Shown one piece after another: positions 1 through 64,000 of a DNA stretch of 64,000 nucleotides (within the stretch, counting starts at the first letter, position 1; each line of letters begins with the position of its first letter). A program made the position numbers and the translations under genes. The notes under the pieces are model-generated. The model had not been told where the DNA came from, did no database searches, and worked only from the letters and a program-made list of their open reading frames with translations. Origin of the DNA: Streptomyces sp. NBC_00539. GTDB lineage: Bacteria; Actinomycetota; Actinomycetes; Streptomycetales; Streptomycetaceae. The stretch is taken from NCBI RefSeq assembly GCF_036346105.1, contig NZ_CP107812.1, positions 62,001-126,000 on the forward strand, written 5' to 3'.

Positions 1-60
1 CTTGAGACTGGGCCGCCTTGCCGCCCATGCAGTGACCGATGACCGAGAAGGTGTTCCACG
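1..60 (-). pseudogene. Inverted internal piece of an alpha/beta-hydrolase gene (nucleophile elbow)
   Basis: Read on the minus strand this piece gives FSVIGHCMGGKAAQ, the nucleophile-elbow signature (G-H-x-M-G-G-K) of alpha/beta hydrolases, with Cys where Ser is usual. It runs off the left edge of the window. The C-terminal end of the same type of protein lies immediately to the right but on the plus strand, so the two halves point in opposite directions. The junction contains the palindrome CCACGTGG (56-63). I infer an inversion of the middle of the gene; the rest lies outside the window. Confidence 0.55.
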
Positions 61-180
61 TGGCTGCAGTGGTATCCGAACGCCGAGCTCAAGGTCTTCG
101 ATGACGTCGGCCACTTCGCCCCGGACGAGAGCCCGGAGGCCCTGGCGACCGTGGTCGAAGGCTTCCTCGGCCGCCACTGA
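61..180 (+). pseudogene. C-terminal fragment of an alpha/beta hydrolase
   Basis: The plus frame gives about 39 residues, starting WLQWYPNAELKVFDDVGHFA and ending in FLGRH before a TGA at 178-180. The D-x-V-G-H-F segment followed by an ES-PEA helix is the usual end of alpha/beta hydrolases, where this His is catalytic. Upstream the frame has a stop at 40-42 and no start, so the fragment cannot be expressed alone. It fits with the oppositely oriented nucleophile-elbow piece at 1-60 as one rearranged gene. Confidence 0.6.
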
Positions 181-254
181 AGTTGAATTGCGTGATGTCG
201 GCCTGATCTTGGACAGCTGATCCCGATAAGGCCGACATCACGCGTTCAACTTCA
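178..254. terminator. Bidirectional hairpin terminator between hydrolase remnant and KCE gene
   Basis: Arms 178-204 and 229-254 form an almost perfect inverted repeat of about 26 bp with one single-base bulge and a 24-nt loop. The arms begin at the stop codon of the left fragment and end at the stop codon of the minus-strand gene, which is what a shared convergent terminator would look like. Confidence 0.75.
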
Positions 255-1022
255 GTAGCCGGCGCCGTCCGACGCGGGGCCGGGCCGGCTCCCCGGTGCG
301 TTGACACTGAGGCCGACAGCGAGCCGCATCAGATGGGCGTTGTCACGTACCGGGGCGCCGTCGGCATCCACCAGCACATCCTCCAACCCCACGCGGGTCT
401 CCAAACTCGCTGACAAGGCCTTCTCCAGCACGGGCCACGTACTGTCCCCCTCGCCATGCAGCAGCGCGGGAACGCTCAGGGCGGCTTCCTGCAGCACTGA
501 CAGGATCCGGTCGGCCTCATGTAGCGCCGTCTGTCGTGGCATGCCGATGACCTCCACCAGAATGCGGACACACGAGCCCGCCCAAGGACCGTCGAGGAGG
601 AGGTGTGCGTCGGCCACCGACCAAACACCAGCCTCGATACCGATGCCCATGTCACTGAGCACGCAGGCCATCGCGTCGAAGCCCGGCTCGCTCACGTTGA
701 GGGATACGAAATCCGGCGGATTTCCCACTTCCTGCCACCGCGCGACCTGCTCCAGCCGCCGAGTCACATCTCCGCCTGTGATCCACAATCCAGTCGAAAC
801 TCCCACGGGCAACCGGCATGCCGCGCGCACCGCGCCGACGGCTTCCGTGACATCGCTGCCTTCGAGGCTTTCGCGTCCTGCTCTGTTCCTGGGGTGCATG
901 TGGATGCTGCTTGCACCTTCGGCCGACACCGCGGCCGCTTGCGCGGCCAGCTGCTGTGGGGTGAGAGGAACGCCGTCGTGCTCGCGACGGGTACGAGGGC
1001 CGTTGAGACATGCCTGGATCAC
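252..1022 (-). CDS. 3-keto-5-aminohexanoate cleavage enzyme family protein (BKACE, DUF849)
   Basis: 256 aa. The family condenses a beta-keto acid with acetyl-CoA to give acetoacetate and a CoA ester, using a divalent metal on a TIM barrel. Visible features are the metal-binding H-M-H (residues 41 and 43, in SSIHMHPR), a start of the type MIQACLNGPR, the LVEVIG strand and the C-terminal VGLEDVLVDADG segment typical of BKACE enzymes. It is slightly short for the family (usually 270-310 aa). The exact substrate cannot be read from sequence. It is monocistronic, facing the hydrolase remnant, and diverges from the FMN protein gene to the right. Its stop lies inside the shared hairpin. Confidence 0.85.
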   Translation of the reverse strand: MIQACLNGPRTRREHDGVPLTPQQLAAQAAAVSAEGASSIHMHPRNRAGRESLEGSDVTEAVGAVRAACRLPVGVSTGLWITGGDVTRRLEQVARWQEVGNPPDFVSLNVSEPGFDAMACVLSDMGIGIEAGVWSVADAHLLLDGPWAGSCVRILVEVIGMPRQTALHEADRILSVLQEAALSVPALLHGEGDSTWPVLEKALSASLETRVGLEDVLVDADGAPVRDNAHLMRLAVGLSVNAPGSRPGPASDGAGY

Positions 1023-1319
1023 CCTCTCGATCCTGTCACAGCCATCGGCTCAACAACACGGCCGGTCCGCTCCGGCGGCCACCGCCTCCTTGGCCCTTGG
1101 TCACCGACGGAGCAGGCCGGGTACTGCCGGTCCCCTGACCCCGCCCGGCCGTACGTGCGGCACACCGTGCGTACGGCCGGGGGCGCTCCCGGGCGGCCGG
1201 ACCCGGCTCGCGGGGCCGGTACGGGTGCACGGGCTCGCGGGGCAGGTCACCTCCCGCGGAGCGGCCGGTGGTGATCATCTTCGAATGCGCGGATGACCAA
1301 AGGGCATGAGCGCGGTGTG
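1023..1319. other. Divergent intergenic region with a palindrome
   Basis: No gene is seen in these 297 bp between two divergently transcribed genes. They hold an inverted repeat with 12-bp perfect arms, CCCGGCCGTACG (1144-1155) and its complement (1170-1181), separated by 14 nt. It could be an operator or a hairpin. Promoters for both flanking genes are expected here, but no clear -10/-35 was recognised. Confidence 0.4.
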
Positions 1320-2909
1320 ATGACGAAGCTCAAGGTGATGGTGTTCGCAGTGCCGGGCGTCCTGGCGGGCGCCGCGGCCGTCGCGGCGGTGGCGCTCTCC
1401 GCCTGGTGGTGGGCGCTCGCCGTGCCGATGGCCGTTCTGGTGGCCCTGGCGGTACGGGACGTATGCCAGCGGCGGCACTCCGTCCTGCGCAACTATCCGG
1501 TCCTCGGCCATTTCCGGTTCGCGCTGGAGACGCTGCGGCCGGAGCTCCAGCAGTATTTCATCGAGCGCAATTTCGACGGTCGCCCCTTCGACCGCGACAC
1601 CCGCAGCATCGTCTACGAGCGTGCCAAGGGCACCGACGCCGAGGAACCGTTCGGCACGGAGCGTGACCTGTACCAGCCGGGTAGCGAGTACCTCGTCCCC
1701 TCCATGGCCCCGCGGCCGGTCCAGGAGGACCCCCCGCGCGTCAGGATCGGCGGACCCCACTGCACCCGCCCCTACGAGATGGCCCTGCTGAACGTCTCGG
1801 CCATGAGCTTCGGCTCCCTGTCGGCCCAGGCCGTCACGGCGCTCAACACCGGTGCTCGGCAGGGCGGCTTCGCCCACGACACGGGCGAGGGCGGTCTGTC
1901 CGAGTACCACCTGGGGCCGGGCGGTGACCTGGTCTGGGAGATAGGCACCGGCTACTTCGGCTGCCGCACCGACGACGGCCACTTCGACGAGCGACAGTTC
2001 GCCGAGAAGGCCGCCAAGGAACAGGTGAAATGCGTTTCGCTGAAGCTGAGCCAGGGCGCCAAGCCCGGCATCGGCGGCGTGCTCCCGGGCGCGAAGGTCA
2101 ACTCCGAGATCGCTTCGGTGCGCGGGGTGCCCGAGGGGGTCACCGTCGTCTCACCGCCCTACCACACCGCGTTCTCCACTCCTCGGGGACTGGTTCTGTT
2201 CCTCGCGCGTCTGCGTGAGCTGGCGGACGGCAAGCCGGTCGGCTTCAAACTGTGCGTGGGCTCGCGACGCGAGTTCCTCGCGGTGTGCAAGGCCATGCTG
2301 AGCGAGGACATCACTCCGGACTTCATCATCGTCGACGGCGCCGAAGGGGGCACCGGCGCCGCGCCCCTGGAATTCGCCGACAGCGTCGGACTTCCCCTCA
2401 CCGACGGTCTGATCACCGTCCACAACGCCCTGGTCGGCACCGGCCTGCGCGACCGGATCAAGATCGGCGCCAGCGGCAAGGTCGCCACGGGGGGCGACCT
2501 GGTCAAGCGGCTGGCGCAGGGCGCGGACTACGCCAACGCCGCCCGGCCGATGATGTTCGCACTGGGCTGCATCCAGGCCCAGCGGTGCCACACCAACACC
2601 TGCCCCGTCGGCGTCGCCACCCAGGACCCGCACCGCGCGGCGGCCCTCGACGTGCCCGACAAGTCGCAGCGCGTCCGGCGCTACCAGGAAGCCACCGTCA
2701 AGAGCGCCCTGCAGATCATGGCGGCGATGGGGGTCGACCACCCGGGTCAACTGCATCCCGGCCTGCTGATGCACCGCGTCGATCCGCACACGGTGCGCTC
2801 CGGTGCGCAACTGTACGAGTGGCTCACGCCGGGGCAGCTCCTGGAGGACGCGCCGAGCTCCTGGGCCGAGGACTGGGCCGCCGCCGACCCCACCCGTTTC
2901 ACCCGCTGA
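1320..2909 (+). CDS. FMN-binding glutamate synthase family protein, membrane-anchored
   Basis: 529 aa from ATG 1320; an in-frame ATG at 1293 would add nine residues. Residues 6-45 form one or two hydrophobic helices. The rest is the FMN-dependent (alpha-beta)8 barrel of the glutamate synthase large subunit: AMSFGSLS near 161, LKLSQGAKPG near 241, IIVDGAEGGTGAAP near 336 and IGASGKVATGGD near 382. The iron-sulfur cysteines are C417, C423 and C428 (CIQAQRCHTNTCPVG). There is no amidotransferase domain, so this is the stand-alone GltS-like oxidoreductase type whose substrate is not settled. The following TPP enzyme gene starts 83 bp downstream and may be co-transcribed. Confidence 0.88.
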   Translation: MTKLKVMVFAVPGVLAGAAAVAAVALSAWWWALAVPMAVLVALAVRDVCQRRHSVLRNYPVLGHFRFALETLRPELQQYFIERNFDGRPFDRDTRSIVYERAKGTDAEEPFGTERDLYQPGSEYLVPSMAPRPVQEDPPRVRIGGPHCTRPYEMALLNVSAMSFGSLSAQAVTALNTGARQGGFAHDTGEGGLSEYHLGPGGDLVWEIGTGYFGCRTDDGHFDERQFAEKAAKEQVKCVSLKLSQGAKPGIGGVLPGAKVNSEIASVRGVPEGVTVVSPPYHTAFSTPRGLVLFLARLRELADGKPVGFKLCVGSRREFLAVCKAMLSEDITPDFIIVDGAEGGTGAAPLEFADSVGLPLTDGLITVHNALVGTGLRDRIKIGASGKVATGGDLVKRLAQGADYANAARPMMFALGCIQAQRCHTNTCPVGVATQDPHRAAALDVPDKSQRVRRYQEATVKSALQIMAAMGVDHPGQLHPGLLMHRVDPHTVRSGAQLYEWLTPGQLLEDAPSSWAEDWAAADPTRFTR

Positions 2910-2992
2910 CCCGCTGTCCCCCGACTTCCCATCCGGCCCGCCGGCAGCGCCGTTCGAGCACCGGCCCGCCCACGACCCCACAGGACTGCCTC

Positions 2993-4720
2993 ATGACACG
3001 CACCGTTGCCCGCGCGATCGTCGACGCGTTGAAGGACCTGGACGTCCGCCAGGTCTTCGGCGTCGTCGGCGACGCCCTCAACCCGCTCACCGATGCCATC
3101 CGCACCACAGACGGCGTGGACTGGGTCGGCTGCCGCCACGAAGAGGCGGCAGCCTTCGCAGCCGGCGCTCAAGCCCAGCTGTCGGGCCGACTCGGGGTGT
3201 GCATGGGCACCGTGGGCCCCGGCTCGGTCCACCTCCTCAACGGGCTGTACGACGCCGCCAAGAGCCACGCTCCCGTCCTGGCCATCTGCGGGCAGGTCCC
3301 GCTCGCGGAGATGGGCACCGACTACTTCCAGGAAGTCGACAACGAGCAGCTCTTCCGTGACGTCGCCGTCTACCGGGCGACGGTCACCTCTCCACAGCAG
3401 ATGCCCCGGATGCTGGAATCCGCCGTCCGTGCGGCGATCAGCCAGGGCGGCGTGGCCGTCCTGACCGTCCCGGGCGACCTCGGCGACCAAGAGATCGAGG
3501 ACGACCGCCCTGTGCGCTTCGCCCTGGACCGCCCGGTGACCCGGCCCGACGATCCGGCCCTCGCCGAAGCCGCCGAGCTCGTCAACGCCGGGTCCAGGAC
3601 CACGCTGCTGGTCGGCCGCGGCGCGCGGGAGGCTCGGGAGGAGGTGTTCCGCCTGGCCGAGCTGCTCAAGGCGCCCATGGTGCTCACCCTGAAGGCCAAG
3701 GAGGGGTTCGAGCACGAGAACCCGTACCAGGTGGGCCAGACCGGTCTCATCGGCAACCCCGCCGCCTCCCACGCGCTCGACCAGTGCGACACCCTGGTCA
3801 TGTTGGGCACCGACTTCCCGTACCGCGACTGGTATCCCACCGACTGCAAGGTCGTCCAGATCGACACCCGGGGTGAACACCTGGGCCGGCGGGTCCCGGT
3901 GGACGCGGGGCTGGCCGGAGACGTCGGCGCCACCCTGCGCGCCCTCCTCCCGCGACTCGACGCGGCGTCCGACCGGTCCCACCTCGACGACTCCCGCTCC
4001 CGCTTCGACTCCTGGACCGAGGACCAGCACAAGCTCGCCGACCCCCGCCACGACCACCGCTGGACGGGCAAGCTGCGCGCCCTGGTGGACAACCGGGACC
4101 ACGACATCCGCCCCGAGGCCCTGGCCGCGTGCGTGGACCGGCACGCCGCCGACGACGCGATCTTCACCTCCGACACGGGGATGGCCACCGTCTGGCTCTC
4201 CCGGTTCGTCACCATGCGCGGGACGCGGCGGCTGCTCGGTTCGTACAACCTCGGCTCGATGGCCAACGCGATGCCGCAGGCTCTCGGCGCCCAGCTGTGG
4301 GCGCCCGATCGCCAGGTGGTCGCGTTCTGCGGCGACGGCGGCCTGAGCATGCTCCTCGGTGACCTGATGACCATCAAGACGTACCGGTTGCCGGTCAAGC
4401 TCGTGGTCTTCGACAACCGGCGCCTGGGCATGGTCAAACTCGAACAGGAGCAGGCCGGTCTGCCCGAGTTCGGCACAGAACTCGACAACCCGGATTTCGC
4501 GGCGGTCGCCACCGCCCTCGGCCTGACCGGCATCCGCGTCACCGACCCGACGGCATTGGACGACGCGGTACGCCAGGCGTTCGACACCCCCGGCCCCGTC
4601 CTCCTCGACGTGCTGACCAATCCCCGGGAGATCGCCGTACCGGGCAAGCCCACCGTAAGCCAGGGCTGGGGTTTCGCCATCGCCAAGGTCAAGGAGACCC
4701 TCACGAGCGACGGCGGCTGA
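2993..4720 (+). CDS. Thiamine-pyrophosphate enzyme, pyruvate oxidase/dehydrogenase (PoxB) type
   Basis: 575 aa with the three-domain TPP fold. The N-terminal PYR domain carries the catalytic Glu (GCRHEEAAAF, near residue 49) and a GTVGPGSVH loop. The central domain is Rossmann-like (LLVGRGAR and MLGTDFPYRDWYP). The C-terminal PP domain has the TPP/Mg motif starting GDGGLSMLLGDL (about 446) and ending in FDNRRLGMVKLEQEQ. These features match pyruvate:quinone oxidoreductases more than acetolactate synthases. The chosen start is ATG 2993, where homology begins; the frame is open further upstream but only as overlap with the preceding gene. Confidence 0.88.
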   Translation: MTRTVARAIVDALKDLDVRQVFGVVGDALNPLTDAIRTTDGVDWVGCRHEEAAAFAAGAQAQLSGRLGVCMGTVGPGSVHLLNGLYDAAKSHAPVLAICGQVPLAEMGTDYFQEVDNEQLFRDVAVYRATVTSPQQMPRMLESAVRAAISQGGVAVLTVPGDLGDQEIEDDRPVRFALDRPVTRPDDPALAEAAELVNAGSRTTLLVGRGAREAREEVFRLAELLKAPMVLTLKAKEGFEHENPYQVGQTGLIGNPAASHALDQCDTLVMLGTDFPYRDWYPTDCKVVQIDTRGEHLGRRVPVDAGLAGDVGATLRALLPRLDAASDRSHLDDSRSRFDSWTEDQHKLADPRHDHRWTGKLRALVDNRDHDIRPEALAACVDRHAADDAIFTSDTGMATVWLSRFVTMRGTRRLLGSYNLGSMANAMPQALGAQLWAPDRQVVAFCGDGGLSMLLGDLMTIKTYRLPVKLVVFDNRRLGMVKLEQEQAGLPEFGTELDNPDFAAVATALGLTGIRVTDPTALDDAVRQAFDTPGPVLLDVLTNPREIAVPGKPTVSQGWGFAIAKVKETLTSDGG

Positions 4721-5168
4721 CGACCGTACGACGCGCCTCCGCACGCGCCTCGGTACGCGGCACCTGCGCTTCCGGTCGGTTCGCCTCGGGCCCCTCCTGA
4801 GGGTGAACGGGGGCAGAGCGGCCGGGGCCGGACGCGGGGCGGTTGCGGACTGTCCGGCGGACACATCGGGAGCCTGTGCGCGAAGACTCAACACAGGACC
4901 GGCGGGAAGCTTGCGACGGCCAGCGTACCGAGGGGCTGGCCGTCGTCTTCTGCACTGGCGCGCGGCCGCTTCCGGAGCTGACTGACCCATCGGAAGGAGG
5001 CGATCCCTGCAGCCGTGATCGGACGCCGAAGTCGCGGGAACTCGCCGCGGCGCTGTGAAGCCGTACGCGCTGGGCCCGCCCACCCGCAAGCACCAGAGCC
5101 CCCCACCCCCGGCCTTGCGGCTTCGCCTTCAGGCCGAGAGGCCGCTGACGCGGGGTCAGCCGACTGGG
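4721..5168. other. Intergenic region, no gene supported
   Basis: These 448 bp lie between the convergent TPP enzyme gene and the small minus-strand gene. Short open frames on both strands have no protein-like features or start sites and were not accepted. The only clear structure is the hairpin near its right end. Confidence 0.5.
5144..5160 (-). terminator. Short GC hairpin downstream of the 5169-5684 gene
   Basis: GCTGAC (5144-5149), a five-base loop and GTCAGC (5155-5160) form a perfect small hairpin 9 bp past the stop codon of the minus-strand gene. It lacks a U-tract, as is common in Streptomyces. Confidence 0.4.
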
Positions 5169-5684
5169 TCAGAGGTGGCTGGTCTCGTCGTAGATCCTGA
5201 AATGCCACCACCGGCCCCTGCGCCACGCCTGCCGGTGGGCGTACGCGTCCGGGAGCGTCCTGCGCCACAGTTCTTCGTCGAGTCCGGTGAGCAGGAGCGT
5301 CAGTTCTCGGCGCGCCACCGGTGGCAGGCACACCACCACGGCTTCCAGGAGATCCCGGGCGACTGCCACGTCCTCTTGCAGCTCGCATCCCTCACAGGTA
5401 CACCGCGATCTGCGCAGATACAGGTACCTACCCGAGGCGGAGAGAAACCTTCGACAAGAACGCAGGCCGGCCTCGGTGGCTCCGGGCCACAACCCGTTCT
5501 CGCCCCAGCGCCGGGTCTCCACTCGATGGATCGCAGACGTGGTCCGCGGGGAGAGAACATCGATGCGCGCCGGCCAGGGAATGGGCTGACGGGGAGCATC
5601 CGTCCACCAGGGACTCACCCAGCCGAACTGACACGGCGGTCTCCACTGCTGCATACGCAGCACACTCGGCCGTCTACGCGGCAC
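5169..5684 (-). CDS. Hypothetical protein with Trp/Arg-rich termini
   Basis: 171 aa and no family recognised. The N-terminus has a run of Pro/Trp motifs (QQWRPPC, GWVSPWWTD, PWPARID). The middle carries three Cys after the RYLYLRRSRCTCEGCEL segment, which may bind metal. The C-terminal half is helical (EDVAVARDLLEAVVVCLP) and ends RRGRWWHFRIYDETSHL. The even composition and lack of low-complexity shadow features favour a real gene. The first Met is used as start but is not certain. Confidence 0.55.
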   Translation of the reverse strand: MPRRRPSVLRMQQWRPPCQFGWVSPWWTDAPRQPIPWPARIDVLSPRTTSAIHRVETRRWGENGLWPGATEAGLRSCRRFLSASGRYLYLRRSRCTCEGCELQEDVAVARDLLEAVVVCLPPVARRELTLLLTGLDEELWRRTLPDAYAHRQAWRRGRWWHFRIYDETSHL

Positions 5685-5838
5685 GAGCCTTTCGGATTGT
5701 CAGCATGTCCTGATCATCACACGTGGAACAGTCGCCGTCGATCGGCTGACGGGTACGCACGATCCGGTGGCGCAGCAGTCGTTGCACGAGGCGTTGGATG
5801 AGAGGGCGCCCCGCACCTTCTCCCGTTCCTGAGGCGCC

Positions 5839-6015
5839 ATGACCGACTACGTACAGGCCGTCATCGACGTGCTCGGCCACCCGCAGGCCGACGGCGCCAC
5901 CCCCGCCGCCTGGCAGCGTCTGGAAGGCGAGCTCGGACGGTCGCTGCCTGGCGGCGAGGCGGAAGGGACAGCGGGCGGCGAACCGCGTGACCCTGGAATT
6001 GGCGCGAACGGGTGA
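5839..6015 (+). pseudogene. N-terminal remnant of a SUKH (SMI1/KNR4) protein
   Basis: ATG 5839 opens 58 codons. The first 35 or so read MTDYVQAVIDVLGHPQ followed by AAWQRLEGELGRSLP, which is how SMI1/KNR4 immunity-type proteins begin (W-x-x-LE-x-x-LG-x-x-LP). The expected DYK-x-hydrophobic core is missing: after LPGG the frame turns into Gly/Glu-rich sequence and stops. I read this as a decayed or truncated SUKH gene. SUKH proteins often serve as immunity to contact-dependent toxins, but no toxin gene is visible nearby. Confidence 0.45.
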
Positions 6016-6101
6016 CGGGGTCGCCGTAGTCGGTTGGCGGTGCCGCAGGTAGGACACCGTGGAGGTGACCTGTAGTACCCACACCTTCGAAGGGCAGTTT
6101 C

Positions 6102-6608
6102 ATGGACGTCATGACGGCCAGGGAGCACGTCTTCCGCACGCTCGACGCGGACGGCGACGGCGTCATCTCCCGCCAGGAGTACCTCGCCCGTCCGGACCGG
6201 GCTGCGGCCGAACTGGGCCGCAGCAGCAACGACCCGCTCGTCGCGTCCGCCCGCGCTCTGCACGAGCGCGTCTTCGCCTCCATGGACGCGAACGGCGACG
6301 GGCAGGTCACCTTCGACGAGTACGCGGCGTGGGCGGGTGCCAAGACCTTCGACGACGTCTGCCGAGAGGCACTCGGATCGCTCTTCGACCTCGCCGACGC
6401 AGACGGTGACGGCGCCCTGGAGCGGACCGAGTTCTCGCGGCTGCGCGAGGTCCTCGGCAACAACGCCGACAGCGCGGCCATGGCGTTCGACGCCCTGGAC
6501 ACCGACGGCGACGGGCGCATCGACCGGGACGAGTACCTCACCGCCATCCGCGCCTACGTCAGCAGCGGCACGTCCCCCATGTACGACGCCCTGGTCACAG
6601 TCGGCTGA
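6102..6608 (+). CDS. EF-hand calcium-binding protein (calerythrin-like)
   Basis: 168 aa, no signal peptide, presumably cytoplasmic. Four EF-hand loops are visible: DADGDGVISRQE, DANGDGQVTFDE, DADGDGALERTE and DTDGDGRIDRDE. All have acidic residues at positions 1, 3, 5 and 12, so all four should bind calcium. The layout (loop, long linker, loop, then a close pair) matches actinobacterial calerythrin/CabB-type calcium buffers or sensors. It has its own GAAGGG ribosome site and no obvious operon partner. Confidence 0.9.
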   Translation: MDVMTAREHVFRTLDADGDGVISRQEYLARPDRAAAELGRSSNDPLVASARALHERVFASMDANGDGQVTFDEYAAWAGAKTFDDVCREALGSLFDLADADGDGALERTEFSRLREVLGNNADSAAMAFDALDTDGDGRIDRDEYLTAIRAYVSSGTSPMYDALVTVG

Positions 6609-6728
6609 CGCCCACAGCTGCCCGGGCCTCGGGGGCGGTTGCGGAGGTGCGCCGGCGGGACGAGCCGGCTCGGCGACGGTGGGCGATGTCAGGCCCGTAG
6701 AAGGACGGGTTCGGGGTAGGCGGGGCGC

Positions 6729-7013
6729 ATGTTCAGGCATCGGCGTTTTCGTACGGCAGTGGTACTCGTGGTCAGTTGGGTGGCTTTGACGGGAGTCGAA
6801 CGTTGGGGTGAGCACACGCCGTGGCGGGTGGCTCTGCTCAGCGGGTTGGTGTGGGGGGCCGTGATCACTGGTGCCTGGTGGTTCGCCGAATGGACGCAGA
6901 TTGGTCACCCACGGTCGACGCGGTCCGGAGGCGGCACGGGTACCGGGAGTCGCGCGCCCGAAGGCAGGGCGGATGACGACCGGGCATCTGCGGGCCGGTA
7001 CCTGGAAACCTGA
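6729..7013 (+). CDS. Small two-helix membrane protein, hypothetical
   Basis: 94 aa. Residues 9-22 (AVVLVVSWVALTGV) and 33-52 (WRVALLSGLVWGAVITGAWW) are hydrophobic helices. An Arg-rich start suggests the N-terminus stays in the cytoplasm, and a hydrophilic Gly/Arg tail follows. No family is recognised. It stands alone between the EF-hand gene and the convergent lipoprotein gene. Confidence 0.5.
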   Translation: MFRHRRFRTAVVLVVSWVALTGVERWGEHTPWRVALLSGLVWGAVITGAWWFAEWTQIGHPRSTRSGGGTGTGSRAPEGRADDDRASAGRYLET

Positions 7014-7117
7014 CGGGGGCACTTGGGGGCGGCTGCCCGGCCGGTACGGGCACGCCGTCCGTGCTTCGGGTGCGGTGGTGCGGGCCGCGGCCCGGTGAGG
7101 GGCGGCCCGCAAGCCGG

Positions 7118-7585
7118 TTACTTGATCTTGTAGGAGCAGCCCTTCTGGTTCGTGACGCCGTCGCTCTCGGCTACCTTCTGGCCGTCGACCTTGATCACAC
7201 AGGGGGCCTGCTGGAGCTTCCCGTCCGGGCCGGTGATCGTGCCGGGGACGACGTTGACCAGGTAGCCCACCTTCCGCTCCACGGCGCTGACTTCGACGGT
7301 GCCCGTCTTGGACCACGGCAGGGTCTGCTGCTCGAAACCGCTGTCGACGCCGCTGTACATGACCAGGGTCGAGCCCGTGCCCCCGACCTCCAGGGTCACC
7401 TCGTGCTTCGCGCCGCCGGCCTTGGCCGGCGGCGCGGACGGCTGGGCGGTCGGGGACGCGGCGGGCTTGCCCTCGTTGGCGGGGGCCTTCGGGGTCTTGG
7501 GTGCCTCAGAGGTGTCGCTGCCGCAGCCGGAAAGCAGCAGTACCGCCGCCGCGCACGCCGTCATCCCGGCCATCGTCCGTCGCAT
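7118..7585 (-). CDS. Lipoprotein with MmpS-like beta domain
   Basis: 155 aa. The signal peptide ends in a lipobox, LLSGC, with Cys21 as the lipidation site, so the protein should be anchored outside the membrane. A Pro/Ala/Lys linker follows (residues 25-58). The C-terminal domain has the EVTLEVGGTGS, VMYSGVDSG and LPWSKT segments, the pattern of actinobacterial MmpS-type proteins (Y-x-V-x-G-x-G ... LPWSKT). Two Cys near the end (PCVIKV, KGCSYKI) could form a disulfide. MmpS proteins usually partner MmpL transporters, but none is visible here. Confidence 0.75.
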   Translation of the reverse strand: MRRTMAGMTACAAAVLLLSGCGSDTSEAPKTPKAPANEGKPAASPTAQPSAPPAKAGGAKHEVTLEVGGTGSTLVMYSGVDSGFEQQTLPWSKTGTVEVSAVERKVGYLVNVVPGTITGPDGKLQQAPCVIKVDGQKVAESDGVTNQKGCSYKIK

Positions 7586-7931
7586 GTTCCGTGTACCTCA
7601 TCCTTCGCCTTGCGTGCGTGCTCGTTCGCCGGTCGTCGTTCGTCGTTCGTCGTTCGTCCGGTCACGGGTGATCCCATCACACACCTGTCCGATGGACCTC
7701 GTCGGAGTACGCGCGTTGCTGCGTAACGGCGCCGTGGCGCCGCGCTGGTGCGGCCGGTGCCACTGCCTCTGGCGGGCGGCTGCGTGGTCTGCGAAAGTGC
7801 CCGGTCAGGACCGGTACGTGGCGGAGCGCGGACCGCGCTTATGGTCTTGATCTCGCCGAACAGTCCCCAAGGCCTCGTCCGGACGCCGTCCGCTCGTGCC
7901 GGTAGTCCGCCGTTGGAGAAAGCAGCACTCG
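7586..7931. other. Divergent intergenic region with short tandem repeats
   Basis: 346 bp between the lipoprotein gene (leftward) and the flavoenzyme gene (rightward). It contains a tandem repeat of GTCGTTC (7632-7658). No gene is supported, and both promoters should lie here. Confidence 0.5.
7632..7658. repeat. Tandem 7-bp repeat (GTCGTTC)
   Basis: About four direct copies of a 7-bp unit lie 47-73 bp upstream of the lipoprotein start. Copy number could vary by slippage. Confidence 0.6.
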
Positions 7932-9377
7932 ATGACAGCGCTCCCTTCGTGCTCCGCCCGCGTGGTCGTCCTCGGTGGTGGTCTGGCCGGCACCCTCGCT
8001 GCCGCGGCCCTCGCGCCCCACGTGGGCGAAGTGCTCGTCCTGGAGCACGACCCGGTGCTTCCCGAGGCACCCGCGCCGCGGCCCAGACTCCCCCAGGCCG
8101 CCCACGCGCACATACTGTGGGCCGGCGGGGCCGACGCCATGGAGGAGCTGCTTCCGGGGGTGACGGACGAGTGGCTCGCCGCCGGCGCCCACCGGATCCC
8201 GATCCCCAAGGGCATGGTGTCCTTCTCGCCGGCGGGCTGGTACCGCCGCTCGTGGCCCGATACCCACTACCTGATCGGGGCCAGCCGGAACCTCATCGAC
8301 TGGGCCGTACGCAGGCGCGTCCTGCGGTTGCCGAACGTCCGGGTGCGGACCGGCGTCAAGGTCTGCGGTCTGCAAGGGGACGCGGCCCGGGTGGTGGGCG
8401 TGGTGGTCCGTGACGCGCGGGACGAGCGGCAGGTCGTCGCGGCGGACCTCGTCGTCGACGCGACGGGCCGCGGTTCGAGGAGCACCCGATGGCTGCGGGA
8501 GATAGGCGGACCCGAGGTGCGGGAGACCGTCGTCGATGCGGGAGTCCGCTACGCGAGCCGCAAGTACCGGGCGCCCGAGGGGGCCGAGACCGGCTGGCCG
8601 GTGATCCACATCCCCGCCGATCCCCGCGAGGACCGGCCCGGGCTCTTCGCCACGATCATCTCCATCGAGGACGGCCAGTGGCACGTCAGTCTCTCGGGTA
8701 CCCGCGGGGCCGAGCCCTCGGCGGGTGAGGACCTGTTCGAGGAGTTCGCCCGTCGCGTCCGTCATCCGCTGGTGGCCGAACTCCTCGCGCGCGCCGAACC
8801 GGTGAGCGAGGTCTCCGTGTTCACCCGTACCGCGAACAGGAGGCGCCATTTCGAGCAGGCGGCTCTGCCCGAGGGTTTCCTCGTCATGGGGGACGCGGCC
8901 ACCAGCCTCAATCCCGTCTACGGTCACGGCATGTCCGCGGCGGCCCGCGGTGCGGTCGCGCTGCGGGACACGACGCGGCGCACGTCGGTGCTCTCGCCGG
9001 GATTCGCGTCGAAGGCCCAGCGCGCGATCGCCCGGCCGGCGGCGGCGGCCTGGATGCTGGCGGTCGCTCAGGACCGGTTCTACCCCGGCGCGGTGGGCAG
9101 GAAGCCGTCGCTGGTGGACCGTCTGGGAGCCCGCTACATCCACCGCCTCAGCCAGACGGCCGTCGGCAACGCCCTGGTCGTCAGGAGACTCACCGACGTC
9201 ATGACGATGCGCAGACCGGCCCACATCCTGGGGCTCCCCGACGTCCTCCTGGCCGCCGCGCGCGGCTCTCGCATGCCCCCGCTCGACGGGCCGGAGCTGA
9301 CGCGGAGGGAGCAGGACGTCCTGGACCGGCCGCCCCTGCGGTCGGCCGGGGCGGCCGCCGCCGATCCCGGTACGTAG
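7932..9377 (+). CDS. FAD-dependent oxidoreductase (aromatic hydroxylase/halogenase-like fold)
   Basis: 481 aa from ATG 7932; an ATG 36 bp upstream in frame is possible. The FAD-binding beta-alpha-beta motif is VVVLGGGLAGTLAAAAL near the N-terminus. A DATGRGSRS segment follows (DG motif region) and the ribityl-binding FLVMGDAATSLNPVYGHGMS lies near 320. This is the group of FAD proteins annotated as 2-polyprenyl-6-methoxyphenol hydroxylase-like. The substrate is unknown. It lies directly upstream of the XRE/ImmA/MAB_1171c cassette, but 190 bp of sequence with palindromes separates them, so co-transcription is unlikely. Confidence 0.8.
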   Translation: MTALPSCSARVVVLGGGLAGTLAAAALAPHVGEVLVLEHDPVLPEAPAPRPRLPQAAHAHILWAGGADAMEELLPGVTDEWLAAGAHRIPIPKGMVSFSPAGWYRRSWPDTHYLIGASRNLIDWAVRRRVLRLPNVRVRTGVKVCGLQGDAARVVGVVVRDARDERQVVAADLVVDATGRGSRSTRWLREIGGPEVRETVVDAGVRYASRKYRAPEGAETGWPVIHIPADPREDRPGLFATIISIEDGQWHVSLSGTRGAEPSAGEDLFEEFARRVRHPLVAELLARAEPVSEVSVFTRTANRRRHFEQAALPEGFLVMGDAATSLNPVYGHGMSAAARGAVALRDTTRRTSVLSPGFASKAQRAIARPAAAAWMLAVAQDRFYPGAVGRKPSLVDRLGARYIHRLSQTAVGNALVVRRLTDVMTMRRPAHILGLPDVLLAAARGSRMPPLDGPELTRREQDVLDRPPLRSAGAAAADPGT

Positions 9378-9410
9378 GCCGTCCCTTCCGGCCGGCCGCG
9401 CGCCGACCAG

Positions 9411-9451
9411 CCGGCGCCCGCCCGCCCGCCCGCCCGCGCGCCCGCGCGCTC
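9411..9451. repeat. CCCG/CGCG low-complexity tract
   Basis: Tandem GCCC/CGCG units directly after the flavoenzyme gene. This may be a simple-sequence tract or part of a terminator. Confidence 0.5.
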
Positions 9452-9457
9452 GTCCGT

Positions 9458-9471
9458 GAAACGATCGTTTC
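9458..9471. promoter_or_regulatory. Perfect palindrome GAAACGATCGTTTC, candidate operator
   Basis: A 14-bp perfect palindrome 100 bp upstream of the XRE gene start. Its place and symmetry suit a dimeric HTH repressor, most simply the XRE protein acting on its own cassette (inference). Confidence 0.5.
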
Positions 9472-9510
9472 GTTGCCTCGACCACCGTTTCCGTGGTCTA
9501 GTGATCGGCA

Positions 9511-9531
9511 GGTCAGGAGCCCACCCTGACC
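9511..9531. promoter_or_regulatory. Inverted repeat GGTCAGG-N7-CCTGACC upstream of XRE gene
   Basis: Perfect 7-bp arms around a 7-nt spacer, ending 39 bp before the chosen ATG. This is a second candidate operator or leader hairpin for the cassette. Confidence 0.4.
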
Positions 9532-9570
9532 ATGTCCTTGTCCTCCCTCCGTGTCCTGATTGGAGGGTCA

Positions 9571-10278
9571 ATGAGCGACGGGTACCAGGACCTCGCCACG
9601 ACCATCGACACCCTTGTGCACAGAACGGGACTTGACCGGGGGAGCCTGTTCGACCTCAAGAGACTGTCCTTCCACACCTCGCTGCCGGAGGCCGACATCC
9701 GCAGGCTCCTGGACGGCGAGGAGCTGGAGGCCGCGGAGGTCGACCACCAGGAGGTGGCGCGCCGGATCCAGTTCCTGATGGACACGCGGCTGTGCCGGGA
9801 AGAAGGACCCGGGGGCGCCGTCCGGGAGCGCCCGTACACGGCGCCGGAGATCGCCGCCGGGATCGGCATGACGCCGCAGTGGCTCAACACCCTGCTCAGC
9901 CAGCGCAAGCAGAGTTCGCCGAACCTCAAGCACGCCGGGCGGATCGCGCGGTTCTTCAACGTGCCGGTCAACTTCTTCACCGACGAACCGGCGGAGGCGC
10001 TGAACCGGGTGCTGCAGAGCGAGGTCCTCCCCCAGCTGAGCGCCCTCATCGGGAACCCGCGCGCGGCCGTCAGGAACCGCTACGCCCTGGAGATCCAGCA
10101 CCGGCTGGGTGACGTGGTCCTGGAGCCGCCCGTGGAGCGGGCGTTGATGCTCTTCGTCGACGGGATCGCGCGGGAGGAGAGCCCCGCCGGGCGGGCTTCC
10201 CACAGAAGAGCGGACTCCGGGAACCACTCCTGCGCAGACGACGCGGGGCGAGTCTCTGCGGGCGCGAAGCACTCCTAG
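9571..10278 (+). CDS. XRE-type HTH regulator of an ImmA/IrrE cassette
   Basis: 235 aa from ATG 9571; an in-frame ATG at 9532 is less likely because it overlaps the inverted repeat. The HTH lies in the middle (YTAPEIAAGIGMTPQWLNTLL, then a recognition helix) and is followed by ARFFNVPVNFFTDEP. That F-F-x-V-x-x-x-F-F-x-D pattern is typical of XRE repressors with an adjoining ImmA/IrrE peptidase. The N-terminal part (DIRRLLDGEELEAAEVDHQE) resembles a second, degenerate DNA-binding or dimerisation region. The metallopeptidase gene follows after 30 bp. Confidence 0.75.
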   Translation: MSDGYQDLATTIDTLVHRTGLDRGSLFDLKRLSFHTSLPEADIRRLLDGEELEAAEVDHQEVARRIQFLMDTRLCREEGPGGAVRERPYTAPEIAAGIGMTPQWLNTLLSQRKQSSPNLKHAGRIARFFNVPVNFFTDEPAEALNRVLQSEVLPQLSALIGNPRAAVRNRYALEIQHRLGDVVLEPPVERALMLFVDGIAREESPAGRASHRRADSGNHSCADDAGRVSAGAKHS

Positions 10279-10308
10279 GTCAAAACCGTATAAATGGGGA
10301 CGTACCAC

Positions 10309-10869
10309 ATGGGCAAGAGGAAGATGATCAGGCTGCGGAACGAGATTCTCGCGAACCTCGGCCGCCCGATCCCGTCGGATCCCGACGAACTCTTCGAGGC
10401 ACTCAGGCAATTCCTGGAGCGACGGTTCAACGAGGACCGCGGGGACGGAGCGTACCGGCCGGTGCAGCTCCTCTTCCGTGAGTTCCCCGAGGACACCGCC
10501 AGCGGGCTGACGCTGACCTTCGACGACCGGATGGTCATCGTCGTCGAGCGCCACACGACCACCCTTCACCAGCTGGTGATCTTCGCGCACGAGATGTGGC
10601 ACGCCCTGATGGGCAAGTGCCTGACCCACGGCGCACAGCCCGACGCGGTGTCCGCGGCCGCCCGCTCCCTGGGGGGCGAACTGGAGCACGCCGACATCCT
10701 CGCCCTCGCCGCGCGCACCCATTTCCACACCAAGGAGGAGAACGACGCCGAGGCGTTCGGGCTGCTCCTGGGCAGCAGCTGCCGGGAGATCCTCGAACCG
10801 GGCGCCGCCTCCCTTCCGAACACAGGTCTGGCCGGGCGCATCCAGTCCAGCATGGGCCGGGGCTTTTGA
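10309..10869 (+). CDS. ImmA/IrrE-type metallopeptidase
   Basis: 186 aa from ATG 10309, which has GGGGA eight bases upstream; ATG 10294 is an alternative. The zinc-peptidase motif HEMWH (residues 94-98) lies in LHQLVIFAHEMWHALMG, and the third ligand is probably the Glu in NDAEAFG further on. In known systems (ImmA of ICEBs1, IrrE/DdrO of Deinococcus) such enzymes cleave the partner XRE repressor. The XRE gene directly upstream is the expected substrate here (inference). The membrane protein gene starts 2 bp after its stop, so the genes are coupled. Confidence 0.75.
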   Translation: MGKRKMIRLRNEILANLGRPIPSDPDELFEALRQFLERRFNEDRGDGAYRPVQLLFREFPEDTASGLTLTFDDRMVIVVERHTTTLHQLVIFAHEMWHALMGKCLTHGAQPDAVSAAARSLGGELEHADILALAARTHFHTKEENDAEAFGLLLGSSCREILEPGAASLPNTGLAGRIQSSMGRGF

Positions 10870-10871
10870 GC

Positions 10872-12185
10872 ATGGAGGGGTCGGACTACTACATACCCGC
10901 GTTCGCGCTGGCCGTCGCGCTCGTGGTGAAGCTTCCCTCGCTGTGGCACAGCAGACGTTCGCCGATGTCCCAGGCGATCTTCGTCATCATCGCCGCCTCA
11001 GCCGGGGGGTTCGCCTTCGCGGCTCCGCCGAGCGTCGAACGCGTCAACCGGCTGACGGGCGTCTCGAACGTCTCGGCCCTGATCGTCTACTGCTTCCTGT
11101 CGTGCCTGTCCTGCGCTTCGATGGTGCTGCTCCTGCACTGGCGCGGGGGGCCCGAGGCGAGCGTCCGCCGGCAGACCAGGATGTGGATCGCCGCCACCGC
11201 CTGCGTGATCTCGACCTTCTGCGTCCTGTTCGCGCTCAGCGACGTACCCGCGGAGCGGCCTCGCGACCTCGACACCTACTACGCGACCACCCCCTTCATC
11301 GGCCAGATGATCGTGTTGTACCTGACCGCTCACGCGGCCACCGCCACGGTCGTGATGACGAAGTGCTGGCGCTGGTCGGCCGAACTCCGGGCGGCGAAGG
11401 CAAGCTGGACCCGGTGGGGCCTGCTCACCCTGGTGACGGCCTTCGGCCTCGGCCTGTCCTTCGCCCTGCTCAAGTTCACGGCCGTGGGGGCCCGCTGGGC
11501 CGGTACCGACGCGTTGGACGTGCTCAGCACCGACATCGCCCCTCCGCTCGCCGGTTTGGGCGCCTTCATGACCACCGTCGGATTCCTGATCCCGGTCGTC
11601 GGGCCGCGACTGGAATCGATGTGGGACGCGTGGCGCGCCTACCGCCTCATGGAGCCGCTGTGGAGCGCTCTGGAACCCTGGGTCGGCGACGGCGCTCCCA
11701 TGCGGATCGCCAGGACCTCGTCCCTGGAGATGAGGGCCACCCTCAGGGCCACGGAGATCGCGGACCGCCTGCTTAACCTGGCGCCCCACCTCGACGCCAG
11801 GCATCGTGCGGCTGCCGAGCGCTATGCGACGGCGCGGGGCCTCGAAGTGGAGGCTGCCCTGATCGTGGCAGAGGCCGCCACGATCAGGGCAGCTCTCGCG
11901 TGCACTCCGGCTGCCGGGGCGCCCGCCCCTGCACGGGTCGCCGGTACGCCCGCCCCTGCACGGGTCGCCGGGGCGCCCGCCCGTGCGCTTGCGCCCGCCT
12001 CTGCGCCTGCGCGCGCACCGGAGCCCCAGCGCCCCCCGGCGGACGACAACGGGAACGCCCCTGGGCCTGGCCCGCTCCCCATACGGATCTCCGGAACGAA
12101 CGGGCTCGCGGAGCTCAGCCGCCACTTCTCCAGGATCCACCCGACGGACCTCCTGGTCGACGCCGCCCACTCGGAGAGCAACTGA
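10872..12185 (+). CDS. MAB_1171c-type multipass membrane protein, copy 1
   Basis: 437 aa with about seven hydrophobic helices in the first 250 residues. A soluble helical part follows (MRATLRATEIADRLLNLAPHLD), then an Ala/Pro repeat tail (about 355-395). Motif LDTYYATTPFIGQMIVLYLTAH near residue 135 is shared with the next gene. Automated annotation calls such proteins MAB_1171c family putative transporters, but no transport function has been shown to my knowledge. Coupling to the ImmA/IrrE gene suggests a membrane sensor feeding a protease/repressor pair (inference). Confidence 0.7.
   Translation: MEGSDYYIPAFALAVALVVKLPSLWHSRRSPMSQAIFVIIAASAGGFAFAAPPSVERVNRLTGVSNVSALIVYCFLSCLSCASMVLLLHWRGGPEASVRRQTRMWIAATACVISTFCVLFALSDVPAERPRDLDTYYATTPFIGQMIVLYLTAHAATATVVMTKCWRWSAELRAAKASWTRWGLLTLVTAFGLGLSFALLKFTAVGARWAGTDALDVLSTDIAPPLAGLGAFMTTVGFLIPVVGPRLESMWDAWRAYRLMEPLWSALEPWVGDGAPMRIARTSSLEMRATLRATEIADRLLNLAPHLDARHRAAAERYATARGLEVEAALIVAEAATIRAALACTPAAGAPAPARVAGTPAPARVAGAPARALAPASAPARAPEPQRPPADDNGNAPGPGPLPIRISGTNGLAELSRHFSRIHPTDLLVDAAHSESN
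11928..11990 (+). repeat. In-frame direct repeats coding Ala-Pro-Ala-Arg-Val-Ala-Gly
   Basis: Repeated units of GCCCGCCCCTGCACGGGTCG type (two nearly identical and one degenerate) encode the AP-rich linker near the end of the first MAB_1171c-type protein. Confidence 0.6.
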
Positions 12186-12187
12186 TC

Positions 12188-12286
12188 ATGCACACTCCTC
12201 CCCCCGGTGCTCAGGTCAGGGAGATCCACACCCCCGCGCCACGCGTCCCCGCTTTCCGTCACTGCGTGCGCGGTGGCCGCCGGTGA
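12188..12286 (+). CDS. Possible 32-aa coupling ORF between the two MAB_1171c genes
   Basis: ATG 12188 lies 3 bp after the previous stop and has GGAGAG about ten bases upstream. The frame encodes 32 residues rich in Pro, His and Arg (begins MHTPPPGAQVREIHTPAPR). Its TGA (12284-12286) overlaps the GTG start of the next gene as GTGA. No homology is recognised. It may be a small protein, or simply serve to carry ribosomes to the GTG start, which lacks a good ribosome site of its own. Confidence 0.35.
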   Translation: MHTPPPGAQVREIHTPAPRVPAFRHCVRGGRR

Positions 12287-13464
12287 GCGCGGGCACCGCG
12301 TTCCTCGGCTCGGCCGGCGTGCTCGTGGTCGTCACGATCATCAAGCTCTGGGCCTTGCGGAAGAACCCCAAGGACCCGATCCTCCGCGCCGTGTGCGGGA
12401 CGCTGTTCATCGGGGCGCTCCTGTTCGTCACCGCGGCCCCGCCGCACCTGGCGAAGATCAACAGTTGGTTCGGCACACCCAACATCGCAGCGCCGATCGT
12501 GTACTGCATCCTCACGGCGTTCGACGCCATCAACATCGTCCTGCTGATCCACTGGCGGGGGAACGAGGACGAGGCGCGCACCCGGCGGCAGACCCGGCTG
12601 TGCCTGACCGCCTACCTGGCGGTGATGGCGGCGATCGTGCTCCTCTTCGCCCTGGGCGACGCACCCGTGGAGCGGCTGCGCGACCTGGACACGTACTACG
12701 CCAACACGCCCTTCATCCGCGAGATGATCGTGCTCTACCTCGCCGCGCACACGGTCGCGGCAGTCACCATGACGGTGCTGTGCTGGCGGTGGTCACGCCA
12801 AGTACCCGGCAGCCTGCGTCTCGGGCTGCTCACCATCGCCGCCGGTTCTTCCTCCGCGTTCCTCTACGACCTGCTGAAGTACACGGCCATCATGGCGCGG
12901 TGGGCGGGCGGCAACCTCGACTGGCTGAGCACCCATGCCGCGTTCTCCCTGGCCGGCGTCTCCGCCCTGCTGGTCGCCGCCGGATTCCTCATTCCTCCGA
13001 TCGGACAGGGGGCCAGTTCCCGTTGGGGGACGTTCCAGCAGTTCCAGCGGCTCAAGCCGCTCTGGCTGGAGATCCGGACGGAGATCCCCCGCACGTGCCC
13101 GAAGCCGATGAGCTGGTGGCGGTCGCTGGACCTGCGCCTGATGCAGCGGGAGCGGGACATCCACGACGCCGTGCTGCGGCTCGGCCCCTACTTCGACGCG
13201 TCGACCGGCAAGAAGGTCTACGAGGAGGCCCTGGCCGAACACGCCGAACGCCGCAGGGCGCGCGGCGAGGCCGACGCCTCGGTGATCGCCGGAGCCGTCA
13301 TCGCCAAGGCGACCGCGCGGCCGGCGGTCGACCCGGAGGACAGGTGGATGCTCACCTCCACCGAGGACCCCGAAGACCTCGTCAGGATGTCCGACGCACT
13401 GGCCCGCTCCCCGCGGGTCCAGGCGATCCGGCGCTGGGCCGCGCGCGTGGGGTGCCGTACGTGA
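12283..13464 (+). CDS. MAB_1171c-type multipass membrane protein, copy 2
   Basis: 393 aa from GTG 12283. Seven hydrophobic helices lie in the first 245 residues, then a cytoplasmic part with SWWRSLDLRLMQRERDIHDA and LRLGPYFDAS. It shares with copy 1 the RRQTR element and the loop-helix LDTYYANTPFIREMIVLYLAAH, so the two are tandem paralogues. The C-terminus lacks the Pro/Ala tail of copy 1. Upstream sequence in this frame has no convincing earlier start; the GTG overlaps the stop of the 32-codon ORF. Confidence 0.7.
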   Translation: MSAGTAFLGSAGVLVVVTIIKLWALRKNPKDPILRAVCGTLFIGALLFVTAAPPHLAKINSWFGTPNIAAPIVYCILTAFDAINIVLLIHWRGNEDEARTRRQTRLCLTAYLAVMAAIVLLFALGDAPVERLRDLDTYYANTPFIREMIVLYLAAHTVAAVTMTVLCWRWSRQVPGSLRLGLLTIAAGSSSAFLYDLLKYTAIMARWAGGNLDWLSTHAAFSLAGVSALLVAAGFLIPPIGQGASSRWGTFQQFQRLKPLWLEIRTEIPRTCPKPMSWWRSLDLRLMQRERDIHDAVLRLGPYFDASTGKKVYEEALAEHAERRRARGEADASVIAGAVIAKATARPAVDPEDRWMLTSTEDPEDLVRMSDALARSPRVQAIRRWAARVGCRT

Positions 13465-13699
13465 AGCCCGCAGCGTCGCGAGCAGAAACCTTTCCTCCGT
13501 CGGCTTCCGGGAGGCCGGACCCAGTGGGGCCGTAGGGCCTCTGACGAACCGTTTCCCCGCTCACGTCTCCGCTGCTCACGTCTGCACTGTTCTCGTCTGC
13601 GCTGCTCACCGCACCACCGATGACATCGCCCCCGCACAGGCGACAGGACCACCGAAACCGACCGCGAGTCGTCAGGGACGAGATCCAGGAGGAACTCCC
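13465..13699. repeat. Intergenic region with imperfect CTGCTCACGTCTG repeats
   Basis: At about 13555-13615 short imperfect direct repeats of a CGCTGCTCACGTCTG-like unit occur three to four times. A ribosome site (AGGAGGA) precedes the OYE gene. No gene is seen. Confidence 0.45.
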
Positions 13700-14962
13700 A
13701 TGCACCTCTTCACACCTCTTGAACTGCCCAACGGATCCTGGCTGCCGAACCGGGTGGCGAAGGCCGCCATGGAAGAGAGCCTGGCGCACCAGCCCGGACA
13801 GCTGCCGGGGCGGAAGATCGAGGAGCTCTACCGCCGCTGGGCCCGCGGCGGGAGCGGCCTCATCATCACGGGCAACGTCATGGTCGACAGACGCGCCCTG
13901 ACCTCACCGAGAACCATCGTGCTCGACGCCGGGACACCCCTCGAACCGTTCCGCCGCTGGGCCGCGGCCGCCGGATCGGCCGGCGGGCACGTCTGGATGC
14001 AGATCAACCACCCCGGGCGCCAGGTCCGCTCCGACCTGCCCGGCGTCGCCTGGGCGCCCTCCGACATAGGCGTCAGCCTGGGCAAGCACACCTCCGCCTT
14101 CGCCCGCCCCACGGCGATGGACGAGAGCGACATCGCGGCCACCGTCGCACGCTTCGCCACCACCGCCCGTCTCGCCGAGGAGGCCGGCTTCCACGGCGTC
14201 CAGATACACGCCGCCCACGGCTACCTCCTGAGCCAGTTCCTGTCCCCGCTGGCCAACCGGCGCAGCGACCGTTGGGGCGGCAGTCTGGAGAACCGGGCCA
14301 GACTCCTCATGGAGACCGTGAAGGCCGTCCGCGCCCAGGTGTCCGAGCACTTCGCCGTCGGCGTCAAGATCAACACGGCCGACTTCCAGCGCGGTGGCTT
14401 CGACACGGACGAAGTGGCGCGGGTCCTGGGGTTCATGGACGGCCTCGGCGTGGACCTCGTGGAACTCTCCGGCGGCACCGTCGAGAGCGCGGCGACCATG
14501 GGCCGTACCGCCGACGAGACCCTGCTCGACAGGGAGGCGTACTTCCTCTCGCTTGCCGAACGGCTCGTCGAAGCAGCCTCCGTTCCGCTGATGCTGACGG
14601 GAGGGATCTGCCGCCGTACGACTGCCGAGCGGGTCCTGGAGCGGGGGTTCGCCGTGGCCGGCGTGGCCACTGCCCTGGCCCTGTGCCCCGACCTGCCGGC
14701 CCGGTGGCAGGCGGGCGAGGACGCGCACGTCCCGCCGCCCCGGCTCGGCTGGAAGGACCAGGACCTCGCCAGCGCTGCGGTCCTGGCCATCGTGCGGGCC
14801 CACATGAGCCGCGTCGTGAGGGGCGGCGTGCCCCTGCCGAGGCTCCCCTCGTCGTTCGTCCTCGCCCTGGACACGCTGCGCAACCGGGGCAGTGTGCGGG
14901 CCTACGGAGCGTGGCTGGCCGCGAATCCGGCACCGGACGCGACACCGGCGGTGCAGGGCTGA
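13700..14962 (+). CDS. NADH:flavin oxidoreductase, Old Yellow Enzyme family
   Basis: 420 aa, a TIM barrel binding FMN. Visible features are the start LFTPLELPNGSWLPNRVAKAAM, MQINHPGRQ (residues 97-105), GVQIHAAHGYLLSQFLSPLANRRSDRWGGSLENR (the classic OYE block with the H-x-x-H pair and the SDRWGGS loop) and LTGGICRR (near 300). It has only the barrel, with no FeS/FAD domains as in 2,4-dienoyl-CoA reductase. It probably reduces an activated C=C bond with NAD(P)H. It follows the membrane protein pair by 235 bp and has its own ribosome site. Confidence 0.85.
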   Translation: MHLFTPLELPNGSWLPNRVAKAAMEESLAHQPGQLPGRKIEELYRRWARGGSGLIITGNVMVDRRALTSPRTIVLDAGTPLEPFRRWAAAAGSAGGHVWMQINHPGRQVRSDLPGVAWAPSDIGVSLGKHTSAFARPTAMDESDIAATVARFATTARLAEEAGFHGVQIHAAHGYLLSQFLSPLANRRSDRWGGSLENRARLLMETVKAVRAQVSEHFAVGVKINTADFQRGGFDTDEVARVLGFMDGLGVDLVELSGGTVESAATMGRTADETLLDREAYFLSLAERLVEAASVPLMLTGGICRRTTAERVLERGFAVAGVATALALCPDLPARWQAGEDAHVPPPRLGWKDQDLASAAVLAIVRAHMSRVVRGGVPLPRLPSSFVLALDTLRNRGSVRAYGAWLAANPAPDATPAVQG

Positions 14963-15071
14963 GGGGTTGCGGGGTTGAAGGGCTGAGGGGGACGTGGGGT
15001 TCCGGGCTACTCAGGCGGAGGTGAGTACATGCGCTCTGCTCTGCTGCCGGGCGGCCGGGGACCCTTGCGCC

Positions 15072-15485
15072 ATGCGCCCGAATCCGCTGAACCCCGCTCC
15101 CTTTCTGATGCTGTTCCTCGTCGCGGCCGCGTCGTGGGCCGCCTGGCTGGGCTGGGACCAGCACCGTGACGTGCATCCCGACGGTTCGGTCGCGGGTCCG
15201 TACGAGGCATGGCAGGTGGTCGGGCTGGTGCTGACCCTCCTGGTACCGGTGTACTGGGCTGCTTCCCGGCGACACGTCGTGGGCGCGGTGTTCGGCACCA
15301 CGGCCGGTGTGACCACCGCCGCCTTCTACGACTGGTCGGACGACTCCAGCGGACTCTTCGTCATCGGCGTGGGCCTGGTCATGACCGCGTGCCTCCTGGC
15401 CACCTCCGCGCTCTCCGCCGTGGTCGTCGTCCGCAGGGGCGAGGGAGGCTTCCGCGGCGACCGGCCCGGGTCTCCCCGCCCATGA
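15072..15485 (+). CDS. Four-helix integral membrane protein, hypothetical
   Basis: 137 aa from ATG 15072; the frame is open back to 14994 but the hydrophobic protein begins here. Helices are at about 9-26, 47-66, 70-85 and 97-120. The loop GWDQHRDVHPDGSVAGPYEAWQ lies between the first two. No family is recognised. The 110 bp upstream hold repeated GGGGTTGCGGGGTTGAAGGG runs. Confidence 0.6.
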   Translation: MRPNPLNPAPFLMLFLVAAASWAAWLGWDQHRDVHPDGSVAGPYEAWQVVGLVLTLLVPVYWAASRRHVVGAVFGTTAGVTTAAFYDWSDDSSGLFVIGVGLVMTACLLATSALSAVVVVRRGEGGFRGDRPGSPRP

Positions 15486-15619
15486 CGTGCTCGGCCCGCG
15501 GCTGTTCACCAGCCCACCCTCGCGTGCGTCCGAGCCCCTCGGTGACGGCAAGATCGATTGTCAGTGGTGGGTGAGAAGGTAGGAGCATCCAGTCGGGAAC
15601 GGGAATCGGGGGAGCCGTC

Positions 15620-16660
15620 ATGTCCGGAAGTCAGAATTACATCAATCACGTTGCTCTTGTGTTGGATGCCAGTTCGTCCATGTCGCACCTGAGCCGCAAG
15701 GTCATCGATGTCGCGGACCAGCAGATCGCGTATCTGGCTCGCCGGTCGAAGGAACTGGACCAGGAAACCCGTGTCACGGTGTACGTCTTCGCGGACAAGG
15801 TGGAGTGCGTCATCTACGACAAGGACGTGCTGCGCATGCCGTCCCTCAAGCAGTTGTACCGTGTCGGCGGAATGACCGCTCTGCTGGCGGCCACACTGAA
15901 GTCGCAGCGGGAGCTGGCGCAGACGGCGCAGATCTACGGCGACCACAGCTTCCTGACGTTCGTCCTGACCGACGGCCAGGAGAACGCCAGTCATCGCTGC
16001 CCGCAGGCCCCTTCCCGGGATCCGCGTGAGCTCACGCGGGCGGTGGCGGAGTTGGTCGAGACGCAGCAGGACAACTGGACCCTGGCCGTCCTCGTGCCGG
16101 ACCAGATGGGCAAGCGCGAGGCCATGCAGTGCGGTTTCCCCAAGAACAACATCGCCATTTGGGACGCCACCAGCACACAGGGCCTGGAAGAAGCCGGACA
16201 GGTGATCCAGCAGGCGACCGAGAAGTTCATGGTCGGCCGCACCCGGGGAATCCGCGGATCTCGGGCGGTATTCTCCACGGGCGCGGAAACCGTCAACAAG
16301 GACACCATCAAGGCAGCCGGTCTCACCCCGGTGGACCCGGCCGGATACCAGCTCGTTCCGGTGGCCCGCGAAGCGGTGATACGGGAATGGATCGTGGAAA
16401 GCGGCCACACTTACCGGACCGGTTGTGCTTTCTATCAGCTCAGCAAGTCGGAGAAAGTACAGGCACGAAAGCAGATCGCGGTGCTGGAGAAGAAGACGGA
16501 CCGGGTGTACACGGGCCCCCAGGCCCGTGCCCTGCTCGGCCTGCCGGACGCGGAAGTGCGGGTCAAGCCCGACCACAACGACGACTTCACCATCTTCGTG
16601 CAGAGCACCAGCGTGAACCGGAAGCTGGTGCCGAACACGCGGCTGCTGCTGATGAGCTGA
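15620..16660 (+). CDS. VWA-domain protein
   Basis: 346 aa. A von Willebrand factor A domain occupies residues 8-200. The metal-binding MIDAS motif D-x-S-x-S is DASSSM (16-21), and the other ligands are likely in GGMTAL and FVLTDGQENAS. The C-terminal 140 residues (from about RGSRAVFSTGAE) form a second domain with PDHNDDFTIFVQSTSVNRKL near the end. No signal peptide or helix is seen, so it is cytosolic. Such VWA proteins are common in streptomycetes and their phages; a role in protein assembly is typical of the fold but unproven here. Confidence 0.75.
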   Translation: MSGSQNYINHVALVLDASSSMSHLSRKVIDVADQQIAYLARRSKELDQETRVTVYVFADKVECVIYDKDVLRMPSLKQLYRVGGMTALLAATLKSQRELAQTAQIYGDHSFLTFVLTDGQENASHRCPQAPSRDPRELTRAVAELVETQQDNWTLAVLVPDQMGKREAMQCGFPKNNIAIWDATSTQGLEEAGQVIQQATEKFMVGRTRGIRGSRAVFSTGAETVNKDTIKAAGLTPVDPAGYQLVPVAREAVIREWIVESGHTYRTGCAFYQLSKSEKVQARKQIAVLEKKTDRVYTGPQARALLGLPDAEVRVKPDHNDDFTIFVQSTSVNRKLVPNTRLLLMS

Positions 16661-16763
16661 CGCCGTGCGAAACCCACCGGCGCAAGTGGCGGGGTGACGG
16701 CCGGCCGTCCCTGTCCAGACCGGCCTGGTCGTCACTTCATCCGCCGATATCGACACTCTCAGA

Positions 16764-16806
16764 GCGAGCGTGCCGCCCCGAACGACGTTCGGGGCGGCAC
16801 GCTCGC
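16764..16806 (+). terminator. Strong hairpin terminator after the VWA gene
   Basis: Arms 16764-16784 and 16786-16806 are a perfect 21-bp inverted repeat around a single central base, followed by TTGCTTGTT. It lies 104 bp after the VWA stop codon. Confidence 0.85.
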
Positions 16807-17161
16807 TTGCTTGTTCGTCGACCCCTGCGCCGAGCTGCCCCCGCGGCCTCCGGCCACGTCCGGCTGCACCAGAAGACCGGGGCGCGCTCGGACGCGACCT
16901 CCTGCCGGTGCGCTCGTTCCGGCGTCAGTGGACGGAACGGTCCGGGGCCGGTTCCGTCCAGCCGTGAGGCCTTCCACCCGGCTTGAGCTGCGACGAAGCT
17001 AGTGATCGCCGACGGGGAACACCCACCACGCCGGCATCCGCCGCGTCCGGCGGTACGACCGCTGCGCCTGCAGGGCAGCTGTCACTTCCGGTCGTTGAGA
17101 TCAACCCGCCGATCAACCGGCCGCCGTCGTGCCCGCACCGTACCGAAGGACCCACCCTGTC
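16807..17161. other. Upstream region of the secreted-protein island
   Basis: 355 bp without a gene. An inverted repeat GGACGGAAC (16930-16938) / GTTCCGTCC (16951-16959) could be a regulator site. The promoter for 17162 should lie here. I looked for a c-di-AMP (ydaO) leader, as known before Streptomyces rpf genes, and did not see one. Confidence 0.45.
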
Positions 17162-18025
17162 ATGTCCACGCCTAATCTCCGCCGTATCCTGCTGATCGCC
17201 GCGGTTCCCGTACTCGCCGGCGCTGCCCTGGCCACCGCCCAGTTCACCAGTGCGTTCGCCGCCGACGACCAGCAGGCGGCCTCCCCGCGTACCACCGCAC
17301 CGGCTGTGGCCGCCCCGGCCGCCGGTACACCGACCGCCGGTACGCCGGCCGCAGGCACGCCGACCGCGTCTGCGACGGCTGCCGGGGCAGCGGCCGCCAC
17401 CCCCGCCGCCCCCATGACGCCGCCCCCCGCAGCTGCGAAGCCCAAGGCGGCCCCGCCGGCGTCGGGCAAGGCGCCCGCGCCGCTCACCGTCCAGGAACTG
17501 CCCAACCAGGCCAAGGCAGCGTGGAAGCCGATCGGCGCACCGAAGAACCGCACGGTCGCCCCCAGCAGCAGCCTCAACGAATGCGCCGCCGTCCAGGGAG
17601 CGACCGGCTGGCAGCAGCAGGGCTGGGCGAGCACCGCGAAGACCCCCGCCATCCAGGACACCTTCACCTTCGCCACCCCGGCGGCCGCCGAGCATGCCCG
17701 CCAGGCGCTCGATTCCCAGCTCGACGGCTGCCAGGCCACCCTGCGGGATGCACAGACCAAGCAGGGTCTCGCCCCTGACGCCACGTCCGCCCGTACCGCG
17801 ACCCGTCCGGCGGCCGGCGCCTGGCTGTACCAGTGGACCGCAGTGCCCGGCATGTCGGCGCCCGGCACCCAGGCCCACCACGTCTACCTGGCCCAGGACG
17901 GCGCGGTACTCACCGTCCTCCAGTACAGCGACCTCGCCTCGGCCGGACAGGGCAACTCCGCCACGCCCGCCTCCGACGCCGCCCTCCTGACCACGCTCGC
18001 CGGAAGCCTCGCCCTCACTCGCTGA
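17162..18025 (+). CDS. Secreted protein with Ala/Pro/Thr-rich linker, hypothetical
   Basis: 287 aa from ATG 17162. A signal peptide ends near TSAFA-ADD (residues 30-36). Residues 37-115 are a flexible linker with repeated AAGTPTAGTPAAGTP units. The C-terminal domain (about 115-287) has two Cys (LNECAAV, LDGCQAT) that could form a disulfide and a QYSDLASAG segment. It resembles the general fold of actinobacterial extracellular sensor-type domains, but I cannot name a family. It lies 62 bp ahead of the first propeller enzyme and may be in the same transcript. Confidence 0.75.
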   Translation: MSTPNLRRILLIAAVPVLAGAALATAQFTSAFAADDQQAASPRTTAPAVAAPAAGTPTAGTPAAGTPTASATAAGAAAATPAAPMTPPPAAAKPKAAPPASGKAPAPLTVQELPNQAKAAWKPIGAPKNRTVAPSSSLNECAAVQGATGWQQQGWASTAKTPAIQDTFTFATPAAAEHARQALDSQLDGCQATLRDAQTKQGLAPDATSARTATRPAAGAWLYQWTAVPGMSAPGTQAHHVYLAQDGAVLTVLQYSDLASAGQGNSATPASDAALLTTLAGSLALTR

Positions 18026-18087
18026 GCCCCGACGCCCCCGTCCAGCGCCTCGACTTCCACGCCTCACCCTCGCAAGGAGAAATCACC

Positions 18088-19425
18088 ATGCCCCGTTCCA
18101 AGCGCGCTCTCGCCTCCCTCGCGTCCCTGACCGTGCTCGCCGCCGCCGGCGCCGCCGTGACGCTCGCCGCTCCGGCCCAGGCCGCATCCTCCGTGGGTGG
18201 CACGATCACCCGGGGCGAGGTCATAGCCCGCGCCCAGAGCTGGGTCGATCAGGGTGTGCCGTACAACCAGGGCGCCTACCACTCGGACTCCAACGGCTCG
18301 TACCGGGAGGACTGCTCCGGGTACGTGTCCATGGCCTGGCACCTGAGCTCCAGTCTGACCACGTGGACCCTGCCCGACGTGTCCACCAAGATCAGCTTTT
18401 CGCAGCTCAAGCCGGGTGACGCGATGGACTACACCGACGCGCACACCTTCCTCTTCGCCGGCTGGACCAACCAGTCCACGGGTGCCTTCACCTACTACGC
18501 CGAGAGCAACCCGAACAACCCGACGCACGGCCCGACCTCGGCGAACATCAACAGCTCGTCGTTGGAGGGCTGGCCGACCAGCTACTACGACGCGCTGCGC
18601 TACGACAACATCGTCGACGACGCGGCTCCGGCGCCGGTCATGGCGCGCACCGTGGGCGGCGATTTCAACGGTGACGGCAAGCAGGACATCGCAGGCATCG
18701 ACGCGGGCAGCAACATGAAGCTGTACACGGGTGACGGCGCGGGCACGGTCTCCGGCGGCAGCGACATGCTCGGCAGCAACGGCCTGTGGAAGGGCTTCAA
18801 GGCGATCGCGGCCGGTGACTTCAACGGCGACGGCAAGCAGGACATCGCCGGCATCGACGCCAACGACAACCTCAAGCTGTACACCGGCGACGGTGCCGGT
18901 CACCTCGGTGGCGGAAGCAACATGCTCGGCAGCACGGGCCTGTGGAAGGGCTTCAAGGCCATCACCGCCGCCGACTTCAACGGCGACGGCAAGCAGGACA
19001 TCGCCGGCATCGACGCCAACGACAACCTCAAGCTCTACACCGGCGACGGCGCAGGCGCGGTCGGCGGCGGAAGCAACATGCTCGGCAGCACCGGCCTGTG
19101 GAAGGGCTTCAAGGCCATCACCGCCGCCGACTTCAACTCGGACGGCAAGCAGGACATCGCAGGCATCGACGCCAACGACAACCTCAAGCTCTACACCGGC
19201 GACGGCGCAGGCGCGGTCGGCGGCGGAAGCAACATGCTCGGCAGCACCGGCCTCTGGAAGGGCTTCCGGTCCCTGCTGGCCGCTGACTTCAACGCGGACG
19301 GCAAGCAGGACATCGCCGGCATCGACGCCAACAACAACATGAAGCTGTACGTCGGCAACGGCGCGGGCACCGTCAGCGGCGGCACCAACATGCTCGGCAG
19401 CAACGGCCTCTGGTCCGGCTTCTAA
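18088..19425 (+). CDS. Secreted NlpC/P60-like enzyme with five FG-GAP repeats
   Basis: 445 aa from ATG 18088 with AAGGAGA upstream. A signal peptide ends at AQA-ASS (about 33). Residues 40-175 look like an NlpC/P60-type amidohydrolase: catalytic Cys in EDCSGYVSMAWHL, His in DAHTFLFAGW, and a third polar residue probably in YYAES. Such enzymes cut peptidoglycan stem peptides. Residues 188-445 are five repeats of about 50 aa, each with a calcium-type D-F-N-G-D-G-K-Q-D loop and an LGSTGLWKGF end. This array recurs almost unchanged in the next two genes. Confidence 0.8.
   Translation: MPRSKRALASLASLTVLAAAGAAVTLAAPAQAASSVGGTITRGEVIARAQSWVDQGVPYNQGAYHSDSNGSYREDCSGYVSMAWHLSSSLTTWTLPDVSTKISFSQLKPGDAMDYTDAHTFLFAGWTNQSTGAFTYYAESNPNNPTHGPTSANINSSSLEGWPTSYYDALRYDNIVDDAAPAPVMARTVGGDFNGDGKQDIAGIDAGSNMKLYTGDGAGTVSGGSDMLGSNGLWKGFKAIAAGDFNGDGKQDIAGIDANDNLKLYTGDGAGHLGGGSNMLGSTGLWKGFKAITAADFNGDGKQDIAGIDANDNLKLYTGDGAGAVGGGSNMLGSTGLWKGFKAITAADFNSDGKQDIAGIDANDNLKLYTGDGAGAVGGGSNMLGSTGLWKGFRSLLAADFNADGKQDIAGIDANNNMKLYVGNGAGTVSGGTNMLGSNGLWSGF
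18652..19422 (+). repeat. FG-GAP propeller array 1 (five units)
   Basis: Five in-frame units of about 150-156 bp are nearly identical at DNA level, mainly varying in DANDNL/DAGSNM and LGGGSN/VSGGSD. Confidence 0.85.
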
Positions 19426-19449
19426 GAGCCGGTACCTCTCCCCGCAAGT

Positions 19450-19480
19450 GGTGCCCGGACCTCATCGAGGTCCGGGCACC
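19450..19480 (+). terminator. Hairpin after first propeller gene
   Basis: GGTGCCCGGACCT, a five-base loop and its perfect complement (13-bp stem) start 25 bp after the stop codon. Confidence 0.8.
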
Positions 19481-19561
19481 GGCCCGGCCATGCCCTCCCC
19501 CTGCCCCGTCCTCGAACTGCCCCCGTCCCGAGTCCTTCCGTTTCAGAAACGAGCACATACG

Positions 19562-20737
19562 ATGATCCGCAAGCGCATCCTGTCGGCCACCCTCGTCGGT
19601 CTGGTCTCCGCCTCCGCAGTCTGCCTGAACGTCACCACCGCCGGCGCCGCGTCGGTGAGCACCTGGGACAAGGTGGCGAACTGCGAGAGCAGCGGTAACT
19701 GGAGCATCAACACCGGGAACGGCTACTACGGCGGCTTGCAGTTCTCCGCTTCGACCTGGAGCGCGTTCGGCGGCGGGGCCTACGCTTCTCGGGCCGACCT
19801 GGCCACCAAGCAGCAGCAGATCCTCATAGGCGAGAAGGTCCTCGCGGCCCAGGGCCAGGGGGCCTGGCCCAGCTGCGGTCCGCAGGCGGGTCTGGGCAGC
19901 GACCACGCCGTCCCCTACCCGACCGACCCGACGCCCGCTCCGGCGCCGGCCATGGCGCGGGTGGTGGCCGGTGCCTTCAACGGCCCCACGATGGAGATCG
20001 CCGGCATCGACGCCAACAACAACATGAAGCTGTACATGACCGACGGACCGGCCATCGTGGGCGACAACGGCAGCGACATGCTGGGCAGCAATGGCCTGTG
20101 GAAGGGCTTCAAGGCGATCGCGGCCGGTGACTTCAACGGCGACGGCAAGCGGGACATCGCCGGCATCGATGCCTATGACAACCTCAAGCTGTACACGGGT
20201 GACGGTGCCGGTCACCTTGGTGGCGGCAGCGACATGCTCGGCAGCACGGGCCTGTGGAAGGGCTTCAAGGCCATCACCGCCGGTGACTTCAACTCGGACG
20301 GCAAGCAGGACATCGCGGGCATCGACGCCAACGACAACCTCAAGCTCTACACGGGCGACGGCGCCGGTCACCTCGGCGGCGGAAGCAACATGCTCGGCAG
20401 CACCGGCCTGTGGAAGGGCTTCAAGGCCATCACCGCCGGCGACTTCAACTCGGACGGCAAGCAGGACATCGCAGGCATCGACGCCAACGACAACCTCAAG
20501 CTCTACACCGGCGACGGCACGGGCGCCGTCGGCGGCGGCACCGACATGCTCGGCAGCACCGGCCTCTGGAAGGGCTTCCGGTCCCTGGTGGCGGGCAACT
20601 TCGGCCTGCACGGCAAGGTGGACATCGCCGGCATCGACGCCAACAACAACATGATGGTTTACGCCGGCGACGGTGCCGGCCATGTCAGCGGCGGCATCAA
20701 CATGATGCAGACCAATGGCGCGTGGGCCGGTTTCTAG
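19562..20737 (+). CDS. Secreted Rpf-like transglycosylase with five FG-GAP repeats
   Basis: 391 aa from ATG 19562. A signal peptide ends near TAGA-ASV (about 29). Residues 32-105 are a resuscitation-promoting-factor domain: VSTWDKVANCESSGNW (catalytic Glu in CESSG), YYGGLQFSASTW and two further Cys-containing elements ending WPSCG. These muralytic enzymes help spores or dormant cells resume growth. A linker DPTPAPAPAMAR leads to five propeller repeats like those of the neighbours. The first repeat is degenerate (AFNGPTMEIAG) and the last has lost its calcium loop (GNFGLHGKVD). Confidence 0.85.
   Translation: MIRKRILSATLVGLVSASAVCLNVTTAGAASVSTWDKVANCESSGNWSINTGNGYYGGLQFSASTWSAFGGGAYASRADLATKQQQILIGEKVLAAQGQGAWPSCGPQAGLGSDHAVPYPTDPTPAPAPAMARVVAGAFNGPTMEIAGIDANNNMKLYMTDGPAIVGDNGSDMLGSNGLWKGFKAIAAGDFNGDGKRDIAGIDAYDNLKLYTGDGAGHLGGGSDMLGSTGLWKGFKAITAGDFNSDGKQDIAGIDANDNLKLYTGDGAGHLGGGSNMLGSTGLWKGFKAITAGDFNSDGKQDIAGIDANDNLKLYTGDGTGAVGGGTDMLGSTGLWKGFRSLVAGNFGLHGKVDIAGIDANNNMMVYAGDGAGHVSGGINMMQTNGAWAGF
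19951..20734 (+). repeat. FG-GAP propeller array 2 (five units)
   Basis: Five units homologous to arrays 1 and 3. Units 2-4 are almost identical in DNA to units of array 1, which suggests duplication and gene conversion. Confidence 0.8.
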
Positions 20738-20793
20738 AGCCCGGCCGCGTCCCTCCTCCCGTCCCCTCCCCTCCCCTCAGCAAGGTGTCCGTC

Positions 20794-23178
20794 ATGCGGA
20801 AGAAGCCCAGCGGCCGCGCACTGGCCCGAGGCACACTCGCGCTGTCCCTCGCCATCTCCGCCGCCCTCGCCTCCGGCGGGTTCGCCACAGCGGCGGCGAT
20901 GCGGCCCTCGGACGGCTCAGCCGCGCAAGCCGACCTGGTCGGGAGCGGAGTCCAGCTCGCCAAAGCTCCCCGCGAGCACCAGCTCTTCCCTCGCGACCCG
21001 GCCACGAACAACGCCGTCGTCACCATCGCCGGCAGTGTCGTACAGGCCGGTGCCACCTCGATGCGGCTGGACATCGCCCGGGACGGGCAGGCCCTGTCGA
21101 GCAGCAGTGTCCCGGTGCAGGGGGCAGGATCGGGGTTCACCTTCGCGCCCCGGATCCAGGCGGGGCTGAACAGCTACTCCTTCCGTCTCTACTCCGTCTC
21201 CGGTTCCTCCGCCACGCTCCAGGGGACGTGGAGCGACATCGTGGCGGGCGACGTGTTCATCGTGAGCGGGCAATCGAATGCCGCCGCCCGCCAGCACTTC
21301 CCGTCGAATCCCGGCAACCCGTCCGACACGTCCAACTCCAGCGGCGCGGACCGGTCGCCCTGGGTGCGCACGTTCGGATCGTCCACGGCCGATCCCACGA
21401 CCGCCGGCCAGGACGACACCTGGCAGGTCGCGGACGGCGACTCGTACCAGGTGTCGGGAGCGGTCGGTCAGTACGCGCTCCGCCTGGGCCGCCAGGAGGT
21501 GAACACGTACGGCATCCCCGTCGCCCTCTTGCAGGGCGGTCACGAAGGCCGACCCGTCACCTTCTTCCAGCGCAACGACGCGAGCCCCGCAGACCCCGGG
21601 ACGAACTACGGACGCCTGCTCGGGCGGGCCCAGCGGGCGGGGGTACAGGGTCAGGTCCGCGGCATCTTCTGGTACCAGGGGGAGTCCGACAACAACGACG
21701 TCGCGAGCCAGACCTCGGGTTTCGCCTCCCTCCTGGACGACTGGAGGACCGACTACCCGGGCGTGGAGCACGTCTACGCCCACCAGATCCGCAACGGCTG
21801 TCTCGACGCCGCCGGCGCACCGCAGAACTCGTACGAGGAGCGCGAGGCGCAGCGGCGGTACGCCTCCCTCCCGGGCGTCACCGTCCTGTCCACCACCGGC
21901 ATCGACGGGCAGGGTCCCGACAACTGCCACTACTACTACGCCGGCGGGTACCGCGATCTCGCCGACCGCGACTTCCTCTCCATGGCCCGCGACTACTACG
22001 GCGGCAGCGCCGCGGCGAGCACCGCTCCCGACCCGCAGCGGGCGTGGTTCTCCAAGGCCGACCACACCGAGATCACCATCGCCCTGCGCACTGCCGGTGA
22101 CGCGCTGGTCGCCGGGTGCGGCCCCGTGAGCGACTTCGTCGTCAACGGAAGCCCGGTGTCGGTGGCGTCGATGTCCGTCAGGCCCGGGTTCATCCACCTG
22201 CGTCTGACGGGCCCGGCTACCGGGGCCACGGGCGTCGGCTACGTCGGCCACGACGGAGCCGGCCCCTGGATCACGAACAGCAACGGCATCGGCCTGTTGG
22301 CCTTCTACAACCTGCCGCTCTCCGCGGATCAGGCCGGGACCTTCCCGACGCCGCTCGCCAACTGCCCGCCTCCCGCTCCGGCGCCGGTCATGGCGCGGAC
22401 CGTGGGCGGCGATTTCAACGGTGACGGCAAGCAGGACATCGCAGGCATCGACGCGAACAGCAACATGAAGCTGTACACGGGTGACGGCGCGGGCACGGTC
22501 TCCGGCGGCAGCGACATGCTCGGCAGCACCGGGCTGTGGAGGGGCTTCAAGGCGATCACCGCCGGTGACTTCAACGGCGACGGCAAGCAGGACATCGCCG
22601 GGATCGACGCCAACGACAACCTCAAGCTCTACACCGGCGACGGCGCCGGTCACCTCGGTGGCGGAAGCAACATGCTCGGCAGCACCGGCCTCTGGAAGAA
22701 CTTCAAGGCCATCACCGCCGCCGACTTCAACGGCGACGGCAAGCAGGACATCGCCGGCATCGACGCGGGCAGCAACATGAAGCTCTACACGGGTGACGGC
22801 TCGGGCGCGGTGGGCGGCGGCAGCGACATGCTCGGCAGCACCGGCCTCTGGAGGGGCTTCAAGGCCATCACGTCGGGCGACTTCAACGGCGATGGCAAGA
22901 GCGACATCGCGGGAATCGACGCCAACGACAACCTCAAGCTGTACACCGGCGACGGCGCGGGCACCGTCGGCGGCGGCAGCGACATGCTCGGCAGCACCGG
23001 CCTGTGGAAGGGCTTCCGGTCCCTGCTGGCCGCCGACTTCAACGGCGACGGCAAGCGGGACATCGCCGGCATCGACGCCAATAACAACATGAAGCTGTAC
23101 ACCGGTGACGGGGCCGGTCGGGTCGGTGGGGGGAGCGACATGGTCGGGGGCGGCAGGGGGGTTTGGGGCGGGTTCTGA
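20794..23178 (+). CDS. Secreted SASA-type carbohydrate esterase with five FG-GAP repeats
   Basis: 794 aa from ATG 20794 (GTG 20785 is also possible; CAAGG lies upstream). A signal peptide ends around FATA-AAM. Residues 60-420 form an SGNH/SASA (sialate O-acetylesterase-like) domain: nucleophile Ser in VFIVSGQSNA, oxyanion/support block GIFWYQGESDNND, and a likely catalytic His in DNCHYYYAGGYRDL. A beta domain follows (about 410-525). The five-repeat propeller starts near residue 537 after PPPAPAPVMAR. It probably removes acetyl groups from a cell-wall or plant glycan. Intergenic spacing suggests the same regulon as the two previous genes. Confidence 0.8.
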   Translation: MRKKPSGRALARGTLALSLAISAALASGGFATAAAMRPSDGSAAQADLVGSGVQLAKAPREHQLFPRDPATNNAVVTIAGSVVQAGATSMRLDIARDGQALSSSSVPVQGAGSGFTFAPRIQAGLNSYSFRLYSVSGSSATLQGTWSDIVAGDVFIVSGQSNAAARQHFPSNPGNPSDTSNSSGADRSPWVRTFGSSTADPTTAGQDDTWQVADGDSYQVSGAVGQYALRLGRQEVNTYGIPVALLQGGHEGRPVTFFQRNDASPADPGTNYGRLLGRAQRAGVQGQVRGIFWYQGESDNNDVASQTSGFASLLDDWRTDYPGVEHVYAHQIRNGCLDAAGAPQNSYEEREAQRRYASLPGVTVLSTTGIDGQGPDNCHYYYAGGYRDLADRDFLSMARDYYGGSAAASTAPDPQRAWFSKADHTEITIALRTAGDALVAGCGPVSDFVVNGSPVSVASMSVRPGFIHLRLTGPATGATGVGYVGHDGAGPWITNSNGIGLLAFYNLPLSADQAGTFPTPLANCPPPAPAPVMARTVGGDFNGDGKQDIAGIDANSNMKLYTGDGAGTVSGGSDMLGSTGLWRGFKAITAGDFNGDGKQDIAGIDANDNLKLYTGDGAGHLGGGSNMLGSTGLWKNFKAITAADFNGDGKQDIAGIDAGSNMKLYTGDGSGAVGGGSDMLGSTGLWRGFKAITSGDFNGDGKSDIAGIDANDNLKLYTGDGAGTVGGGSDMLGSTGLWKGFRSLLAADFNGDGKRDIAGIDANNNMKLYTGDGAGRVGGGSDMVGGGRGVWGGF
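22402..23175 (+). repeat. FG-GAP propeller array 3 (five units)
   Basis: Five units. The entry DNA (ATGGCGCG-ACCGTGGGCGGC and following) is almost identical to that of array 1. The last unit ends in a Gly-rich variant, VGGGRGVWGGF. Confidence 0.8.
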
Positions 23179-23231
23179 TCGGGGTGGGCCGGGGATGTAA
23201 GGCGACGGCGGGGCATCTGGACTCTTGTGAG

Positions 23232-23247
23232 TATAAGATGTCGTATG
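23232..23247. promoter_or_regulatory. Palindrome TATAAGATGTCGTATG, candidate MarR site
   Basis: It matches CATAAGATGTCTTATG (perfect arms at 28875-28890) at 14 of 16 positions. It lies 59 bp before the aldo/keto reductase start. Confidence 0.55.
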
Positions 23248-23305
23248 GTCTGCCGCCGCCGGCGTGGGTGGGGCGTGGGCTGTCACACCGACGGAAGGGG
23301 AAGCT

Positions 23306-24331
23306 GTGCGCACGACCACTCTCGGACGTACCGGTATCACGGTCAGCCGGATCGCTCTGGGCACGATGATGCTCGGGGCTTGGGGGAACCGGGATCACGA
23401 GGACGGCGAACGGCTGGTCCGTACCGCCCTGGATGCCGGGGTCAACCTCGTCGACACCGCGGACATGTACTCGGCCGGCGAGTCGGAGCGCATCGTCGGC
23501 AAGGCCCTCAAGGGGCGGCGGGACGAGGTCGTTCTCGCGACCAAGGTGCACTTCCCGATGGGCGGGGGCGGGAACCGGCAGGGCAACTCGCGGCGCTGGA
23601 TCCGGCAGGCCGTCGAGGGGAGCCTGCGGCGCCTGGACACGGACCGCATCGACTTGTACCAGGTCCACCGGCCGGATCCCTCGACGGACATCGACGAGAC
23701 GCTCTCGGTCCTGTCCGACCTGGTGAGGGAGGGGAAGGTGCTGGCCATCGGGAGCTCGGACTTCCCGGCGGAGCAGATGGTGGAGGCCCGCTGGACGGCC
23801 GAGCGGCGCGGGCACGTGCCGTTCCACACCGAGCAGCCGCCGTACTCCGTCTTCATGCGGGGCGTGGAGCGTTCGGTGCTGCCGACGGCGCAGAAGTACG
23901 GCGTCGGCGTCCTCACGTGGAGTCCGCTGGCCAGCGGCTGGCTCACCGGCAAGTACCGTCGCGGTGGGCCGCTGGAGCTCAACGACTTCCGGCGTGATCT
24001 CATCCCGCACAAGTTCGACCAGAGCCTGCCCGGCAATGCCCGTAAGTACGAGGTGGTCGAGGATCTGCTGCGCCTCGCCTCGGACGCGGGACTGTCCCTC
24101 ACGCACCTCGCGCTGGCCTTCGTCCTGAGCCATCCGGCCGTCGACAGCGCCCTCATCGGCCCGCGCACCACGGACCAGCTGGCGGATCTGCTGGCCGCCG
24201 CCGATGTGGAACTGGACGACGCGGTGCTGGACCGGATCGACGAGCTGGTCCCTCCGGGCACCGACCTCAATCCCGCGGACGCGGACTACACACCGCCGCA
24301 GCTGGCGGACGCGTCGCTGCGCAGGCGCTGA
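23306..24331 (+). CDS. Aldo/keto reductase
   Basis: 341 aa from GTG 23306, preceded by GAAGGGGAAG. The NAD(P)H-dependent AKR barrel is clear: catalytic Asp/Tyr in NLVDTADMYSAGESE, Lys in VLATKVHF, and His in DLYQVHRPDPSTD. The C-terminal cofactor region HPAVDSALIGPRTTDQL is also present. The substrate is unknown. It is the first gene rightward before the zinc-ribbon ORF and MarR gene and carries a MarR-type palindrome upstream, which suggests control by that regulator (inference). Confidence 0.88.
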   Translation: MRTTTLGRTGITVSRIALGTMMLGAWGNRDHEDGERLVRTALDAGVNLVDTADMYSAGESERIVGKALKGRRDEVVLATKVHFPMGGGGNRQGNSRRWIRQAVEGSLRRLDTDRIDLYQVHRPDPSTDIDETLSVLSDLVREGKVLAIGSSDFPAEQMVEARWTAERRGHVPFHTEQPPYSVFMRGVERSVLPTAQKYGVGVLTWSPLASGWLTGKYRRGGPLELNDFRRDLIPHKFDQSLPGNARKYEVVEDLLRLASDAGLSLTHLALAFVLSHPAVDSALIGPRTTDQLADLLAAADVELDDAVLDRIDELVPPGTDLNPADADYTPPQLADASLRRR

Positions 24332-24332
24332 C

Positions 24333-24812
24333 GTGTACGCCGAGAGTGCGCCGGCGACGCCGTACGGGGCGCGGGCCGCGGTGCTGGAGGGCTGCGTCGT
24401 GTGCGGGGTGTGCGGTGAGCCCTGCCTCTACGCGCCGGCCGGGTCCGGCGCCTACCGGTGCGGCTCGGGGTGTCAGCCCGCCGCCCCGGCCGCCGAGCTG
24501 GAGCAGCGGGTCGGGCGGGCGGTGATGGAGCGCCTGTACAGCCCCGGTGGGCTCGTGCGCATGGCCGCCGCGCAGGAACTGCTGCACGGGCTGGGGATCG
24601 AGCTGGCGTACCCGGTGCCGGTGTCGGCGCGGCACGCCGTGCACCAGTGGTCGTACGACTTCGACCAGGACACGCGCCGCTCGACGGTGAGTGACGCGCT
24701 GCTGGCCGTGGTTATGGGTCCCCCGCCGCAGGGGGACGGGGGTGAGGACGTACGGCTCTTCTTCGCCTGGCGCCACCCCCGCACCGCCCCGCACGGCCCC
24801 GGAGCCATCTGA
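24333..24812 (+). CDS. Small putative zinc-ribbon protein, hypothetical
   Basis: 159 aa from GTG 24333, 1 bp after the reductase stop. The N-terminal part has four to six Cys (CVVCGVCGEPC ... YRCGSGCQ), a possible zinc ribbon similar to those of recombinase tails. A helical stretch follows (AELEQRVGRAVMERL) and the C-terminal half has no known features. The gene ends in TGATG, overlapping a possible upstream start of the MarR gene. The tight spacing supports a real gene, but the start and function are uncertain. Confidence 0.5.
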   Translation: MYAESAPATPYGARAAVLEGCVVCGVCGEPCLYAPAGSGAYRCGSGCQPAAPAAELEQRVGRAVMERLYSPGGLVRMAAAQELLHGLGIELAYPVPVSARHAVHQWSYDFDQDTRRSTVSDALLAVVMGPPPQGDGGEDVRLFFAWRHPRTAPHGPGAI

Positions 24813-24842
24813 TGTCAGATCATGTGCAGGGGTCGTGCGGTG

Positions 24843-24858
24843 GTAAGAGATATGCGGG
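24843..24858. promoter_or_regulatory. Weak match to the MarR-type palindrome
   Basis: GGTAAGAGATATGCGG shares the TAAGAGAT-TG core with the site at 33446 (10 of 16 bases). It lies just before the MarR start, so autoregulation is possible, but the match is weak. Confidence 0.25.
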
Positions 24859-24871
24859 TAACCTTCACGTC

Positions 24872-25324
24872 ATGGCGTCATCGGCGATGGAAGAGCGCAT
24901 CGGGGAGCACATCAAGCGGGTGGAGCAGGAGCTCACGTCCGCCAAGCATGCTGCCCTGAGGCCGTTCAAGCTCAGTGTTCCGCAGTACAACGTGCTGCTG
25001 GCCCTGCAGCAGCAGCCGGGGCTGTCCGGCGCGGCGCTCGCGCGCCGCGGCATGGTCACACCGCAGACGATGTCGTCGGTGCTGGCCACCTTGGAGGGCC
25101 GGGGCCTGGTGGAGCGCCGCCCGCACCCGATCCACCAGCACATCCTGGAGGGCCGCCTCACCCGCACCGGGGGAGCCCTGATCCGGCGCGCCGACGAGGC
25201 CGTACGGGAGGTCGAAGCCGTCCTGAGCGCCTGCTTCGAGGCGGACGCGGCCAAGGAGTTCCTGGCGCGGCTGGAGACGTGCTCGAAGGCGCTGGCGGGC
25301 TACAAGCCGGCCGAGGGGAAGTAG
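24872..25324 (+). CDS. MarR-family transcriptional regulator
   Basis: 150 aa from ATG 24872 (an in-frame ATG at 24812 would add 20 residues). The winged helix is clear: LSVPQYNVLLALQQQPGLSGAALARR, recognition helix TPQTMSSVLATLEGRGLVER, and the wing RPHPIHQHILEGRLTRTG. Helices at both ends form the dimer interface. MarR proteins bind palindromes of 16-20 bp and release DNA with small phenolic or oxidising ligands. Palindromes near 23232, 28875 and 33446 are the candidate targets, which would tie two oxidoreductases, an exporter and the AfsA-type operon together. Confidence 0.85.
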   Translation: MASSAMEERIGEHIKRVEQELTSAKHAALRPFKLSVPQYNVLLALQQQPGLSGAALARRGMVTPQTMSSVLATLEGRGLVERRPHPIHQHILEGRLTRTGGALIRRADEAVREVEAVLSACFEADAAKEFLARLETCSKALAGYKPAEGK

Positions 25325-25331
25325 CCGCCTC

Positions 25332-25386
25332 GACGCGAAGCCCCGGCGGGGCGGGCTCCGGGCCCGCCCCGCCGGGGCTTCGCGTC
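25332..25386. terminator. Bidirectional terminator between MarR and SDR genes
   Basis: Perfect 25-bp arms (25332-25356 and 25362-25386) around a five-base loop, between convergent genes. Confidence 0.9.
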
Positions 25387-25434
25387 AGCATCTTGGGGAG
25401 CTGCCAGTCTTCGGGAGCTGCCGGCCTTCTTGAG

Positions 25435-26160
25435 CTACCAGGCGACGGGGCCCTCGTCGTCGAAGAAGCCGCCGGTGGGGCCGTTCTCGTCGAGGGTGGC
25501 CAGGCGGACGACGATGCGGGCTCCTTCCTCGACGGTGCGGGTGCCCTGGTGGCCGTTGAGGTCGGTGGCGACGTACCCCGGTGTGGCGGAATTGATCTTG
25601 AGGGGGGTGCCGGCGAACTCACGCGCGTAGTGCAGGGTGAGTGAGTTGAGCGCCGCCTTGGAGGAGTTGTAGGCGAGCAGCTGCCGGTGCGGTGACGACA
25701 GGTCCGCGGCCTTGGCCAGCGAGCCGAGGCGGCTGGAGAGGTTGACCACGCGGCCCGCGGGCGACCTGCGCAGCAGCGGCAGCATGGCGTGGGTGGTGGC
25801 GATGACGCCGAAGACGTTCGTCGCGTAGACGTCGCGGGCGAGGCTTGCCGTGGTGGCGCTGGGATCGACGTCGTCCTCGACGATCCCGGCGTTGTTGACC
25901 AGGACGTCCAGCCGTCCGAAGTCCTCCTCGACGGCGGTGGCGGCCGCCCGGACGGTGGCTTCGTCGGTGACGTCGAGGTGCACGGGGCGCGCGTCGATGC
26001 CGCCGCTGCGCAGTTCGTCGGCCGTTGCCCGGCCGCGGGCCGCGTCACGGGCGCCGACCAGCACGGTCATGCCCATCTGCCCCAGCTGGCGTGCGGTTTC
26101 CCGGCCCAGGCCCTTGTTGGCACCGGTGATCAGGGCGTACCGGCGGTCCGGCTTCGTCAT
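25435..26160 (-). CDS. Short-chain dehydrogenase/reductase (SDR)
   Basis: 241 aa, NAD(P)-dependent. The cofactor motif is TGANKGLGRETA (residues 13-24), with NNAGI near 90 and the catalytic Tyr-x-x-x-Lys in YNSSKAALN. The Ser is in the VVNLSSRLGSL strand. The sequence is closest to plant-like carbonyl reductase SDRs (EFAGTPLKINSATPGYVATDLN). The start is set at 26160; four CAGGAA hexamers precede it, the last of which forms the AGGAAGGA ribosome site. It may be cotranscribed with the cyclase-family gene. Confidence 0.88.
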   Translation of the reverse strand: MTKPDRRYALITGANKGLGRETARQLGQMGMTVLVGARDAARGRATADELRSGGIDARPVHLDVTDEATVRAAATAVEEDFGRLDVLVNNAGIVEDDVDPSATTASLARDVYATNVFGVIATTHAMLPLLRRSPAGRVVNLSSRLGSLAKAADLSSPHRQLLAYNSSKAALNSLTLHYAREFAGTPLKINSATPGYVATDLNGHQGTRTVEEGARIVVRLATLDENGPTGGFFDDEGPVAW

Positions 26161-26168
26161 GGGGGTCC

Positions 26169-26192
26169 TTCCTGTTCCTGTTCCTGTTCCTG
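26169..26192 (-). repeat. Four tandem CAGGAA hexamers at the SDR ribosome site
   Basis: (TTCCTG)x4 on the plus strand, read as repeated Shine-Dalgarno-like CAGGAA upstream of the SDR start. Copy-number change would alter spacing or strength of translation initiation. Confidence 0.65.
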
Positions 26193-26249
26193 TGGCATGG
26201 CGCAGGGGCGGGCGCGCCGTGTGGCGCGCCCGCCCGCTGTGTGGTCCGG

Positions 26250-27095
26250 TCAGTAGATGCCGAACACCCGGCAGGGGCCGGCGAAGCCCTTGCGGTGCTT
26301 GATGAGGCCGACGAGCACGGTGGCCCCGAAGTCGGGCACGGTGTCGAGGTGGGCGATGTTCTCGACGCCGTAGCGCATGTCGCCGAGGACGATGCGGTGT
26401 GCGCCGGGGTCTTCGATCTGCAGGTTCTTCGAGGCGTCGAGGCTCGGCGTGTCGGTGCCGGCGGCGACGATCGACCGCTCGCGCACGAGGAGTTCGGCCG
26501 CGTCGAAACCCAGACCCGGGAAGTGCGGAACGCCGTCGGCGTCCCGGTTGATGTAGGCCCCCGGTGTGTGGATGCGGTCGCACCAGCCCGAGTCCATGAC
26601 GACGAGGGCGCCGTCGGGGATCCGGCCGTAGCGGCTCTCGTACGCCAGGATGTCGTCGGCGGTCAGGGTGGCATCGTGGTCCTTGGCGACGCGTTCGCCG
26701 ATGCGGATGACGCACAGCGGTGCGATCAAGCGGTCGACGGGGATCTCGTCGGTGTAGATGGGCCCGTCCACGAGGTGCGCGGGTCCGTCCACGTGGGTGC
26801 CGGTGTGCTCGTCGATCTCGAGCTTGTTGGCGTTGAACCCTTCGTCCGCGATGTGGGCGAAGTGGTCGATGTTCGGCTTGAGGACGATCGGTTCCAGTAC
26901 GGGAAAGTCGTTGCCGAAGGTGTGCGTGAGGTCGCTGACCCGGCTGCCGCGGATCAGCGGGGCCGGTGCGCGCCGGGGGCTCGGGGTGCCTTGGGCCGTG
27001 GCGGTCGTGCCGGCCTCCGCGTCCGCGGCCACGGGGCCGCCGCACTGGTGGCCCTCCTGTCCGTGGACGAGTTTCATGACGTCGGGACTGCACAT
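26250..27095 (-). CDS. Cyclase family protein (kynurenine formamidase-like)
   Basis: 281 aa from ATG 27095 with AAGGAGG eight bases upstream. The metal-binding signature of the family H-x-G-T-H-x-D is EHTGTHVDGPAHL. Further ligands are likely in the MDSGWCDRI and LDASKNLQIED regions. Members hydrolyse amides or catalyse cyclisations with Mn or Zn. The N-terminal 45 residues are a low-complexity extension with Cys and His (HGQEGHQCGGP). It is neighboured by an ABM-domain protein and an SDR, as in aromatic compound or polyketide tailoring loci. Confidence 0.82.
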   Translation of the reverse strand: MCSPDVMKLVHGQEGHQCGGPVAADAEAGTTATAQGTPSPRRAPAPLIRGSRVSDLTHTFGNDFPVLEPIVLKPNIDHFAHIADEGFNANKLEIDEHTGTHVDGPAHLVDGPIYTDEIPVDRLIAPLCVIRIGERVAKDHDATLTADDILAYESRYGRIPDGALVVMDSGWCDRIHTPGAYINRDADGVPHFPGLGFDAAELLVRERSIVAAGTDTPSLDASKNLQIEDPGAHRIVLGDMRYGVENIAHLDTVPDFGATVLVGLIKHRKGFAGPCRVFGIY

Positions 27096-27144
27096 GGAGT
27101 CCTCCTTCGTGGTCGGCGGGGCCGGTCGTGTCCGGCCGGGGGGC

Positions 27145-27450
27145 TCAGGCGCTGGTCGGGTCGATGACGCGGGTGCCGCGGATGAGCCAGGTGGGGCCCT
27201 CGGCGATGTGGCCGATCCGCTCGAAGAAGCGGGCGAAGTGGGGGCCGGCCATGTGCTTGTCGAAGGAGGCCGCGTCGTCGTAGACCTCGTCGAGGTAGAA
27301 GCGGTTGGGGTCGTTCTCGTCGACGACGAGTTCGAAGCGCTGGGTGAACGGTTCGTCCACGGCCGAGTCGCGGGCGTCGGCGTGGCTGGCCGCGATGAAC
27401 TCCTCGTGGTGCTCGGGCTGGACGTCGAAGGCGACGGCGACGTGGTACAC
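27145..27450 (-). CDS. ABM-domain protein (putative quinol monooxygenase)
   Basis: 101 aa from GTG 27450, preceded by CAGGAGA. The ferredoxin-like ABM fold is seen in VYHVAVAFDVQPEHHEEFIAA, then RFELVVDENDPNRFYLDEVYDD and HFARFFERI. Such small cofactor-free enzymes oxidise quinols or anthrones to quinones, or act in isomerisation. It stands between the cyclase-family gene and the MFS gene on the same strand, and the arrangement suggests one operon with the exporter first. Confidence 0.8.
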   Translation of the reverse strand: MYHVAVAFDVQPEHHEEFIAASHADARDSAVDEPFTQRFELVVDENDPNRFYLDEVYDDAASFDKHMAGPHFARFFERIGHIAEGPTWLIRGTRVIDPTSA

Positions 27451-27568
27451 GGGATCTCCTGGTGGTGGGTTTCGGGGCACGCCTGTGGCCGCCTCGCCGC
27501 AGGGGCGGCGAGGCGAGGCGCCGGGGGGTGGGGTGGGGTGAGGGTGGGGGGTGGCCGCCGGGGAGCGG

Positions 27569-28816
27569 TCAGTCGACGAGCGCGGGGTCCGGGGCGGGGA
27601 CGGCGGCGGCCGGCTGCCGCGCGGTCCGGCGCGCCCGCACGAAGCGGTTGCGGCTGGAGCACAGGCCGAACACGAGCTCGGGGAGGGTGAAGACGGCGAG
27701 CAGGGTCAGCGAGACGGTCCAGTTGTCGGTCGCGCCGTGCAGGAGGCCGAGCAGCAGCGGGCCCGCGATGCCGCCGACCAGGTAGCCGATGGTCTGCACC
27801 ATGCCGGACAGCTGTGCGGCGGTCTGCGGGTTCTCGGCCCGCAGACCGATGAAGGTCAGGGCCATCGCGTGCCCGGCGCCCAGCGTCAGGCCGAGGATGG
27901 CGACCCACAGGACGGCAACGCCCGGGAGGAACAGCAGGCCGAGCAGGCTCACGGCGCCGGCGACCGCGATGACGGTCACGATGGGGGCGGTTCCGTTGCG
28001 CCCGACCAGCACCGGGGCGACCAGGGCGCCGGGCACGCTGATGAGCATGGCCAGGGAGAGCATGGCGCCGGCCGAGGAGTTGCTGTAGCCGAAGTCGACC
28101 AGGACGGTGGGGAGCCAGCCCAGGGCGGTGAAGTAGGCCAGGGCGCGCAGGGCGAGGTAGCCGGTGACCTGCCAGGCCATGGCGTCGCCGAGCAGCGATC
28201 CCTTGTCGCCGCCGGCGGCGGCCGCGGCGGGCGCGGGCCGGGAGGACCGCTTGGACAGGGGCAGCCAGACGAGCAGGCCGACGGCCGCGGGCAGGGCCCA
28301 CAGGGCCAGGGAGTTGCTCCAGCCCCCGACGCTGTCGCGCAGGGGTACGGCGATGCCCGCGGACAGCGCGGCGCCGGCGCTGAGCGCGGCGGTGGCGATG
28401 CCGGTGTAGAGCCGGACCCGGTTCGGGAAGGCGCTCTTGATGACCGCCGGCATGAGGACGTTGCCGATGGCGAGACCGGCTCCCGCGAGGGCGGTGCCCA
28501 GGAACATGGCCCAGGCTGCGGTTTCGAGCCGGATCAGGATGCCGGCGATGAGGAGCACGAAGCCCAGCACCAGCGCGACGGGGGTGCCCAGCCGGCGGGA
28601 GAGGGCGGGCGAGACGGCGGCGAAGACGCCCAGGCACACCACGGGAAGGGTGGTGAGCAGGCTGACTGCCGAATCGGACAGGTTCAAGGACTGCTGGATG
28701 TCGCCCAGGACGGGGGATACGGCGCCGAGCGCGGGCCGTAAGTTCAGTGCCAGTAAGAACAGGCCCACGGTGATCGCCATGGTGCTGGGGCGGCCGCTTG
28801 AACTGTGGTCGGACAC
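27569..28816 (-). CDS. MFS transporter, CynX/NimT type, with two TTA codons
   Basis: 415 aa from GTG 28816 with a GGAGGAGA ribosome site. Twelve hydrophobic helices are present. The first helix ITVGLFLLALNLRPALGAVSPVL is typical of the CynX/NimT (cyanate/nitroimidazole) branch of the MFS. Leu21 and Leu26 are both encoded by TTA (28754-28756 and 28739-28741), the codon read by the bldA tRNA, so translation is probably tied to development or secondary metabolism. A perfect MarR-type palindrome lies 59 bp upstream. It probably exports the product, or an intermediate, of the neighbouring enzymes. Confidence 0.85.
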   Translation of the reverse strand: MSDHSSSGRPSTMAITVGLFLLALNLRPALGAVSPVLGDIQQSLNLSDSAVSLLTTLPVVCLGVFAAVSPALSRRLGTPVALVLGFVLLIAGILIRLETAAWAMFLGTALAGAGLAIGNVLMPAVIKSAFPNRVRLYTGIATAALSAGAALSAGIAVPLRDSVGGWSNSLALWALPAAVGLLVWLPLSKRSSRPAPAAAAAGGDKGSLLGDAMAWQVTGYLALRALAYFTALGWLPTVLVDFGYSNSSAGAMLSLAMLISVPGALVAPVLVGRNGTAPIVTVIAVAGAVSLLGLLFLPGVAVLWVAILGLTLGAGHAMALTFIGLRAENPQTAAQLSGMVQTIGYLVGGIAGPLLLGLLHGATDNWTVSLTLLAVFTLPELVFGLCSSRNRFVRARRTARQPAAAVPAPDPALVD

Positions 28817-28874
28817 AGTTCTCCTCCTGCGTGAGAGTTGCGTGATTGCGCATGGTCGGATGACTTCAGCAGAG

Positions 28875-28890
28875 CATAAGACATCTTATG
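28875..28890. promoter_or_regulatory. Perfect-arm palindrome CATAAGACATCTTATG, candidate MarR operator
   Basis: Seven-base arms CATAAGA/TCTTATG around CA; on the minus strand it reads CATAAGATGTCTTATG. It lies 59 bp before the MFS start, the same distance as the related site before the reductase at 23306. Confidence 0.65.
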
Positions 28891-28905
28891 GCTATTCGCC
28901 ACCGC

Positions 28906-29109
28906 TTAGCTGCTCGACAGTTGATAGCCGTGGTGATGGCGACGGTCCCGCGGGTACGGCAGGGCTTCGCCCAGCAGCCGCTCGGCGAGGGAGTGTTCGA
29001 CGGCCTGGCGCAGACGCTCGCGCCTGCGCCGGGCGACGTACTGCTCGATCAGCCTCAGGAGCTCGGGGTCGTGCGCGACGGAAGCCGCCGCGGTGGAGTA
29101 CGCGCTCAC
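28906..29109 (-). CDS. Small basic helical protein after KAS III, hypothetical
   Basis: 67 aa from GTG 29109, 3 bp after the ketosynthase stop, so likely coupled. The sequence is helical and rich in Arg/Glu (LLRLIEQYVARRRRERLRQ, VEHSLAERLLGEAL) with a His/Ser tail. No homology is recognised. It is last in the AfsA-type operon. Confidence 0.5.
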   Translation of the reverse strand: MSAYSTAAASVAHDPELLRLIEQYVARRRRERLRQAVEHSLAERLLGEALPYPRDRRHHHGYQLSSS

Positions 29110-29112
29110 CGC

Positions 29113-30147
29113 TCAGACCACCGCCGTCAGTTCCTGCTCCCGGGGCCGCGCGAAGGCGGTGGGCGCCCACCGGGCCAGCACGGCGCCCACCGTCATCCCA
29201 CCGCCGAAGCCCGCCATCAGTACGGTCTCCCCGTCGGCGAACTCGCCCCGCCGGTGCGCCACGTCGAGCGTGATGGGCACGGAAGCGGAGCCGGTGTTGC
29301 CGTACTCCTCCAGCGCGAGGTGCATGGTCGCCCGGGGCAGGCCCAGCTCCGGCCACACCTCGCCGAGCATGACGCCGTTGGCCTGGTGCGGTACGAAGTG
29401 CCGCACCAGCTCACGCTCCACACCGGCCCGCTCCAGCAGTTCGTGCAGCGCCGACGGCAGGTTGTCCTGCACGAACGAGCGCACCCCGCGGCCGTCCATG
29501 CGGAAGTAGTGGGCCCCCTCCCGCAGTGTGCGGTCGTTCGCCGGCATGCGGCTGCCGCCAGCCGGAACGCTGATCAGGCGGTACTGGTCGCCGCGGCTGA
29601 GCAGACTGGTCTCGGTGATGCCCCTCGCCTCGGGCACCGCGCCGAGCAGTACCGCGCCCGCGCCGTCCCCGAAGAGGATCGCGGTCTTGCAGTCCGAGTA
29701 GTCCAGGATCCGCGAGTAGATGTCCGCGCCGATGACCAGGGCGTAGCGGCCGTCCTGCGCGGCGCGCAGCAGCCGCTCCGCCACCGTCGTGGCGTAGACG
29801 AAACCGCTGCACACGGCGTTGATGTCGAAGGCGGCCGCGTTCACCGCACCGATGAGGTGCTGCACGATGCTCGCGGTGGCGGGCTGCGGGTGGTCGGGCG
29901 TGGAGGTCGCGAGCACGATGTACGCGACGTCCTGCGGCCGCACCCCCGCCTGCTCCAGCGCCGCGAGGGCGGCGCGGGCCGCGAGGTCGGAGGTGGCGTC
30001 GCGGTCGTCGGCGCGGCGCCTTTCGCGGATGCCGGTCTTGCGGACGATCCACTCGTCGCTCACCCCCGCTCCGCGCGCTATCTCCTCGTTGCCGACGACG
30101 GTGTCGGGCAGGTACGAGCCGGTGGACACGATTCCGATGCGGGTCAT
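29113..30147 (-). CDS. 3-oxoacyl-ACP synthase III (FabH-like)
   Basis: 344 aa with the thiolase fold. The catalytic triad is visible: Cys113 in DINAVCSGFVYA, His254 in VPHQAN and Asn284 in YGNTGSASVP. The GDGAGAVLL element and the C-terminal FGGGMTVGAVLARW are typical of KAS III. In this operon, between an AfsA-like enzyme and a HAD phosphatase, the natural role would be to supply a beta-ketoacyl chain for an autoregulator, rather than to prime general fatty acid synthesis (inference). The start ATG 30147 has a GGGAGGGACC ribosome site. Confidence 0.9.
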   Translation of the reverse strand: MTRIGIVSTGSYLPDTVVGNEEIARGAGVSDEWIVRKTGIRERRRADDRDATSDLAARAALAALEQAGVRPQDVAYIVLATSTPDHPQPATASIVQHLIGAVNAAAFDINAVCSGFVYATTVAERLLRAAQDGRYALVIGADIYSRILDYSDCKTAILFGDGAGAVLLGAVPEARGITETSLLSRGDQYRLISVPAGGSRMPANDRTLREGAHYFRMDGRGVRSFVQDNLPSALHELLERAGVERELVRHFVPHQANGVMLGEVWPELGLPRATMHLALEEYGNTGSASVPITLDVAHRRGEFADGETVLMAGFGGGMTVGAVLARWAPTAFARPREQELTAVV

Positions 30148-30229
30148 TGGGTCCCTCCCCCTGTTGCGGACGGACCGCCGGGTGCGGCCCGCTGGTGGCG
30201 CCGGGCCCGGCCGAGGGGCCCGGCCGTTG

Positions 30230-30916
30230 TCATCGCCGCGCCGGTCCGGGCAGCAGACGGCCCCATCCCGGCGCGGCCGCGTGCGCCGCGAGCTGCGGGT
30301 CGTCGCCGACGGCGACGGGGTGGCCGACCGCCGCCAGCATCGGCAGGTCGCTTTCGTGGTCGCCGTAGGCCCAGCTGCCCGCCAGGTCCAGCCCGGCGAG
30401 CGGCGCGGTGAGGCGGACGGCGCGCCCCTTGGTCTCGCCGATCATCGGGGCCAGCACCTCTCCGGTGAGCTCGCCGCGACGGATCACGGGCCGGGTGGCG
30501 AGGACGGCCGAAGCGCCGACGTCCGCCGCGATCGGGTCGAGCGGGGCGAAGAAGGACCCGGATACGAGGACCAGGTCCCGTCCGGCCTTGCGGTGGACGG
30601 CGAGGGCTTCTTCGACCTCGGGTACGTACAGGCCCTCGGCGAGTTCCTGCCATTCATGGGCGAACCACCGCTGCCCCTCGTCCGCCAGCCGTCTGGCGCT
30701 CTCGCCGCGCAGCAGGCGGTAGTAGCGGCGGTTGACGTCGGCGCGCGCGGCGCCCCGCAGCGCGGCCTGCCGCAGTTCACCCGTCAGCCGTTCGAAGGTG
30801 GCCGGCGGCTCGCCGCGCCCGCGCAGGTAGAACTCGAGGAAGCGGAACATGCTCTTGACGCGGATCAGCGTCTCGTCCACGTCGGAGAACGCCGCGGTCC
30901 GTGTGGTGCTGGTCAT
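30230..30916 (-). CDS. HAD-superfamily phosphatase, subfamily IB
   Basis: 228 aa. Motif I is FSDVDETLIRVKSM (nucleophile and acid/base Asp residues 12 and 14). Motif II Ser is in LVLVSGSFF, the motif III Lys is probably in GETKGRAV, and motif IV is YGDHESDLPML. The long helical insert after motif I is the C1 cap of SerB-like HAD-IB enzymes. Phosphatases beside AfsA-type genes (SrrP, MmfP) remove the phosphate that comes from dihydroxyacetone phosphate. The same role is likely here. It lies 28 bp after the AfsA-like gene. Confidence 0.85.
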   Translation of the reverse strand: MTSTTRTAAFSDVDETLIRVKSMFRFLEFYLRGRGEPPATFERLTGELRQAALRGAARADVNRRYYRLLRGESARRLADEGQRWFAHEWQELAEGLYVPEVEEALAVHRKAGRDLVLVSGSFFAPLDPIAADVGASAVLATRPVIRRGELTGEVLAPMIGETKGRAVRLTAPLAGLDLAGSWAYGDHESDLPMLAAVGHPVAVGDDPQLAAHAAAPGWGRLLPGPARR

Positions 30917-30944
30917 CGTGGCCCCTTCGTCGGCGTAGCGCGGG

Positions 30945-32018
30945 TCATGCCGGGATGCGCGTGAGCGTGAAGGCGAAGGTGCACAGCACCTCGCCCTTCT
31001 GCGTCGCCTCGACCGCGACCCGCAGGTCCTCGGGGCGCCGCTCGTCCTCGTCCTCGTCGACGGCGGCCAGGACGCCGCCGAGGGTGTAGTCGACGGGTGC
31101 CTCGGCGGGGCGGTGGCCGGAGGTGCCCACGGCGGCGCTCAGCACCGTGTCGTCCTCCAGCTCGCCGAAGCGGGTGAAGCGCACGTCGAGCGCGGTGAGC
31201 AGGGCCTTGGAGGCGGAGAGCCCGCAGACTTCGAGCGCGGCGAGCAGGGCGAGCTGCCGGGCCCCTTCGGCGATCACCATGCCGGGCAGGTGGTCCTGCG
31301 GGTGGTCGAAGAGGCTGGCGTGCCGGGCCGGGATGCGCAGCAGCGCCTGCGCGCTCTCGCCGATGACGACGCCGTCCAGCAGGACGACGTTGTCGGGGTT
31401 GGACCGGCCCACCAGGTGCGGGGCGATGGGTGCGCCGGGGGTGACGGCGGGGTACGAGGCGGAGGACGGCAGGGCCATTCCGTCGCGGTTGTTCAGGCGC
31501 AGCGTGAGGTAGCCGTTCGGATCCTTGAACCGCAGTCCGACGGAAGCGCTGCCGAACACGGCGCCGCCGACGGACAGGCTGATCTCGTAGTCCAGTCCGG
31601 TGACCCGGCCCTCGCGTTCCATGCGCTTGCCGATGCGCACGTGCATGGCGAGGCGGAACGGAGAGGTGCCTACGAACACCAGCTCGGGGCGTTCCAGGCG
31701 CAGGCTCAGGTGGGTGAGGATGAACTTGTTGTCGGCCGGGACCCCGAAGAAGCGGTGGGCGCCGGCGAGGGTGGCCTGGCGGCACGCTTCGAGTATCAGC
31801 AGGGGGTCGTGGTGCCCCGGGCGGAGCAGGTGGTCGCCGTAGTAGGCGTGCGAGCGGGGCAGCTGTGCGGCCGCCGCGTATCTCGTGTCGCCGATGGGCT
31901 GGAGGTCCGTCAGGAACACCTCTCCCAGGGCGTCCCGGTGGACGAGGAGGCGGTCGACGGTGCGGGCGTAGTCGAGTTCCGGGAGCGCCTCGGTGGCGAC
32001 CTCGGTGGCAGTGGTCAT
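30945..32018 (-). CDS. AfsA/ScbA-family gamma-butyrolactone (or furan/butenolide) synthase
   Basis: 357 aa from ATG 32018. Two AfsA hot-dog repeats are visible. The first spans about 20-175 (VFLTDLQPIGDTRYAAAAQLPRSHAYYGDH, DPLLILEACRQATLAGAHRFFGVP). The second spans about 200-350 (VVLLDGVVIGESAQALLRIP, DHLPGMVIAEGARQLALLAA). The paired (H)D-P-L-L-x-x-E-x-x-R-Q-A and MV-x-E-x-x-RQ elements are the family hallmark. AfsA-type enzymes condense a beta-ketoacyl thioester with dihydroxyacetone phosphate to make Streptomyces autoregulators. Neighbours KAS III, HAD phosphatase and reductase complete a plausible pathway. Confidence 0.92.
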   Translation of the reverse strand: MTTATEVATEALPELDYARTVDRLLVHRDALGEVFLTDLQPIGDTRYAAAAQLPRSHAYYGDHLLRPGHHDPLLILEACRQATLAGAHRFFGVPADNKFILTHLSLRLERPELVFVGTSPFRLAMHVRIGKRMEREGRVTGLDYEISLSVGGAVFGSASVGLRFKDPNGYLTLRLNNRDGMALPSSASYPAVTPGAPIAPHLVGRSNPDNVVLLDGVVIGESAQALLRIPARHASLFDHPQDHLPGMVIAEGARQLALLAALEVCGLSASKALLTALDVRFTRFGELEDDTVLSAAVGTSGHRPAEAPVDYTLGGVLAAVDEDEDERRPEDLRVAVEATQKGEVLCTFAFTLTRIPA

Positions 32019-32174
32019 GGTGGCCTGGCTTTCTGTTCGCGGTGAGGGTTCCTGCTCACTGTCGGTGCACGGACCGACGCGGGCGCGGGGCACAGCGGGT
32101 GGAGGGACGACACGACGGGTCGTCCCTCCACGGCTGCGCAGTTGTCGCCCGCGCAGCGCGCCAGGTGGTGGTGA

Positions 32175-33248
32175 TCAGGCCGGGTAGACGTCGCCCGGCA
32201 GCTTGCGGTCGGCGCCGACGGTGCCGATGTGCCAGTACGGGTAGGGCGCGGCGGTCTCGCTGACCTTGTCGAGGCGGGCGAGTTCGTCCTCGCTCAGCGT
32301 CCACTCCATCGCCTGGAGGTTGTCGGCGAGCTGGTGCGGCTTGGTCGCGCCGATGACGGCCGAGGTGATGCCGGGCTTGGCCAGGACCCAGTTGATGGCG
32401 ACCTGCGCGACGGTGGCGCCGCGCTCCTCGGCGACCTGCGCCATGGTGTCGACGATGTCGTAGGCCTGGTTCTCGTCGGTCAGCGGCGCCGACTCGGCGG
32501 GGGTGCGCTGGGACAGGCGGCTGCCCTCGGGGCGGCCCTCGCCGCGGCGGTACTTGCCCGTCAGGAACCCGCCGGCCAGCGGCGACCAGGCGGTGATGCC
32601 CACGTTCTGGTCGACGGCGAGCGGCACGATCTCCCGTTCCAGGTCTCGGGCGGCGATGTTGTAGTAGCCCTGGTAGCAGACGAAGCGGCTGAGGTTGCGG
32701 CGGTCGGAGACCGCCAGGGCCTTCATGAGCTGCCAGCCGGCGAAGTTGGAGACGCCGATGTAGCGGACCTTGCCCGAGCGGATCAGGTCGTCGAGCACGC
32801 GCAGCGTCTCGTCGAGCGAGGTGCGCGGGTCGAAGCCGTGGATGTGGTACAGGTCGATGTAGTCGGTGTTCAGGCGCCTGAGGCTGTCCTCGACGGCCGC
32901 GTAGAGGTGGTGGCGCGTCGCACCGATGTCGTTGGGGTCGTCCGTGATGCGCCAGCGGCCCTTGGTGCCGATGATGACGCGGTCGCGGACCTTGGCGAGC
33001 GTGCGGCCGAAGAACTCCTCGCCCATGCCGTTCTTGTAGACGTCGGCGGTGTCGAAGAAGTTGATGCCGGCGTCGAGGGCCTGGCTCATCATCTGCTCGA
33101 CGTTCCCGTCCTGGACGGTTCCGAATTCCGACCAGTTGCGGTCGGCGGCGCCCAGGAACGAGGCCCCGCCGCCGAAGGTCATGGCGCCGAAGCACAGCTC
33201 CGAGACGGACAGTCCGGTGTCGCCCAGGTAGCGGTATCGCATCTTCAT
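32175..33248 (-). CDS. Aldo/keto reductase heading the AfsA-type operon
   Basis: 357 aa; ATG 33248 and ATG 33242 are both possible starts (MKMRYRYLG). The AKR catalytic set is present: Asp/Tyr in INFFDTADVYKNGMGEEFFG, Lys in IIGTKGRW and His in DLYHIHGFDPRT. ITAWSPLAGGFLTGKYRRG is also there. It may carry out the reduction step in the autoregulator pathway, as dedicated reductases do in other systems, or serve the neighbouring tailoring genes. It diverges from the FAD monooxygenase gene, with a MarR-type palindrome between them. Confidence 0.88.
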   Translation of the reverse strand: MKMRYRYLGDTGLSVSELCFGAMTFGGGASFLGAADRNWSEFGTVQDGNVEQMMSQALDAGINFFDTADVYKNGMGEEFFGRTLAKVRDRVIIGTKGRWRITDDPNDIGATRHHLYAAVEDSLRRLNTDYIDLYHIHGFDPRTSLDETLRVLDDLIRSGKVRYIGVSNFAGWQLMKALAVSDRRNLSRFVCYQGYYNIAARDLEREIVPLAVDQNVGITAWSPLAGGFLTGKYRRGEGRPEGSRLSQRTPAESAPLTDENQAYDIVDTMAQVAEERGATVAQVAINWVLAKPGITSAVIGATKPHQLADNLQAMEWTLSEDELARLDKVSETAAPYPYWHIGTVGADRKLPGDVYPA

Positions 33249-33445
33249 CCTGCTTTCGGTCGATGGGTGTTCGGGTGCGGAGGGGGTGCCGGGGGGGGGA
33301 GGAGGGAGCGCCTGGGCTGACGGGGGGCTTGCCAGGCGCTCCCGGTACGTGGGGGCGCGTCTCGGGTGGCGTCGGGGGGCTGCTCGCCTTCGATGGCCCG
33401 TTCCTCTCGCCAGGCCCCGAGCGGGGATGTAAGGTTTCGAAGAAA

Positions 33446-33461
33446 CATAAGAGATTTGATG
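33446..33461. promoter_or_regulatory. CATAAGAGATTTGATG, candidate MarR-type site in a divergent promoter
   Basis: 13 of 16 bases match CATAAGACATCTTATG (28875-28890). It lies 29 bp before the FAD monooxygenase ATG and 198 bp from the divergent reductase start. Confidence 0.4.
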
Positions 33462-33489
33462 GTTGTCGTCAATGAGAGGCGGGACGGAT

Positions 33490-35097
33490 ATGCCGGGCAC
33501 CTTGGAACAGGCGCGGACGGACGGGGCGCCCGAGCCCTACGACGTGCTCGTCGTGGGGGCGGGGCCGAGCGGGATGACGGCGGCCTGCGAACTGCTGCGC
33601 AGGGGCGTACGGGTGCGCGTCATCGACCGCGCGCCGGAGCCCTCGCCCTTCCCGAAGGCGCTGCTGGTGTGGCCGCGCAGCATCGACCTCTTCGAGGACC
33701 TCGGCGTCCTCGGCGAGCTGCGCGGGGCCGGGATCCAGATCAACGCGTTCAGCTACTTCTCCGAACGCCGGCGCCTGGCCGGGTTCGATTTCCCGCAGCA
33801 CCTCAGCCCCGTGTGCCTGCCGCAGAACGAGACCGAGCGCATCCTGCGCGAGCGGCTGGCGAGCCTGGGCGGCAAGGTGGAGCGGGGGGTGCGGCTGCTC
33901 ACCCTGGAGGGCGTCGACTTCTCCGGCCGCATCGAGGGGGCCGCCGAGGTGACCGCCGTGCTCGAACACGGCGACGGACGCATCGAGCGCACCCGGGCCC
34001 CCTTCGTCGTGGGCACCGACGGTGCGGGCAGCGCGGTACGGGCCCAGCTCGGCGGCGGGTTCACCGGCAGCACGTACGAGAGCGCCTTCGCCCTCGTCGA
34101 CGCGCGCATCGAGGGTTTCCTGCCGCCGGACCAGGCCCTGTACTACCAGTCGTCGGCAGGCGCGCTGGTGATCGTGGCCCTGCCGGGCGGTGTCTTCCGG
34201 TTCTTCTCCAGCCTGCCCGCGGGCGAGAAGGTCAGCGTCGAGCGCATGCAGAAGATCGTGGACGAACGCGGACCGCGGGGCGTGCGGCTGACCGAGCCGG
34301 TGTGGGTCAGCGAATTCCGCATCCACGCCCGCCACGCCAGCGAGTTCCAGCTGGGACGGGTCTTCATCGCGGGGGACGCGGCGCACGTCCACAGCCCCGC
34401 GGGCGGGCAGGGCCTCAACACGGGCATCCAGGACGCCCACAACCTGGCGTGGAAGCTCGCGGCGGTGCTCCACGGCCAGGCGCCCTGCGACCTGCTGCGC
34501 ACCTACGGGCCCGAACGGGCCGCCGTGGCCCGCCGGGTGGTGCGGGACACCGACATCCAGACCCGCGGGTGGATGGTGCAGAAGCCCGCCGCGGTCGCCG
34601 CCCGGGACATCGCCTTCCGCCTGGCCGAGCGCAGCGGGCTGTTCGGGCTCTACGCGCCGGTCATGGCGGGGCGCCGGCTGGCCTACCCCGCCACGCGCGC
34701 CACCCAGGTGCCCTCGGGGCGCGGGCCGTGCCGGCTGCGCTCGAAGCTGCCCGGCGGCCTGGTCGTCGGCGCGGTCTTCCCCCGGGAGCTGGCCCTGCCG
34801 CACCGGATCGCGGGACCGGGCGAACTTCCGGCCGGGTGGTCCCTGGTGGTGACCTGCGCGGGCGACGCGGCGGCCTGGCGCACCCAGACCCGCGCGCTCG
34901 CCGCGGGATGGCCCCAGGTGCGCACCGTCGACCTGTCGGCGGGTTCCGCCCGCACCTCGACGGGCTGCGGGCAGCAGGGCTACTACCTCGTGAGGCCCGA
35001 CGGGCACATAGCCGCCCACGGCCACAGCGGCGACCTGGACCGTCTGCACACCGAACTGACCTGGTGGCTCGGCCCGGCGGCGGCCGCCGCCCGCTGA
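33490..35097 (+). CDS. FAD-dependent aromatic/polyketide hydroxylase (PheA/TfdB type)
   Basis: 535 aa from ATG 33490 with GAGAGGCGGG upstream; the frame is open nine codons earlier. The FAD fingerprint is VLVVGAGPSGMTAACELLRRG, the DG motif is VVGTDGAGSAVR and the ribityl motif is FIAGDAAHVHSPAGGQGLNTG, followed by DAHNLAWKLAAVL. The C-terminal 140 residues look like the thioredoxin-like tail of this family (YYLVRPDGHIAAHG). Such enzymes hydroxylate phenols and polyketide aromatics, or do Baeyer-Villiger chemistry. With an ABM protein, a cyclase and an SDR nearby, a tailoring role is likely. Confidence 0.88.
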   Translation: MPGTLEQARTDGAPEPYDVLVVGAGPSGMTAACELLRRGVRVRVIDRAPEPSPFPKALLVWPRSIDLFEDLGVLGELRGAGIQINAFSYFSERRRLAGFDFPQHLSPVCLPQNETERILRERLASLGGKVERGVRLLTLEGVDFSGRIEGAAEVTAVLEHGDGRIERTRAPFVVGTDGAGSAVRAQLGGGFTGSTYESAFALVDARIEGFLPPDQALYYQSSAGALVIVALPGGVFRFFSSLPAGEKVSVERMQKIVDERGPRGVRLTEPVWVSEFRIHARHASEFQLGRVFIAGDAAHVHSPAGGQGLNTGIQDAHNLAWKLAAVLHGQAPCDLLRTYGPERAAVARRVVRDTDIQTRGWMVQKPAAVAARDIAFRLAERSGLFGLYAPVMAGRRLAYPATRATQVPSGRGPCRLRSKLPGGLVVGAVFPRELALPHRIAGPGELPAGWSLVVTCAGDAAAWRTQTRALAAGWPQVRTVDLSAGSARTSTGCGQQGYYLVRPDGHIAAHGHSGDLDRLHTELTWWLGPAAAAAR

Positions 35098-35112
35098 CAC
35101 CGGAACGCGAAA

Positions 35113-35156
35113 ACGCCATGGGGGGTGCGGCCGGACGGCCGCACCCCCCATGGCGT
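35113..35156. terminator. Bidirectional terminator between FAD hydroxylase and quinone reductase genes
   Basis: Perfect 21-bp arms (35113-35133, 35136-35156) with a two-base centre, between convergent genes. Confidence 0.88.
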
Positions 35157-35160
35157 GTGA

Positions 35161-35988
35161 TCAGACCGCGGTCGGCTGCGCGACGGCCGCCGGGCCGAGC
35201 GACAGCTCGCCGGTGGTCATCAGGTCCAGCAGCTGGGCGAGGCCCCGGTCCTCCGGAGTCGCCGTGCGGAAGACGAAATGACGCAGGCCGGCCTGCTCGG
35301 GGCCGCCGAAGAACCGGAAGAAGCCGATGTCCACGGGCCGCGCGGCGAAGCTCTCGTAGAGGTAGACCGTCCCCCCGTCGGCCGTCAGACCGGCCCCGGC
35401 GGCCGCCGGCCCCGCCTCCGCCGCCTCGTAGACGATGTCGAAGGCGCCGGTGACCTCGGCCGGGTCCGCCGTCGCCCACGCGGCTCCGAGTTCCGCTGCC
35501 TCGGCGGCCTGCCCGGCGTCGGCCACCAGCGCCGTGACGTCGGCTCCCAGCGCCGCCAGCAGTTCCACCAGGAGCCGTCCGATGCCGGCCCCGGCGCCGG
35601 TCACCATGACGGCCCGGCCGCGGACGGTGCCCGCGCTGCGTACGAGGCGCAGTGCCGTCAGGACCGCCACGCGCAGCGCCGCCGCCTGCTCGAAGCTCAC
35701 GTGGTCGGGCAGGACGGTGGCGTACTCGGTGGGCAGCGCCATGCAGGACGACCACTCGGTGCTCGTGGCCACGGCCACGACCCGGTCGCCCGGCTTGGGG
35801 CTGAATCCCTCGGGGGCCGCGCGCATCACGACTCCCGCGACGTCCCAGCCGCGCAGCCATCCCTCGGGCAGCGGCTCGGCTTTGATCATCTCGTCGATCT
35901 CGGGGGCCACCGCGCGCACCGCGACGAGGATTTCGTCGTCCGCCTGGGCCGTGACCGTGTCCTGCATGGAGGTGAGCTGATCGGGCAT
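35161..35988 (-). CDS. Zinc-independent quinone oxidoreductase-like MDR protein
   Basis: 275 aa from ATG 35988 with AGAGGA upstream; an ATG five codons further up is possible. The medium-chain dehydrogenase fold is evident: substrate domain GWLRGWDVAGVVMRAAPEGFSPKPGDRVV, then the NADP-binding VMVTGAGAGIGRLLVELLAALGADVTAL. It lacks the zinc ligands of alcohol dehydrogenases. At 275 aa it is shorter than the usual 310-330, mainly at the N-terminus. The PaaK-like gene lies 52 bp upstream on the same strand. Confidence 0.8.
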   Translation of the reverse strand: MPDQLTSMQDTVTAQADDEILVAVRAVAPEIDEMIKAEPLPEGWLRGWDVAGVVMRAAPEGFSPKPGDRVVAVATSTEWSSCMALPTEYATVLPDHVSFEQAAALRVAVLTALRLVRSAGTVRGRAVMVTGAGAGIGRLLVELLAALGADVTALVADAGQAAEAAELGAAWATADPAEVTGAFDIVYEAAEAGPAAAGAGLTADGGTVYLYESFAARPVDIGFFRFFGGPEQAGLRHFVFRTATPEDRGLAQLLDLMTTGELSLGPAAVAQPTAV

Positions 35989-36040
35989 GACAATTCCTCT
36001 CATCGGTGTGACGGTTTCCTTGCCGGCGTTCTCCGGCACG

Positions 36041-37285
36041 TCAGCGCTCCTCGGTGACGAGGACGGACGTGCCGGTGAGCTCTTGGACGGCGACCACATC
36101 GAACGCGTCCGGCTGTTCGAGGGCGCACGCCGCGAGGGCGAGGTGGCCCTCCAGGACCCGGAACCGGATCCAGGCGTGGCTGTGGTGGTCGTCGGGTACG
36201 CCGGGGGCGAGGCGGATGCGCAGCTGGATCCGCTGTTCGGGGGTGAGCACGACCTGGGCGGCGGTGACCTCGTCGTGGGCGGTGGCCAGGTCGACGAGTT
36301 CGCGGGCGGACAGGGTGCGTCCGTGGAAACGGAAGAACGGCGGGCGGGTGCCGAGGACCCGCAGGGCCGGTCCCGGCCGGCCGCACGCGCAGTACGCGAA
36401 CTCACCGCGCTCCTGGGTGTCGTAGCGGATGAGCGCCGGGATGCGAGAGGGGGCAAGGGTGGTGACCAGCAACCGCCCGTCCACCGCTTCCACGTGCTGG
36501 TGCGGCAGCGGGTGGTAGATGCCGGCCAGGCAGTGCGGGCCGCGCTGCCCGATCACCCAGGCCGCGGGGGTCCCGTACAGGCGCCACACGGCGGTGTAGG
36601 GGAAGTGCGCGGCGAGCAGGCCCTCGTCGGTGGTGTCGTGGGCGGCGCCTCCCAGCATCAGGGTGCGCAGCCAGGGCAGCGGCCGGCCCGCGGCGCTGGC
36701 CCGCAGCAGCCGGGTGACGGCGTGCGGGGGCGCCGCGATGGCGGTGACGTGGTTGCGGGCCAGGAAGCGCAGCCAGTCGTCGTCGGTGCCCTCGGGCAAG
36801 GGCCCCAGCGGCAGGACGGTGGCGCCGGACGCGGTGGCGAACCGGTTGAAGAAGTAGTGGTCGGGCTGCATCCGTCCTGCGGGGTGCAGGTTCGCGACGA
36901 CGTCGGTGGTGCGCAGCGGGTTCCAGGCGCTGCGGATCTCGGAGGTGAACATCTGCTCCGGCAGCAGGGTCAGGTCCGGGGCGTCGAGCGTGCCGCCGTG
37001 CGCCCACAGCAGTCCCCCGCCCGCGTTGAGGGCGAGGGCCTCGGCGGTCGCCGTGGCAAGTTCGTCCGGGGTGAGTACGGGGAGGTCGGCGAGGGCGAAG
37101 GTGCGCCGCGCGAGCTCCCGTTCGTACTTCGCCGCGAGCGACGGGAGGCGGGCCGCCTGGTGGAGCACGCTCTCCAGCACGGAGACCGGCGCACCGCCTC
37201 CCGGCCCCCGTGGCCCGGCGGCGCCCTCGCCGACGCGCTCCGGCGCACTCGGCGAAGGCGCTGGTCGGGATACGTACGAAACCAT
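36041..37285 (-). CDS. PaaK-like adenylate-forming enzyme with degenerate P-loop
   Basis: 414 aa from ATG 37285. The overall pattern is that of phenylacetate-CoA ligases: LHQAARLPSLAAKYERELA near the start, LMLGGAAHD, a VWRLYGTPAAWVIGQRGPHC segment like the A5 region, and RFHGRTLSARELVDLA at the C-terminal subdomain. The usual SSGTTG phosphate loop is replaced by LLWAHGGTLDAPDLTLL. The protein may still activate a carboxylate, or it may have become a transferase or a dead enzyme. It diverges from the PKS gene across a 344-bp promoter region. Confidence 0.65.
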   Translation of the reverse strand: MVSYVSRPAPSPSAPERVGEGAAGPRGPGGGAPVSVLESVLHQAARLPSLAAKYERELARRTFALADLPVLTPDELATATAEALALNAGGGLLWAHGGTLDAPDLTLLPEQMFTSEIRSAWNPLRTTDVVANLHPAGRMQPDHYFFNRFATASGATVLPLGPLPEGTDDDWLRFLARNHVTAIAAPPHAVTRLLRASAAGRPLPWLRTLMLGGAAHDTTDEGLLAAHFPYTAVWRLYGTPAAWVIGQRGPHCLAGIYHPLPHQHVEAVDGRLLVTTLAPSRIPALIRYDTQERGEFAYCACGRPGPALRVLGTRPPFFRFHGRTLSARELVDLATAHDEVTAAQVVLTPEQRIQLRIRLAPGVPDDHHSHAWIRFRVLEGHLALAACALEQPDAFDVVAVQELTGTSVLVTEER

Positions 37286-37629
37286 CCGAGGTCCCCCTCC
37301 TCGATCCTGTGTGGCCGGCGGGTGCAGGGTGGCGCGCACCCCTGACAAGGGGTTGCCCTGCGGTCCATGTTACGACCGGCGTTCCTTCTTGGTCTGGAGT
37401 ACGAGTTTTTACCATAGACCAGTTTTCGCGTGTTGCCCATGGGGGTTTCCGTTCGACGGCCGCACCGTGACGAGCCGCCACCTGGGGGACCGCACCATTC
37501 AAGCCAAAGGTGAGCTGGAAGCTCATCATTGTCCTGCGGTCCACATTTGAACTACGATCCCGCTGCGGAGCTGCCGGGGGGCAGCGCCCTGACGCGCCCT
37601 CAGCGCGTCACCGCTGACAGGGGGTTCTC
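37286..37629. promoter_or_regulatory. Divergent promoter region of PaaK-like and PKS genes
   Basis: 344 bp, A/T-richer than its surroundings at 37383-37435. Structures seen are TGAGCTggaAGCTCA (37511-37525), the imperfect GGTCTGG...CCATAGACC (37391-37420), and an 11-bp direct repeat CCTGCGGTCCA (37357-37367 and 37533-37543). Any of these could bind the TetR protein encoded after the PKS. No consensus autoregulatory element (ARE) was recognised. Confidence 0.5.
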
Positions 37630-40600
37630 ATGAGTGGACGCAACGGGGCAACGGCGATCGCGGTGGTCGGAATGGGGTGCAGATTCCCCCAGGCCCGCGG
37701 CGTCGAGGAGTTCTGGGACAACCTCATCGCGAACAAGGACTGCATCACCGACGTCCCGGCCGAACGCTTCGACATCACGCCCTACGTCGCCGACCGGTCC
37801 GGCACCCCGGGCCGTACCGTCAGCCGTCACGGGGGCTTCCTGGACGACCCCTTCCTCTTCGACGCCGGCTTCTTCGGGATCTCGCCGGCGGAGGCCGCCA
37901 GCGTCGACCCGCAGCACCGCCTGCTGCTTCCGGTGGTCCGCGAAGCGCTCGAGGACGCCGGCATCCGGCCGTCGGCGCTCGCCGGCTCCGCCACCGGCGT
38001 GTACATAGGACAGGCCACCGCCGACTACGGCCGCCACAGCACCGCCGACGGCAACAGCCTGCGCGAGGCGGCCGGCAGCTACTTCCGGGCCATGGCCTCG
38101 GGGCGCCTGTCCTACGACCTGGATCTGCGCGGGCCCAGCATGATGGTCGACACGGCCTGCTCGTCGTCGCTGGTCGCCGTACACATGGCCCGTCAGAGCC
38201 TGCTGAGCGGCGAGACGGACCTGGCCATCGCGGGTGGCGCCAACATCATCCTCTCCCCGCTGGACGCGATCGCCTTCTCCCAGGCGGCCATGCTCTCGCC
38301 CGACGGCCGATGCAAGTTCGGGGACACGAGCGCGGACGGGTTCGTCCGCAGCGAGGGCATCGGTGTCGTCGTCCTCAGCCGGCTCGAGGACGCCGAGCGG
38401 GCCGGCTACCCCGTACTCGCCCTGCTGCCGGGCAGTGCCGTGACCAACGACGGACGCAGCAGCGGATCACTGATCAAGCCGGCGGTCGCGGGCCAGGACG
38501 ACATGGTCCGAAGGGCGTGGCGGGACGCGGGGATCGAGCCGTCGGACCTCGACTACGTGGAGGCCCACGGCACCGGCACGCCCGTGGGTGACGCCGTGGA
38601 ACTGCAGGTCCTGGCCGCGGCCGCGCGCGAACGCGGGCCGGCGCGGGGGCCGCTGAGGTGCGGTTCGGTGAAGTCGAACATCGGGCACGCCGAAGCGGCG
38701 GCCGGCATCGCCGGTCTCATCAAGGCCGTCCTCGTCGCCCGGCACGGCGTCATCCCCGCCTCCTTGCACCTGCGCGACCCCCAGCCCCTGCTCACGGACG
38801 GGGCGAACCGGCTGCGCCTGGTGACCGGGAACGAGCGCCTGGAGACGGACGGCCGCGCCGCCGTCGTCGGCGTCAGCTCCTTCGGCCTGTCCGGCACCAA
38901 CGCACACGTCGTCGTCGCCGAGGCCGAGCGCTCCCCGCTGCTGCCCGCCCACGGTCCCACGGAACTGCCCGAAGGCAGGCCCGCCCACCTGCTCGTGCTC
39001 AGCGCGCGCTCCGAGCAGGCCCTGCGCCGGCTCGCCGCCCACTGGGCCGACCACCTCTCCCCCGGCGGGGCCGGCCGCGCGCTGCCGCTGTGGGACCTGT
39101 GCGCCACCGCGGCGCTGCACCGCGACGCCCATCCCTTCCGGCTGTGGGCGACCGGGGCCGACCACGCGGAACTGGCCGCCGCACTGCGGGACGTGGCCGC
39201 CGGCCGGGCCACGGAGCGGGCCGGAACCGGTGACGCCGACTTCGGTACGGACAAGCGCACGGTCTTCGTCTTCCCCGGGCAGGGTTCCCAGTGGCCGGGG
39301 ATGGGCCTGTCGCTCATGGCCACCACTCCCGCCTTCGCCCGCGCGTTCCAGGAGTGCGACGAGGCCGTGCGCGGCGAGACGGGCCGGTCGGTACGCGAGG
39401 TCCTCGCCTCGGCGTCCCGGGACTTCCCCGACGAGGTCGGCGCGGTGCAGCCCGTGCTGTGGGCCATGGAAGTGGCCCTGGCCGCCGTCTGGCGCGACAT
39501 GGGCGTCGACCCCGACGTGTGCATCGGGCACAGCATGGGCGAGAGCGCGGCCGCCGCCGTCACCGGCGCACTCACCCTCGCCGACGCCGCGGCCGTCATC
39601 TGCCGCCGCAGCGCGCTGATGCAGGGCACCGCGGGGCAGGGCGCGATGCTGTCCGTCGACCTCTCGCCCGAGCAGGCGGCGGACGTCGCCGCCCAGGAGG
39701 GCGGCGTCTGCGTCGCCGCCGAGAACTCCCCCACCTCGACCGTGCTCGCCGGGGACGCCGCCGCACTGGAGCGCATCGGGCGGCGGCTGGAGCGCGAGGG
39801 GGTCTTCCACCGTCCGGTACGGGTGAACGTCGCCTCCCACTCCCCCGTCATGGACCAGCTGCGCGACGAACTGCTCGTGCGACTGGCCGGCATCGCTCCC
39901 CGCGAGGGCCGGGTGCCCCTGCACTCCACCGTCCGCGACTGCTTACTGACGGGGGCGGAGCTCGACGCCGCGTACTGGATGGACAACATGAGACGTCCGG
40001 TCCGCTTCCTCGACGGCATCCGGCGACTGGTCAAGGAGGCCGCCGCCGTCTTCGTCGAGATGAGCCCGCACCCCTTGCTGCTCACGTCGATCGAGGACAT
40101 CGCCATGGAGTCCGGCGGGGTGTCGGCCGTCGTCGCCTCCACGACGCGGCGCACCGCCGACGAGGCGCTGGCGCTGACCCGCTCGCTCGGCGCGTTCTTC
40201 GCCGCGGGAGGCCGGGTGGACTGGGAGCGCTGGTTCAGGGGACCGGCCCGGCAGGTGAAGCTTCCCGCCTACCCCTGGGACACGGAGGTGCTGCGCCGGA
40301 CGCCGGCCGCCGGGCCCCTCCGGCCCGCGGACCGCGTCACCCGGATCAGCGCGGACCTGACCGGCGCGGTGGTCACCCTGCGCGGTCTCGCCCCCGTACC
40401 CCCGGTGCTGCACCTGGCCGCGCTGCACGAGGCGGTCGCCGCCACCGCGCCCGCCGGGACGGTCGTCCTGGAGGACGTCAGGGTCGGGGACCTGGTGGAC
40501 GTGCCGCAGGACGGCGCCCTGACCCTGGAGGTGACGACGGGGACCGGAGCCGGTCCGCTGCGGGCGGAGGTCCGTACGGTGGGCGACGCGCCGCGGACCG

Positions 40601-41592
40601 GGCTGAGCGCGCGGGTGCGCCTGGACGGGGTGCCGGGCGGCCAGGGCCCGGGGGTGGACCCGGGTCCCGGCGTGGAGGGGCACCTCGCCGCCGCTCTGGG
40701 GCGCTGCGCGACGCACGTGACGCCGGACCGGTTCTTCGCCGCGCTCGCCCGCCGTGGTTACGTCCCCGGTCCCGGGCTGCGCACCGTGCGGCACCTGTGG
40801 CGCAGGGACGGTGAGGTGGTCGCCCAGCTGGGGCGGCCCGCGGCGTCCCCGCACGCGGCCTGGGAAGGGTGCCTGATGCTGCTGCTGGCCGCGGTCCCCG
40901 TGTCGCTGCCGGCCGACAGCACCTACGCCACCGCCTCGTTCGAGCAGGTGCGGTTCCACCACCCGCTCGGTGACGAGGTCTGGGTCCACGCGCGGTTCGC
41001 GCCGCGGCAGTCGGGCCGGGAGGCCCGGGCGGAGGTGGTGGTGAGGGACCTGGAGGGTACGGTCCTGGCCGAGTTCCGCGGCATCCGGCTGCACCGGCTC
41101 GGGGGCGGCTCCAGCCGCGCCAGAACACCGCTGGAGCGGGTGCAGCGCTCGGCGCAGCGGATCGGCGACACCGTGCGCATGCCGATGTCGGCGCTGACCC
41201 GCGTCGTGGACCGTCTTCCGGCCGGGTGCCAGCACGCCGTTCTGGTGCGTCAGCCGGCGCAGGCGGCCACGGCCGTCGGGCCGTTCGAGGCGAAGGCCGC
41301 CGCGCCGGCGCCCCGGCCGGCCGGGGTGGCGCGCGGGCCGGCCGGCGGGGGGCAGGACGCCGGCGAGGCGTTCCTGAACGCGGCGGCCCATGTCCTGGGC
41401 ATGCCCCGGGACCGCCTCGACCTGCGGCGCACCCTCCAGGCGTACGGCATCGACTCGGTGACCGCGGCGCAACTGCGCGGCCGCGTACGGCGCGAGACGG
41501 GCCGGGACATCGCGCTGCTGCGGCTGCTCGGTGAGGACAGTCTGCGGAGCCTGGCGAGCGAGGTGGCCGCGGCGCGATCCGTGCGCGACTGA
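37630..41592 (+). CDS. Single-module type I polyketide synthase, KS-AT-(inactive DH)-ACP
   Basis: 1320 aa. KS spans about 8-425 with the triad Cys177 (DTACSSS), His313 (EAHGTGTP) and His353 (NIGHAEA). AT spans about 535-830 with Ser635 (GHSMGESAAA); the later specificity region is VNVASHSP, close to YASH but not decisive between malonyl and methylmalonyl. At about 895-1170 there is a double hot-dog DH fold, but the His motif H-x-x-x-G-x-x-x-x-P and the catalytic Asp motif are both missing. ACP follows, with Ser1276 (GIDSVTAAQL). There is no KR, ER, TE or docking region. Codon 772 is TTA (39943-39945), so bldA control of translation is likely. It probably performs one elongation, or iterates, without reduction. 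Confidence 0.9.
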   Translation: MSGRNGATAIAVVGMGCRFPQARGVEEFWDNLIANKDCITDVPAERFDITPYVADRSGTPGRTVSRHGGFLDDPFLFDAGFFGISPAEAASVDPQHRLLLPVVREALEDAGIRPSALAGSATGVYIGQATADYGRHSTADGNSLREAAGSYFRAMASGRLSYDLDLRGPSMMVDTACSSSLVAVHMARQSLLSGETDLAIAGGANIILSPLDAIAFSQAAMLSPDGRCKFGDTSADGFVRSEGIGVVVLSRLEDAERAGYPVLALLPGSAVTNDGRSSGSLIKPAVAGQDDMVRRAWRDAGIEPSDLDYVEAHGTGTPVGDAVELQVLAAAARERGPARGPLRCGSVKSNIGHAEAAAGIAGLIKAVLVARHGVIPASLHLRDPQPLLTDGANRLRLVTGNERLETDGRAAVVGVSSFGLSGTNAHVVVAEAERSPLLPAHGPTELPEGRPAHLLVLSARSEQALRRLAAHWADHLSPGGAGRALPLWDLCATAALHRDAHPFRLWATGADHAELAAALRDVAAGRATERAGTGDADFGTDKRTVFVFPGQGSQWPGMGLSLMATTPAFARAFQECDEAVRGETGRSVREVLASASRDFPDEVGAVQPVLWAMEVALAAVWRDMGVDPDVCIGHSMGESAAAAVTGALTLADAAAVICRRSALMQGTAGQGAMLSVDLSPEQAADVAAQEGGVCVAAENSPTSTVLAGDAAALERIGRRLEREGVFHRPVRVNVASHSPVMDQLRDELLVRLAGIAPREGRVPLHSTVRDCLLTGAELDAAYWMDNMRRPVRFLDGIRRLVKEAAAVFVEMSPHPLLLTSIEDIAMESGGVSAVVASTTRRTADEALALTRSLGAFFAAGGRVDWERWFRGPARQVKLPAYPWDTEVLRRTPAAGPLRPADRVTRISADLTGAVVTLRGLAPVPPVLHLAALHEAVAATAPAGTVVLEDVRVGDLVDVPQDGALTLEVTTGTGAGPLRAEVRTVGDAPRTGLSARVRLDGVPGGQGPGVDPGPGVEGHLAAALGRCATHVTPDRFFAALARRGYVPGPGLRTVRHLWRRDGEVVAQLGRPAASPHAAWEGCLMLLLAAVPVSLPADSTYATASFEQVRFHHPLGDEVWVHARFAPRQSGREARAEVVVRDLEGTVLAEFRGIRLHRLGGGSSRARTPLERVQRSAQRIGDTVRMPMSALTRVVDRLPAGCQHAVLVRQPAQAATAVGPFEAKAAAPAPRPAGVARGPAGGGQDAGEAFLNAAAHVLGMPRDRLDLRRTLQAYGIDSVTAAQLRGRVRRETGRDIALLRLLGEDSLRSLASEVAAARSVRD

Positions 41593-41599
41593 ACCGGGG

Positions 41600-41654
41600 A
41601 AACCGGCCGGTGGGAGCGGTGCGGACCAGGCGCCCCCGCTCCCGCGGCCGGTTT
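41600..41654 (+). terminator. Hairpin terminator after the PKS gene
   Basis: Arms 41600-41619 and 41636-41654 pair over about 19 bp with one mismatch or bulge (AAACCGGCC...GGCCGGTTT), 8 bp after the stop codon. Confidence 0.75.
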
Positions 41655-41672
41655 TCCGTCACGGCATAAACA

Positions 41673-41686
41673 TGCACTATTGTTCA
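41673..41686. promoter_or_regulatory. Imperfect palindrome TGCACTATTGTTCA, candidate TetR operator
   Basis: The half-sites TGCACTA and (complement) TGAACAA match at 5 of 7 positions. The site is A/T-rich in a GC-rich genome and lies 148 bp before the TetR start, so it could be its own operator. Confidence 0.4.
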
Positions 41687-41833
41687 TTCATGGATCGTGG
41701 TACAAGTGGAGGGAACTGCCCGTGCAGGGTCCTGTCCAGCCCTCGGGCGACTGAACCCGTTCCCCCGTTCACACCACGGGCGGCGGCAGCCGGGACGGGC
41801 CACCCCCGCACACCGCGCGCGACAGGAGTACAC

Positions 41834-42478
41834 ATGGGAGACACACCGGCCACCACCGCGACGCAACCGCAGGGCCGCCGTGAACGCAACAAACTGCGTG
41901 TCAAGAACCGCATCTACGAAGCCGCGCTGGTCCTCTTCACCCAGCAGGGGTACGACCAGACCACGGTCGACGAGATCACCGAACGGGCCGATGTCGCGCG
42001 CGGCACCTTCTTCAACCACTTCCAGCGCAAGGAAGACCTCATCGCCGAATGGGGGCAGGAACGGCGCGAGTTGCTGCGCGAGGGCCTGGAAGCGGGCGGG
42101 CTCACCAACCCCGAGGACAAGGCCACCCGGCACGTCCTGTCCCGGTGCATGAGCATCCTGGCCGACATCAGCGTGCGCAACCCGGCGCAGACCAAGGCGA
42201 TGCTGACGGCCTGGGTGCGCGCCGGGTTCCCGCTCCACGAGCACCCGTACGCCGCCCACATGTTCAGCGAGTTCATCAGGGCGGGGCGCGAACGGGGCGA
42301 CGTGCCCCAGGACGTCGACGTGGAGCTCGCCGGCCACCTGCTGCGCGACATCTACCTCGGCACGCTCTACCAGTGGACGCGGGGCCCCGAGGAGGACACG
42401 GACCTGGAGGCCGCCTTGCAGGCCGCCTGTACCGCGGTCCTCGACGGTCTCGTGCCCCGCTGCGCCAGCGTGCGGTGA
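41834..42478 (+). CDS. TetR/AcrR-family regulator downstream of the PKS
   Basis: 214 aa from ATG 41834 with CAGGAG upstream. The N-terminal HTH reads VKNRIYEAALVLFTQQGYDQTTVDEITERADVARGTFFNHFQRKEDLI, typical of the AcrR branch. It lacks the GALYFHF segment of ArpA-like butyrolactone receptors, so it is probably not the receptor for the AfsA product. The C-terminal ligand domain is helical (NPAQTKAMLTAWVRAGFPLHEHPYAAHMF). It likely represses the PKS, itself or both (inference). Confidence 0.85.
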   Translation: MGDTPATTATQPQGRRERNKLRVKNRIYEAALVLFTQQGYDQTTVDEITERADVARGTFFNHFQRKEDLIAEWGQERRELLREGLEAGGLTNPEDKATRHVLSRCMSILADISVRNPAQTKAMLTAWVRAGFPLHEHPYAAHMFSEFIRAGRERGDVPQDVDVELAGHLLRDIYLGTLYQWTRGPEEDTDLEAALQAACTAVLDGLVPRCASVR

Positions 42479-42511
42479 CCCCTCCCGTCCGGCGCGCGGG
42501 AGCGTGACCAA

Positions 42512-42541
42512 GGCCCCGGTCTCCTCGAGGAGGCCGGGGCC
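42512..42541. terminator. Terminator between TetR and PAP2 genes
   Basis: GGCCCCGG-t-CTCCTC / GAGGAG-g-CCGGGGCC forms a 14-bp stem with one mismatched pair, between convergent genes. Confidence 0.8.
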
Positions 42542-42588
42542 CGGTCGTGCGGGACCCTGCGGTCAGCGGATCGTGCGGGCCCCTCCGG

Positions 42589-43200
42589 TCAGCGGACGAG
42601 GGCGAAGACCGGGGCCGCGGTGGCGGCGCCGAGGAGGGTGCCGACGAGGACCTGGGCCGGGGTGTGGTCGCGCAGGGCGACGCGGGACCAGCCGACGAGG
42701 GCGACCAGGGGGTAGGCGGCCAGCGCCCAGGGGCCGTAGGCGAGGGCGAGCATCGCGAGGGCGCCGGAGGAGACCGCGGTGTGCACGGAGACCTTCCAGA
42801 CGGTGGTGATGGCCAAGATGGCGACCAGGGTGACCAGCATCGCGGCGATCAGGGCGATCATCTCGCCGGGCGCGTCCAGGGTGGCCATGAGGGCGATGCA
42901 GGCGGCGACGGACGCCATGATGCCGGGGATGACCAGGAGGCGGTCCTGGCGGCGGCGGACGTGCCGGTCGCCCCAGTGGCCGCGCCGTTCGCCCCACTTG
43001 ATGAAGAGGATCGGGACGACGCCGCAGAACAGGGCGGCGAGCAGGCCCCATCCGACGCCGGTGAGGCGGTCGGCGTGCCAGCCCGTCAGGAGGGTGACGG
43101 CGATGATCCAGTTCTTGGGTTCGAGGCCGTCGGTGATCAGGCGGGCGGCGCGGGATTCGGCGGCCGGCTCCTGCGTCGGGGCGGGTGCGGTGCGGGTCAT
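42589..43200 (-). CDS. PAP2-superfamily membrane phosphatase
   Basis: 203 aa from ATG 43200, overlapping the preceding stop as ATGA. Five to six hydrophobic helices. Catalytic motifs C2 and C3 are KVSVHTAVSSG (Ser-x-His) and SRVALRDHTPAQVLVG (Arg, His). The Lys/Arg-rich C1 is probably KWGERRGHWGDRHVRRR. It may act on isoprenoid or lipid phosphates. It is the last gene of the second XRE/ImmA/MAB_1171c cassette and is translationally coupled to it. Confidence 0.8.
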   Translation of the reverse strand: MTRTAPAPTQEPAAESRAARLITDGLEPKNWIIAVTLLTGWHADRLTGVGWGLLAALFCGVVPILFIKWGERRGHWGDRHVRRRQDRLLVIPGIMASVAACIALMATLDAPGEMIALIAAMLVTLVAILAITTVWKVSVHTAVSSGALAMLALAYGPWALAAYPLVALVGWSRVALRDHTPAQVLVGTLLGAATAAPVFALVR

Positions 43201-44366
43201 CGGGGCTCCGGGGCGGGCGCGGTGGGGAAGGCTGTCGCGGCGGGTGAGTGGTAGGCGGCACTGATCAGCAGGAGGCGGTGGACTTCGGCGGGGAAGTCGA
43301 CGTCCTCCAGTGCGGAGCCGTGGCCCCGGGCGGGGTCGGCGACCGGGGCGGTGCCGCGCAGCTTCGCGGCGCGGGCGGCGCGCAGCCACAGTGCCTCGGC
43401 CATGGCTTCGCGTTCCTCGCCGTGCAGTCCGGCCTCCTCGGCGGCGCGGTCGGCGCGGTCCCGGACGGTGGCGGAGACGTACGGCATCAGGCTGAGGCTG
43501 GCGTCGCGTATCTCGATGACGGTGCGGTGCAAGTGGACGCGGATGCCGTGCCGGTGGGGGGTGGGGAGGGTGATGTCGGGGACGGCTTCGGTCAGCGAGC
43601 TCCACAGGGGGCGCAGTCGCCGGCCGGCCCGCCAGTCCGCGGCCGTGCGGGCGAGGACGCCCGCCGCGGGAAGGGAGTTCCCGATGATGATCAGTCCGAT
43701 GGCGAGGTATTCGACGAGGTCGGCGGTGTGCTGGATCGTTTCCTCGTCGGCGAGGGGGCCGTCGCTGAACAGCCGCGCCAGCAGGGCCGCGATGCGGATG
43801 GCGGCGTAGACGACGCCGACCGCGGTGCCGGTGCCGAGGAGCCGCAGGCCGTTGCGCAGGGAGCGGGCGCCGGCGTGGCGGGCGTAGGAGAGGAAGAGCC
43901 AGGTGGACAGGCCCATGGCCAGGCCCAGGTAGGCGGTGAAGGTGAGCAGGTAGGCGGTGGCCGCGGGGGTTCCGGCGTAGGCCTCGTAGAAGTTCTCGAC
44001 GCGGGTGGGCTGGTCGACCTGGGCGAAGAGGACGCCCATGAGGAGCATGACGGCCAGTGCGAGGACCAGGTGCGGCAGGCGGGTGCGCTGGACGAGCTGG
44101 GGGCGGGCCATGGAGAAGACGAAGTCGAGGATGGCGCCGCAGGCGACGATGCCGACCGCGTGTTTGGCGGGTACGGAGATGTTGTTGATGCCGGTCCAGG
44201 TGTCGAGGAAGCTGCTGACGGGCGGCATCGCGAGGGTGGTGGCCAGGGCCAGGCCGGTGAAGGCCAGCCACAGTGAGCGCTGGCGCGGGACGCGGATCGC
44301 GGAGGGCAGGCGCCACAACGCCACCGCCCACAGCATGACCATGATGGTGATCTTGAGGATGCTCAT
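43197..44366 (-). CDS. MAB_1171c-type membrane protein, second cassette
   Basis: 389 aa. Seven hydrophobic helices in the first 240 residues, then a cytoplasmic helical domain (RLRPLWSSLTEAVPDITLP, VIEIRDASLSLMPYVS). The segment ENFYEAYAGTPAATAYLLTFTAYLG corresponds to the LDTYYATTPFI... segment of the two copies at 10.9-13.5 kb. Start and stop overlap both neighbours as ATGA. The role is unknown; the recurrent tie to XRE and ImmA/IrrE genes suggests a membrane sensor or effector (inference). Confidence 0.72.
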   Translation of the reverse strand: MSILKITIMVMLWAVALWRLPSAIRVPRQRSLWLAFTGLALATTLAMPPVSSFLDTWTGINNISVPAKHAVGIVACGAILDFVFSMARPQLVQRTRLPHLVLALAVMLLMGVLFAQVDQPTRVENFYEAYAGTPAATAYLLTFTAYLGLAMGLSTWLFLSYARHAGARSLRNGLRLLGTGTAVGVVYAAIRIAALLARLFSDGPLADEETIQHTADLVEYLAIGLIIIGNSLPAAGVLARTAADWRAGRRLRPLWSSLTEAVPDITLPTPHRHGIRVHLHRTVIEIRDASLSLMPYVSATVRDRADRAAEEAGLHGEEREAMAEALWLRAARAAKLRGTAPVADPARGHGSALEDVDFPAEVHRLLLISAAYHSPAATAFPTAPAPEPR

Positions 44367-45058
44367 CGGTTCCGGTGGGTGCGGCGGGCGGGGTGGGCGA
44401 AGGCGTCGTGGAGGCGGTGGATGACGTCGGCGGCGCCGTCGGACGTGGAGCGGTCCTCGTCGCGGCTGATGCGTTCCAGGACGAGGGTGGCCAGGGTCTC
44501 GGCGTCCTTCTCCTGGTCGGAGTCGAACTTGGTGCGGCCCAGGAGGCTCAGGATGCGGCTGCCGGACAGTTCGAGTTCGTCGTCGCCGGGCCGGGGGGCG
44601 GCCGCGGTGGCCCTGAGCCGTTCGGCTTCGGCCCGCATGAGGCGGGCCACCATGGTGTGCTCGTCCAGACCTTCGACGGCGGGGGCGGTCATGTCCAGGA
44701 GGCGTTCGAAGTGGGCGGCCGCGGCGGCGAGTTCGTTGGCGGTGGCGTCCTGGGGGACGTCGAACTGCGGGGCGACGTGGCCGAGCAGCATGTGGGAGAT
44801 CTCGTGCAGGATGATCTGAACGCGCAGCAGGTCCGAGGCGCTCTGGTCGTAGAAGACCAGGTCGGCGGTGTCGAGACCGATCCAGATGCCGCAGGGCAGG
44901 TCCGGCTGGGGCGGCCCTTCGAGGGGCAGGAGGAGGAGGGGGCGGCCGCGCTGTGAGGCGATGTGGGCGCAGAAGGCCGAGAGGTCGAAGGGCTGCGGTA
45001 TGTGCAGTCGCTCCGCTATGCCGACACAGGGATCGGCCGGTCGCCTGCGCCATCTCAT
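44363..45058 (-). CDS. ImmA/IrrE-type metallopeptidase, second cassette
   Basis: 231 aa from ATG 45058 (GGAA upstream); ATG 45070 and ATG 45133 are alternatives in the same frame. The zinc motif is HEISH (residues 85-89) in VQIILHEISHMLLG. A probable third ligand is the Glu in KDAETLATLVLERI. The first 60 residues (MRWRRRPADPCVGIAERLHIPQPFDL) are characteristic of this subtype. The likely substrate is the XRE protein encoded 133 bp upstream, by analogy to ImmA/ImmR. Confidence 0.78.
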   Translation of the reverse strand: MRWRRRPADPCVGIAERLHIPQPFDLSAFCAHIASQRGRPLLLLPLEGPPQPDLPCGIWIGLDTADLVFYDQSASDLLRVQIILHEISHMLLGHVAPQFDVPQDATANELAAAAAHFERLLDMTAPAVEGLDEHTMVARLMRAEAERLRATAAAPRPGDDELELSGSRILSLLGRTKFDSDQEKDAETLATLVLERISRDEDRSTSDGAADVIHRLHDAFAHPARRTHRNR

Positions 45059-45191
45059 ATCGCGTTCCATTCCGGCCCGGGTGGTGTGGTCGTCCGGGCT
45101 GACTTCGTGCGGCGTGCGCCACGGGAGTGGCATCCGGTCACAGCGGTCGTATGCATGGTCGAACTCCGCGTTGCCCACGGTACGGCCGGCG

Positions 45192-45791
45192 CTACGGGTG
45201 GGAGGGGTGGTCGGGACTCGTGGCCGGGCCGGCGGCGGTGCCGACCGCGGCGCCCGGGACGGAGCCGGCGCCCGGGCCGACCGCCGGGCCCGGGACGGGG
45301 GTCCGGTCGACGCGGGGCAGGCCCTCGGCCTGGCGGGCACCGTCGACGATGGACGTGATGCCGCGCAGGGCCGCGGCCGACAGCCCTCTCAGCCGGAACG
45401 CGACGGCCTTGACCTGTTTGTCCTCCAGGGCGTCGGCGAGTTCGCGGCCGGCTTCGGCCCGGTCGGCGCCTTCGCGCAGCTCCTTGATGCGGGCGTCGGT
45501 GCGGGCGGCGACCTCGTCGTCGAGGAAGTACTTGGCGCCCACGCCGAAGAACTTGCCGAGCGCGCGCAGGGTGTCGACGCTCGGGTTGGTGACCTTGCCC
45601 TTGTGGAGGCTGTGGATGGTGCCGTGGGAGACGGTCGGGTCGTCGGGGCCGGCCTGCTCCCGGATGGAATCGGCGATCTCCTGGTAGGTGTACGGGCCGC
45701 GGTCCCTGGGGTGCAGGGTGCGGATCAGGTGATCGAGCCGGTGGGCGATGGGGCCCCGGCCCTGCTCGCCCGCGCTGTTGTACTCACCCAT
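45192..45791 (-). CDS. XRE-type HTH regulator, second cassette
   Basis: 199 aa. N-terminal HTH: YTYQEIADSIREQAG, then TVSHGTIHSLHKGKVTNPSVDTLRALGKFFGVGAKYFLDDE. The F-F-x-V-x-x-x-[YF]-F-x-D ending is shared with the XRE protein at 9.6 kb. The middle is helical (ARIKELREGADRAEAGRELADAL) and the last 40 residues are a Gly/Pro/Ala tail. Three similar iterons lie upstream at 45847-46001 and are the obvious binding sites. Confidence 0.85.
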   Translation of the reverse strand: MGEYNSAGEQGRGPIAHRLDHLIRTLHPRDRGPYTYQEIADSIREQAGPDDPTVSHGTIHSLHKGKVTNPSVDTLRALGKFFGVGAKYFLDDEVAARTDARIKELREGADRAEAGRELADALEDKQVKAVAFRLRGLSAAALRGITSIVDGARQAEGLPRVDRTPVPGPAVGPGAGSVPGAAVGTAAGPATSPDHPSHP

Positions 45792-45846
45792 CGCGGCACT
45801 CCTCGGTCCTCACCGATTCAGCGGTCACTGTTGCGGTGTCGTGTGG

Positions 45847-46001
45847 CATCTCTACTCGACTGGATGTCGGCTGGGGCCGGCCCGCCCGCCAACAATCTAA
45901 CCGACTTGACAGGGGCGGTCGGCCGACGCGTATGTTTCAAGGCGGCCGTCATCTAGTCAACTGGAGACGGGCCGTCGCGAACGGTCATCTACTTGACTGG
46001 A
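45847..46001. promoter_or_regulatory. Three iterons upstream of the second XRE gene
   Basis: CATCTCTACTCGACTGGA (45847-45864), CATCTAGTCAACTGGA (45950-45965) and CATCTACTTGACTGGA (45986-46001) are direct repeats of CATCTA-n-T-Y-R-ACTGGA. A fourth, looser copy (AATCTAACCGACTTGACAGG) starts at 45894 and includes a TTGACA that could be a -35 box. The surrounding 296 bp (45792-46087) contain no gene. Confidence 0.65.
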
Positions 46002-46087
46002 AAACGCGCCGTCGGGCGGGCGGTCGCAATGGGGCACGGGGGTGTCCGTTGCGACCTGCTCCCGTCCGGGCGGTGCCGCGGCCCCAC

Positions 46088-47329
46088 TCATCGCACGGGC
46101 GGGACGAGCGGATTCGGGCGGCGTGGGGTGAGGTGGCGCGTGAGGGCCGCTGATGCCAGGAGGGCGATCAGGGCGCAGACCGCGGGCCAGCCGAAGGCGG
46201 TGTAGGCGCGGACGCCGACCCAGGAGCCGGCGGTGCCGCCCAGGTAGGCGCAGGTTATGTAGGCGGTGTTGAGCCTGCTGCGGGCGTCGGGACGCAGGGC
46301 GTACACCCGGGAGACGTTGGCCAGCGTGCCGGACTGCATGGCGACGTCCAGCAGCAGGGTGCCCGCGGTGAGGGCGGTCAGGCCGGCCGGGCCGCCGAGG
46401 GAGCCCCCCGCGAGGACGGCGGCCGCGGCGAGGACCCCCAGCAGGGAGACCAGGTTGACGCGGCCGGGTCCGTGACGGTCCACCAGGCGCCCGGCGTACG
46501 GCGTGCACAGCATGGTGCCCGCCCCGACCAGGGCGAGCAGGCCGACGGCCTCTGCCCCGTAGCCGTAGACCGGGCCGGTCAGCAGCAGCGCCAGGCAGGT
46601 CCAGGCGGCGGAGAACCCGCCGAAGACGGTGGCCTGGTAGAAGCAGGAGCGGCGCAGTTGCGGCTCGGCCCGCAGCAGGCGCGGCGCTTCGGCCAGGAGC
46701 GCGACGTAGGAACCCCGGGTGGCGGACGCGGCGGGGGTGGTGGACGGCACCGCGTACGCCATGACGGCCGCGAGCACCAGGGCCGCTGCGGCGGCCGCCA
46801 GGTAGGGGGCCCGCCAGCCCAGCCACTCGCCGAGGGTGCCGCTGAACGTGCGGGCCAGCAGCATGCCGCCGGTCGAGCCGCTGAGCAGGGTTCCGAGCAC
46901 CGCCCCCCGGTGGTCGGGCGCGACCAGGCCGGCCGCCAGGGGGCTGATGATCTGCGCGGCGACGGTGGTGAGCCCGACCAGGGCGCTCGCGGCGGCCAGC
47001 GGCGGCAGGCCGGGCGCGCAGCCGGCGGCCAGCAGGGCGAGTCCGCTGAGGGAGAGCAGGGCGACCAGGAGCGTGCGGTGGCGGATCCGGTCGCCGAGCG
47101 GCACCAGGAGCACCATCCCGGCGGTGTAGCCGAGTTGGGTGGCGGTGACCACCAGGGCGGCCCGGTCGGCCGGGATGTGCAGGGAGGTGGCGATCAGCGG
47201 GCCGATGGCCTGCGGGAAGTAGAGGTTGCCCACGGCCACGGCGCAGGTGAGGGCAAGCAGGAGGACCAGTCGGCGGCTCGGGCCGGCGGCGGCCGGCCCC
47301 GTCGGCGGAGCGATGGCGGGGGAGGTCAT
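46088..47329 (-). CDS. MFS transporter (drug efflux type)
   Basis: 413 aa, twelve hydrophobic helices. RLVLLLALTCAVAVGNLYFPQAIGPLIA starts helix 1, motif A is LGDRIRHRTLL, and FSGTLGEWLGWRAPYL is typical of the AraJ/YnfM-like branch. It diverges from an ArsR-like regulator gene with only 55 bp between, which suggests that the regulator controls it. Substrate unknown. Confidence 0.85.
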   Translation of the reverse strand: MTSPAIAPPTGPAAAGPSRRLVLLLALTCAVAVGNLYFPQAIGPLIATSLHIPADRAALVVTATQLGYTAGMVLLVPLGDRIRHRTLLVALLSLSGLALLAAGCAPGLPPLAAASALVGLTTVAAQIISPLAAGLVAPDHRGAVLGTLLSGSTGGMLLARTFSGTLGEWLGWRAPYLAAAAAALVLAAVMAYAVPSTTPAASATRGSYVALLAEAPRLLRAEPQLRRSCFYQATVFGGFSAAWTCLALLLTGPVYGYGAEAVGLLALVGAGTMLCTPYAGRLVDRHGPGRVNLVSLLGVLAAAAVLAGGSLGGPAGLTALTAGTLLLDVAMQSGTLANVSRVYALRPDARSRLNTAYITCAYLGGTAGSWVGVRAYTAFGWPAVCALIALLASAALTRHLTPRRPNPLVPPVR

Positions 47330-47384
47330 GGGGGAAGTCCACGATACGGGCGGCGGCCCGCCAACCGATGTAGCGTAGGGCTTA

Positions 47385-48362
47385 ATGATCAGCTTCGAGC
47401 TCGGCGTCGAGGACCTCGCCGACACCCGGTTCGCCGTGTCACCGCTCAGTGAGACGGTGCTCAGCCTGCGGCTGCTGCAGGATCCGGGTCTGTCCGCCGT
47501 CCACCTGCCGTGGCGAAGGCCGGTACTCGGTGCGCTCGGCGGGCTGGACACGGGGCTGTTGATGTCCCTGGTGGCGGTGCAGCTCACTCTGCCCGACTTC
47601 CTGACGCCGCGTCCGACGGCCTTCGACCCGTCCTTCGAGGACGAACTCGCCCGTGCGCGCCGTACGCCGCCCGCGCTGGTCCGTCGCGATCTGCTGGCCG
47701 CGCACGCGCCGGGCCGGGTGCCGCAGCCGCTGGGCGCCGCACAGGACGGCGACGACGCGGCCGTGGCCGCCCTGCGCGACCGGATCTGCGCCCTCCTGCG
47801 GCGGTACTGGGAGATCGCCGTCGAGCCGCTGTGGCCGCAGATGCGGCTCGTGCTGGAGGCGGACATGACCTACCGCGCCCGGCGGCTGGCGATGGGCGGG
47901 GCGCGGCAGTTGTTCGCCGACATGCACCCGAGCCTGCGCTGGCACGAGGGTGTCCTGCACATCGACAAGATGCTCGGCAGGCACCGGGTCAAGGCGTCCG
48001 GGCGGGGGCTGCTCCTGGTGCCCTCGGTCTTCGCGCACAAGCCGGCGCCTCCGGTCAGTGCGCTGGAGGCGCCGTCGCTGATCTATCCGAGCCGCGGGGT
48101 GGCGACGCTGTGGGGGCCGGTGCCGGACGTGGGCGGGCCGGCTCTCGTAGCGCTGCTCGGCGCCCCGAGGGCGCGGCTGCTCGGTCTGCTGGCGGAGCCG
48201 CTGGCCACGGTGGAGCTGGCCCGCCGGCTGCGGGTCACCCCGAGCGCCGTGTCCCAGCACCTGCGGGTGCTGCACGCGGCGAGGCTGGTCACCCGGGCGC
48301 GGCAGGGCCGGCAGGTGCTGTACCGGCGCAGCCCGCTGGGGGACGCCCTCGCCGCGGGGTGA
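47385..48362 (+). CDS. ArsR-type winged-helix regulator with large N-terminal domain (DUF5937-like)
   Basis: 325 aa. The C-terminal 75 residues are an ArsR winged helix (RLLGLLAEPLATVELARRLRVTPSAVSQHLRVLHAARLVTRARQGRQVLYRR). The N-terminal 240 residues match the pattern of actinobacterial DUF5937 proteins (RFAVSPLSETVLSLRLLQDP..., MTYRARRLAMGGARQLFADMHP). There are no metal-binding Cys, so it is not a classical metal sensor. The very short leader suggests a leaderless or near-leaderless mRNA. It diverges from the MFS gene. Confidence 0.8.
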   Translation: MISFELGVEDLADTRFAVSPLSETVLSLRLLQDPGLSAVHLPWRRPVLGALGGLDTGLLMSLVAVQLTLPDFLTPRPTAFDPSFEDELARARRTPPALVRRDLLAAHAPGRVPQPLGAAQDGDDAAVAALRDRICALLRRYWEIAVEPLWPQMRLVLEADMTYRARRLAMGGARQLFADMHPSLRWHEGVLHIDKMLGRHRVKASGRGLLLVPSVFAHKPAPPVSALEAPSLIYPSRGVATLWGPVPDVGGPALVALLGAPRARLLGLLAEPLATVELARRLRVTPSAVSQHLRVLHAARLVTRARQGRQVLYRRSPLGDALAAG

Positions 48363-48376
48363 GCCGCGCGCCCCTC

Positions 48377-48838
48377 TCAGACGAGGGCGACGGTGAAGAG
48401 GGTGAAGGCGAGGACGATGACGGCGACGCGGACGTAGTGGAAGCGGTCCCAGCGGTTGACCTGCTGCTTCCAGTCGGCGGGTACGCCCTCGCGCGCCCAC
48501 GTGGCGACACGGGAGTTGATCGGTACGAGCAGCAGGACCGACATCACCACGCTCACGACGAGGAGCGCGGCACCGGTGACGACGAGGACGGCGCCGGCGC
48601 CGCCCCAGGACACGGCGGCCCACACGGCGCCGAGGACGAGCGAGCCGATGTACCAGAAGGGCATGACGCGGCCGAGGACGCGGGCGCCGTCGCTGCGGGC
48701 GGCGAGGCCGCCGTTGTCGGGGAGCCGGTCGAGGATCGGGTTGACGAACACCGCCACCGCGAACTCCACGCCCACCATCAGTCCCACCACGACGACCGTG
48801 ACGACGGCCAGTACGTCCTGCACGACTACGTCCCGCAT
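48377..48838 (-). CDS. DUF1772-type membrane protein
   Basis: 153 aa from ATG 48838 (an ATG nine codons upstream is open). Four hydrophobic helices: about 8-30, 57-80, 82-105 and 132-150. The last extramembrane segment has W-K-x-Q-V-x-R-W-D-R-F-H-Y-x-R, the signature of DUF1772/anthrone-oxygenase-like small membrane proteins. It diverges from a TetR gene, with two mirror-image TetR-type operators in between. Confidence 0.8.
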   Translation of the reverse strand: MRDVVVQDVLAVVTVVVVGLMVGVEFAVAVFVNPILDRLPDNGGLAARSDGARVLGRVMPFWYIGSLVLGAVWAAVSWGGAGAVLVVTGAALLVVSVVMSVLLLVPINSRVATWAREGVPADWKQQVNRWDRFHYVRVAVIVLAFTLFTVALV

Positions 48839-48867
48839 GACCCCTCCAGGGTGACAGCCCATCATTT

Positions 48868-48931
48868 CTAGCGCTGCTAGCTTTCAATGCAATGCTAGGC
48901 ATGCCGCCGCTCGCTTGTCTAGCAGCGCTAG
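48868..48931. promoter_or_regulatory. Two reverse-complementary 13-bp operators in a divergent promoter
   Basis: CTAGCGCTGCTAG (48868-48880) and CTAGCAGCGCTAG (48919-48931) are exact reverse complements of each other and each nearly palindromic. A half-like AATGCTAGGCAT lies between (48891-48902). They sit 30 bp from the DUF1772 start and 10 bp from the TetR start. Confidence 0.75.
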
Positions 48932-48940
48932 GATGAGGGC

Positions 48941-49519
48941 ATGTCGACACAGGGACGCAAGGAACGGGAGCGGGCCGACCGCCACCGGCTGATCGTCGCC
49001 ACGGCGCGCGAACTCGCCGAGGCCCAGGGCTGGGACGCCGTCACCACGCGCCGGCTCGCGGAGCGGATCGAGTACAGCCAGCCGGTGCTCTACAGCCACT
49101 TCCGCGGCAAGCGGGAGATCGTGGGGGCGGTCGCACTGGAGGGAGCCGCCGAGCTGGCGGGCGCCCTGCGCGCGGCGGTACCGCCCGGGGCGGACGGCCG
49201 GGAGGCGGTGGCCGCGCTGGCGCGCGCCTACACCGACTTCGCGGCGCGCAACCCCGCCGTGTACGACGCGGTCTTCAGCCTGGACAACGGCCTGCCCTAC
49301 GCCGACGAGGCCACGCCCGCCCCGCTGCGCGCGGCCTTCGGGGCCCTGCTGGAGCCGCTCGCCGCACATGTGCGCCCCGACGAGGAACCGGGGCTGTACG
49401 TCGAGACGTTCTGGGCGGCGCTGCACGGGCTGGTCACCCTCACCCGGGCCGGCCGCCTGCCCGCCGACCGGGTCGCCGACCGGCTCACGCTGCTGGTCGA
49501 CCGCTTCGTGCCGCGGTAG
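48941..49519 (+). CDS. TetR-family regulator controlling the DUF1772 gene
   Basis: 192 aa. HTH: DRHRLIVATARELAEAQGWDAVTTRRLAERIEYSQPVLYSHFRGKREIV. C-terminal domain with ETFWAALHGLVTLTRAGRLP, the TetR_C_33/WHG type. The operators in the divergent promoter almost certainly bind it, giving autorepression and control of the membrane protein gene. Confidence 0.88.
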   Translation: MSTQGRKERERADRHRLIVATARELAEAQGWDAVTTRRLAERIEYSQPVLYSHFRGKREIVGAVALEGAAELAGALRAAVPPGADGREAVAALARAYTDFAARNPAVYDAVFSLDNGLPYADEATPAPLRAAFGALLEPLAAHVRPDEEPGLYVETFWAALHGLVTLTRAGRLPADRVADRLTLLVDRFVPR

Positions 49520-49529
49520 GGCACACGCG

Positions 49530-50132
49530 TTACGCGACGGGCGGGGCCCCGGCGGTGTCCGGGCAGTGATGACGGACGATCAGCTCGGCCGTCGCGAGCG
49601 CCATCCGGGCCGGACCGCGCACCCCGAGGACCTCGCCGTTGGCGAGCAGGCCGCCGATGACGAGCATGAGGGCGTCCGCCATGCCGTCGGGGTCCACCGC
49701 ACCCGCCAGCGCCCCCTTGTCGCGCAACCAGTCCCGCAACGCCTGGAGGTGCAACTTCGCCTCGCGGCGGCCCGGGTGCTCGGGGTCGCGGAACTCGCTG
49801 GAGGTGTTGTAGAAGATGCAGCCGTGGAAGTCCGGCTCCCGGACACTGGCGTGGAGGAACTCCATCAGTGCGAGGACCTGGCGGACCGGGTCGCCGCAGT
49901 GGGGCGCCGTGACCCGTTCGGCCTGCTCCCACCACTGGGCGTCGCTCTCGCGCAGCCAGGCCGCGACCAGTTCGTCCTTGCCGGCGAACTCGCGGTAGAG
50001 AAGGCTCTTGCCGACTCCGGTCGCGTCGCTCACCTGCTGCATGCCGACGGCCCTGACCCCCAGCTCGCCGAAGAGTCGGGCCGAGGTCTCCAGGATGCGT
50101 CGCCTCGTGCCTGGTGCCGGCGTGCGCGCCAT
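49530..50132 (-). CDS. TetR-family regulator controlling the SnoaL-like gene
   Basis: 200 aa. HTH: TRRRILETSARLFGELGVRAVGMQQVSDATGVGKSLLYREFAGKDELV. The C-terminal segment has FHGCIFYNTSSEFRDPEHPGRR, seen in the YxaF/LmrA-like group (Cys-x-x-x-N after a GC). It is divergent from the SnoaL-like gene, with a pair of GGACCGATCGGTCC sites between, so it probably represses both. Confidence 0.85.
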   Translation of the reverse strand: MARTPAPGTRRRILETSARLFGELGVRAVGMQQVSDATGVGKSLLYREFAGKDELVAAWLRESDAQWWEQAERVTAPHCGDPVRQVLALMEFLHASVREPDFHGCIFYNTSSEFRDPEHPGRREAKLHLQALRDWLRDKGALAGAVDPDGMADALMLVIGGLLANGEVLGVRGPARMALATAELIVRHHCPDTAGAPPVA

Positions 50133-50207
50133 GTCCGGGCTCCTTTTCCCTCTCGTCGGCGGTCATCCAGCATACGGTTGACAGGGGATTCCGCACCCGA
50201 CGAAAAT

Positions 50208-50236
50208 GGACCGATCAGTCCGGGACCGATCGGTCC
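50208..50236. promoter_or_regulatory. Double palindromic TetR operator
   Basis: GGACCGATCAGTCC (50208-50221) and GGACCGATCGGTCC (50223-50236, perfect palindrome) lie next to each other, nested in a larger dyad. A TTGACA at 50178-50183 could be the -35 box of the rightward promoter. Confidence 0.8.
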
Positions 50237-50258
50237 ATTATTTCGTGGGGAGCACCCG

Positions 50259-50615
50259 ATGTCGGACGAGCGGACGCGCGAGGTCATCGAGCAGTTCAAC
50301 CGGGCTTTCCGGCAGCACGACCCCGGCCTCCTCGAGGACGTCCTCGCGCCGGACTGCCTCCTGGAGAACTCGGGACCGGCCCCCGAGGGGACGAGGCACG
50401 TCGGATACGACGAGTGCCTGCGGTTCTGGAGCTCGATCGCCGCCGACGAAGGAACCACCTTCGACGTGGAGGAGCTCTGGACGGCCGGCGAACGGGCCGT
50501 GTGCCGGTGGCGGCTGCAATACGGGCCGGGCGAGGCCGACTTCGTCCGCGGCGTCAACGTGACCCGGCTGGAGAACGGTCTGATCGCCGAGAGCTTCGGG
50601 TACGTCAAGGGCTGA
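50259..50615 (+). CDS. SnoaL/NTF2-like small protein
   Basis: 118 aa from ATG 50259. The cone-shaped alpha+beta barrel of the SnoaL/NTF2 group is suggested by EVIEQFNRAFRQHDPGLLEDVLAPDCLLENSGPAPEGTRHVGYDECL and the closing RVNVTRLENG-type strand. Members include polyketide cyclases, isomerases and binding proteins; which one applies here cannot be told. The operator right upstream ties it to the divergent TetR. Confidence 0.8.
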   Translation: MSDERTREVIEQFNRAFRQHDPGLLEDVLAPDCLLENSGPAPEGTRHVGYDECLRFWSSIAADEGTTFDVEELWTAGERAVCRWRLQYGPGEADFVRGVNVTRLENGLIAESFGYVKG

Positions 50616-50647
50616 CCGGCCCCCCCTGGCCGCACCGGGCCCCGGCG

Positions 50648-51307
50648 TCAGCGCGGCGGCCAGGGGCGGATGCGGAACGGGGGGACCTCGTGGGAGACGA
50701 AGGCGGTCATGGCCGAGGGGGCGGTGGGGTGGGTGGGGTGCAGGGAGGTGTGGCCGTGCCAGGGGTGGGGGCCGTGGCCGGTGATGCCGCGCAGGGTGAC
50801 CGCGCCGTCCGGGGCGAAGTCCAGGTCGACCTCCTTCGCACCCCGGGCCAGGCCCCGGCCGGTGGCCTTGACCGCCGCTTCGAGCAGGGTCCAGGCGTGG
50901 AAGAAGGCGCGGGGCGTGGCCGTGGCGGGGGCCGCCGGGTAGACGAAGGACAGGACCTCCATGCTGGTGCCGGCCGGGCGGACGAGCTCCACGTCCACCC
51001 CGACCGGTCCGGTCTCGGTCGCGCCCAGCAGCAGCATGCCGTCGGAGCGGGACCAGCTGATGTGGGTGCCGGGCTGGTCGGGCAGGTAGGGCTTGCCCGC
51101 CGGGTCGTAGTGGATGCGCAGGTCGCGCGGGTCGAGTCCCAGGCGGTCGGCCAGCAGCCTGCGGACCGTCAGCCGGGCGCGGAAGAAGCGATGGGCGGCC
51201 CGGGCGTGGACGAACTCGGCTCCGCGCCGCAGCTCCTCTTCGGTCAGGGCGGCTTGTTCGTGGAAAGTGGGGACGACCTGGTCGAGGTCGACCAGCCATG
51301 CGTCCAT
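50648..51307 (-). CDS. Sfp-type 4'-phosphopantetheinyl transferase
   Basis: 219 aa from ATG 51307 (GGAAAGG nine bases upstream; ATG 51316 possible). The PPTase motifs are GVDVELV (Mg-binding Asp) and FFHAWTLLEAAVKATGRGL, where the usual W-x-x-K-E-A has Leu instead of Lys. The first domain has FFRARLTVRRLLADRLGLDPRDL, then YDPAGKPYLP and ISWSRSDG, as in other Sfp enzymes. It transfers the pantetheine arm to carrier proteins. The operon encodes three carrier domains (stand-alone, NRPS and MetRS-fused), so a dedicated PPTase fits. It lies 34 bp after the C45 gene. Confidence 0.85.
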   Translation of the reverse strand: MDAWLVDLDQVVPTFHEQAALTEEELRRGAEFVHARAAHRFFRARLTVRRLLADRLGLDPRDLRIHYDPAGKPYLPDQPGTHISWSRSDGMLLLGATETGPVGVDVELVRPAGTSMEVLSFVYPAAPATATPRAFFHAWTLLEAAVKATGRGLARGAKEVDLDFAPDGAVTLRGITGHGPHPWHGHTSLHPTHPTAPSAMTAFVSHEVPPFRIRPWPPR

Positions 51308-51341
51308 CCTCCACATCCTTTCCGTCAGCGGGTGCTGTGCG

Positions 51342-52355
51342 TCAGAAGGTGAACGTCCGGGTCTCGCTCTGCGAGGGATCGCCCGGGCGCAGGTGCAGTT
51401 CGCCCGCGTGCGGGAAGAGGACCACCGCCGCGACGGTGCGTTCGGCGCGGATGTCCCCGCGGTCGGGGACGCAGACCGGCGGGCGCGCGAGGAGGGCGAA
51501 GTGGTCCTGCGCCGGGGCGGCCGGGGCGATGCGGGCCAGGCCCTCGGTGGCCGCGCGCAGGCGGCGCACCGAGGAGTTGCGGGCGAAGACGTTGAGTTCG
51601 TCCGCCGGGGCGAAGTCGGGGTGCAGGAAGTGGTTGGTGTGCACCGGGTCGCTCCCCTGCCCCACCCGCAGTTCCCCGTCCAGGTGCTCCACGTACACCG
51701 CGCGCTCGCGGTCGCACAGCATCAGCGAGCGCGAGCTGGCCAGCGGCAGGTCCGCGAGGAGTTCGAGGGCTTCCGCGACGCTCCCCGCGTGGTCCAGGAG
51801 GTGGCGGATCGCCAGGTACGGCGGCACCCCCGGGCCCCACGCGCCGCCGAGCACCAGGTTCAGCCCGACGGCGAGGCCCGCGCGGTTGAGCCCGAGGTAG
51901 CCGAGCAGTCCCGCGAAGCTGAGGACCAGTGAGCGCGGGGTCCGCAGGACGGTGATGTGGGTGTCGAGGTTGCCGCTGAGGTCCACCGTCTGGGCCAGGA
52001 CGGGGGCGGGCCCGGTGCGGGCGTACGTGGTGCAGTCCCCGCCGGTCCGGATCTTGGAGTAGCCCATGATCTCGCGGCGCAGCTGGAGCAGCCAGGCTTC
52101 GTCCTCGGTGATGCGGGCTCCTTCCGCGAGCCCGGCCACCTCCTCGGCGAGGTCCGGCAGGGCGGCCGTGACCGCCGCCCGGTAGGCGGCGACCGTCGGC
52201 CGGAGCGCGGCGAGCGAGACGGGGGCGTCCGTGAGGTGGTCCAGGCGGGCGAGGCCGTCGTCGAGGAAGGCCCGCAGCGGCGCGGCGAGGGCCGCGCCGT
52301 GCGTGCGGCCGACTTCGCGCGCGGTGCCCCGGGCGGCGACGAAGGTGACGCTCAT
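51342..52355 (-). CDS. C45-family (isopenicillin-N-acyltransferase-like) enzyme
   Basis: 337 aa, an Ntn-hydrolase. The probable nucleophile is Cys108 in TGGDCTTYA; family members become active by self-cleavage just before this Cys. Here the preceding residue is Asp where Gly is common. Other family features are the long helical start (AREVGRTHGAALAAPLRAFL), LLQLRREIMGYSK, NRAGLAVGLNLV and VHTNHFLHPDF. These enzymes cleave or exchange amide-linked acyl groups. With no thioesterase in the cluster, it could release, de-acylate or transfer an acyl group on the product (inference). Its ATG overlaps the GNAT stop. Confidence 0.82.
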   Translation of the reverse strand: MSVTFVAARGTAREVGRTHGAALAAPLRAFLDDGLARLDHLTDAPVSLAALRPTVAAYRAAVTAALPDLAEEVAGLAEGARITEDEAWLLQLRREIMGYSKIRTGGDCTTYARTGPAPVLAQTVDLSGNLDTHITVLRTPRSLVLSFAGLLGYLGLNRAGLAVGLNLVLGGAWGPGVPPYLAIRHLLDHAGSVAEALELLADLPLASSRSLMLCDRERAVYVEHLDGELRVGQGSDPVHTNHFLHPDFAPADELNVFARNSSVRRLRAATEGLARIAPAAPAQDHFALLARPPVCVPDRGDIRAERTVAAVVLFPHAGELHLRPGDPSQSETRTFTF

Positions 52356-52963
52356 GCGGTGACGGCCGTCTTCGGTCCCCAGGCGAGGGCGGCGCCCACC
52401 TCGGGCCATTCGGCGCGCAGGACGCTGTAGAAGACGGCGTCGCGGCGCCGGCCTCCGGGCATGTAGTTGAAGCTGCGCAGGGTCCCTTCCTCGGTGGCGC
52501 CGATGTTGCGCAGTCCGCGCCTGGCCTGGACGTTGAGGACGTCGGTCTTGAACTCGACGCGCTCGGCCTCCAGGACGTCGAAGGCGTGCGTGAGGAGCAG
52601 CGCCTTCGCCCAGTGGTTGATGCCCTTGCCGCGGAAGTCGCGGCCGAGCCAGGACCAGCCGATCTCCAGGCGCCGGTCGGCTTCGGCCATGTTGCCGAAG
52701 CTCATGCTGCCGGCGATTCGGCCGGTCGCCTTGTCGGTGATGACGTAGATGGCCCGTCGGCCGGCGGCGTGGTCGGCGAGCATGGCGCCGAAGAAGGTCT
52801 CGAAGTCGGCGTCGTTCTCGACGGCGGAGACGAAGTAGCGCCAGATGTCGGGGTCCATCGCGACGGCGCGGACGCCCTCGCGGTCCGCTTCGGTGACCGG
52901 GGTCATCCGGACGCGGTCGTTCTCCAGGATGGCGGCGGCGTCCGCGGCCCAGTTGGTCGTCAT
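52352..52963 (-). CDS. GNAT acyltransferase
   Basis: 203 aa. The GNAT acyl-CoA-binding core is LGRDFRGKGINHWAKALLLTHAFD (motif A), after RLEIGWSW. The N-terminal part (RVRMTPVTEADREGVRAVAMDP) resembles the RimJ/acetyltransferase_3 group. In the triacsin pathway a GNAT next to an acyl-ACP ligase and an ACP N-acylates ACP-bound hydrazinoacetate. The same trio lies here in the same order, so protection of a hydrazine nitrogen is the best guess. It follows the carrier protein gene by 3 bp. Confidence 0.82.
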   Translation of the reverse strand: MTTNWAADAAAILENDRVRMTPVTEADREGVRAVAMDPDIWRYFVSAVENDADFETFFGAMLADHAAGRRAIYVITDKATGRIAGSMSFGNMAEADRRLEIGWSWLGRDFRGKGINHWAKALLLTHAFDVLEAERVEFKTDVLNVQARRGLRNIGATEEGTLRSFNYMPGGRRRDAVFYSVLRAEWPEVGAALAWGPKTAVTA

Positions 52964-52966
52964 GGT

Positions 52967-53245
52967 TCAGGCTCCGGGGGTCGCGTCGTGGTGGCGGGTG
53001 AGGGCGGCGGTGACGTCGCGCAGCGTACGCATGGCGGCGAGGTCGTGTTCGGTGAAGTGGGCGAGGTCGACGCCCGTGTCCTCGCACAGCTCGGTGAGGA
53101 AGAGGACCTTGTTGAGGGAGGTCAGGCCGTAGGCGGCGGCCAGGTCCGCGTCGGGGTCGAGCGACTCGGCGGCGACCTCGGGGATCAGGACGAGGGAGAG
53201 CTGTTCGCGGGCCGCGGACTCGATCGCGGTGAGGGTGTCAGGCAT
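52967..53245 (-). CDS. Stand-alone acyl/peptidyl carrier protein
   Basis: 92 aa, a four-helix carrier. The pantetheine site is Ser43 in AAYGLTSLNKVLFLTEL, where the usual G-x-D-S is G-L-T-S. The C-terminal segment (FTEHDLAAMRTLRDVTAALTRHH) is the typical closing helix. Its ATG lies inside the end of the ligase gene (8-bp overlap), so the pair is translationally coupled and the ligase probably loads this carrier. Confidence 0.82.
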   Translation of the reverse strand: MPDTLTAIESAAREQLSLVLIPEVAAESLDPDADLAAAYGLTSLNKVLFLTELCEDTGVDLAHFTEHDLAAMRTLRDVTAALTRHHDATPGA

Positions 53246-54827
53246 GGATTCCGGCCTCCTGGCTGTGCAGCTGGTGCGCGTAGGCGCTTCGGATCGCGGG
53301 GCGTTTGGGCTTGTACTGGGAAGTCAGCAGGCCGTTGGCGATGCTGAACGGCTCGTCGGCGACGATGACCCGGCTGATCCGCTCGTCGGGGGTGCCGGCG
53401 GCGTTCGCCGCGGCGAGGGCGGCGGTGACGGCGCCGGTGTCGGCGGGCAGGGCGGCCGGGGAGACGACGGCGACGAGGTCGGTCTGGGTGGGGCTGAACA
53501 GCACGCATTCGGCTATCGCCGGATCGGCCTTCATCAGCTCTTCGACGGGCCGCACCACGATCTTCTTGCCGTTGTCGAGGACGATGACGTCGTCGGCGCG
53601 GCCGTGGACGAAGAGGAAACCGTCCTCGTCGAGGTGGCCGATGTCGCCGGTGCGTACGGTGCCGTCCGGCATGAAGACCTTCTCGGAGTCGCCTGGGGCG
53701 GCGTACTCGTAGTGGTCGCCGACGGGGTGGGTGCTGCGGACGCTGATCACCCCGTCCTCCCCGATCAGCACCTGCTTGCCGCGTACCACTCGGCCGACGC
53801 TGCCCTCGCGGTGGGCCCCGGGGTGGTTCTTGGTGACGATGCACGTCTCGTTGAGGCCGTAGCCCTCGAAGAGCGGCAGCCCGGCCTCCTCGGTGAAGAA
53901 GCGGACCAGCGCGGGCGCGGCGGGTGCGGAGCCGGTCCACAGGTAGCGGATGCGGTCGCCGAACAGGGCCTCGGCGACCTGCCGGGTACCGCCCGCGCCG
54001 GGGCGCCTGCGCCGGGCCTCGATCTGGCGGCGGGCCGTCTCGTAGAAGGCGGGGACGCCCATGACCACGGTGGGGCGCACCCGGCGCAGGGTGGCGAAGG
54101 CCGCCTCGTAGGTGGTGAGGGTGACGTCGTGGCCGTGCAGCAGGGCCGAGTAGACCCAGTAGCGCTGCTGGAGCAGGGAGAGGGGGAGGAAGACGAACAG
54201 GTGGTCGTCGGGGGTGTGTCCGAAGATCTCCTGGACGGCTTCGAGGGAGCTCTCGATGCTGCCGGCGGTCGCGCCGAGGCCCTTGGGGACGCCGGTGCTG
54301 CCGGAGGTGAACTTGATGGTGGTGACGTCCTGCTCCGCCCAGGTGACCGGGGGCAGGGGTTCCGCAGGGCCGTCGCCGGGTTCGGTCAGGGCCCAGACGT
54401 CGTCCGTGCGCAGGGTGCCGGCGAGGGCGGTGGGCTGGTCGGTGCACAGGAGCGTGAGGCCGTAGCGGTCCATGAGCTCGCGCGACGGGGTGAACTTGCC
54501 GGGTTCCAGGCCGGCGGTCTGGGCGCCCAGGCGCAGCGCCGCCAGGTCGAGCAGTACCCACTCCAGGCCGTTGGCGGCGAGGATGCCGATCCGCGTGCCC
54601 GGGCCGATGCCGAGGGCGCGCAGGTGGTGGGCGAGGCGGCCGGAGCGCTCGTACAGCTCGCTCAGTGCGAGGGAGCGGGTGCCGTCCAGGCGGGCCGCGT
54701 GGATGCGGCCGCCGGCCGTCGGGGCGGCGGCGACGAGGCGGTTGAGCGGTGAGGGGGCGGCCGGGGCGGTGACGGGGACCGTGGGGGCGGCCGCCGGGGC
54801 GGTGACGGGGACCGTCGGGGCGGTCAT
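53238..54827 (-). CDS. Acyl-AMP ligase / acyl-ACP synthetase
   Basis: 529 aa, ANL superfamily. Core A3 is TIKFTSGSTGVPKGLGAT, A5 is LFEGYGLNETCIVTKN, A7/A8 is VRTGDIGHLDEDGFLFVHGRADDVIVL, and the A10 lysine is in NGLLTSQYKPKRPAI. The NGLLT ending is like that of long-chain acyl-CoA ligases rather than NRPS A domains. An N-terminal repeat TAPTVPVTAPAA occurs twice. By position (carrier protein next, GNAT after) it likely activates a carboxylic acid, possibly hydrazinoacetate, and loads the carrier. The ATG overlaps the NRPS stop codon. Confidence 0.85.
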   Translation of the reverse strand: MTAPTVPVTAPAAAPTVPVTAPAAPSPLNRLVAAAPTAGGRIHAARLDGTRSLALSELYERSGRLAHHLRALGIGPGTRIGILAANGLEWVLLDLAALRLGAQTAGLEPGKFTPSRELMDRYGLTLLCTDQPTALAGTLRTDDVWALTEPGDGPAEPLPPVTWAEQDVTTIKFTSGSTGVPKGLGATAGSIESSLEAVQEIFGHTPDDHLFVFLPLSLLQQRYWVYSALLHGHDVTLTTYEAAFATLRRVRPTVVMGVPAFYETARRQIEARRRRPGAGGTRQVAEALFGDRIRYLWTGSAPAAPALVRFFTEEAGLPLFEGYGLNETCIVTKNHPGAHREGSVGRVVRGKQVLIGEDGVISVRSTHPVGDHYEYAAPGDSEKVFMPDGTVRTGDIGHLDEDGFLFVHGRADDVIVLDNGKKIVVRPVEELMKADPAIAECVLFSPTQTDLVAVVSPAALPADTGAVTAALAAANAAGTPDERISRVIVADEPFSIANGLLTSQYKPKRPAIRSAYAHQLHSQEAGIHA

Positions 54828-57800
54828 CGGGTTTCCCTTTCGGCGAGTACGGCGGCCATGGCGCGGACGGTGTCGATCTCGGCGAACTGGTCGAGGGTGA
54901 GGGTGACCCCGAAGCGTTTGCGGGCCGCGGTGAGGATGCGGGCGGCGGCGATGGAGTCACCGCCGAGGGAGGCGAGGGTGTCCAGGGCGCCGATGTCGGC
55001 GCGGCGCAGGACGGTGGACCAGATGTCGGCCACCAGCTTCTCGGTGGCGCCGGTGGGTGCCGTGTCGCCCGGTGCCGCGGCCGGTGCGGCGCAGGCGGCC
55101 GGCTCCTCGGCGCCGAGCGCCGCCAGCTTCGTACGGTCGACCTTGGCGTTCTTGGTCAGGGGCAGGCTCTCGTGCCAGACCAGCGCCGCGGGCAGCATGT
55201 AGTCGGGCAGGTCGGCGCGCAGCGCCCGGCGGATCTCGGCGAGTTCGGGGCGGTGGTCGCCGTCGGCGACGAGGTGGGCGACGAGGGAGCCGCCGCGGGC
55301 GGCGACGACGGCCTGGGCGACGGCGTCCAGGGCGGCGAGGCGGGTCTCGACCTCGCCGGCTTCGATCCGGTAGCCGTTGACCTTGATCTGGAAGTCGGAG
55401 CGGCCGAGGATCTGGATGTCCCCGTCGGGCAGGTACCGGCCGAGGTCGCCGGTGCGGTAGAGGCGTTCGCCGCGCACCGGGTCCTCGTAGAACCGCTCGG
55501 CGGTGCGTTCCTCGTCGCCCCAGTAGCCGCGGGCCAGGCCGGTGCCGGCGGCGACGATCTCGCCGGTGACCCAGTCGGGTGCGTCGAGGCCGTCGCGGTC
55601 CAGCACGTAGGCGCGGTTGTTGGCGTTGGGGCGGCCGTACGGGATGGACTCGGTGCCGTCCTCGTCCTCGCGGACGGGGTGCAGGATGTTCCAGATGGTG
55701 GTCTCGGTGGGGCCGCCGAGGGAGACGACCTCCAGGCCGGGCTTGAGGGTGCGCAGCGCGGCGGGCAGGGCGGGCGGGAGCCGGTCGCCGCTCATCATGA
55801 CCAGGCGCAGGGCGGGCGGTACGTCGCCGTCGGCGGCGGCCTGGTCGTGCAGGAGGCCGACGATGGCGGGGACGGAGTTCCACACGCTGATCCGGTGCGC
55901 GCGGCACAGGTCGAGCCAGTGGGCGGGGTCGACGGCCTTGTCCCGGTCGGGCATGACCAGGGCGGCGCCGGCCGACAGGGCGCCGAAGACGTCCCAGACG
56001 GAGAGGTCGAAGTTGAAGGCGCTGATGGCGAAGAAGCGGTCCTGGGGGCCGATCCGGAAGCGGGTGTGGCAGTCGGCGACGACGTTGGCCACGTTGCGGT
56101 GGGTCACCATGACGCCCTTGGGCGCGCCGGTGGTGCCGGAGGTGTAGAGGACGTACGCGAGGTCGTCGGGGTGCGAGCCGGGCAGCCGCGCGGGCACCTC
56201 GGCGGGCCCGTCCGGCAGGGCATCGGGGGCGGTCAGGTCGAGTACGGCGAACCCGCCCGCGGCGCAGGCCTCGGCGGGGCCGCCGTCGGTCAGCACGCAC
56301 CGCACCCGGCCGTCCCGCAGCATGTACTCCTGGCGGGCGGTGGGCAGGGCGGCGTCGACGGGCAGGTAGGCGGCCCCGGCCAGCACGGTGGCGAGGATGC
56401 CGATGACCTGCTCGGGGCCGCGCCGCATGACGAGGGCGACGAGTTCGCCCCTGCCCACGCCGTGCCCGCGGAGCCAGGCCGCGGCGGCGGCGGCGCGGCG
56501 CAGCAGTTCGCCGTAGCCGACCTCCCGCTCGGTGGTGAGGATCGCGGGGGCGTCGGGGGTGCGGGCGGCCCGGGCCGCGATGGCGTCGCCGAGCATCTCC
56601 TCGGGCAGCGGGGCGGCGGTGTCGTTGGCGGCGCGGCGGCGTTCGCGCTGCGCGGGCGGCAGCAGGTCGAAGCTGTGGCGCTGCCAGGCCGCCTCGTCGG
56701 CGAGTTCGCCGAGCAGCGTCCCGTACCCGTGCGCGAGGTCGTCCAGCAGACCTTCGGGGAAGAGTTCGTCGAGTCCGTCGAGCTGGATGACGGCGGCCCC
56801 GTGCTGCTCCATCGCGAAGGCGTTCAGCCATACCTGGGGCGTCTGGCTGACCGAGTGGACCTCGGGGCCGAACAGTTCCAGCGCCGAGCCGTCGACCTCG
56901 CTGCTGACGTGTCCGATGGCGCTGTTGAAGGTGAACGGCATCCGCGCGCCGGCCACTCCGCCGCGGCGGCGGGCCAGTTCCTGCATGACCTCGATGCCGG
57001 AGAAGTGGCGGTGGTCGATGTCGGCGTGCAGCCGGCTCTGCAGGGCCCGCGCCCGCTCCACGAAGGGCAGGGAGCGGTCGACCTCCGCCTCGACCAGGAG
57101 GGTGTCGGAGAACTGGCCGATGGCTTCGAAGACCCGGGGGTGGACGGGCGGCCGGTTGGCGATGGTGGTGGTGAGGGTGAACCGCTCCCCCGCGCCCCAG
57201 GTGGCGAGGGCTTCCGCGTACGCGGCGAGCAGCAGCGCGGAGGGCGTCAGTCCGGCGGCGGCGGCCCGCTCCTTGACGGCCGTCCACCGCTCGCGTTCGA
57301 CCCGCACCCGGCGCTGGGTGAAGCGGGAGCGGGTCAGCGCGGCCGGGCTGGTGCGCAGCGGCAGGTCGGGGTGGGGGGCGAGGTCGTCCACCCGGCGCAT
57401 CCAGTACTCGCGGGAGCGGCGGGCGGGGGCCTTGCCGCGGGCGGCTTCGAGGGCGGCGAGGTAGTCGTCGTAGGCGAACTCGACGGGCGCGCCGGGGCCT
57501 TCGGCGGGGCTGCTCTGGTAGGCGCGCCACCAGGCGCGGAAGAACAGGAACATGCTGATCCCGTCCATGACGAGCCCGTCGTGGCCGACGTGGAGGACCA
57601 TCTTGTCGTCGGCGAGGAGGGTGACGTCGACGCTGAGCAGCGGGGCCCGGTCGGCGGGCAGCACCTGGTGGGAGCGCTGCTCGCGCAGTTCGGCGCGGAG
57701 CACCTCCTGCTGCTGCGGGGTGCGGTCGCGCAGGTCGAGGCGGCCGATGGGCAGGTGGGCGTGGTGTCCGTACTCGGTGACCTGGCGGTCGTCGGCGAGG

Positions 57801-58156
57801 AAGCGGGAGCGCAGGGCGCTGTGCGCGCCGATGACGGTGTCGAGGGCGCTCTGCAGCCGGTCGATGTCCCAGACGCCTTCGATCTCGTGGAAGACGTGGC
57901 TGGCCACGTCGCCGATCTCGAAGACGCCGCTGCGGCCGATGTAGTAGCTGCGCTGGAGCGGGGTGAGGGGGAAGCCGGGGCCGTGCTGGGCCTCCCGGGC
58001 GAGGTGGGCGACGAGTTCGGCTTTGGCGGCCTTGACGCGGGTGATGAAGTCGGCGTCCATCCGGTCGCGGTTGCCCTGGAGGCGCAGGTCGCCGTCGGCG
58101 AGGGCGACGGACAGGCCGCGTTCGGCTATCTCGCGCAGGATCAGGCGGTGGTTCAT
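54824..58156 (-). CDS. NRPS module: docking - Cy - A (probably Cys) - PCP
   Basis: 1110 aa. Residues 1-52 resemble a TubC-type N-terminal docking domain (LILREIAERGLSVALADGDLRL, ... KAAKAELVAHL). At 60-490 is a condensation domain with the heterocyclisation signature D-x-x-x-x-D-x-x-S (D193, D198, S201 in HDGLVMDGIS) and TFNSAIGH. The A domain (about 505-1000) has YVLYTSGTTGAPKGVMVTHRN and YRTGDLGRYLPDG. Pocket residues read from FNFDLSVWDVFG, WNSVPAI, MMSGD and LGGPTETTIWN give about DLWN-S-IWK, close to the published cysteine code. PCP Ser1068 is in LGGDSIAAARI. There is no thioesterase. The module should make a thiazoline from Cys and an upstream acyl group. Confidence 0.88.
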   Translation of the reverse strand: MNHRLILREIAERGLSVALADGDLRLQGNRDRMDADFITRVKAAKAELVAHLAREAQHGPGFPLTPLQRSYYIGRSGVFEIGDVASHVFHEIEGVWDIDRLQSALDTVIGAHSALRSRFLADDRQVTEYGHHAHLPIGRLDLRDRTPQQQEVLRAELREQRSHQVLPADRAPLLSVDVTLLADDKMVLHVGHDGLVMDGISMFLFFRAWWRAYQSSPAEGPGAPVEFAYDDYLAALEAARGKAPARRSREYWMRRVDDLAPHPDLPLRTSPAALTRSRFTQRRVRVERERWTAVKERAAAAGLTPSALLLAAYAEALATWGAGERFTLTTTIANRPPVHPRVFEAIGQFSDTLLVEAEVDRSLPFVERARALQSRLHADIDHRHFSGIEVMQELARRRGGVAGARMPFTFNSAIGHVSSEVDGSALELFGPEVHSVSQTPQVWLNAFAMEQHGAAVIQLDGLDELFPEGLLDDLAHGYGTLLGELADEAAWQRHSFDLLPPAQRERRRAANDTAAPLPEEMLGDAIAARAARTPDAPAILTTEREVGYGELLRRAAAAAAWLRGHGVGRGELVALVMRRGPEQVIGILATVLAGAAYLPVDAALPTARQEYMLRDGRVRCVLTDGGPAEACAAGGFAVLDLTAPDALPDGPAEVPARLPGSHPDDLAYVLYTSGTTGAPKGVMVTHRNVANVVADCHTRFRIGPQDRFFAISAFNFDLSVWDVFGALSAGAALVMPDRDKAVDPAHWLDLCRAHRISVWNSVPAIVGLLHDQAAADGDVPPALRLVMMSGDRLPPALPAALRTLKPGLEVVSLGGPTETTIWNILHPVREDEDGTESIPYGRPNANNRAYVLDRDGLDAPDWVTGEIVAAGTGLARGYWGDEERTAERFYEDPVRGERLYRTGDLGRYLPDGDIQILGRSDFQIKVNGYRIEAGEVETRLAALDAVAQAVVAARGGSLVAHLVADGDHRPELAEIRRALRADLPDYMLPAALVWHESLPLTKNAKVDRTKLAALGAEEPAACAAPAAAPGDTAPTGATEKLVADIWSTVLRRADIGALDTLASLGGDSIAAARILTAARKRFGVTLTLDQFAEIDTVRAMAAVLAERETR

Positions 58157-60417
58157 CGGGGCTCTCCCTCTGTGAGGGCGGCGACGGCGGTGTCGTCGGC
58201 GCGCTCGGCGATGACGGCGGCGAGCTCGTCGAGGGTGCCGCCGTGCAGCAGTTCGTCCATGGACAGGTCCACGTCGAGGGCGTCGAGGATCTGGTACTGG
58301 ACGGTGACGGCCTGGAGGGAGCCGGCGGCCAGCTGGGTGAGGGTGCGGCCGGCGATCTGCTCGTCGTCCTCCAGGCGCAGGGCGCTGCGGACGATGCCGG
58401 TCAGCCACGGGGTGAGGGCGCTCGGGGCGCGGGGTGCGCCGGCGGGCCGGAAGAACACGGCGTCGGCGAGGGTGACGGCGGTGCCGGGCGCGAGGAGTTC
58501 GACGGTACGGGGCCACGTGCGCGGGGCTTCGAGGCCGAGGGCGGCCGCCAGCTTGTCGGCGAAGCGGGGCATGACGGGGGCGGCGGCGTGCGCGAGGAGG
58601 CGGGCGGCGGCCAGTTCGAGGGCGATGGCGGTGCGGTTCTCGTCCGCCCAGGCCCCGGTGTCGGCGAGGAGGCCTTCGCCGCGGGCGAAGCGGACCGTGT
58701 CGCGGACGATGCCGTCGAGTTCGGCGGCGGCCTGGTTGAGGGAGAACGCGTCGTTGTCCAGCGCCCCGGTGACGGCGGTGAGGCGGGCGCCGAGCCGGGC
58801 GAGGAACGCGGAGTGCTCGGGCGTCCAGTTCCCGGCGTCGGGGGCGTGGCCGCCGTGGTGCTTGGCGACGCGGGCGCCGAGGTCGTTCAGCCACTGCTGC
58901 CAGGTGCCGATGAGGGTGTCGTCGAGGGTGGCCTCGTAGGCGGCGCGCCGGAAGTCGGTGCGCAGGCCTTCGGGGCGGGTGGAGGCGAGGAAGTAGCGGA
59001 CGGAGTCGACGGTGTCGGGGCTGAGGATCTCCTTGCCCCAGATCGCGTGCCGGCGGCTGGTGGAGAACTTGCTCCCCTCCAGCAGGTAGAACTCGTTGAC
59101 GTGGTAGTCGATGTCCGGGGTCCAGCCGGGGAAGGCCAGCTTGTAGAGCACGGGGTAGAGGACCGCGTGGTAGAAGCTGTTGTCGTAGCCGAAGAAGTGG
59201 ACGATCTTCCAGTCCCGGGCGGGGTCGGCGGCCCTCCAGTCGCGGCCGAGGCGGGAGCCCAGTGACTGGATGCCGTGCAGGAAGCCGTAGCTCATCTCCG
59301 GCCACACCCAGATGACCTGGCCTTCGGTGGCGTTCTCCTGCGGTTCGACGCCCCAGGTGGAGGGGTGGGTGACGGGGACGTCCAGGGCGGGGCGCCGGAA
59401 GAGCCGGTCGGCGAGTTCGCGCAGCCGGGCGGGGACCCGGCCGAGCCGGTGGTGTGCGCGTACGTCGTCGGCGAAGGCGTGCAGCGGGAGGGTCCAGCGG
59501 GCGGCGGGGGCGCGGCGGGGCGCCGTGGTGGAGGCGGCGGAGACCGGGTCGGTGAGGTCGGCGACGGTGTTGGGTTCGCCGCACTCCTCGCAGATGTTGC
59601 CGGAGGTGGTGGCGCCGCAGCCGGGGCAGCCGCCCTTGACGTCGACTTCGTAGAGGTACTGGCCGCTTTCGGCGTCGTACAGGGCCTCGTGGGCGGTGAC
59701 GGCGATCCGGCCGGAGTCCACGACGCGGCTGAAGAAGTCCTGGAGGCCCTCGCGGTAGGCGGGGTCCTGGTCGGTGACCGTGTACTGGTCGAGCGGGATG
59801 TCCATCAGCCGCAGGGTCTCGGCGATCTCGGCGCTGTAGTGCGCGGCGGTCTCGGCGGGGGTGCGGCCGTCCTTGCGGGCGGCGCCGACGACGTAGCTCT
59901 GGTAGTCGTCGCTGCCGGTGAGGTGGTAGGCCTCGGCGCCGGTCATCCGCTGGAAGCGGGTGAAGGCGTCGGCGCCGAGGTAGGGGCCCGAGAGGTGGCC
60001 CAGGTGCAGGTCGCCGTTGGGGGTGGGCGGGGTGGAGAAGACGAAGACGGGCCGCTCGCCGAAGCCCTTGCGGGCGGGGTTCGCGGCGGAGGCCAGGGCC
60101 CGGTCGCCGTCGCGCCAGTACTGGGTGAAGAAGACGAGGTCGCCTTCCCCGGTGTTGGCCAGGACGTGCGTTTCGAACGGTTCGAAGAGGACGACAGTGC
60201 CCGGTTCGGCGGGGTGGCGCTCGCCGCTGTCGAGGACGAACTCGCCGCTGCCGCGGACGATGACGAACAGCTCGGTCTCGTCGTGCTGGTGGCGGTCGGC
60301 GGCCCGGCCCGGCGCCACCCGGCCCCAGCCCGCGCCGGTGCCGAGGCCCTCGACGCCGCTCATGTCGATGCCGAAGGCCTGTTCCAGGACGTCGGCGTCA
60401 TAGCTGGCGATGATCAT
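58153..60417 (-). CDS. Hydrazine synthetase-like fusion: cupin - MetRS-like - carrier protein
   Basis: 754 aa. Residues 1-105 are a cupin (metal-binding H43, H45 and E49 in DRHQHDETE; H84 in FETH). Residues 120-650 are a methionyl-tRNA-synthetase-like class I domain: HIGH motif HLGH (138-141, in NGDLHLGHLSG), a zinc knuckle C264-x2-C267 and C276-x2-C279, and a KMSKS-like KFSTS (450-454). D412 and H417 sit in GYDNSFYH where E. coli MetRS has GKDIVYFH. The usual VWLDAPIGY pocket is changed to VWPEMSYGF. Residues 665-740 are a carrier domain with Ser700 (LAAGSLQAV). Cupin-MetRS proteins (Spb40, Tri28) join N6-hydroxylysine to an amino acid through an N-N bond. I know of no C-terminal carrier in those, so that is the unusual part. 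Start and stop overlap both neighbours. Confidence 0.88.
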   Translation of the reverse strand: MIIASYDADVLEQAFGIDMSGVEGLGTGAGWGRVAPGRAADRHQHDETELFVIVRGSGEFVLDSGERHPAEPGTVVLFEPFETHVLANTGEGDLVFFTQYWRDGDRALASAANPARKGFGERPVFVFSTPPTPNGDLHLGHLSGPYLGADAFTRFQRMTGAEAYHLTGSDDYQSYVVGAARKDGRTPAETAAHYSAEIAETLRLMDIPLDQYTVTDQDPAYREGLQDFFSRVVDSGRIAVTAHEALYDAESGQYLYEVDVKGGCPGCGATTSGNICEECGEPNTVADLTDPVSAASTTAPRRAPAARWTLPLHAFADDVRAHHRLGRVPARLRELADRLFRRPALDVPVTHPSTWGVEPQENATEGQVIWVWPEMSYGFLHGIQSLGSRLGRDWRAADPARDWKIVHFFGYDNSFYHAVLYPVLYKLAFPGWTPDIDYHVNEFYLLEGSKFSTSRRHAIWGKEILSPDTVDSVRYFLASTRPEGLRTDFRRAAYEATLDDTLIGTWQQWLNDLGARVAKHHGGHAPDAGNWTPEHSAFLARLGARLTAVTGALDNDAFSLNQAAAELDGIVRDTVRFARGEGLLADTGAWADENRTAIALELAAARLLAHAAAPVMPRFADKLAAALGLEAPRTWPRTVELLAPGTAVTLADAVFFRPAGAPRAPSALTPWLTGIVRSALRLEDDEQIAGRTLTQLAAGSLQAVTVQYQILDALDVDLSMDELLHGGTLDELAAVIAERADDTAVAALTEGEPR

Positions 60418-61502
60418 GTCGTGGCCTTCCGGGGTGAGGCGGGCAGGGAGAGCAGGTCGGCGGTGCGGGCGGCGAGCGCGGGGGCGAGGCGGTACCCGGA
60501 GCCGCCGGCGGCGCCCGCGAAGACGGTCCGGCCGTCTTCGGTGAGCGGGGTGACCAGCGGGTGGCCCTGCGGGCCGTACGCGTCGCAGAAGACGCGGCCC
60601 GAGTGGCAGCGGTCGACGAGCTGCGGGGCGTAGCGGGTGAGCAGGGCGCGGGCCTCGTCGAGGTGGCCGGCGGTGGGGGCCGGGTCGATGTGGGCGGGGT
60701 CGACGTCCCATTCGCGGCAGGTGTAGCTGAACAGCCAGTGGCCGCGGTGGTGCAGGGGCAGCAGGAACGCGTCCTCGTCCTGGAAGACGATCGCCCCGTC
60801 GCCGGTCCGCGGGGGGACGTCGATGTGCAGGGCGACGATCTTCTTGACGCGGGCGCCGAGCGGGGCGACGAGCTCGCGCCAGGCGGGGTCGGCGAGCCAG
60901 GGCCCGGGGGCCAGGACGACGCGGCCGGCGGTGAGCGCCGCGCCGCCGGTCAGGGTGAGGCGGACGTGGTCCGGGCCGGCGTCGAGGGCGGTGACGGCGA
61001 CGCCTTCGCGCAAGAGGAGGCGGGGACGCAGCTCGGCGCCGAGCTGCTGGGTGAGGGTGTGGACGTCCGCGTACTGGCAGCCGTCGCCCTGCCAGGCGCC
61101 GTATCCGGCGGGCAGCTGCGGGACCGAGGACGGCAGTTCGGTGGTCCGGCGCAGCTTCGCCTCGGGGAGGTAGACCTCGTGCAGCCGCTCCTCGGCGGCC
61201 TCGGGGGCGAGGACGGTCATGGGCAGCGGGTGGATGGGCAGGTCGGGGCGCAGGGTGTGGAGGTCGGCGTAGAAGCGTTCGCTCTCGGCGGCCAGGGTGC
61301 GCACGGTCTCGGTGGCGCCGCGCGGGAAGTGCAGTCCGGCGGAGCGGCGGCTGGCGCCGGAGCCGATCATGTCGCGGTCGAGGACGGTGACGGTGGCGGC
61401 CGGGTCGCGGGCGAGGATCTCGCGGGCGATGAGGACGCCGAGTATCCCCGCGCCGACGACGGCGACGTCGCTGCGGGCCCCGGCGGGGGCGGCGGTGTCC
61501 AT
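60414..61502 (-). CDS. FAD-dependent D-amino-acid-oxidase-like enzyme of the hydrazine pathway
   Basis: 362 aa, DAAO/glycine oxidase fold. The FAD motif is VAVVGAGILGVLIAREIL (residues 13-30), with SAGLHFPRG and the C-terminal FAGAAGGSGYRLAPALAARTADLL. In s56-p1 and triacsin biosynthesis an enzyme of this type, next to the lysine N-hydroxylase and the cupin-MetRS, cuts the lysine-amino acid N-N adduct oxidatively to release hydrazinoacetate. The gene order here (hydroxylase, oxidase, cupin-MetRS) with 1- and 4-bp overlaps supports the same role. Confidence 0.85.
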   Translation of the reverse strand: MDTAAPAGARSDVAVVGAGILGVLIAREILARDPAATVTVLDRDMIGSGASRRSAGLHFPRGATETVRTLAAESERFYADLHTLRPDLPIHPLPMTVLAPEAAEERLHEVYLPEAKLRRTTELPSSVPQLPAGYGAWQGDGCQYADVHTLTQQLGAELRPRLLLREGVAVTALDAGPDHVRLTLTGGAALTAGRVVLAPGPWLADPAWRELVAPLGARVKKIVALHIDVPPRTGDGAIVFQDEDAFLLPLHHRGHWLFSYTCREWDVDPAHIDPAPTAGHLDEARALLTRYAPQLVDRCHSGRVFCDAYGPQGHPLVTPLTEDGRTVFAGAAGGSGYRLAPALAARTADLLSLPASPRKATT

Positions 61503-62830
61503 CAGGCGCTCCACCGTTCCTGCGGTGCGGGCTTGGTGGACCACTCGATGAAGGAGGCGAGCTGCTCGTCGCCGCGTACGCCGCTGATCCGGTCGGCGAT
61601 GCGCCGGCTGCGCCAGGCGTTGAGGCTGAGGTTGGGGTCGGCGAGGCCGCGCTGGCCGCGCACGCCGTTCTGGACGAAGATCCGCCGGTCCTCGGGGCCG
61701 TCCCAGCGGACGGCGTAGTCCTCGTCGACGCGCAGTTCGTCGCCCTCGCGCTCCAGGCGGTCGGCCAGGGGGGAGAGGAAGTCCATGGCGGCGGGCCGGT
61801 AGCCGGTGGCCCAGACGACGACGTCGGCGTCGAACTTCTCCACCGATTCGGGTTCGCCGGTGTGGCGGGCGCTGACTTCCCAGCCGGCTACGGGGGCGGG
61901 GCTGACGTCGAACACCTCGCGGCCCGGGTGCAGGGCGACCAGGTCCTCGTTGCCCTCCACGAAGCGGTGGACGTAGATGCCCTGGTAGATCTCGCGCAGG
62001 GTGGATTCCGAGATGCCGTCGCTGGTCAGGATGTTGCGGGCGTTCAGCGACTGGCGGCGCTCGCGGGGCAGTGCGTAGAAGTAGTCGGCGTGGCTGGGCA
62101 TGTAGTAGTCGTTGGTGAACGGCGAGTCGTCGATCGGGAAGTAGTTCTGCCGGCGGGAGATCCAGGAGACCCGGCGGGGCAGTTGCCGGCCGGAGCGGGA
62201 GATCAGGTCGAGGAAGGCCTCGGCGCCGGACTGGCCCCCGCCGATGACGACGACGCGTTTGCCGCCGAGGTCGTGGGAGGCGTTCAGGTAGTCGGCGACG
62301 TGGAACTGGGTGGGACCGAGCCGGCCGGCGCCCTGCGGCGGGACCCAGGGGCGGCTGCCGACGCCGACCACGACGTTGTCGGCGGTGACGGTGCGGCGGT
62401 CGGTGTGGACGGTGTAGGTGCCGCGCCGGTCGTCGAAGCCGACTTCCCGGACGTCCTCGCCGAAGGTGATGTTCTCGTTGCGGCGGCTGGCCCACGCCAG
62501 GTAGTTGCGGAATTCCAGCCGGGGCACGTCGTCGAACTGGGCGTTGAGGAAGTGGTAGACCCGGCCCTTCTCGTGGAGGTAGGCGAGGAAGGAGAAGGGG
62601 CTGGCGGGGTCGGCGAGGCTCACCAGGTCCTTGAACTGGGAGACCTGGAGGGTGGTTCCGGGTATCTGCTGGCCGTCGTGCCAGCTGAAGGATTCCTTGC
62701 GGTCGAGGAAGAGATTGGGCATGTCCGGCCTGCAGTGCAGCAGTGACGCCAGACTGAGGTTGGCCGGGCCCACGCCCACTCCCACGCAGCGGAAGTGCGT
62801 GGCACCGGGCGGGAAGCTCTCGTGCGCCAT
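61502..62830 (-). CDS. L-lysine (or ornithine) N-monooxygenase
   Basis: 442 aa, SidA/IucD/PvdA family. FAD motif CVGVGVGPANLSLASLL (15-31), NADPH motif VVVIGGGQSGAEAFLDL (near 195), substrate and flavin-shield segments LQVSQFKDLVSLADPASPFSFL and FTNDYYMPSHADYFY, and the C-terminal ATGYRP. It hydroxylates the side-chain amine. In a siderophore cluster this would feed hydroxamates, but beside a cupin-MetRS it should make N6-hydroxylysine for N-N bond formation. Its stop shares one base with the next start. Confidence 0.9.
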   Translation of the reverse strand: MAHESFPPGATHFRCVGVGVGPANLSLASLLHCRPDMPNLFLDRKESFSWHDGQQIPGTTLQVSQFKDLVSLADPASPFSFLAYLHEKGRVYHFLNAQFDDVPRLEFRNYLAWASRRNENITFGEDVREVGFDDRRGTYTVHTDRRTVTADNVVVGVGSRPWVPPQGAGRLGPTQFHVADYLNASHDLGGKRVVVIGGGQSGAEAFLDLISRSGRQLPRRVSWISRRQNYFPIDDSPFTNDYYMPSHADYFYALPRERRQSLNARNILTSDGISESTLREIYQGIYVHRFVEGNEDLVALHPGREVFDVSPAPVAGWEVSARHTGEPESVEKFDADVVVWATGYRPAAMDFLSPLADRLEREGDELRVDEDYAVRWDGPEDRRIFVQNGVRGQRGLADPNLSLNAWRSRRIADRISGVRGDEQLASFIEWSTKPAPQERWSA

Positions 62831-62923
62831 GGTCGGAACCTCTCGTTCGAAAGCGTGCGGAAGCGCTGGGAGGCTTCGGAAAGCCTCGGGAAGCGCTGGG
62901 AAGCCTTGGGAAAACGGAAACGG
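62831..62923. repeat. Short imperfect repeats between MFS and hydroxylase genes
   Basis: GGAAGCGCTGGGAGGCTTC, GGAAAGCCTCGGGAAGC and GCTGGGAAGCCTTGGG form overlapping direct and inverted repeats in 93 bp. They may hold a promoter or attenuator for the operon; nothing clearer was seen. Confidence 0.45.
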
Positions 62924-64000
62924 TCAGGCGGTCCGGGTCCGGCGGTCGTGTACGGCGATGAGGCCGCAGGCGGTGGCGAGCAGGGAGCAGGCGCCGACCA
63001 GTGGCCACACGAGGGAGCCGAACTGGAGGAACAGCCAGGTGCCGGCCATCGGCCCGAGCGCGGAGCCCAGGCCGAACATGAACTGGAAGCTGCCGATGTA
63101 GCGCGAGCGCAGGGGCTCGGGTCCCGCGCTCGCCGGGTAGGCGAAGACGGCGGGGCCGCCGAGGATCTCGCCCAGCGACCAGACGAGCGTGCCGATGACG
63201 ACGGCGGCCGGGCCGATGGGCAGTCCGTAGCAGGCGACTCCGGCGCCGACGAGGGCGAAGCCGAGACCGACGGTGATCTTGAGCGGCCAGCGCTGGGAGA
63301 CCTTGGTGACCAGCAGCTCGAAGGCGATGACGATGAGGCCGTTGAGCGCGACGGCGAAGGTGTACCAGAAGAGCGCCATGCCGGCGTCCTTCATGTACAG
63401 CGGGAGGGTGGAGAGGTACTGGGTGTAGACGGCGGCGTGGCAGAAGGCGGCGGTCAGGTAGAGCAGGTAGCGGCGGTCGCGCAGGACGGCCGCGTAGCCG
63501 CCGCGGGCGCCGGTGGGGACGGGAGCGGCCGCGGGGTGCCGGGCGGCCTTGGCGGGGAGGGTGGCACGGGCGACGAGGGCGTAGGCGAGCGCGATGACGG
63601 CCTCGCCCCAGAAGAGGAGGGTGTACGAGTGCCCGCCCGCGTTGTAGAGCGCGTAGCCCAGCAGCGGGGCGGCGGTCGCGCCGACGTTGAGGCCGAAGCG
63701 GTACATCGCGAAGATCATGATCTGCCGGTCGCCGTCGGTCTGGTCGGCCAGCAAGGTGGCGGAGGCCGGCCGGAACAGCTGGGCGCCCATGCTGACCAGG
63801 GCGATCGCGCCGAGCAGCAGGGTGAAGTCGGGCAGGTAGAGCAGGGCGGCGGTCAGCACGGCCGTGCTGCTCATGGACACGACGGTGGCGTGACGGATGC
63901 CGAGCCGGTCGGCGAGGGTGCCGCCGACGAGGGAGCCGGCGACGGCGCCCGCCCCGTAGACGCCGAGGGCGATGACGGTGCGGGCCTCGGAGTGGCCGGC
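62924..64000 (-). CDS. MFS exporter, N-terminus cut by the window edge
   Basis: At least 359 codons; the frame is open to base 64000, so the start lies outside. At the visible N-terminal side is helix 2 followed by motif A (GGTLADRLGIRHATVV), then about ten more hydrophobic helices. GAQLFRPASATLLADQT and NVGATAAPLLGYAL are typical of the MdtH/YdhP-like drug efflux branch. It is upstream of the N-hydroxylase gene on the same strand and is the likely exporter, or self-resistance pump, for the hydrazine-derived product. Confidence 0.82.
   Translation of the reverse strand, partial: AGHSEARTVIALGVYGAGAVAGSLVGGTLADRLGIRHATVVSMSSTAVLTAALLYLPDFTLLLGAIALVSMGAQLFRPASATLLADQTDGDRQIMIFAMYRFGLNVGATAAPLLGYALYNAGGHSYTLLFWGEAVIALAYALVARATLPAKAARHPAAAPVPTGARGGYAAVLRDRRYLLYLTAAFCHAAVYTQYLSTLPLYMKDAGMALFWYTFAVALNGLIVIAFELLVTKVSQRWPLKITVGLGFALVGAGVACYGLPIGPAAVVIGTLVWSLGEILGGPAVFAYPASAGPEPLRSRYIGSFQFMFGLGSALGPMAGTWLFLQFGSLVWPLVGACSLLATACGLIAVHDRRTRTA

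Follow-up and report, generated by a model that had tools for sequence, protein, structure and literature searches.

The 754-residue protein encoded at 58153-60417 on the minus strand of the window (the whole stretch of DNA that was analysed, 64,000 nucleotides) is, judging from sequence, very probably AzsN of an azaserine (azs) gene cluster, a polypeptide with two separate jobs. This assignment is supported by a domain order that is the same as that of AzsN, by the collinearity of 20 of the 21 published azs genes, by the Asn residues of the neighbouring Cy domain and by the A-domain strings of the same neighbour. An earlier note on this DNA had described a three-part fusion of cupin, MetRS-like and carrier domains, and Pfam confirmed the architecture, with length and coordinates as given there:

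58153..60417, minus strand: azsN orthologue, cupin / MetRS-like / carrier protein, 754 aa (Pfam; reciprocal best match in S. fragilis)
60127..60321, minus strand: cupin domain, residues 33-97 (Pfam Cupin_2, E 9.6e-12)
58894..60030, minus strand: MetRS-like catalytic domain, residues 130-508 (Pfam tRNA-synt_1g, E 6.1e-62; HLGH, zinc-knuckle cysteines, KFSTS)
58450..58842, minus strand: anticodon-binding-like domain of the MetRS part, residues 526-656 (Pfam Anticodon_3, E 3.8e-7)
58210..58407, minus strand: carrier protein domain, residues 671-736 (Pfam PP-binding, E 3.9e-5)
58318-58320, minus strand: codon of Ser700, the putative phosphopantetheine site

The same note knew of no described enzyme with this layout, a claim that fell away, as the literature already contains it. 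It appeared in 2023 with the azaserine pathway (PMC10445470; review PMC11705231), where it is described for S. fragilis AzsN and for AzaE/Aza12 of Glycomyces harbinensis, and again in 2026 with S. noursei NngM, which belongs to N-nitroglycine biosynthesis (PMC13274452). The fusion, its partner and the function of its carrier are thus known in print, which removes any strong novelty claim for the three-part protein itself.

In an alignment of 45 synthetases that includes the window's own protein, the previously noticed HLGH (138-141), KFSTS (450-454) and zinc-knuckle cysteines (C264, C267, C276 and C279) are invariant. Cupin residues H45, E49 and H84 are also invariant, with H43 conserved in at least 90% of the sequences, and by spacing H43, H45, E49 and H84 match H50, H52, E56 and H90 of the PyrN metal site given in PMC8664883. 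The window cupin has the H-H-E-H residues shown for PyrN, and the metal is predicted to be zinc; the hydrazine-synthetase assignment proposed earlier is likewise supported as a prediction. A housekeeping MetRS identity was rejected, since the synthetase shares 33% and 26% identity with two MetRS-like proteins of the same genome and the tree splits it from both of them (SH-aLRT 99, both being very long-branched).

A C-terminus of non-carrier type was rejected as well, so that neither of the two refuting conditions set in the earlier note came about. The PP-binding match at residues 671-736, inside the 665-740 region named earlier as a carrier, scores 24.3 bits, above the gathering score of 20.8, and a profile of 24 carriers matches solved carriers, among them those of Pks13 (E 2.1e-8) and of the PaxA peptide synthetase (E 4.4e-6). 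The position of Ser700, on which the earlier note and our alignment agree, is Ser in 40/40 aligned carriers (the window, 38 fused tails and one separate carrier).

The genes surrounding azsN in the window are listed below; unless stated otherwise, the assignments rest on reciprocal matches to S. fragilis together with Pfam:

50648..51316, minus strand: azsU orthologue, phosphopantetheinyl transferase (42% identity across 225 aligned positions; Pfam)
51342..52355, minus strand: azsT orthologue, AAT/C45-type amidohydrolase (start codon assumed)
52352..52963, minus strand: azsS orthologue, GNAT acyltransferase
52967..53245, minus strand: azsQ orthologue, free-standing carrier protein, 92 aa
53238..54827, minus strand: azsP orthologue, AMP-dependent ligase
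54824..58156, minus strand: azsO orthologue, Cy-A-PCP synthetase, 1110 aa (Condensation(Cy)-A-PCP domains)
60414..61502, minus strand: azsM orthologue, DAO-type FAD oxidoreductase
61502..62830, minus strand: azsL orthologue, lysine N6-hydroxylase
62924..64000, minus strand: azsK orthologue, MFS transporter, truncated by the window edge
Beyond the window, on the 13 kb of contig that follow it: azsJ to azsB and azsR orthologues (reciprocal matches to S. fragilis)

Across the window and the next 13 kb, 20 of the 21 published azs genes have reciprocal best matches in the same order as in S. fragilis, ten of them inside the window (counting the truncated azsK) and ten beyond it. Names were assigned by gene order and Pfam, with Pfam agreeing for 19 of the 20 (azsI was not scanned); antisense frames gave reciprocal matches too, and the strand was chosen by the better GC pattern and Pfam match. 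The minimal azs set defined in PMC10445470 comprises L, M, N, S, T, F, Q, O, B, G and E, and all 11 of these genes are present in S. fragilis order. The azsN orthologue itself is 71% identical to its S. fragilis counterpart over 764 aligned positions (71-73% for the synthetase), and has ATGA overlaps with its neighbours at both ends.

As the earlier note had it, the Cy-A-PCP module is encoded directly downstream, across one of these ATGA overlaps. Its Cy domain is of the ester type: D193 and D198 of the DxxxxD motif are kept, while N411 and N445 replace the heterocyclisation Thr and Asp, and both Asn residues are needed for ester formation according to PMC10445470. The A-domain core strings FNFDLSVWDVF, VWNSVPAIV, VMMSGDR and VVSLGGPTETTIWN are identical in the window protein and S. 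fragilis AzsO. The window cluster has in common with that of S. fragilis its domain order, neighbour genes, gene order and ester-type Cy domain with both Asn residues, and differs from it in a divergent carrier sequence and azsU; G. harbinensis, in contrast, keeps Asp at the second Cy site. The window cluster sits on a separate 437-kb contig.

Some observations weigh against the azs assignment. The hypothetical gene azsA was not identified in the window and the next 13 kb (it is missing from some azs clusters according to PMC10445470); the azsU identity is just 42%; and the carrier, the least conserved of the three domains, shares just 35-41% identity with its counterpart in S. fragilis AzsN, compared with 78% for the MetRS part. 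An azaserine cluster is also reported in S. albus (PMC11334723).

By orthology, on which every step for the window cluster is based, the MetRS-like domain would use ATP to activate an amino acid, most likely glycine, and join it as an ester to N6-hydroxylysine made by AzsL; the zinc cupin would then rearrange the ester to form the N-N bond, and cleavage by AzsM would give hydrazinoacetic acid in free form. Of these reactions, ester formation and the cupin rearrangement were demonstrated for PyrN, and the Spb38-40 and NngKLM proteins were shown to produce hydrazinoacetic acid. After succinylation by AzsS, the acid would be loaded by AzsP onto AzsQ, the free-standing carrier, and AzsT and AzsF would convert the bound group to a 2-hydrazineylideneacetyl thioester. 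AzsD would then transfer this group to AzsN, onto the phosphopantetheine at Ser700 of its carrier domain, and the AzsO Cy domain would hand it on to serine at the side-chain oxygen; the ester would be released by AzsB, and a further oxidase would make the diazo group. These later steps were demonstrated for the azs proteins, the division of one step between AzsT and AzsF being disputed in print. Since the early chemistry ends in a free acid, the early and late steps would share a polypeptide and not a covalent intermediate.

In the published route, succinylation of free hydrazinoacetic acid comes first; the succinylated acid is then put on a separate carrier, where trimming and oxidation follow, and a KAS-III enzyme moves the resulting group. 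In the assays of PMC10445470, the AzsN carrier is acylated with 2-hydrazineylideneacetyl from AzsQ through that enzyme, AzsD, and feeds this cargo to the Cy domain. The AzsD orthologue lies in the 13 kb beyond the window, and the window carrier is predicted to accept the same group. Of the mechanism put forward in the earlier note, the hand-over from carrier to Cy-A-PCP is supported, but the published cargo is not the synthetase's own product or amino acid substrate.

We collected synthetase relatives from 80 genome loci, with identities from 96% to 50%. The 76 intact loci among them give a small, possibly new point: 38 have a carrier tail and a Cy-A gene, both are absent from 37, and in the remaining one a Cy-A gene is accompanied by a carrier that is encoded on its own. 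The rule is clean in the surveyed loci: a fused carrier occurs only with a Cy-A partner (38/38 intact fused loci with a following Cy-A gene, 0/37 loci without one), and no Cy-A partner occurs without a carrier. This is the pattern expected if the carrier works for the Cy domain rather than in N-N bond formation. Carrier-less synthetases retain the hydroxylase gene in 37/37 loci and the oxidase gene in 36/37, which indicates that the N-N step does not need a carrier. The known two-domain enzymes Spb40 (s56-p1), Tri28 (triacsin) and PyrN (pyrazomycin) form N-N bonds with cupin and MetRS-like domains (PMC11705231, PMC8664883); unlike the window protein, Spb40 and Tri28 have no carrier domain according to PMC11705231, and PyrN is described as two-domain.

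A model without free hydrazinoacetic acid, in which the substrate of the synthetase or its hydrazine product is bound to the carrier as a thioester and goes directly from there to the Cy domain, would fit the presence of carrier and synthetase in one chain beside the Cy-A-PCP gene. This reading is nevertheless very improbable: the cluster retains the entire free-acid route (azsM, azsS, azsP, azsQ, azsT and azsF orthologues), the carrier-less loci just described make the N-N bond separable from the carrier, and omitting AzsN, or supplying AzsQ in its place, abolished only the ester product in PMC10445470. Still harder to credit is a functionless relic tail. It would agree with the low conservation of this domain, whereas the invariant Ser700 equivalent, the absence of the tail from all 37 intact loci lacking a Cy-A partner and its presence in 38 with one, and the requirement for the AzsN carrier in the published ester step all speak against it. 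It is also improbable, if somewhat less so, that the AzsN carrier additionally serves as a platform for the hydrazone oxidase, with the diazo group being formed there either ahead of the transfer to serine or in the course of it. Oxidation on the carriers could not be excluded in PMC10445470, and within 10 kb to each side of the synthetase an azsG-like P450 occurs in 28/38 carrier-bearing loci versus 2/37 carrier-less ones; an azsE-like iron enzyme is less clear (16/38 versus 5/37). This association may merely mark the azs cluster as a whole.

A different end product of the same machinery, such as N-nitroglycine, thrazarine or another relative, is unlikely, though the least so of these alternatives. 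NngM resembles the window protein in its cupin, MetRS-like and carrier domains and in a partner NRPS condensing onto serine, S. noursei with this protein makes both N-nitroglycine and azaserine (both from PMC13274452), and one such cluster may make thrazarine (PMC10445470). The S. noursei A-2-1 synthetase (locus L031, possibly the PMC13274452 locus) is 60% identical to that of the window. L031 has an extra P450, a stop-to-stop frame at 18891-20432 with a Pfam p450 match, which we infer to be NngS, the second P450 required for the nitramine of N-nitroglycine. A search at E 1e-8 gave no match for it in the window and the next 20 kb, nor in a 40-kb S. fragilis stretch, and across the whole genome the best-scoring match is at 34%; a weak match of its residues 1-88 to window positions 51329-51592 (E 6.9e-6) lies in the part of the query frame that is shared with its own azsT-like neighbour. 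With no counterpart of this P450 in the window cluster, an N-nitroglycine cluster was judged less likely, and the gene order of S. fragilis likewise favours azaserine.

Besides the split locus among the 76, G767 also has a separate carrier gene. A search for split carriers (E up to 1e-80) gave one match in 385 genomes of one class, the centre itself, and two in 391 genomes of one family, the centre and G767. These two natural loci fit the guess of the PMC10445470 authors that the ancestor had a separate carrier gene. What usefully remains from this analysis is the enzyme series from 80 loci, the carrier/Cy-A rule and the split-carrier loci; the series and the split loci allow the question of whether fusion itself brings any benefit to be asked in vitro.

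On the synthetase tree the carrier state requires 11 changes, and a single origin of the carrier-bearing synthetases was rejected by the AU test (p 2.2e-5; 39 rows against 38, quick tree). The synthetase and NRPS trees agree well over 42 rows, with 29/39 splits in common and a Spearman coefficient of 0.95 (0/200 permutations as high), and conflict at 2/28 and 2/27 supported splits, one being the position of the alphaproteobacterial group. An independent-pairs test went in the expected direction in 5/5 pairs, which is not significant (p 0.0625). Repeated loss of carrier and NRPS seems likelier than repeated gain.

The protein encoded by the azsN orthologue of the window (hereafter, the synthetase) was divided by Pfam into the following domains, each scoring above its gathering score:

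60417 to 58153, minus strand: synthetase gene, 754 aa
residues 33-97: Cupin_2
residues 130-508: tRNA-synt_1g
residues 526-656: Anticodon_3
residues 671-736: PP-binding

In an alignment of 45 synthetases, including that of the window, the HLGH and KFSTS motifs, the four zinc-knuckle cysteines and the cupin residues H45, E49 and H84 were invariant, and H43 was present in at least 90% of sequences. The spacing of the four cupin residues matches that of H50, H52, E56 and H90, the metal site described for PyrN (PMC8664883). Ser700, which the earlier note had singled out as a candidate phosphopantetheine site, proved to be the conserved carrier serine, being Ser in 40/40 carriers (that of the window, those of 38 fused tails and one encoded separately). 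The note's assignment of residues 665-740 to a carrier fold held as well: beyond the Pfam domain, a profile of 24 carriers found solved carrier proteins (best E 2.1e-8) and entry 5msp (E 1.2e-3), which we take to be a carboxylic acid reductase. The two MetRS-like proteins encoded in the same genome fall apart from the synthetase in the tree. Since domains, invariant motifs, carrier serine, profile matches and tree split agree, the three-domain fusion proposed for this gene is confirmed.

An ATGA overlap joins the synthetase gene to both neighbours: an upstream DAO-type oxidase gene and a downstream Condensation-A-PCP gene (Cy-A gene), the module to which the carrier had been predicted to hand over. 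Stop-to-stop frames of the window and of the 20 kb beyond it were matched against a 40-kb stretch of Streptomyces fragilis that surrounds its azaserine (azs) cluster. On the coding strand, collinear reciprocal best matches covered 20 of the 21 genes tabulated in PMC10445470, with an azsU-like gene (50648) at one end and an azsR-like LuxR gene (to extended coordinate 76831) at the other; for azsA, a hypothetical protein, no counterpart was identified in this stretch. Gene names follow the published azs order and the Pfam results, the S. fragilis stretch itself being unannotated in the comparison. Pfam agreed for all 10 window genes and for nine beyond it (LuxR, thioesterase, isocitrate-lyase-type, KAS III, haem-oxygenase-like iron enzyme, acyl-CoA dehydrogenase, P450, saccharopine dehydrogenase-type with AlaDh_PNT_N, and ATP-grasp); the azsI orthologue was assigned from its sequence match alone. 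In Glycomyces harbinensis (35 kb compared) the matches were much alike, though with more gaps. On the azsU side (window 47385-50132) lie two TetR regulators, an anthrone-oxygenase-like protein and an ArsR-type regulator.

The synthetase is an enzyme of an already described kind, and the cluster around it is very probably one for azaserine; the supposition that its layout was undescribed did not survive. PMC10445470 (Chem Sci 2023), reporting about 50 such clusters, gives AzsN in its table as "Cupin/class I tRNA ligase/carrier protein"; the review PMC11705231 restates the extra carrier domain of AzsN and AzaE/Aza12, and NngM has the same third domain (PMC13274452, 2026). The layout has therefore been published for two pathways.

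The ester and cupin steps have been demonstrated for PyrN (PMC8664883), the making of hydrazinoacetic acid for the Spb38-40 and NngKLM proteins (related in PMC11705231 and PMC13274452), and later steps with azs proteins, AzsT being taken from S. niger (PMC10445470). In that in vitro work, AzsD took the 2-hydrazineylideneacetyl group off AzsQ and placed it on the carrier of AzsN, and AzsO esterified serine from this carrier, most likely through its Cy domain; AzsQ could not stand in for AzsN. Both AzsT and AzsF were needed, although the authors cite another group finding AzsF alone sufficient; the oxidoreductase forming the diazo group has not yet been identified, according to PMC13061610. The window orthologues would perform the same steps. 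Supporting signs are found in the window Cy-A protein, which carries N411 and N445 at the heterocyclisation Thr and Asp sites, retains D193 and D198, and has A-domain core strings identical to those of serine-loading AzsO.

Relatives were collected by a pattern-led scan of GTDB genomes, and the best 80 of 109 were kept. Four loci were left out, three running off a contig end (L065, L068, L074) and one being a frameshifted metagenome locus (L079). A carrier tail with a directly downstream Cy-A gene occurred in 38/76 loci and neither in 37/76, a ratio that is no fair census because one of the six search peptides falls in the carrier; the remaining locus, L060, has the Cy-A gene without a fused tail. 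Among 19 cluster components, only the Cy and A parts followed the carrier perfectly (38/38 with it, 0/37 without), and absence of far genes means nothing here because loci extend just 10 kb per side. That every carrier-bearing AzsN homologue sits just upstream of an azsO homologue was already published (PMC10445470); the survey adds the converse and the split carrier forms. Of 393 Streptomyces genomes sampled, 23 had a synthetase match at E up to 1e-150; in 13 of these, the window's genome among them, a match extended into the carrier (query end at least 744).

Cy domains showed Thr-to-Asn in 41/42 and Asp-to-Asn in 33/42, the Thr being retained at L071. At L055, L062 and L071, all with carrier-bearing synthetases, and at contig-end L065, the hydroxylase next to the synthetase shares only 40-42% identity with its window counterpart and the oxidase only 31-34%; because these values are so low, the synthetases of these loci perhaps use another hydroxylamine partner.

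The chief remaining value of the finding lies in the split-carrier relatives, both of them azs-like loci from Alphaproteobacteria. At L060 (Bradyrhizobium sp. U87765), the stop codon of the synthetase lies at 12011-12013, and the carrier has a gene to itself at 12066-12413, whose stop overlaps the Cy-A start; a profile built from the 38 fused tails matched this carrier at 1.8e-19. L121 is arranged alike: its carrier gene (12414-12728 plus stop) follows a synthetase that lacks the domain and precedes the Cy-A gene, and the carrier start overlaps the synthetase stop. A stretch of ~44 bases, which in L121 contains this stop, this start and a purine-rich site, is absent from two relatives with fused carriers, L063 (Caulobacter) and L093 (on a Sinorhizobium meliloti plasmid). 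In the sections of PMC10445470 covered here, split carriers are not mentioned.

In the NRPS tree, L121 falls outside L063 and L093 (99) and L060 outside those three (100); in the synthetase tree the relative placement of L121 and L093 is unresolved (14). We read L063 and L093 as a fusion through deletion, consistent with the guess in PMC10445470 that the carrier was formerly its own gene. The split forms may instead have arisen by fission of a fused ancestor, which takes no extra steps compared with fusion on either tree, and the L121 split may be an assembly error. Because the fusion by deletion is read as arising within Alphaproteobacteria, it would possibly represent a second fusion event.

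The window occupies positions 62001-126000 of a 437-kb contig (436969 bases; G000:C2) beside one of 7.07 Mb. AzsN-like genes with an adjacent NRPS occur on large plasmids of several Streptomyces (pSA3239, NBC_01276, NBC_00158), and the window contig may be a replicon of this type. On linear plasmid pSA3239 of S. lavendulae (L126), the azs-like cluster lies beside serS, VlmB-like, flavin reductase and acyl-CoA dehydrogenase genes, presumably the set expected for a valanimycin-type azoxy pathway. Plasmid pSmeSM11b of the legume symbiont S. meliloti SM11 (L093), typed as conjugative, carries an azs-like operon. Additional NRPS genes, one for an alpha/beta hydrolase and one for an MbtH protein adjoin the operon, whose product may be a hydrazone or diazo peptide of larger size.

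The large contig of the window's genome encodes a second, carrier-less synthetase (73%; G000:C1:367106-369094; L082, L092), with a hydroxylase gene and an oxidase gene of its own and an azsI-like gene next to it; in the 20 kb compared, none of Cy-A, AzsP, AzsS and AzsT had a counterpart at E 1e-10. Within the window, a gene group at 27569-41592 appears unrelated to the azs cluster:

27569-28816: MFS transporter
32175-33500: aldo/keto reductase
33463-35097: aromatic FAD hydroxylase
37630-41592: KS-AT-DH-ACP type I PKS
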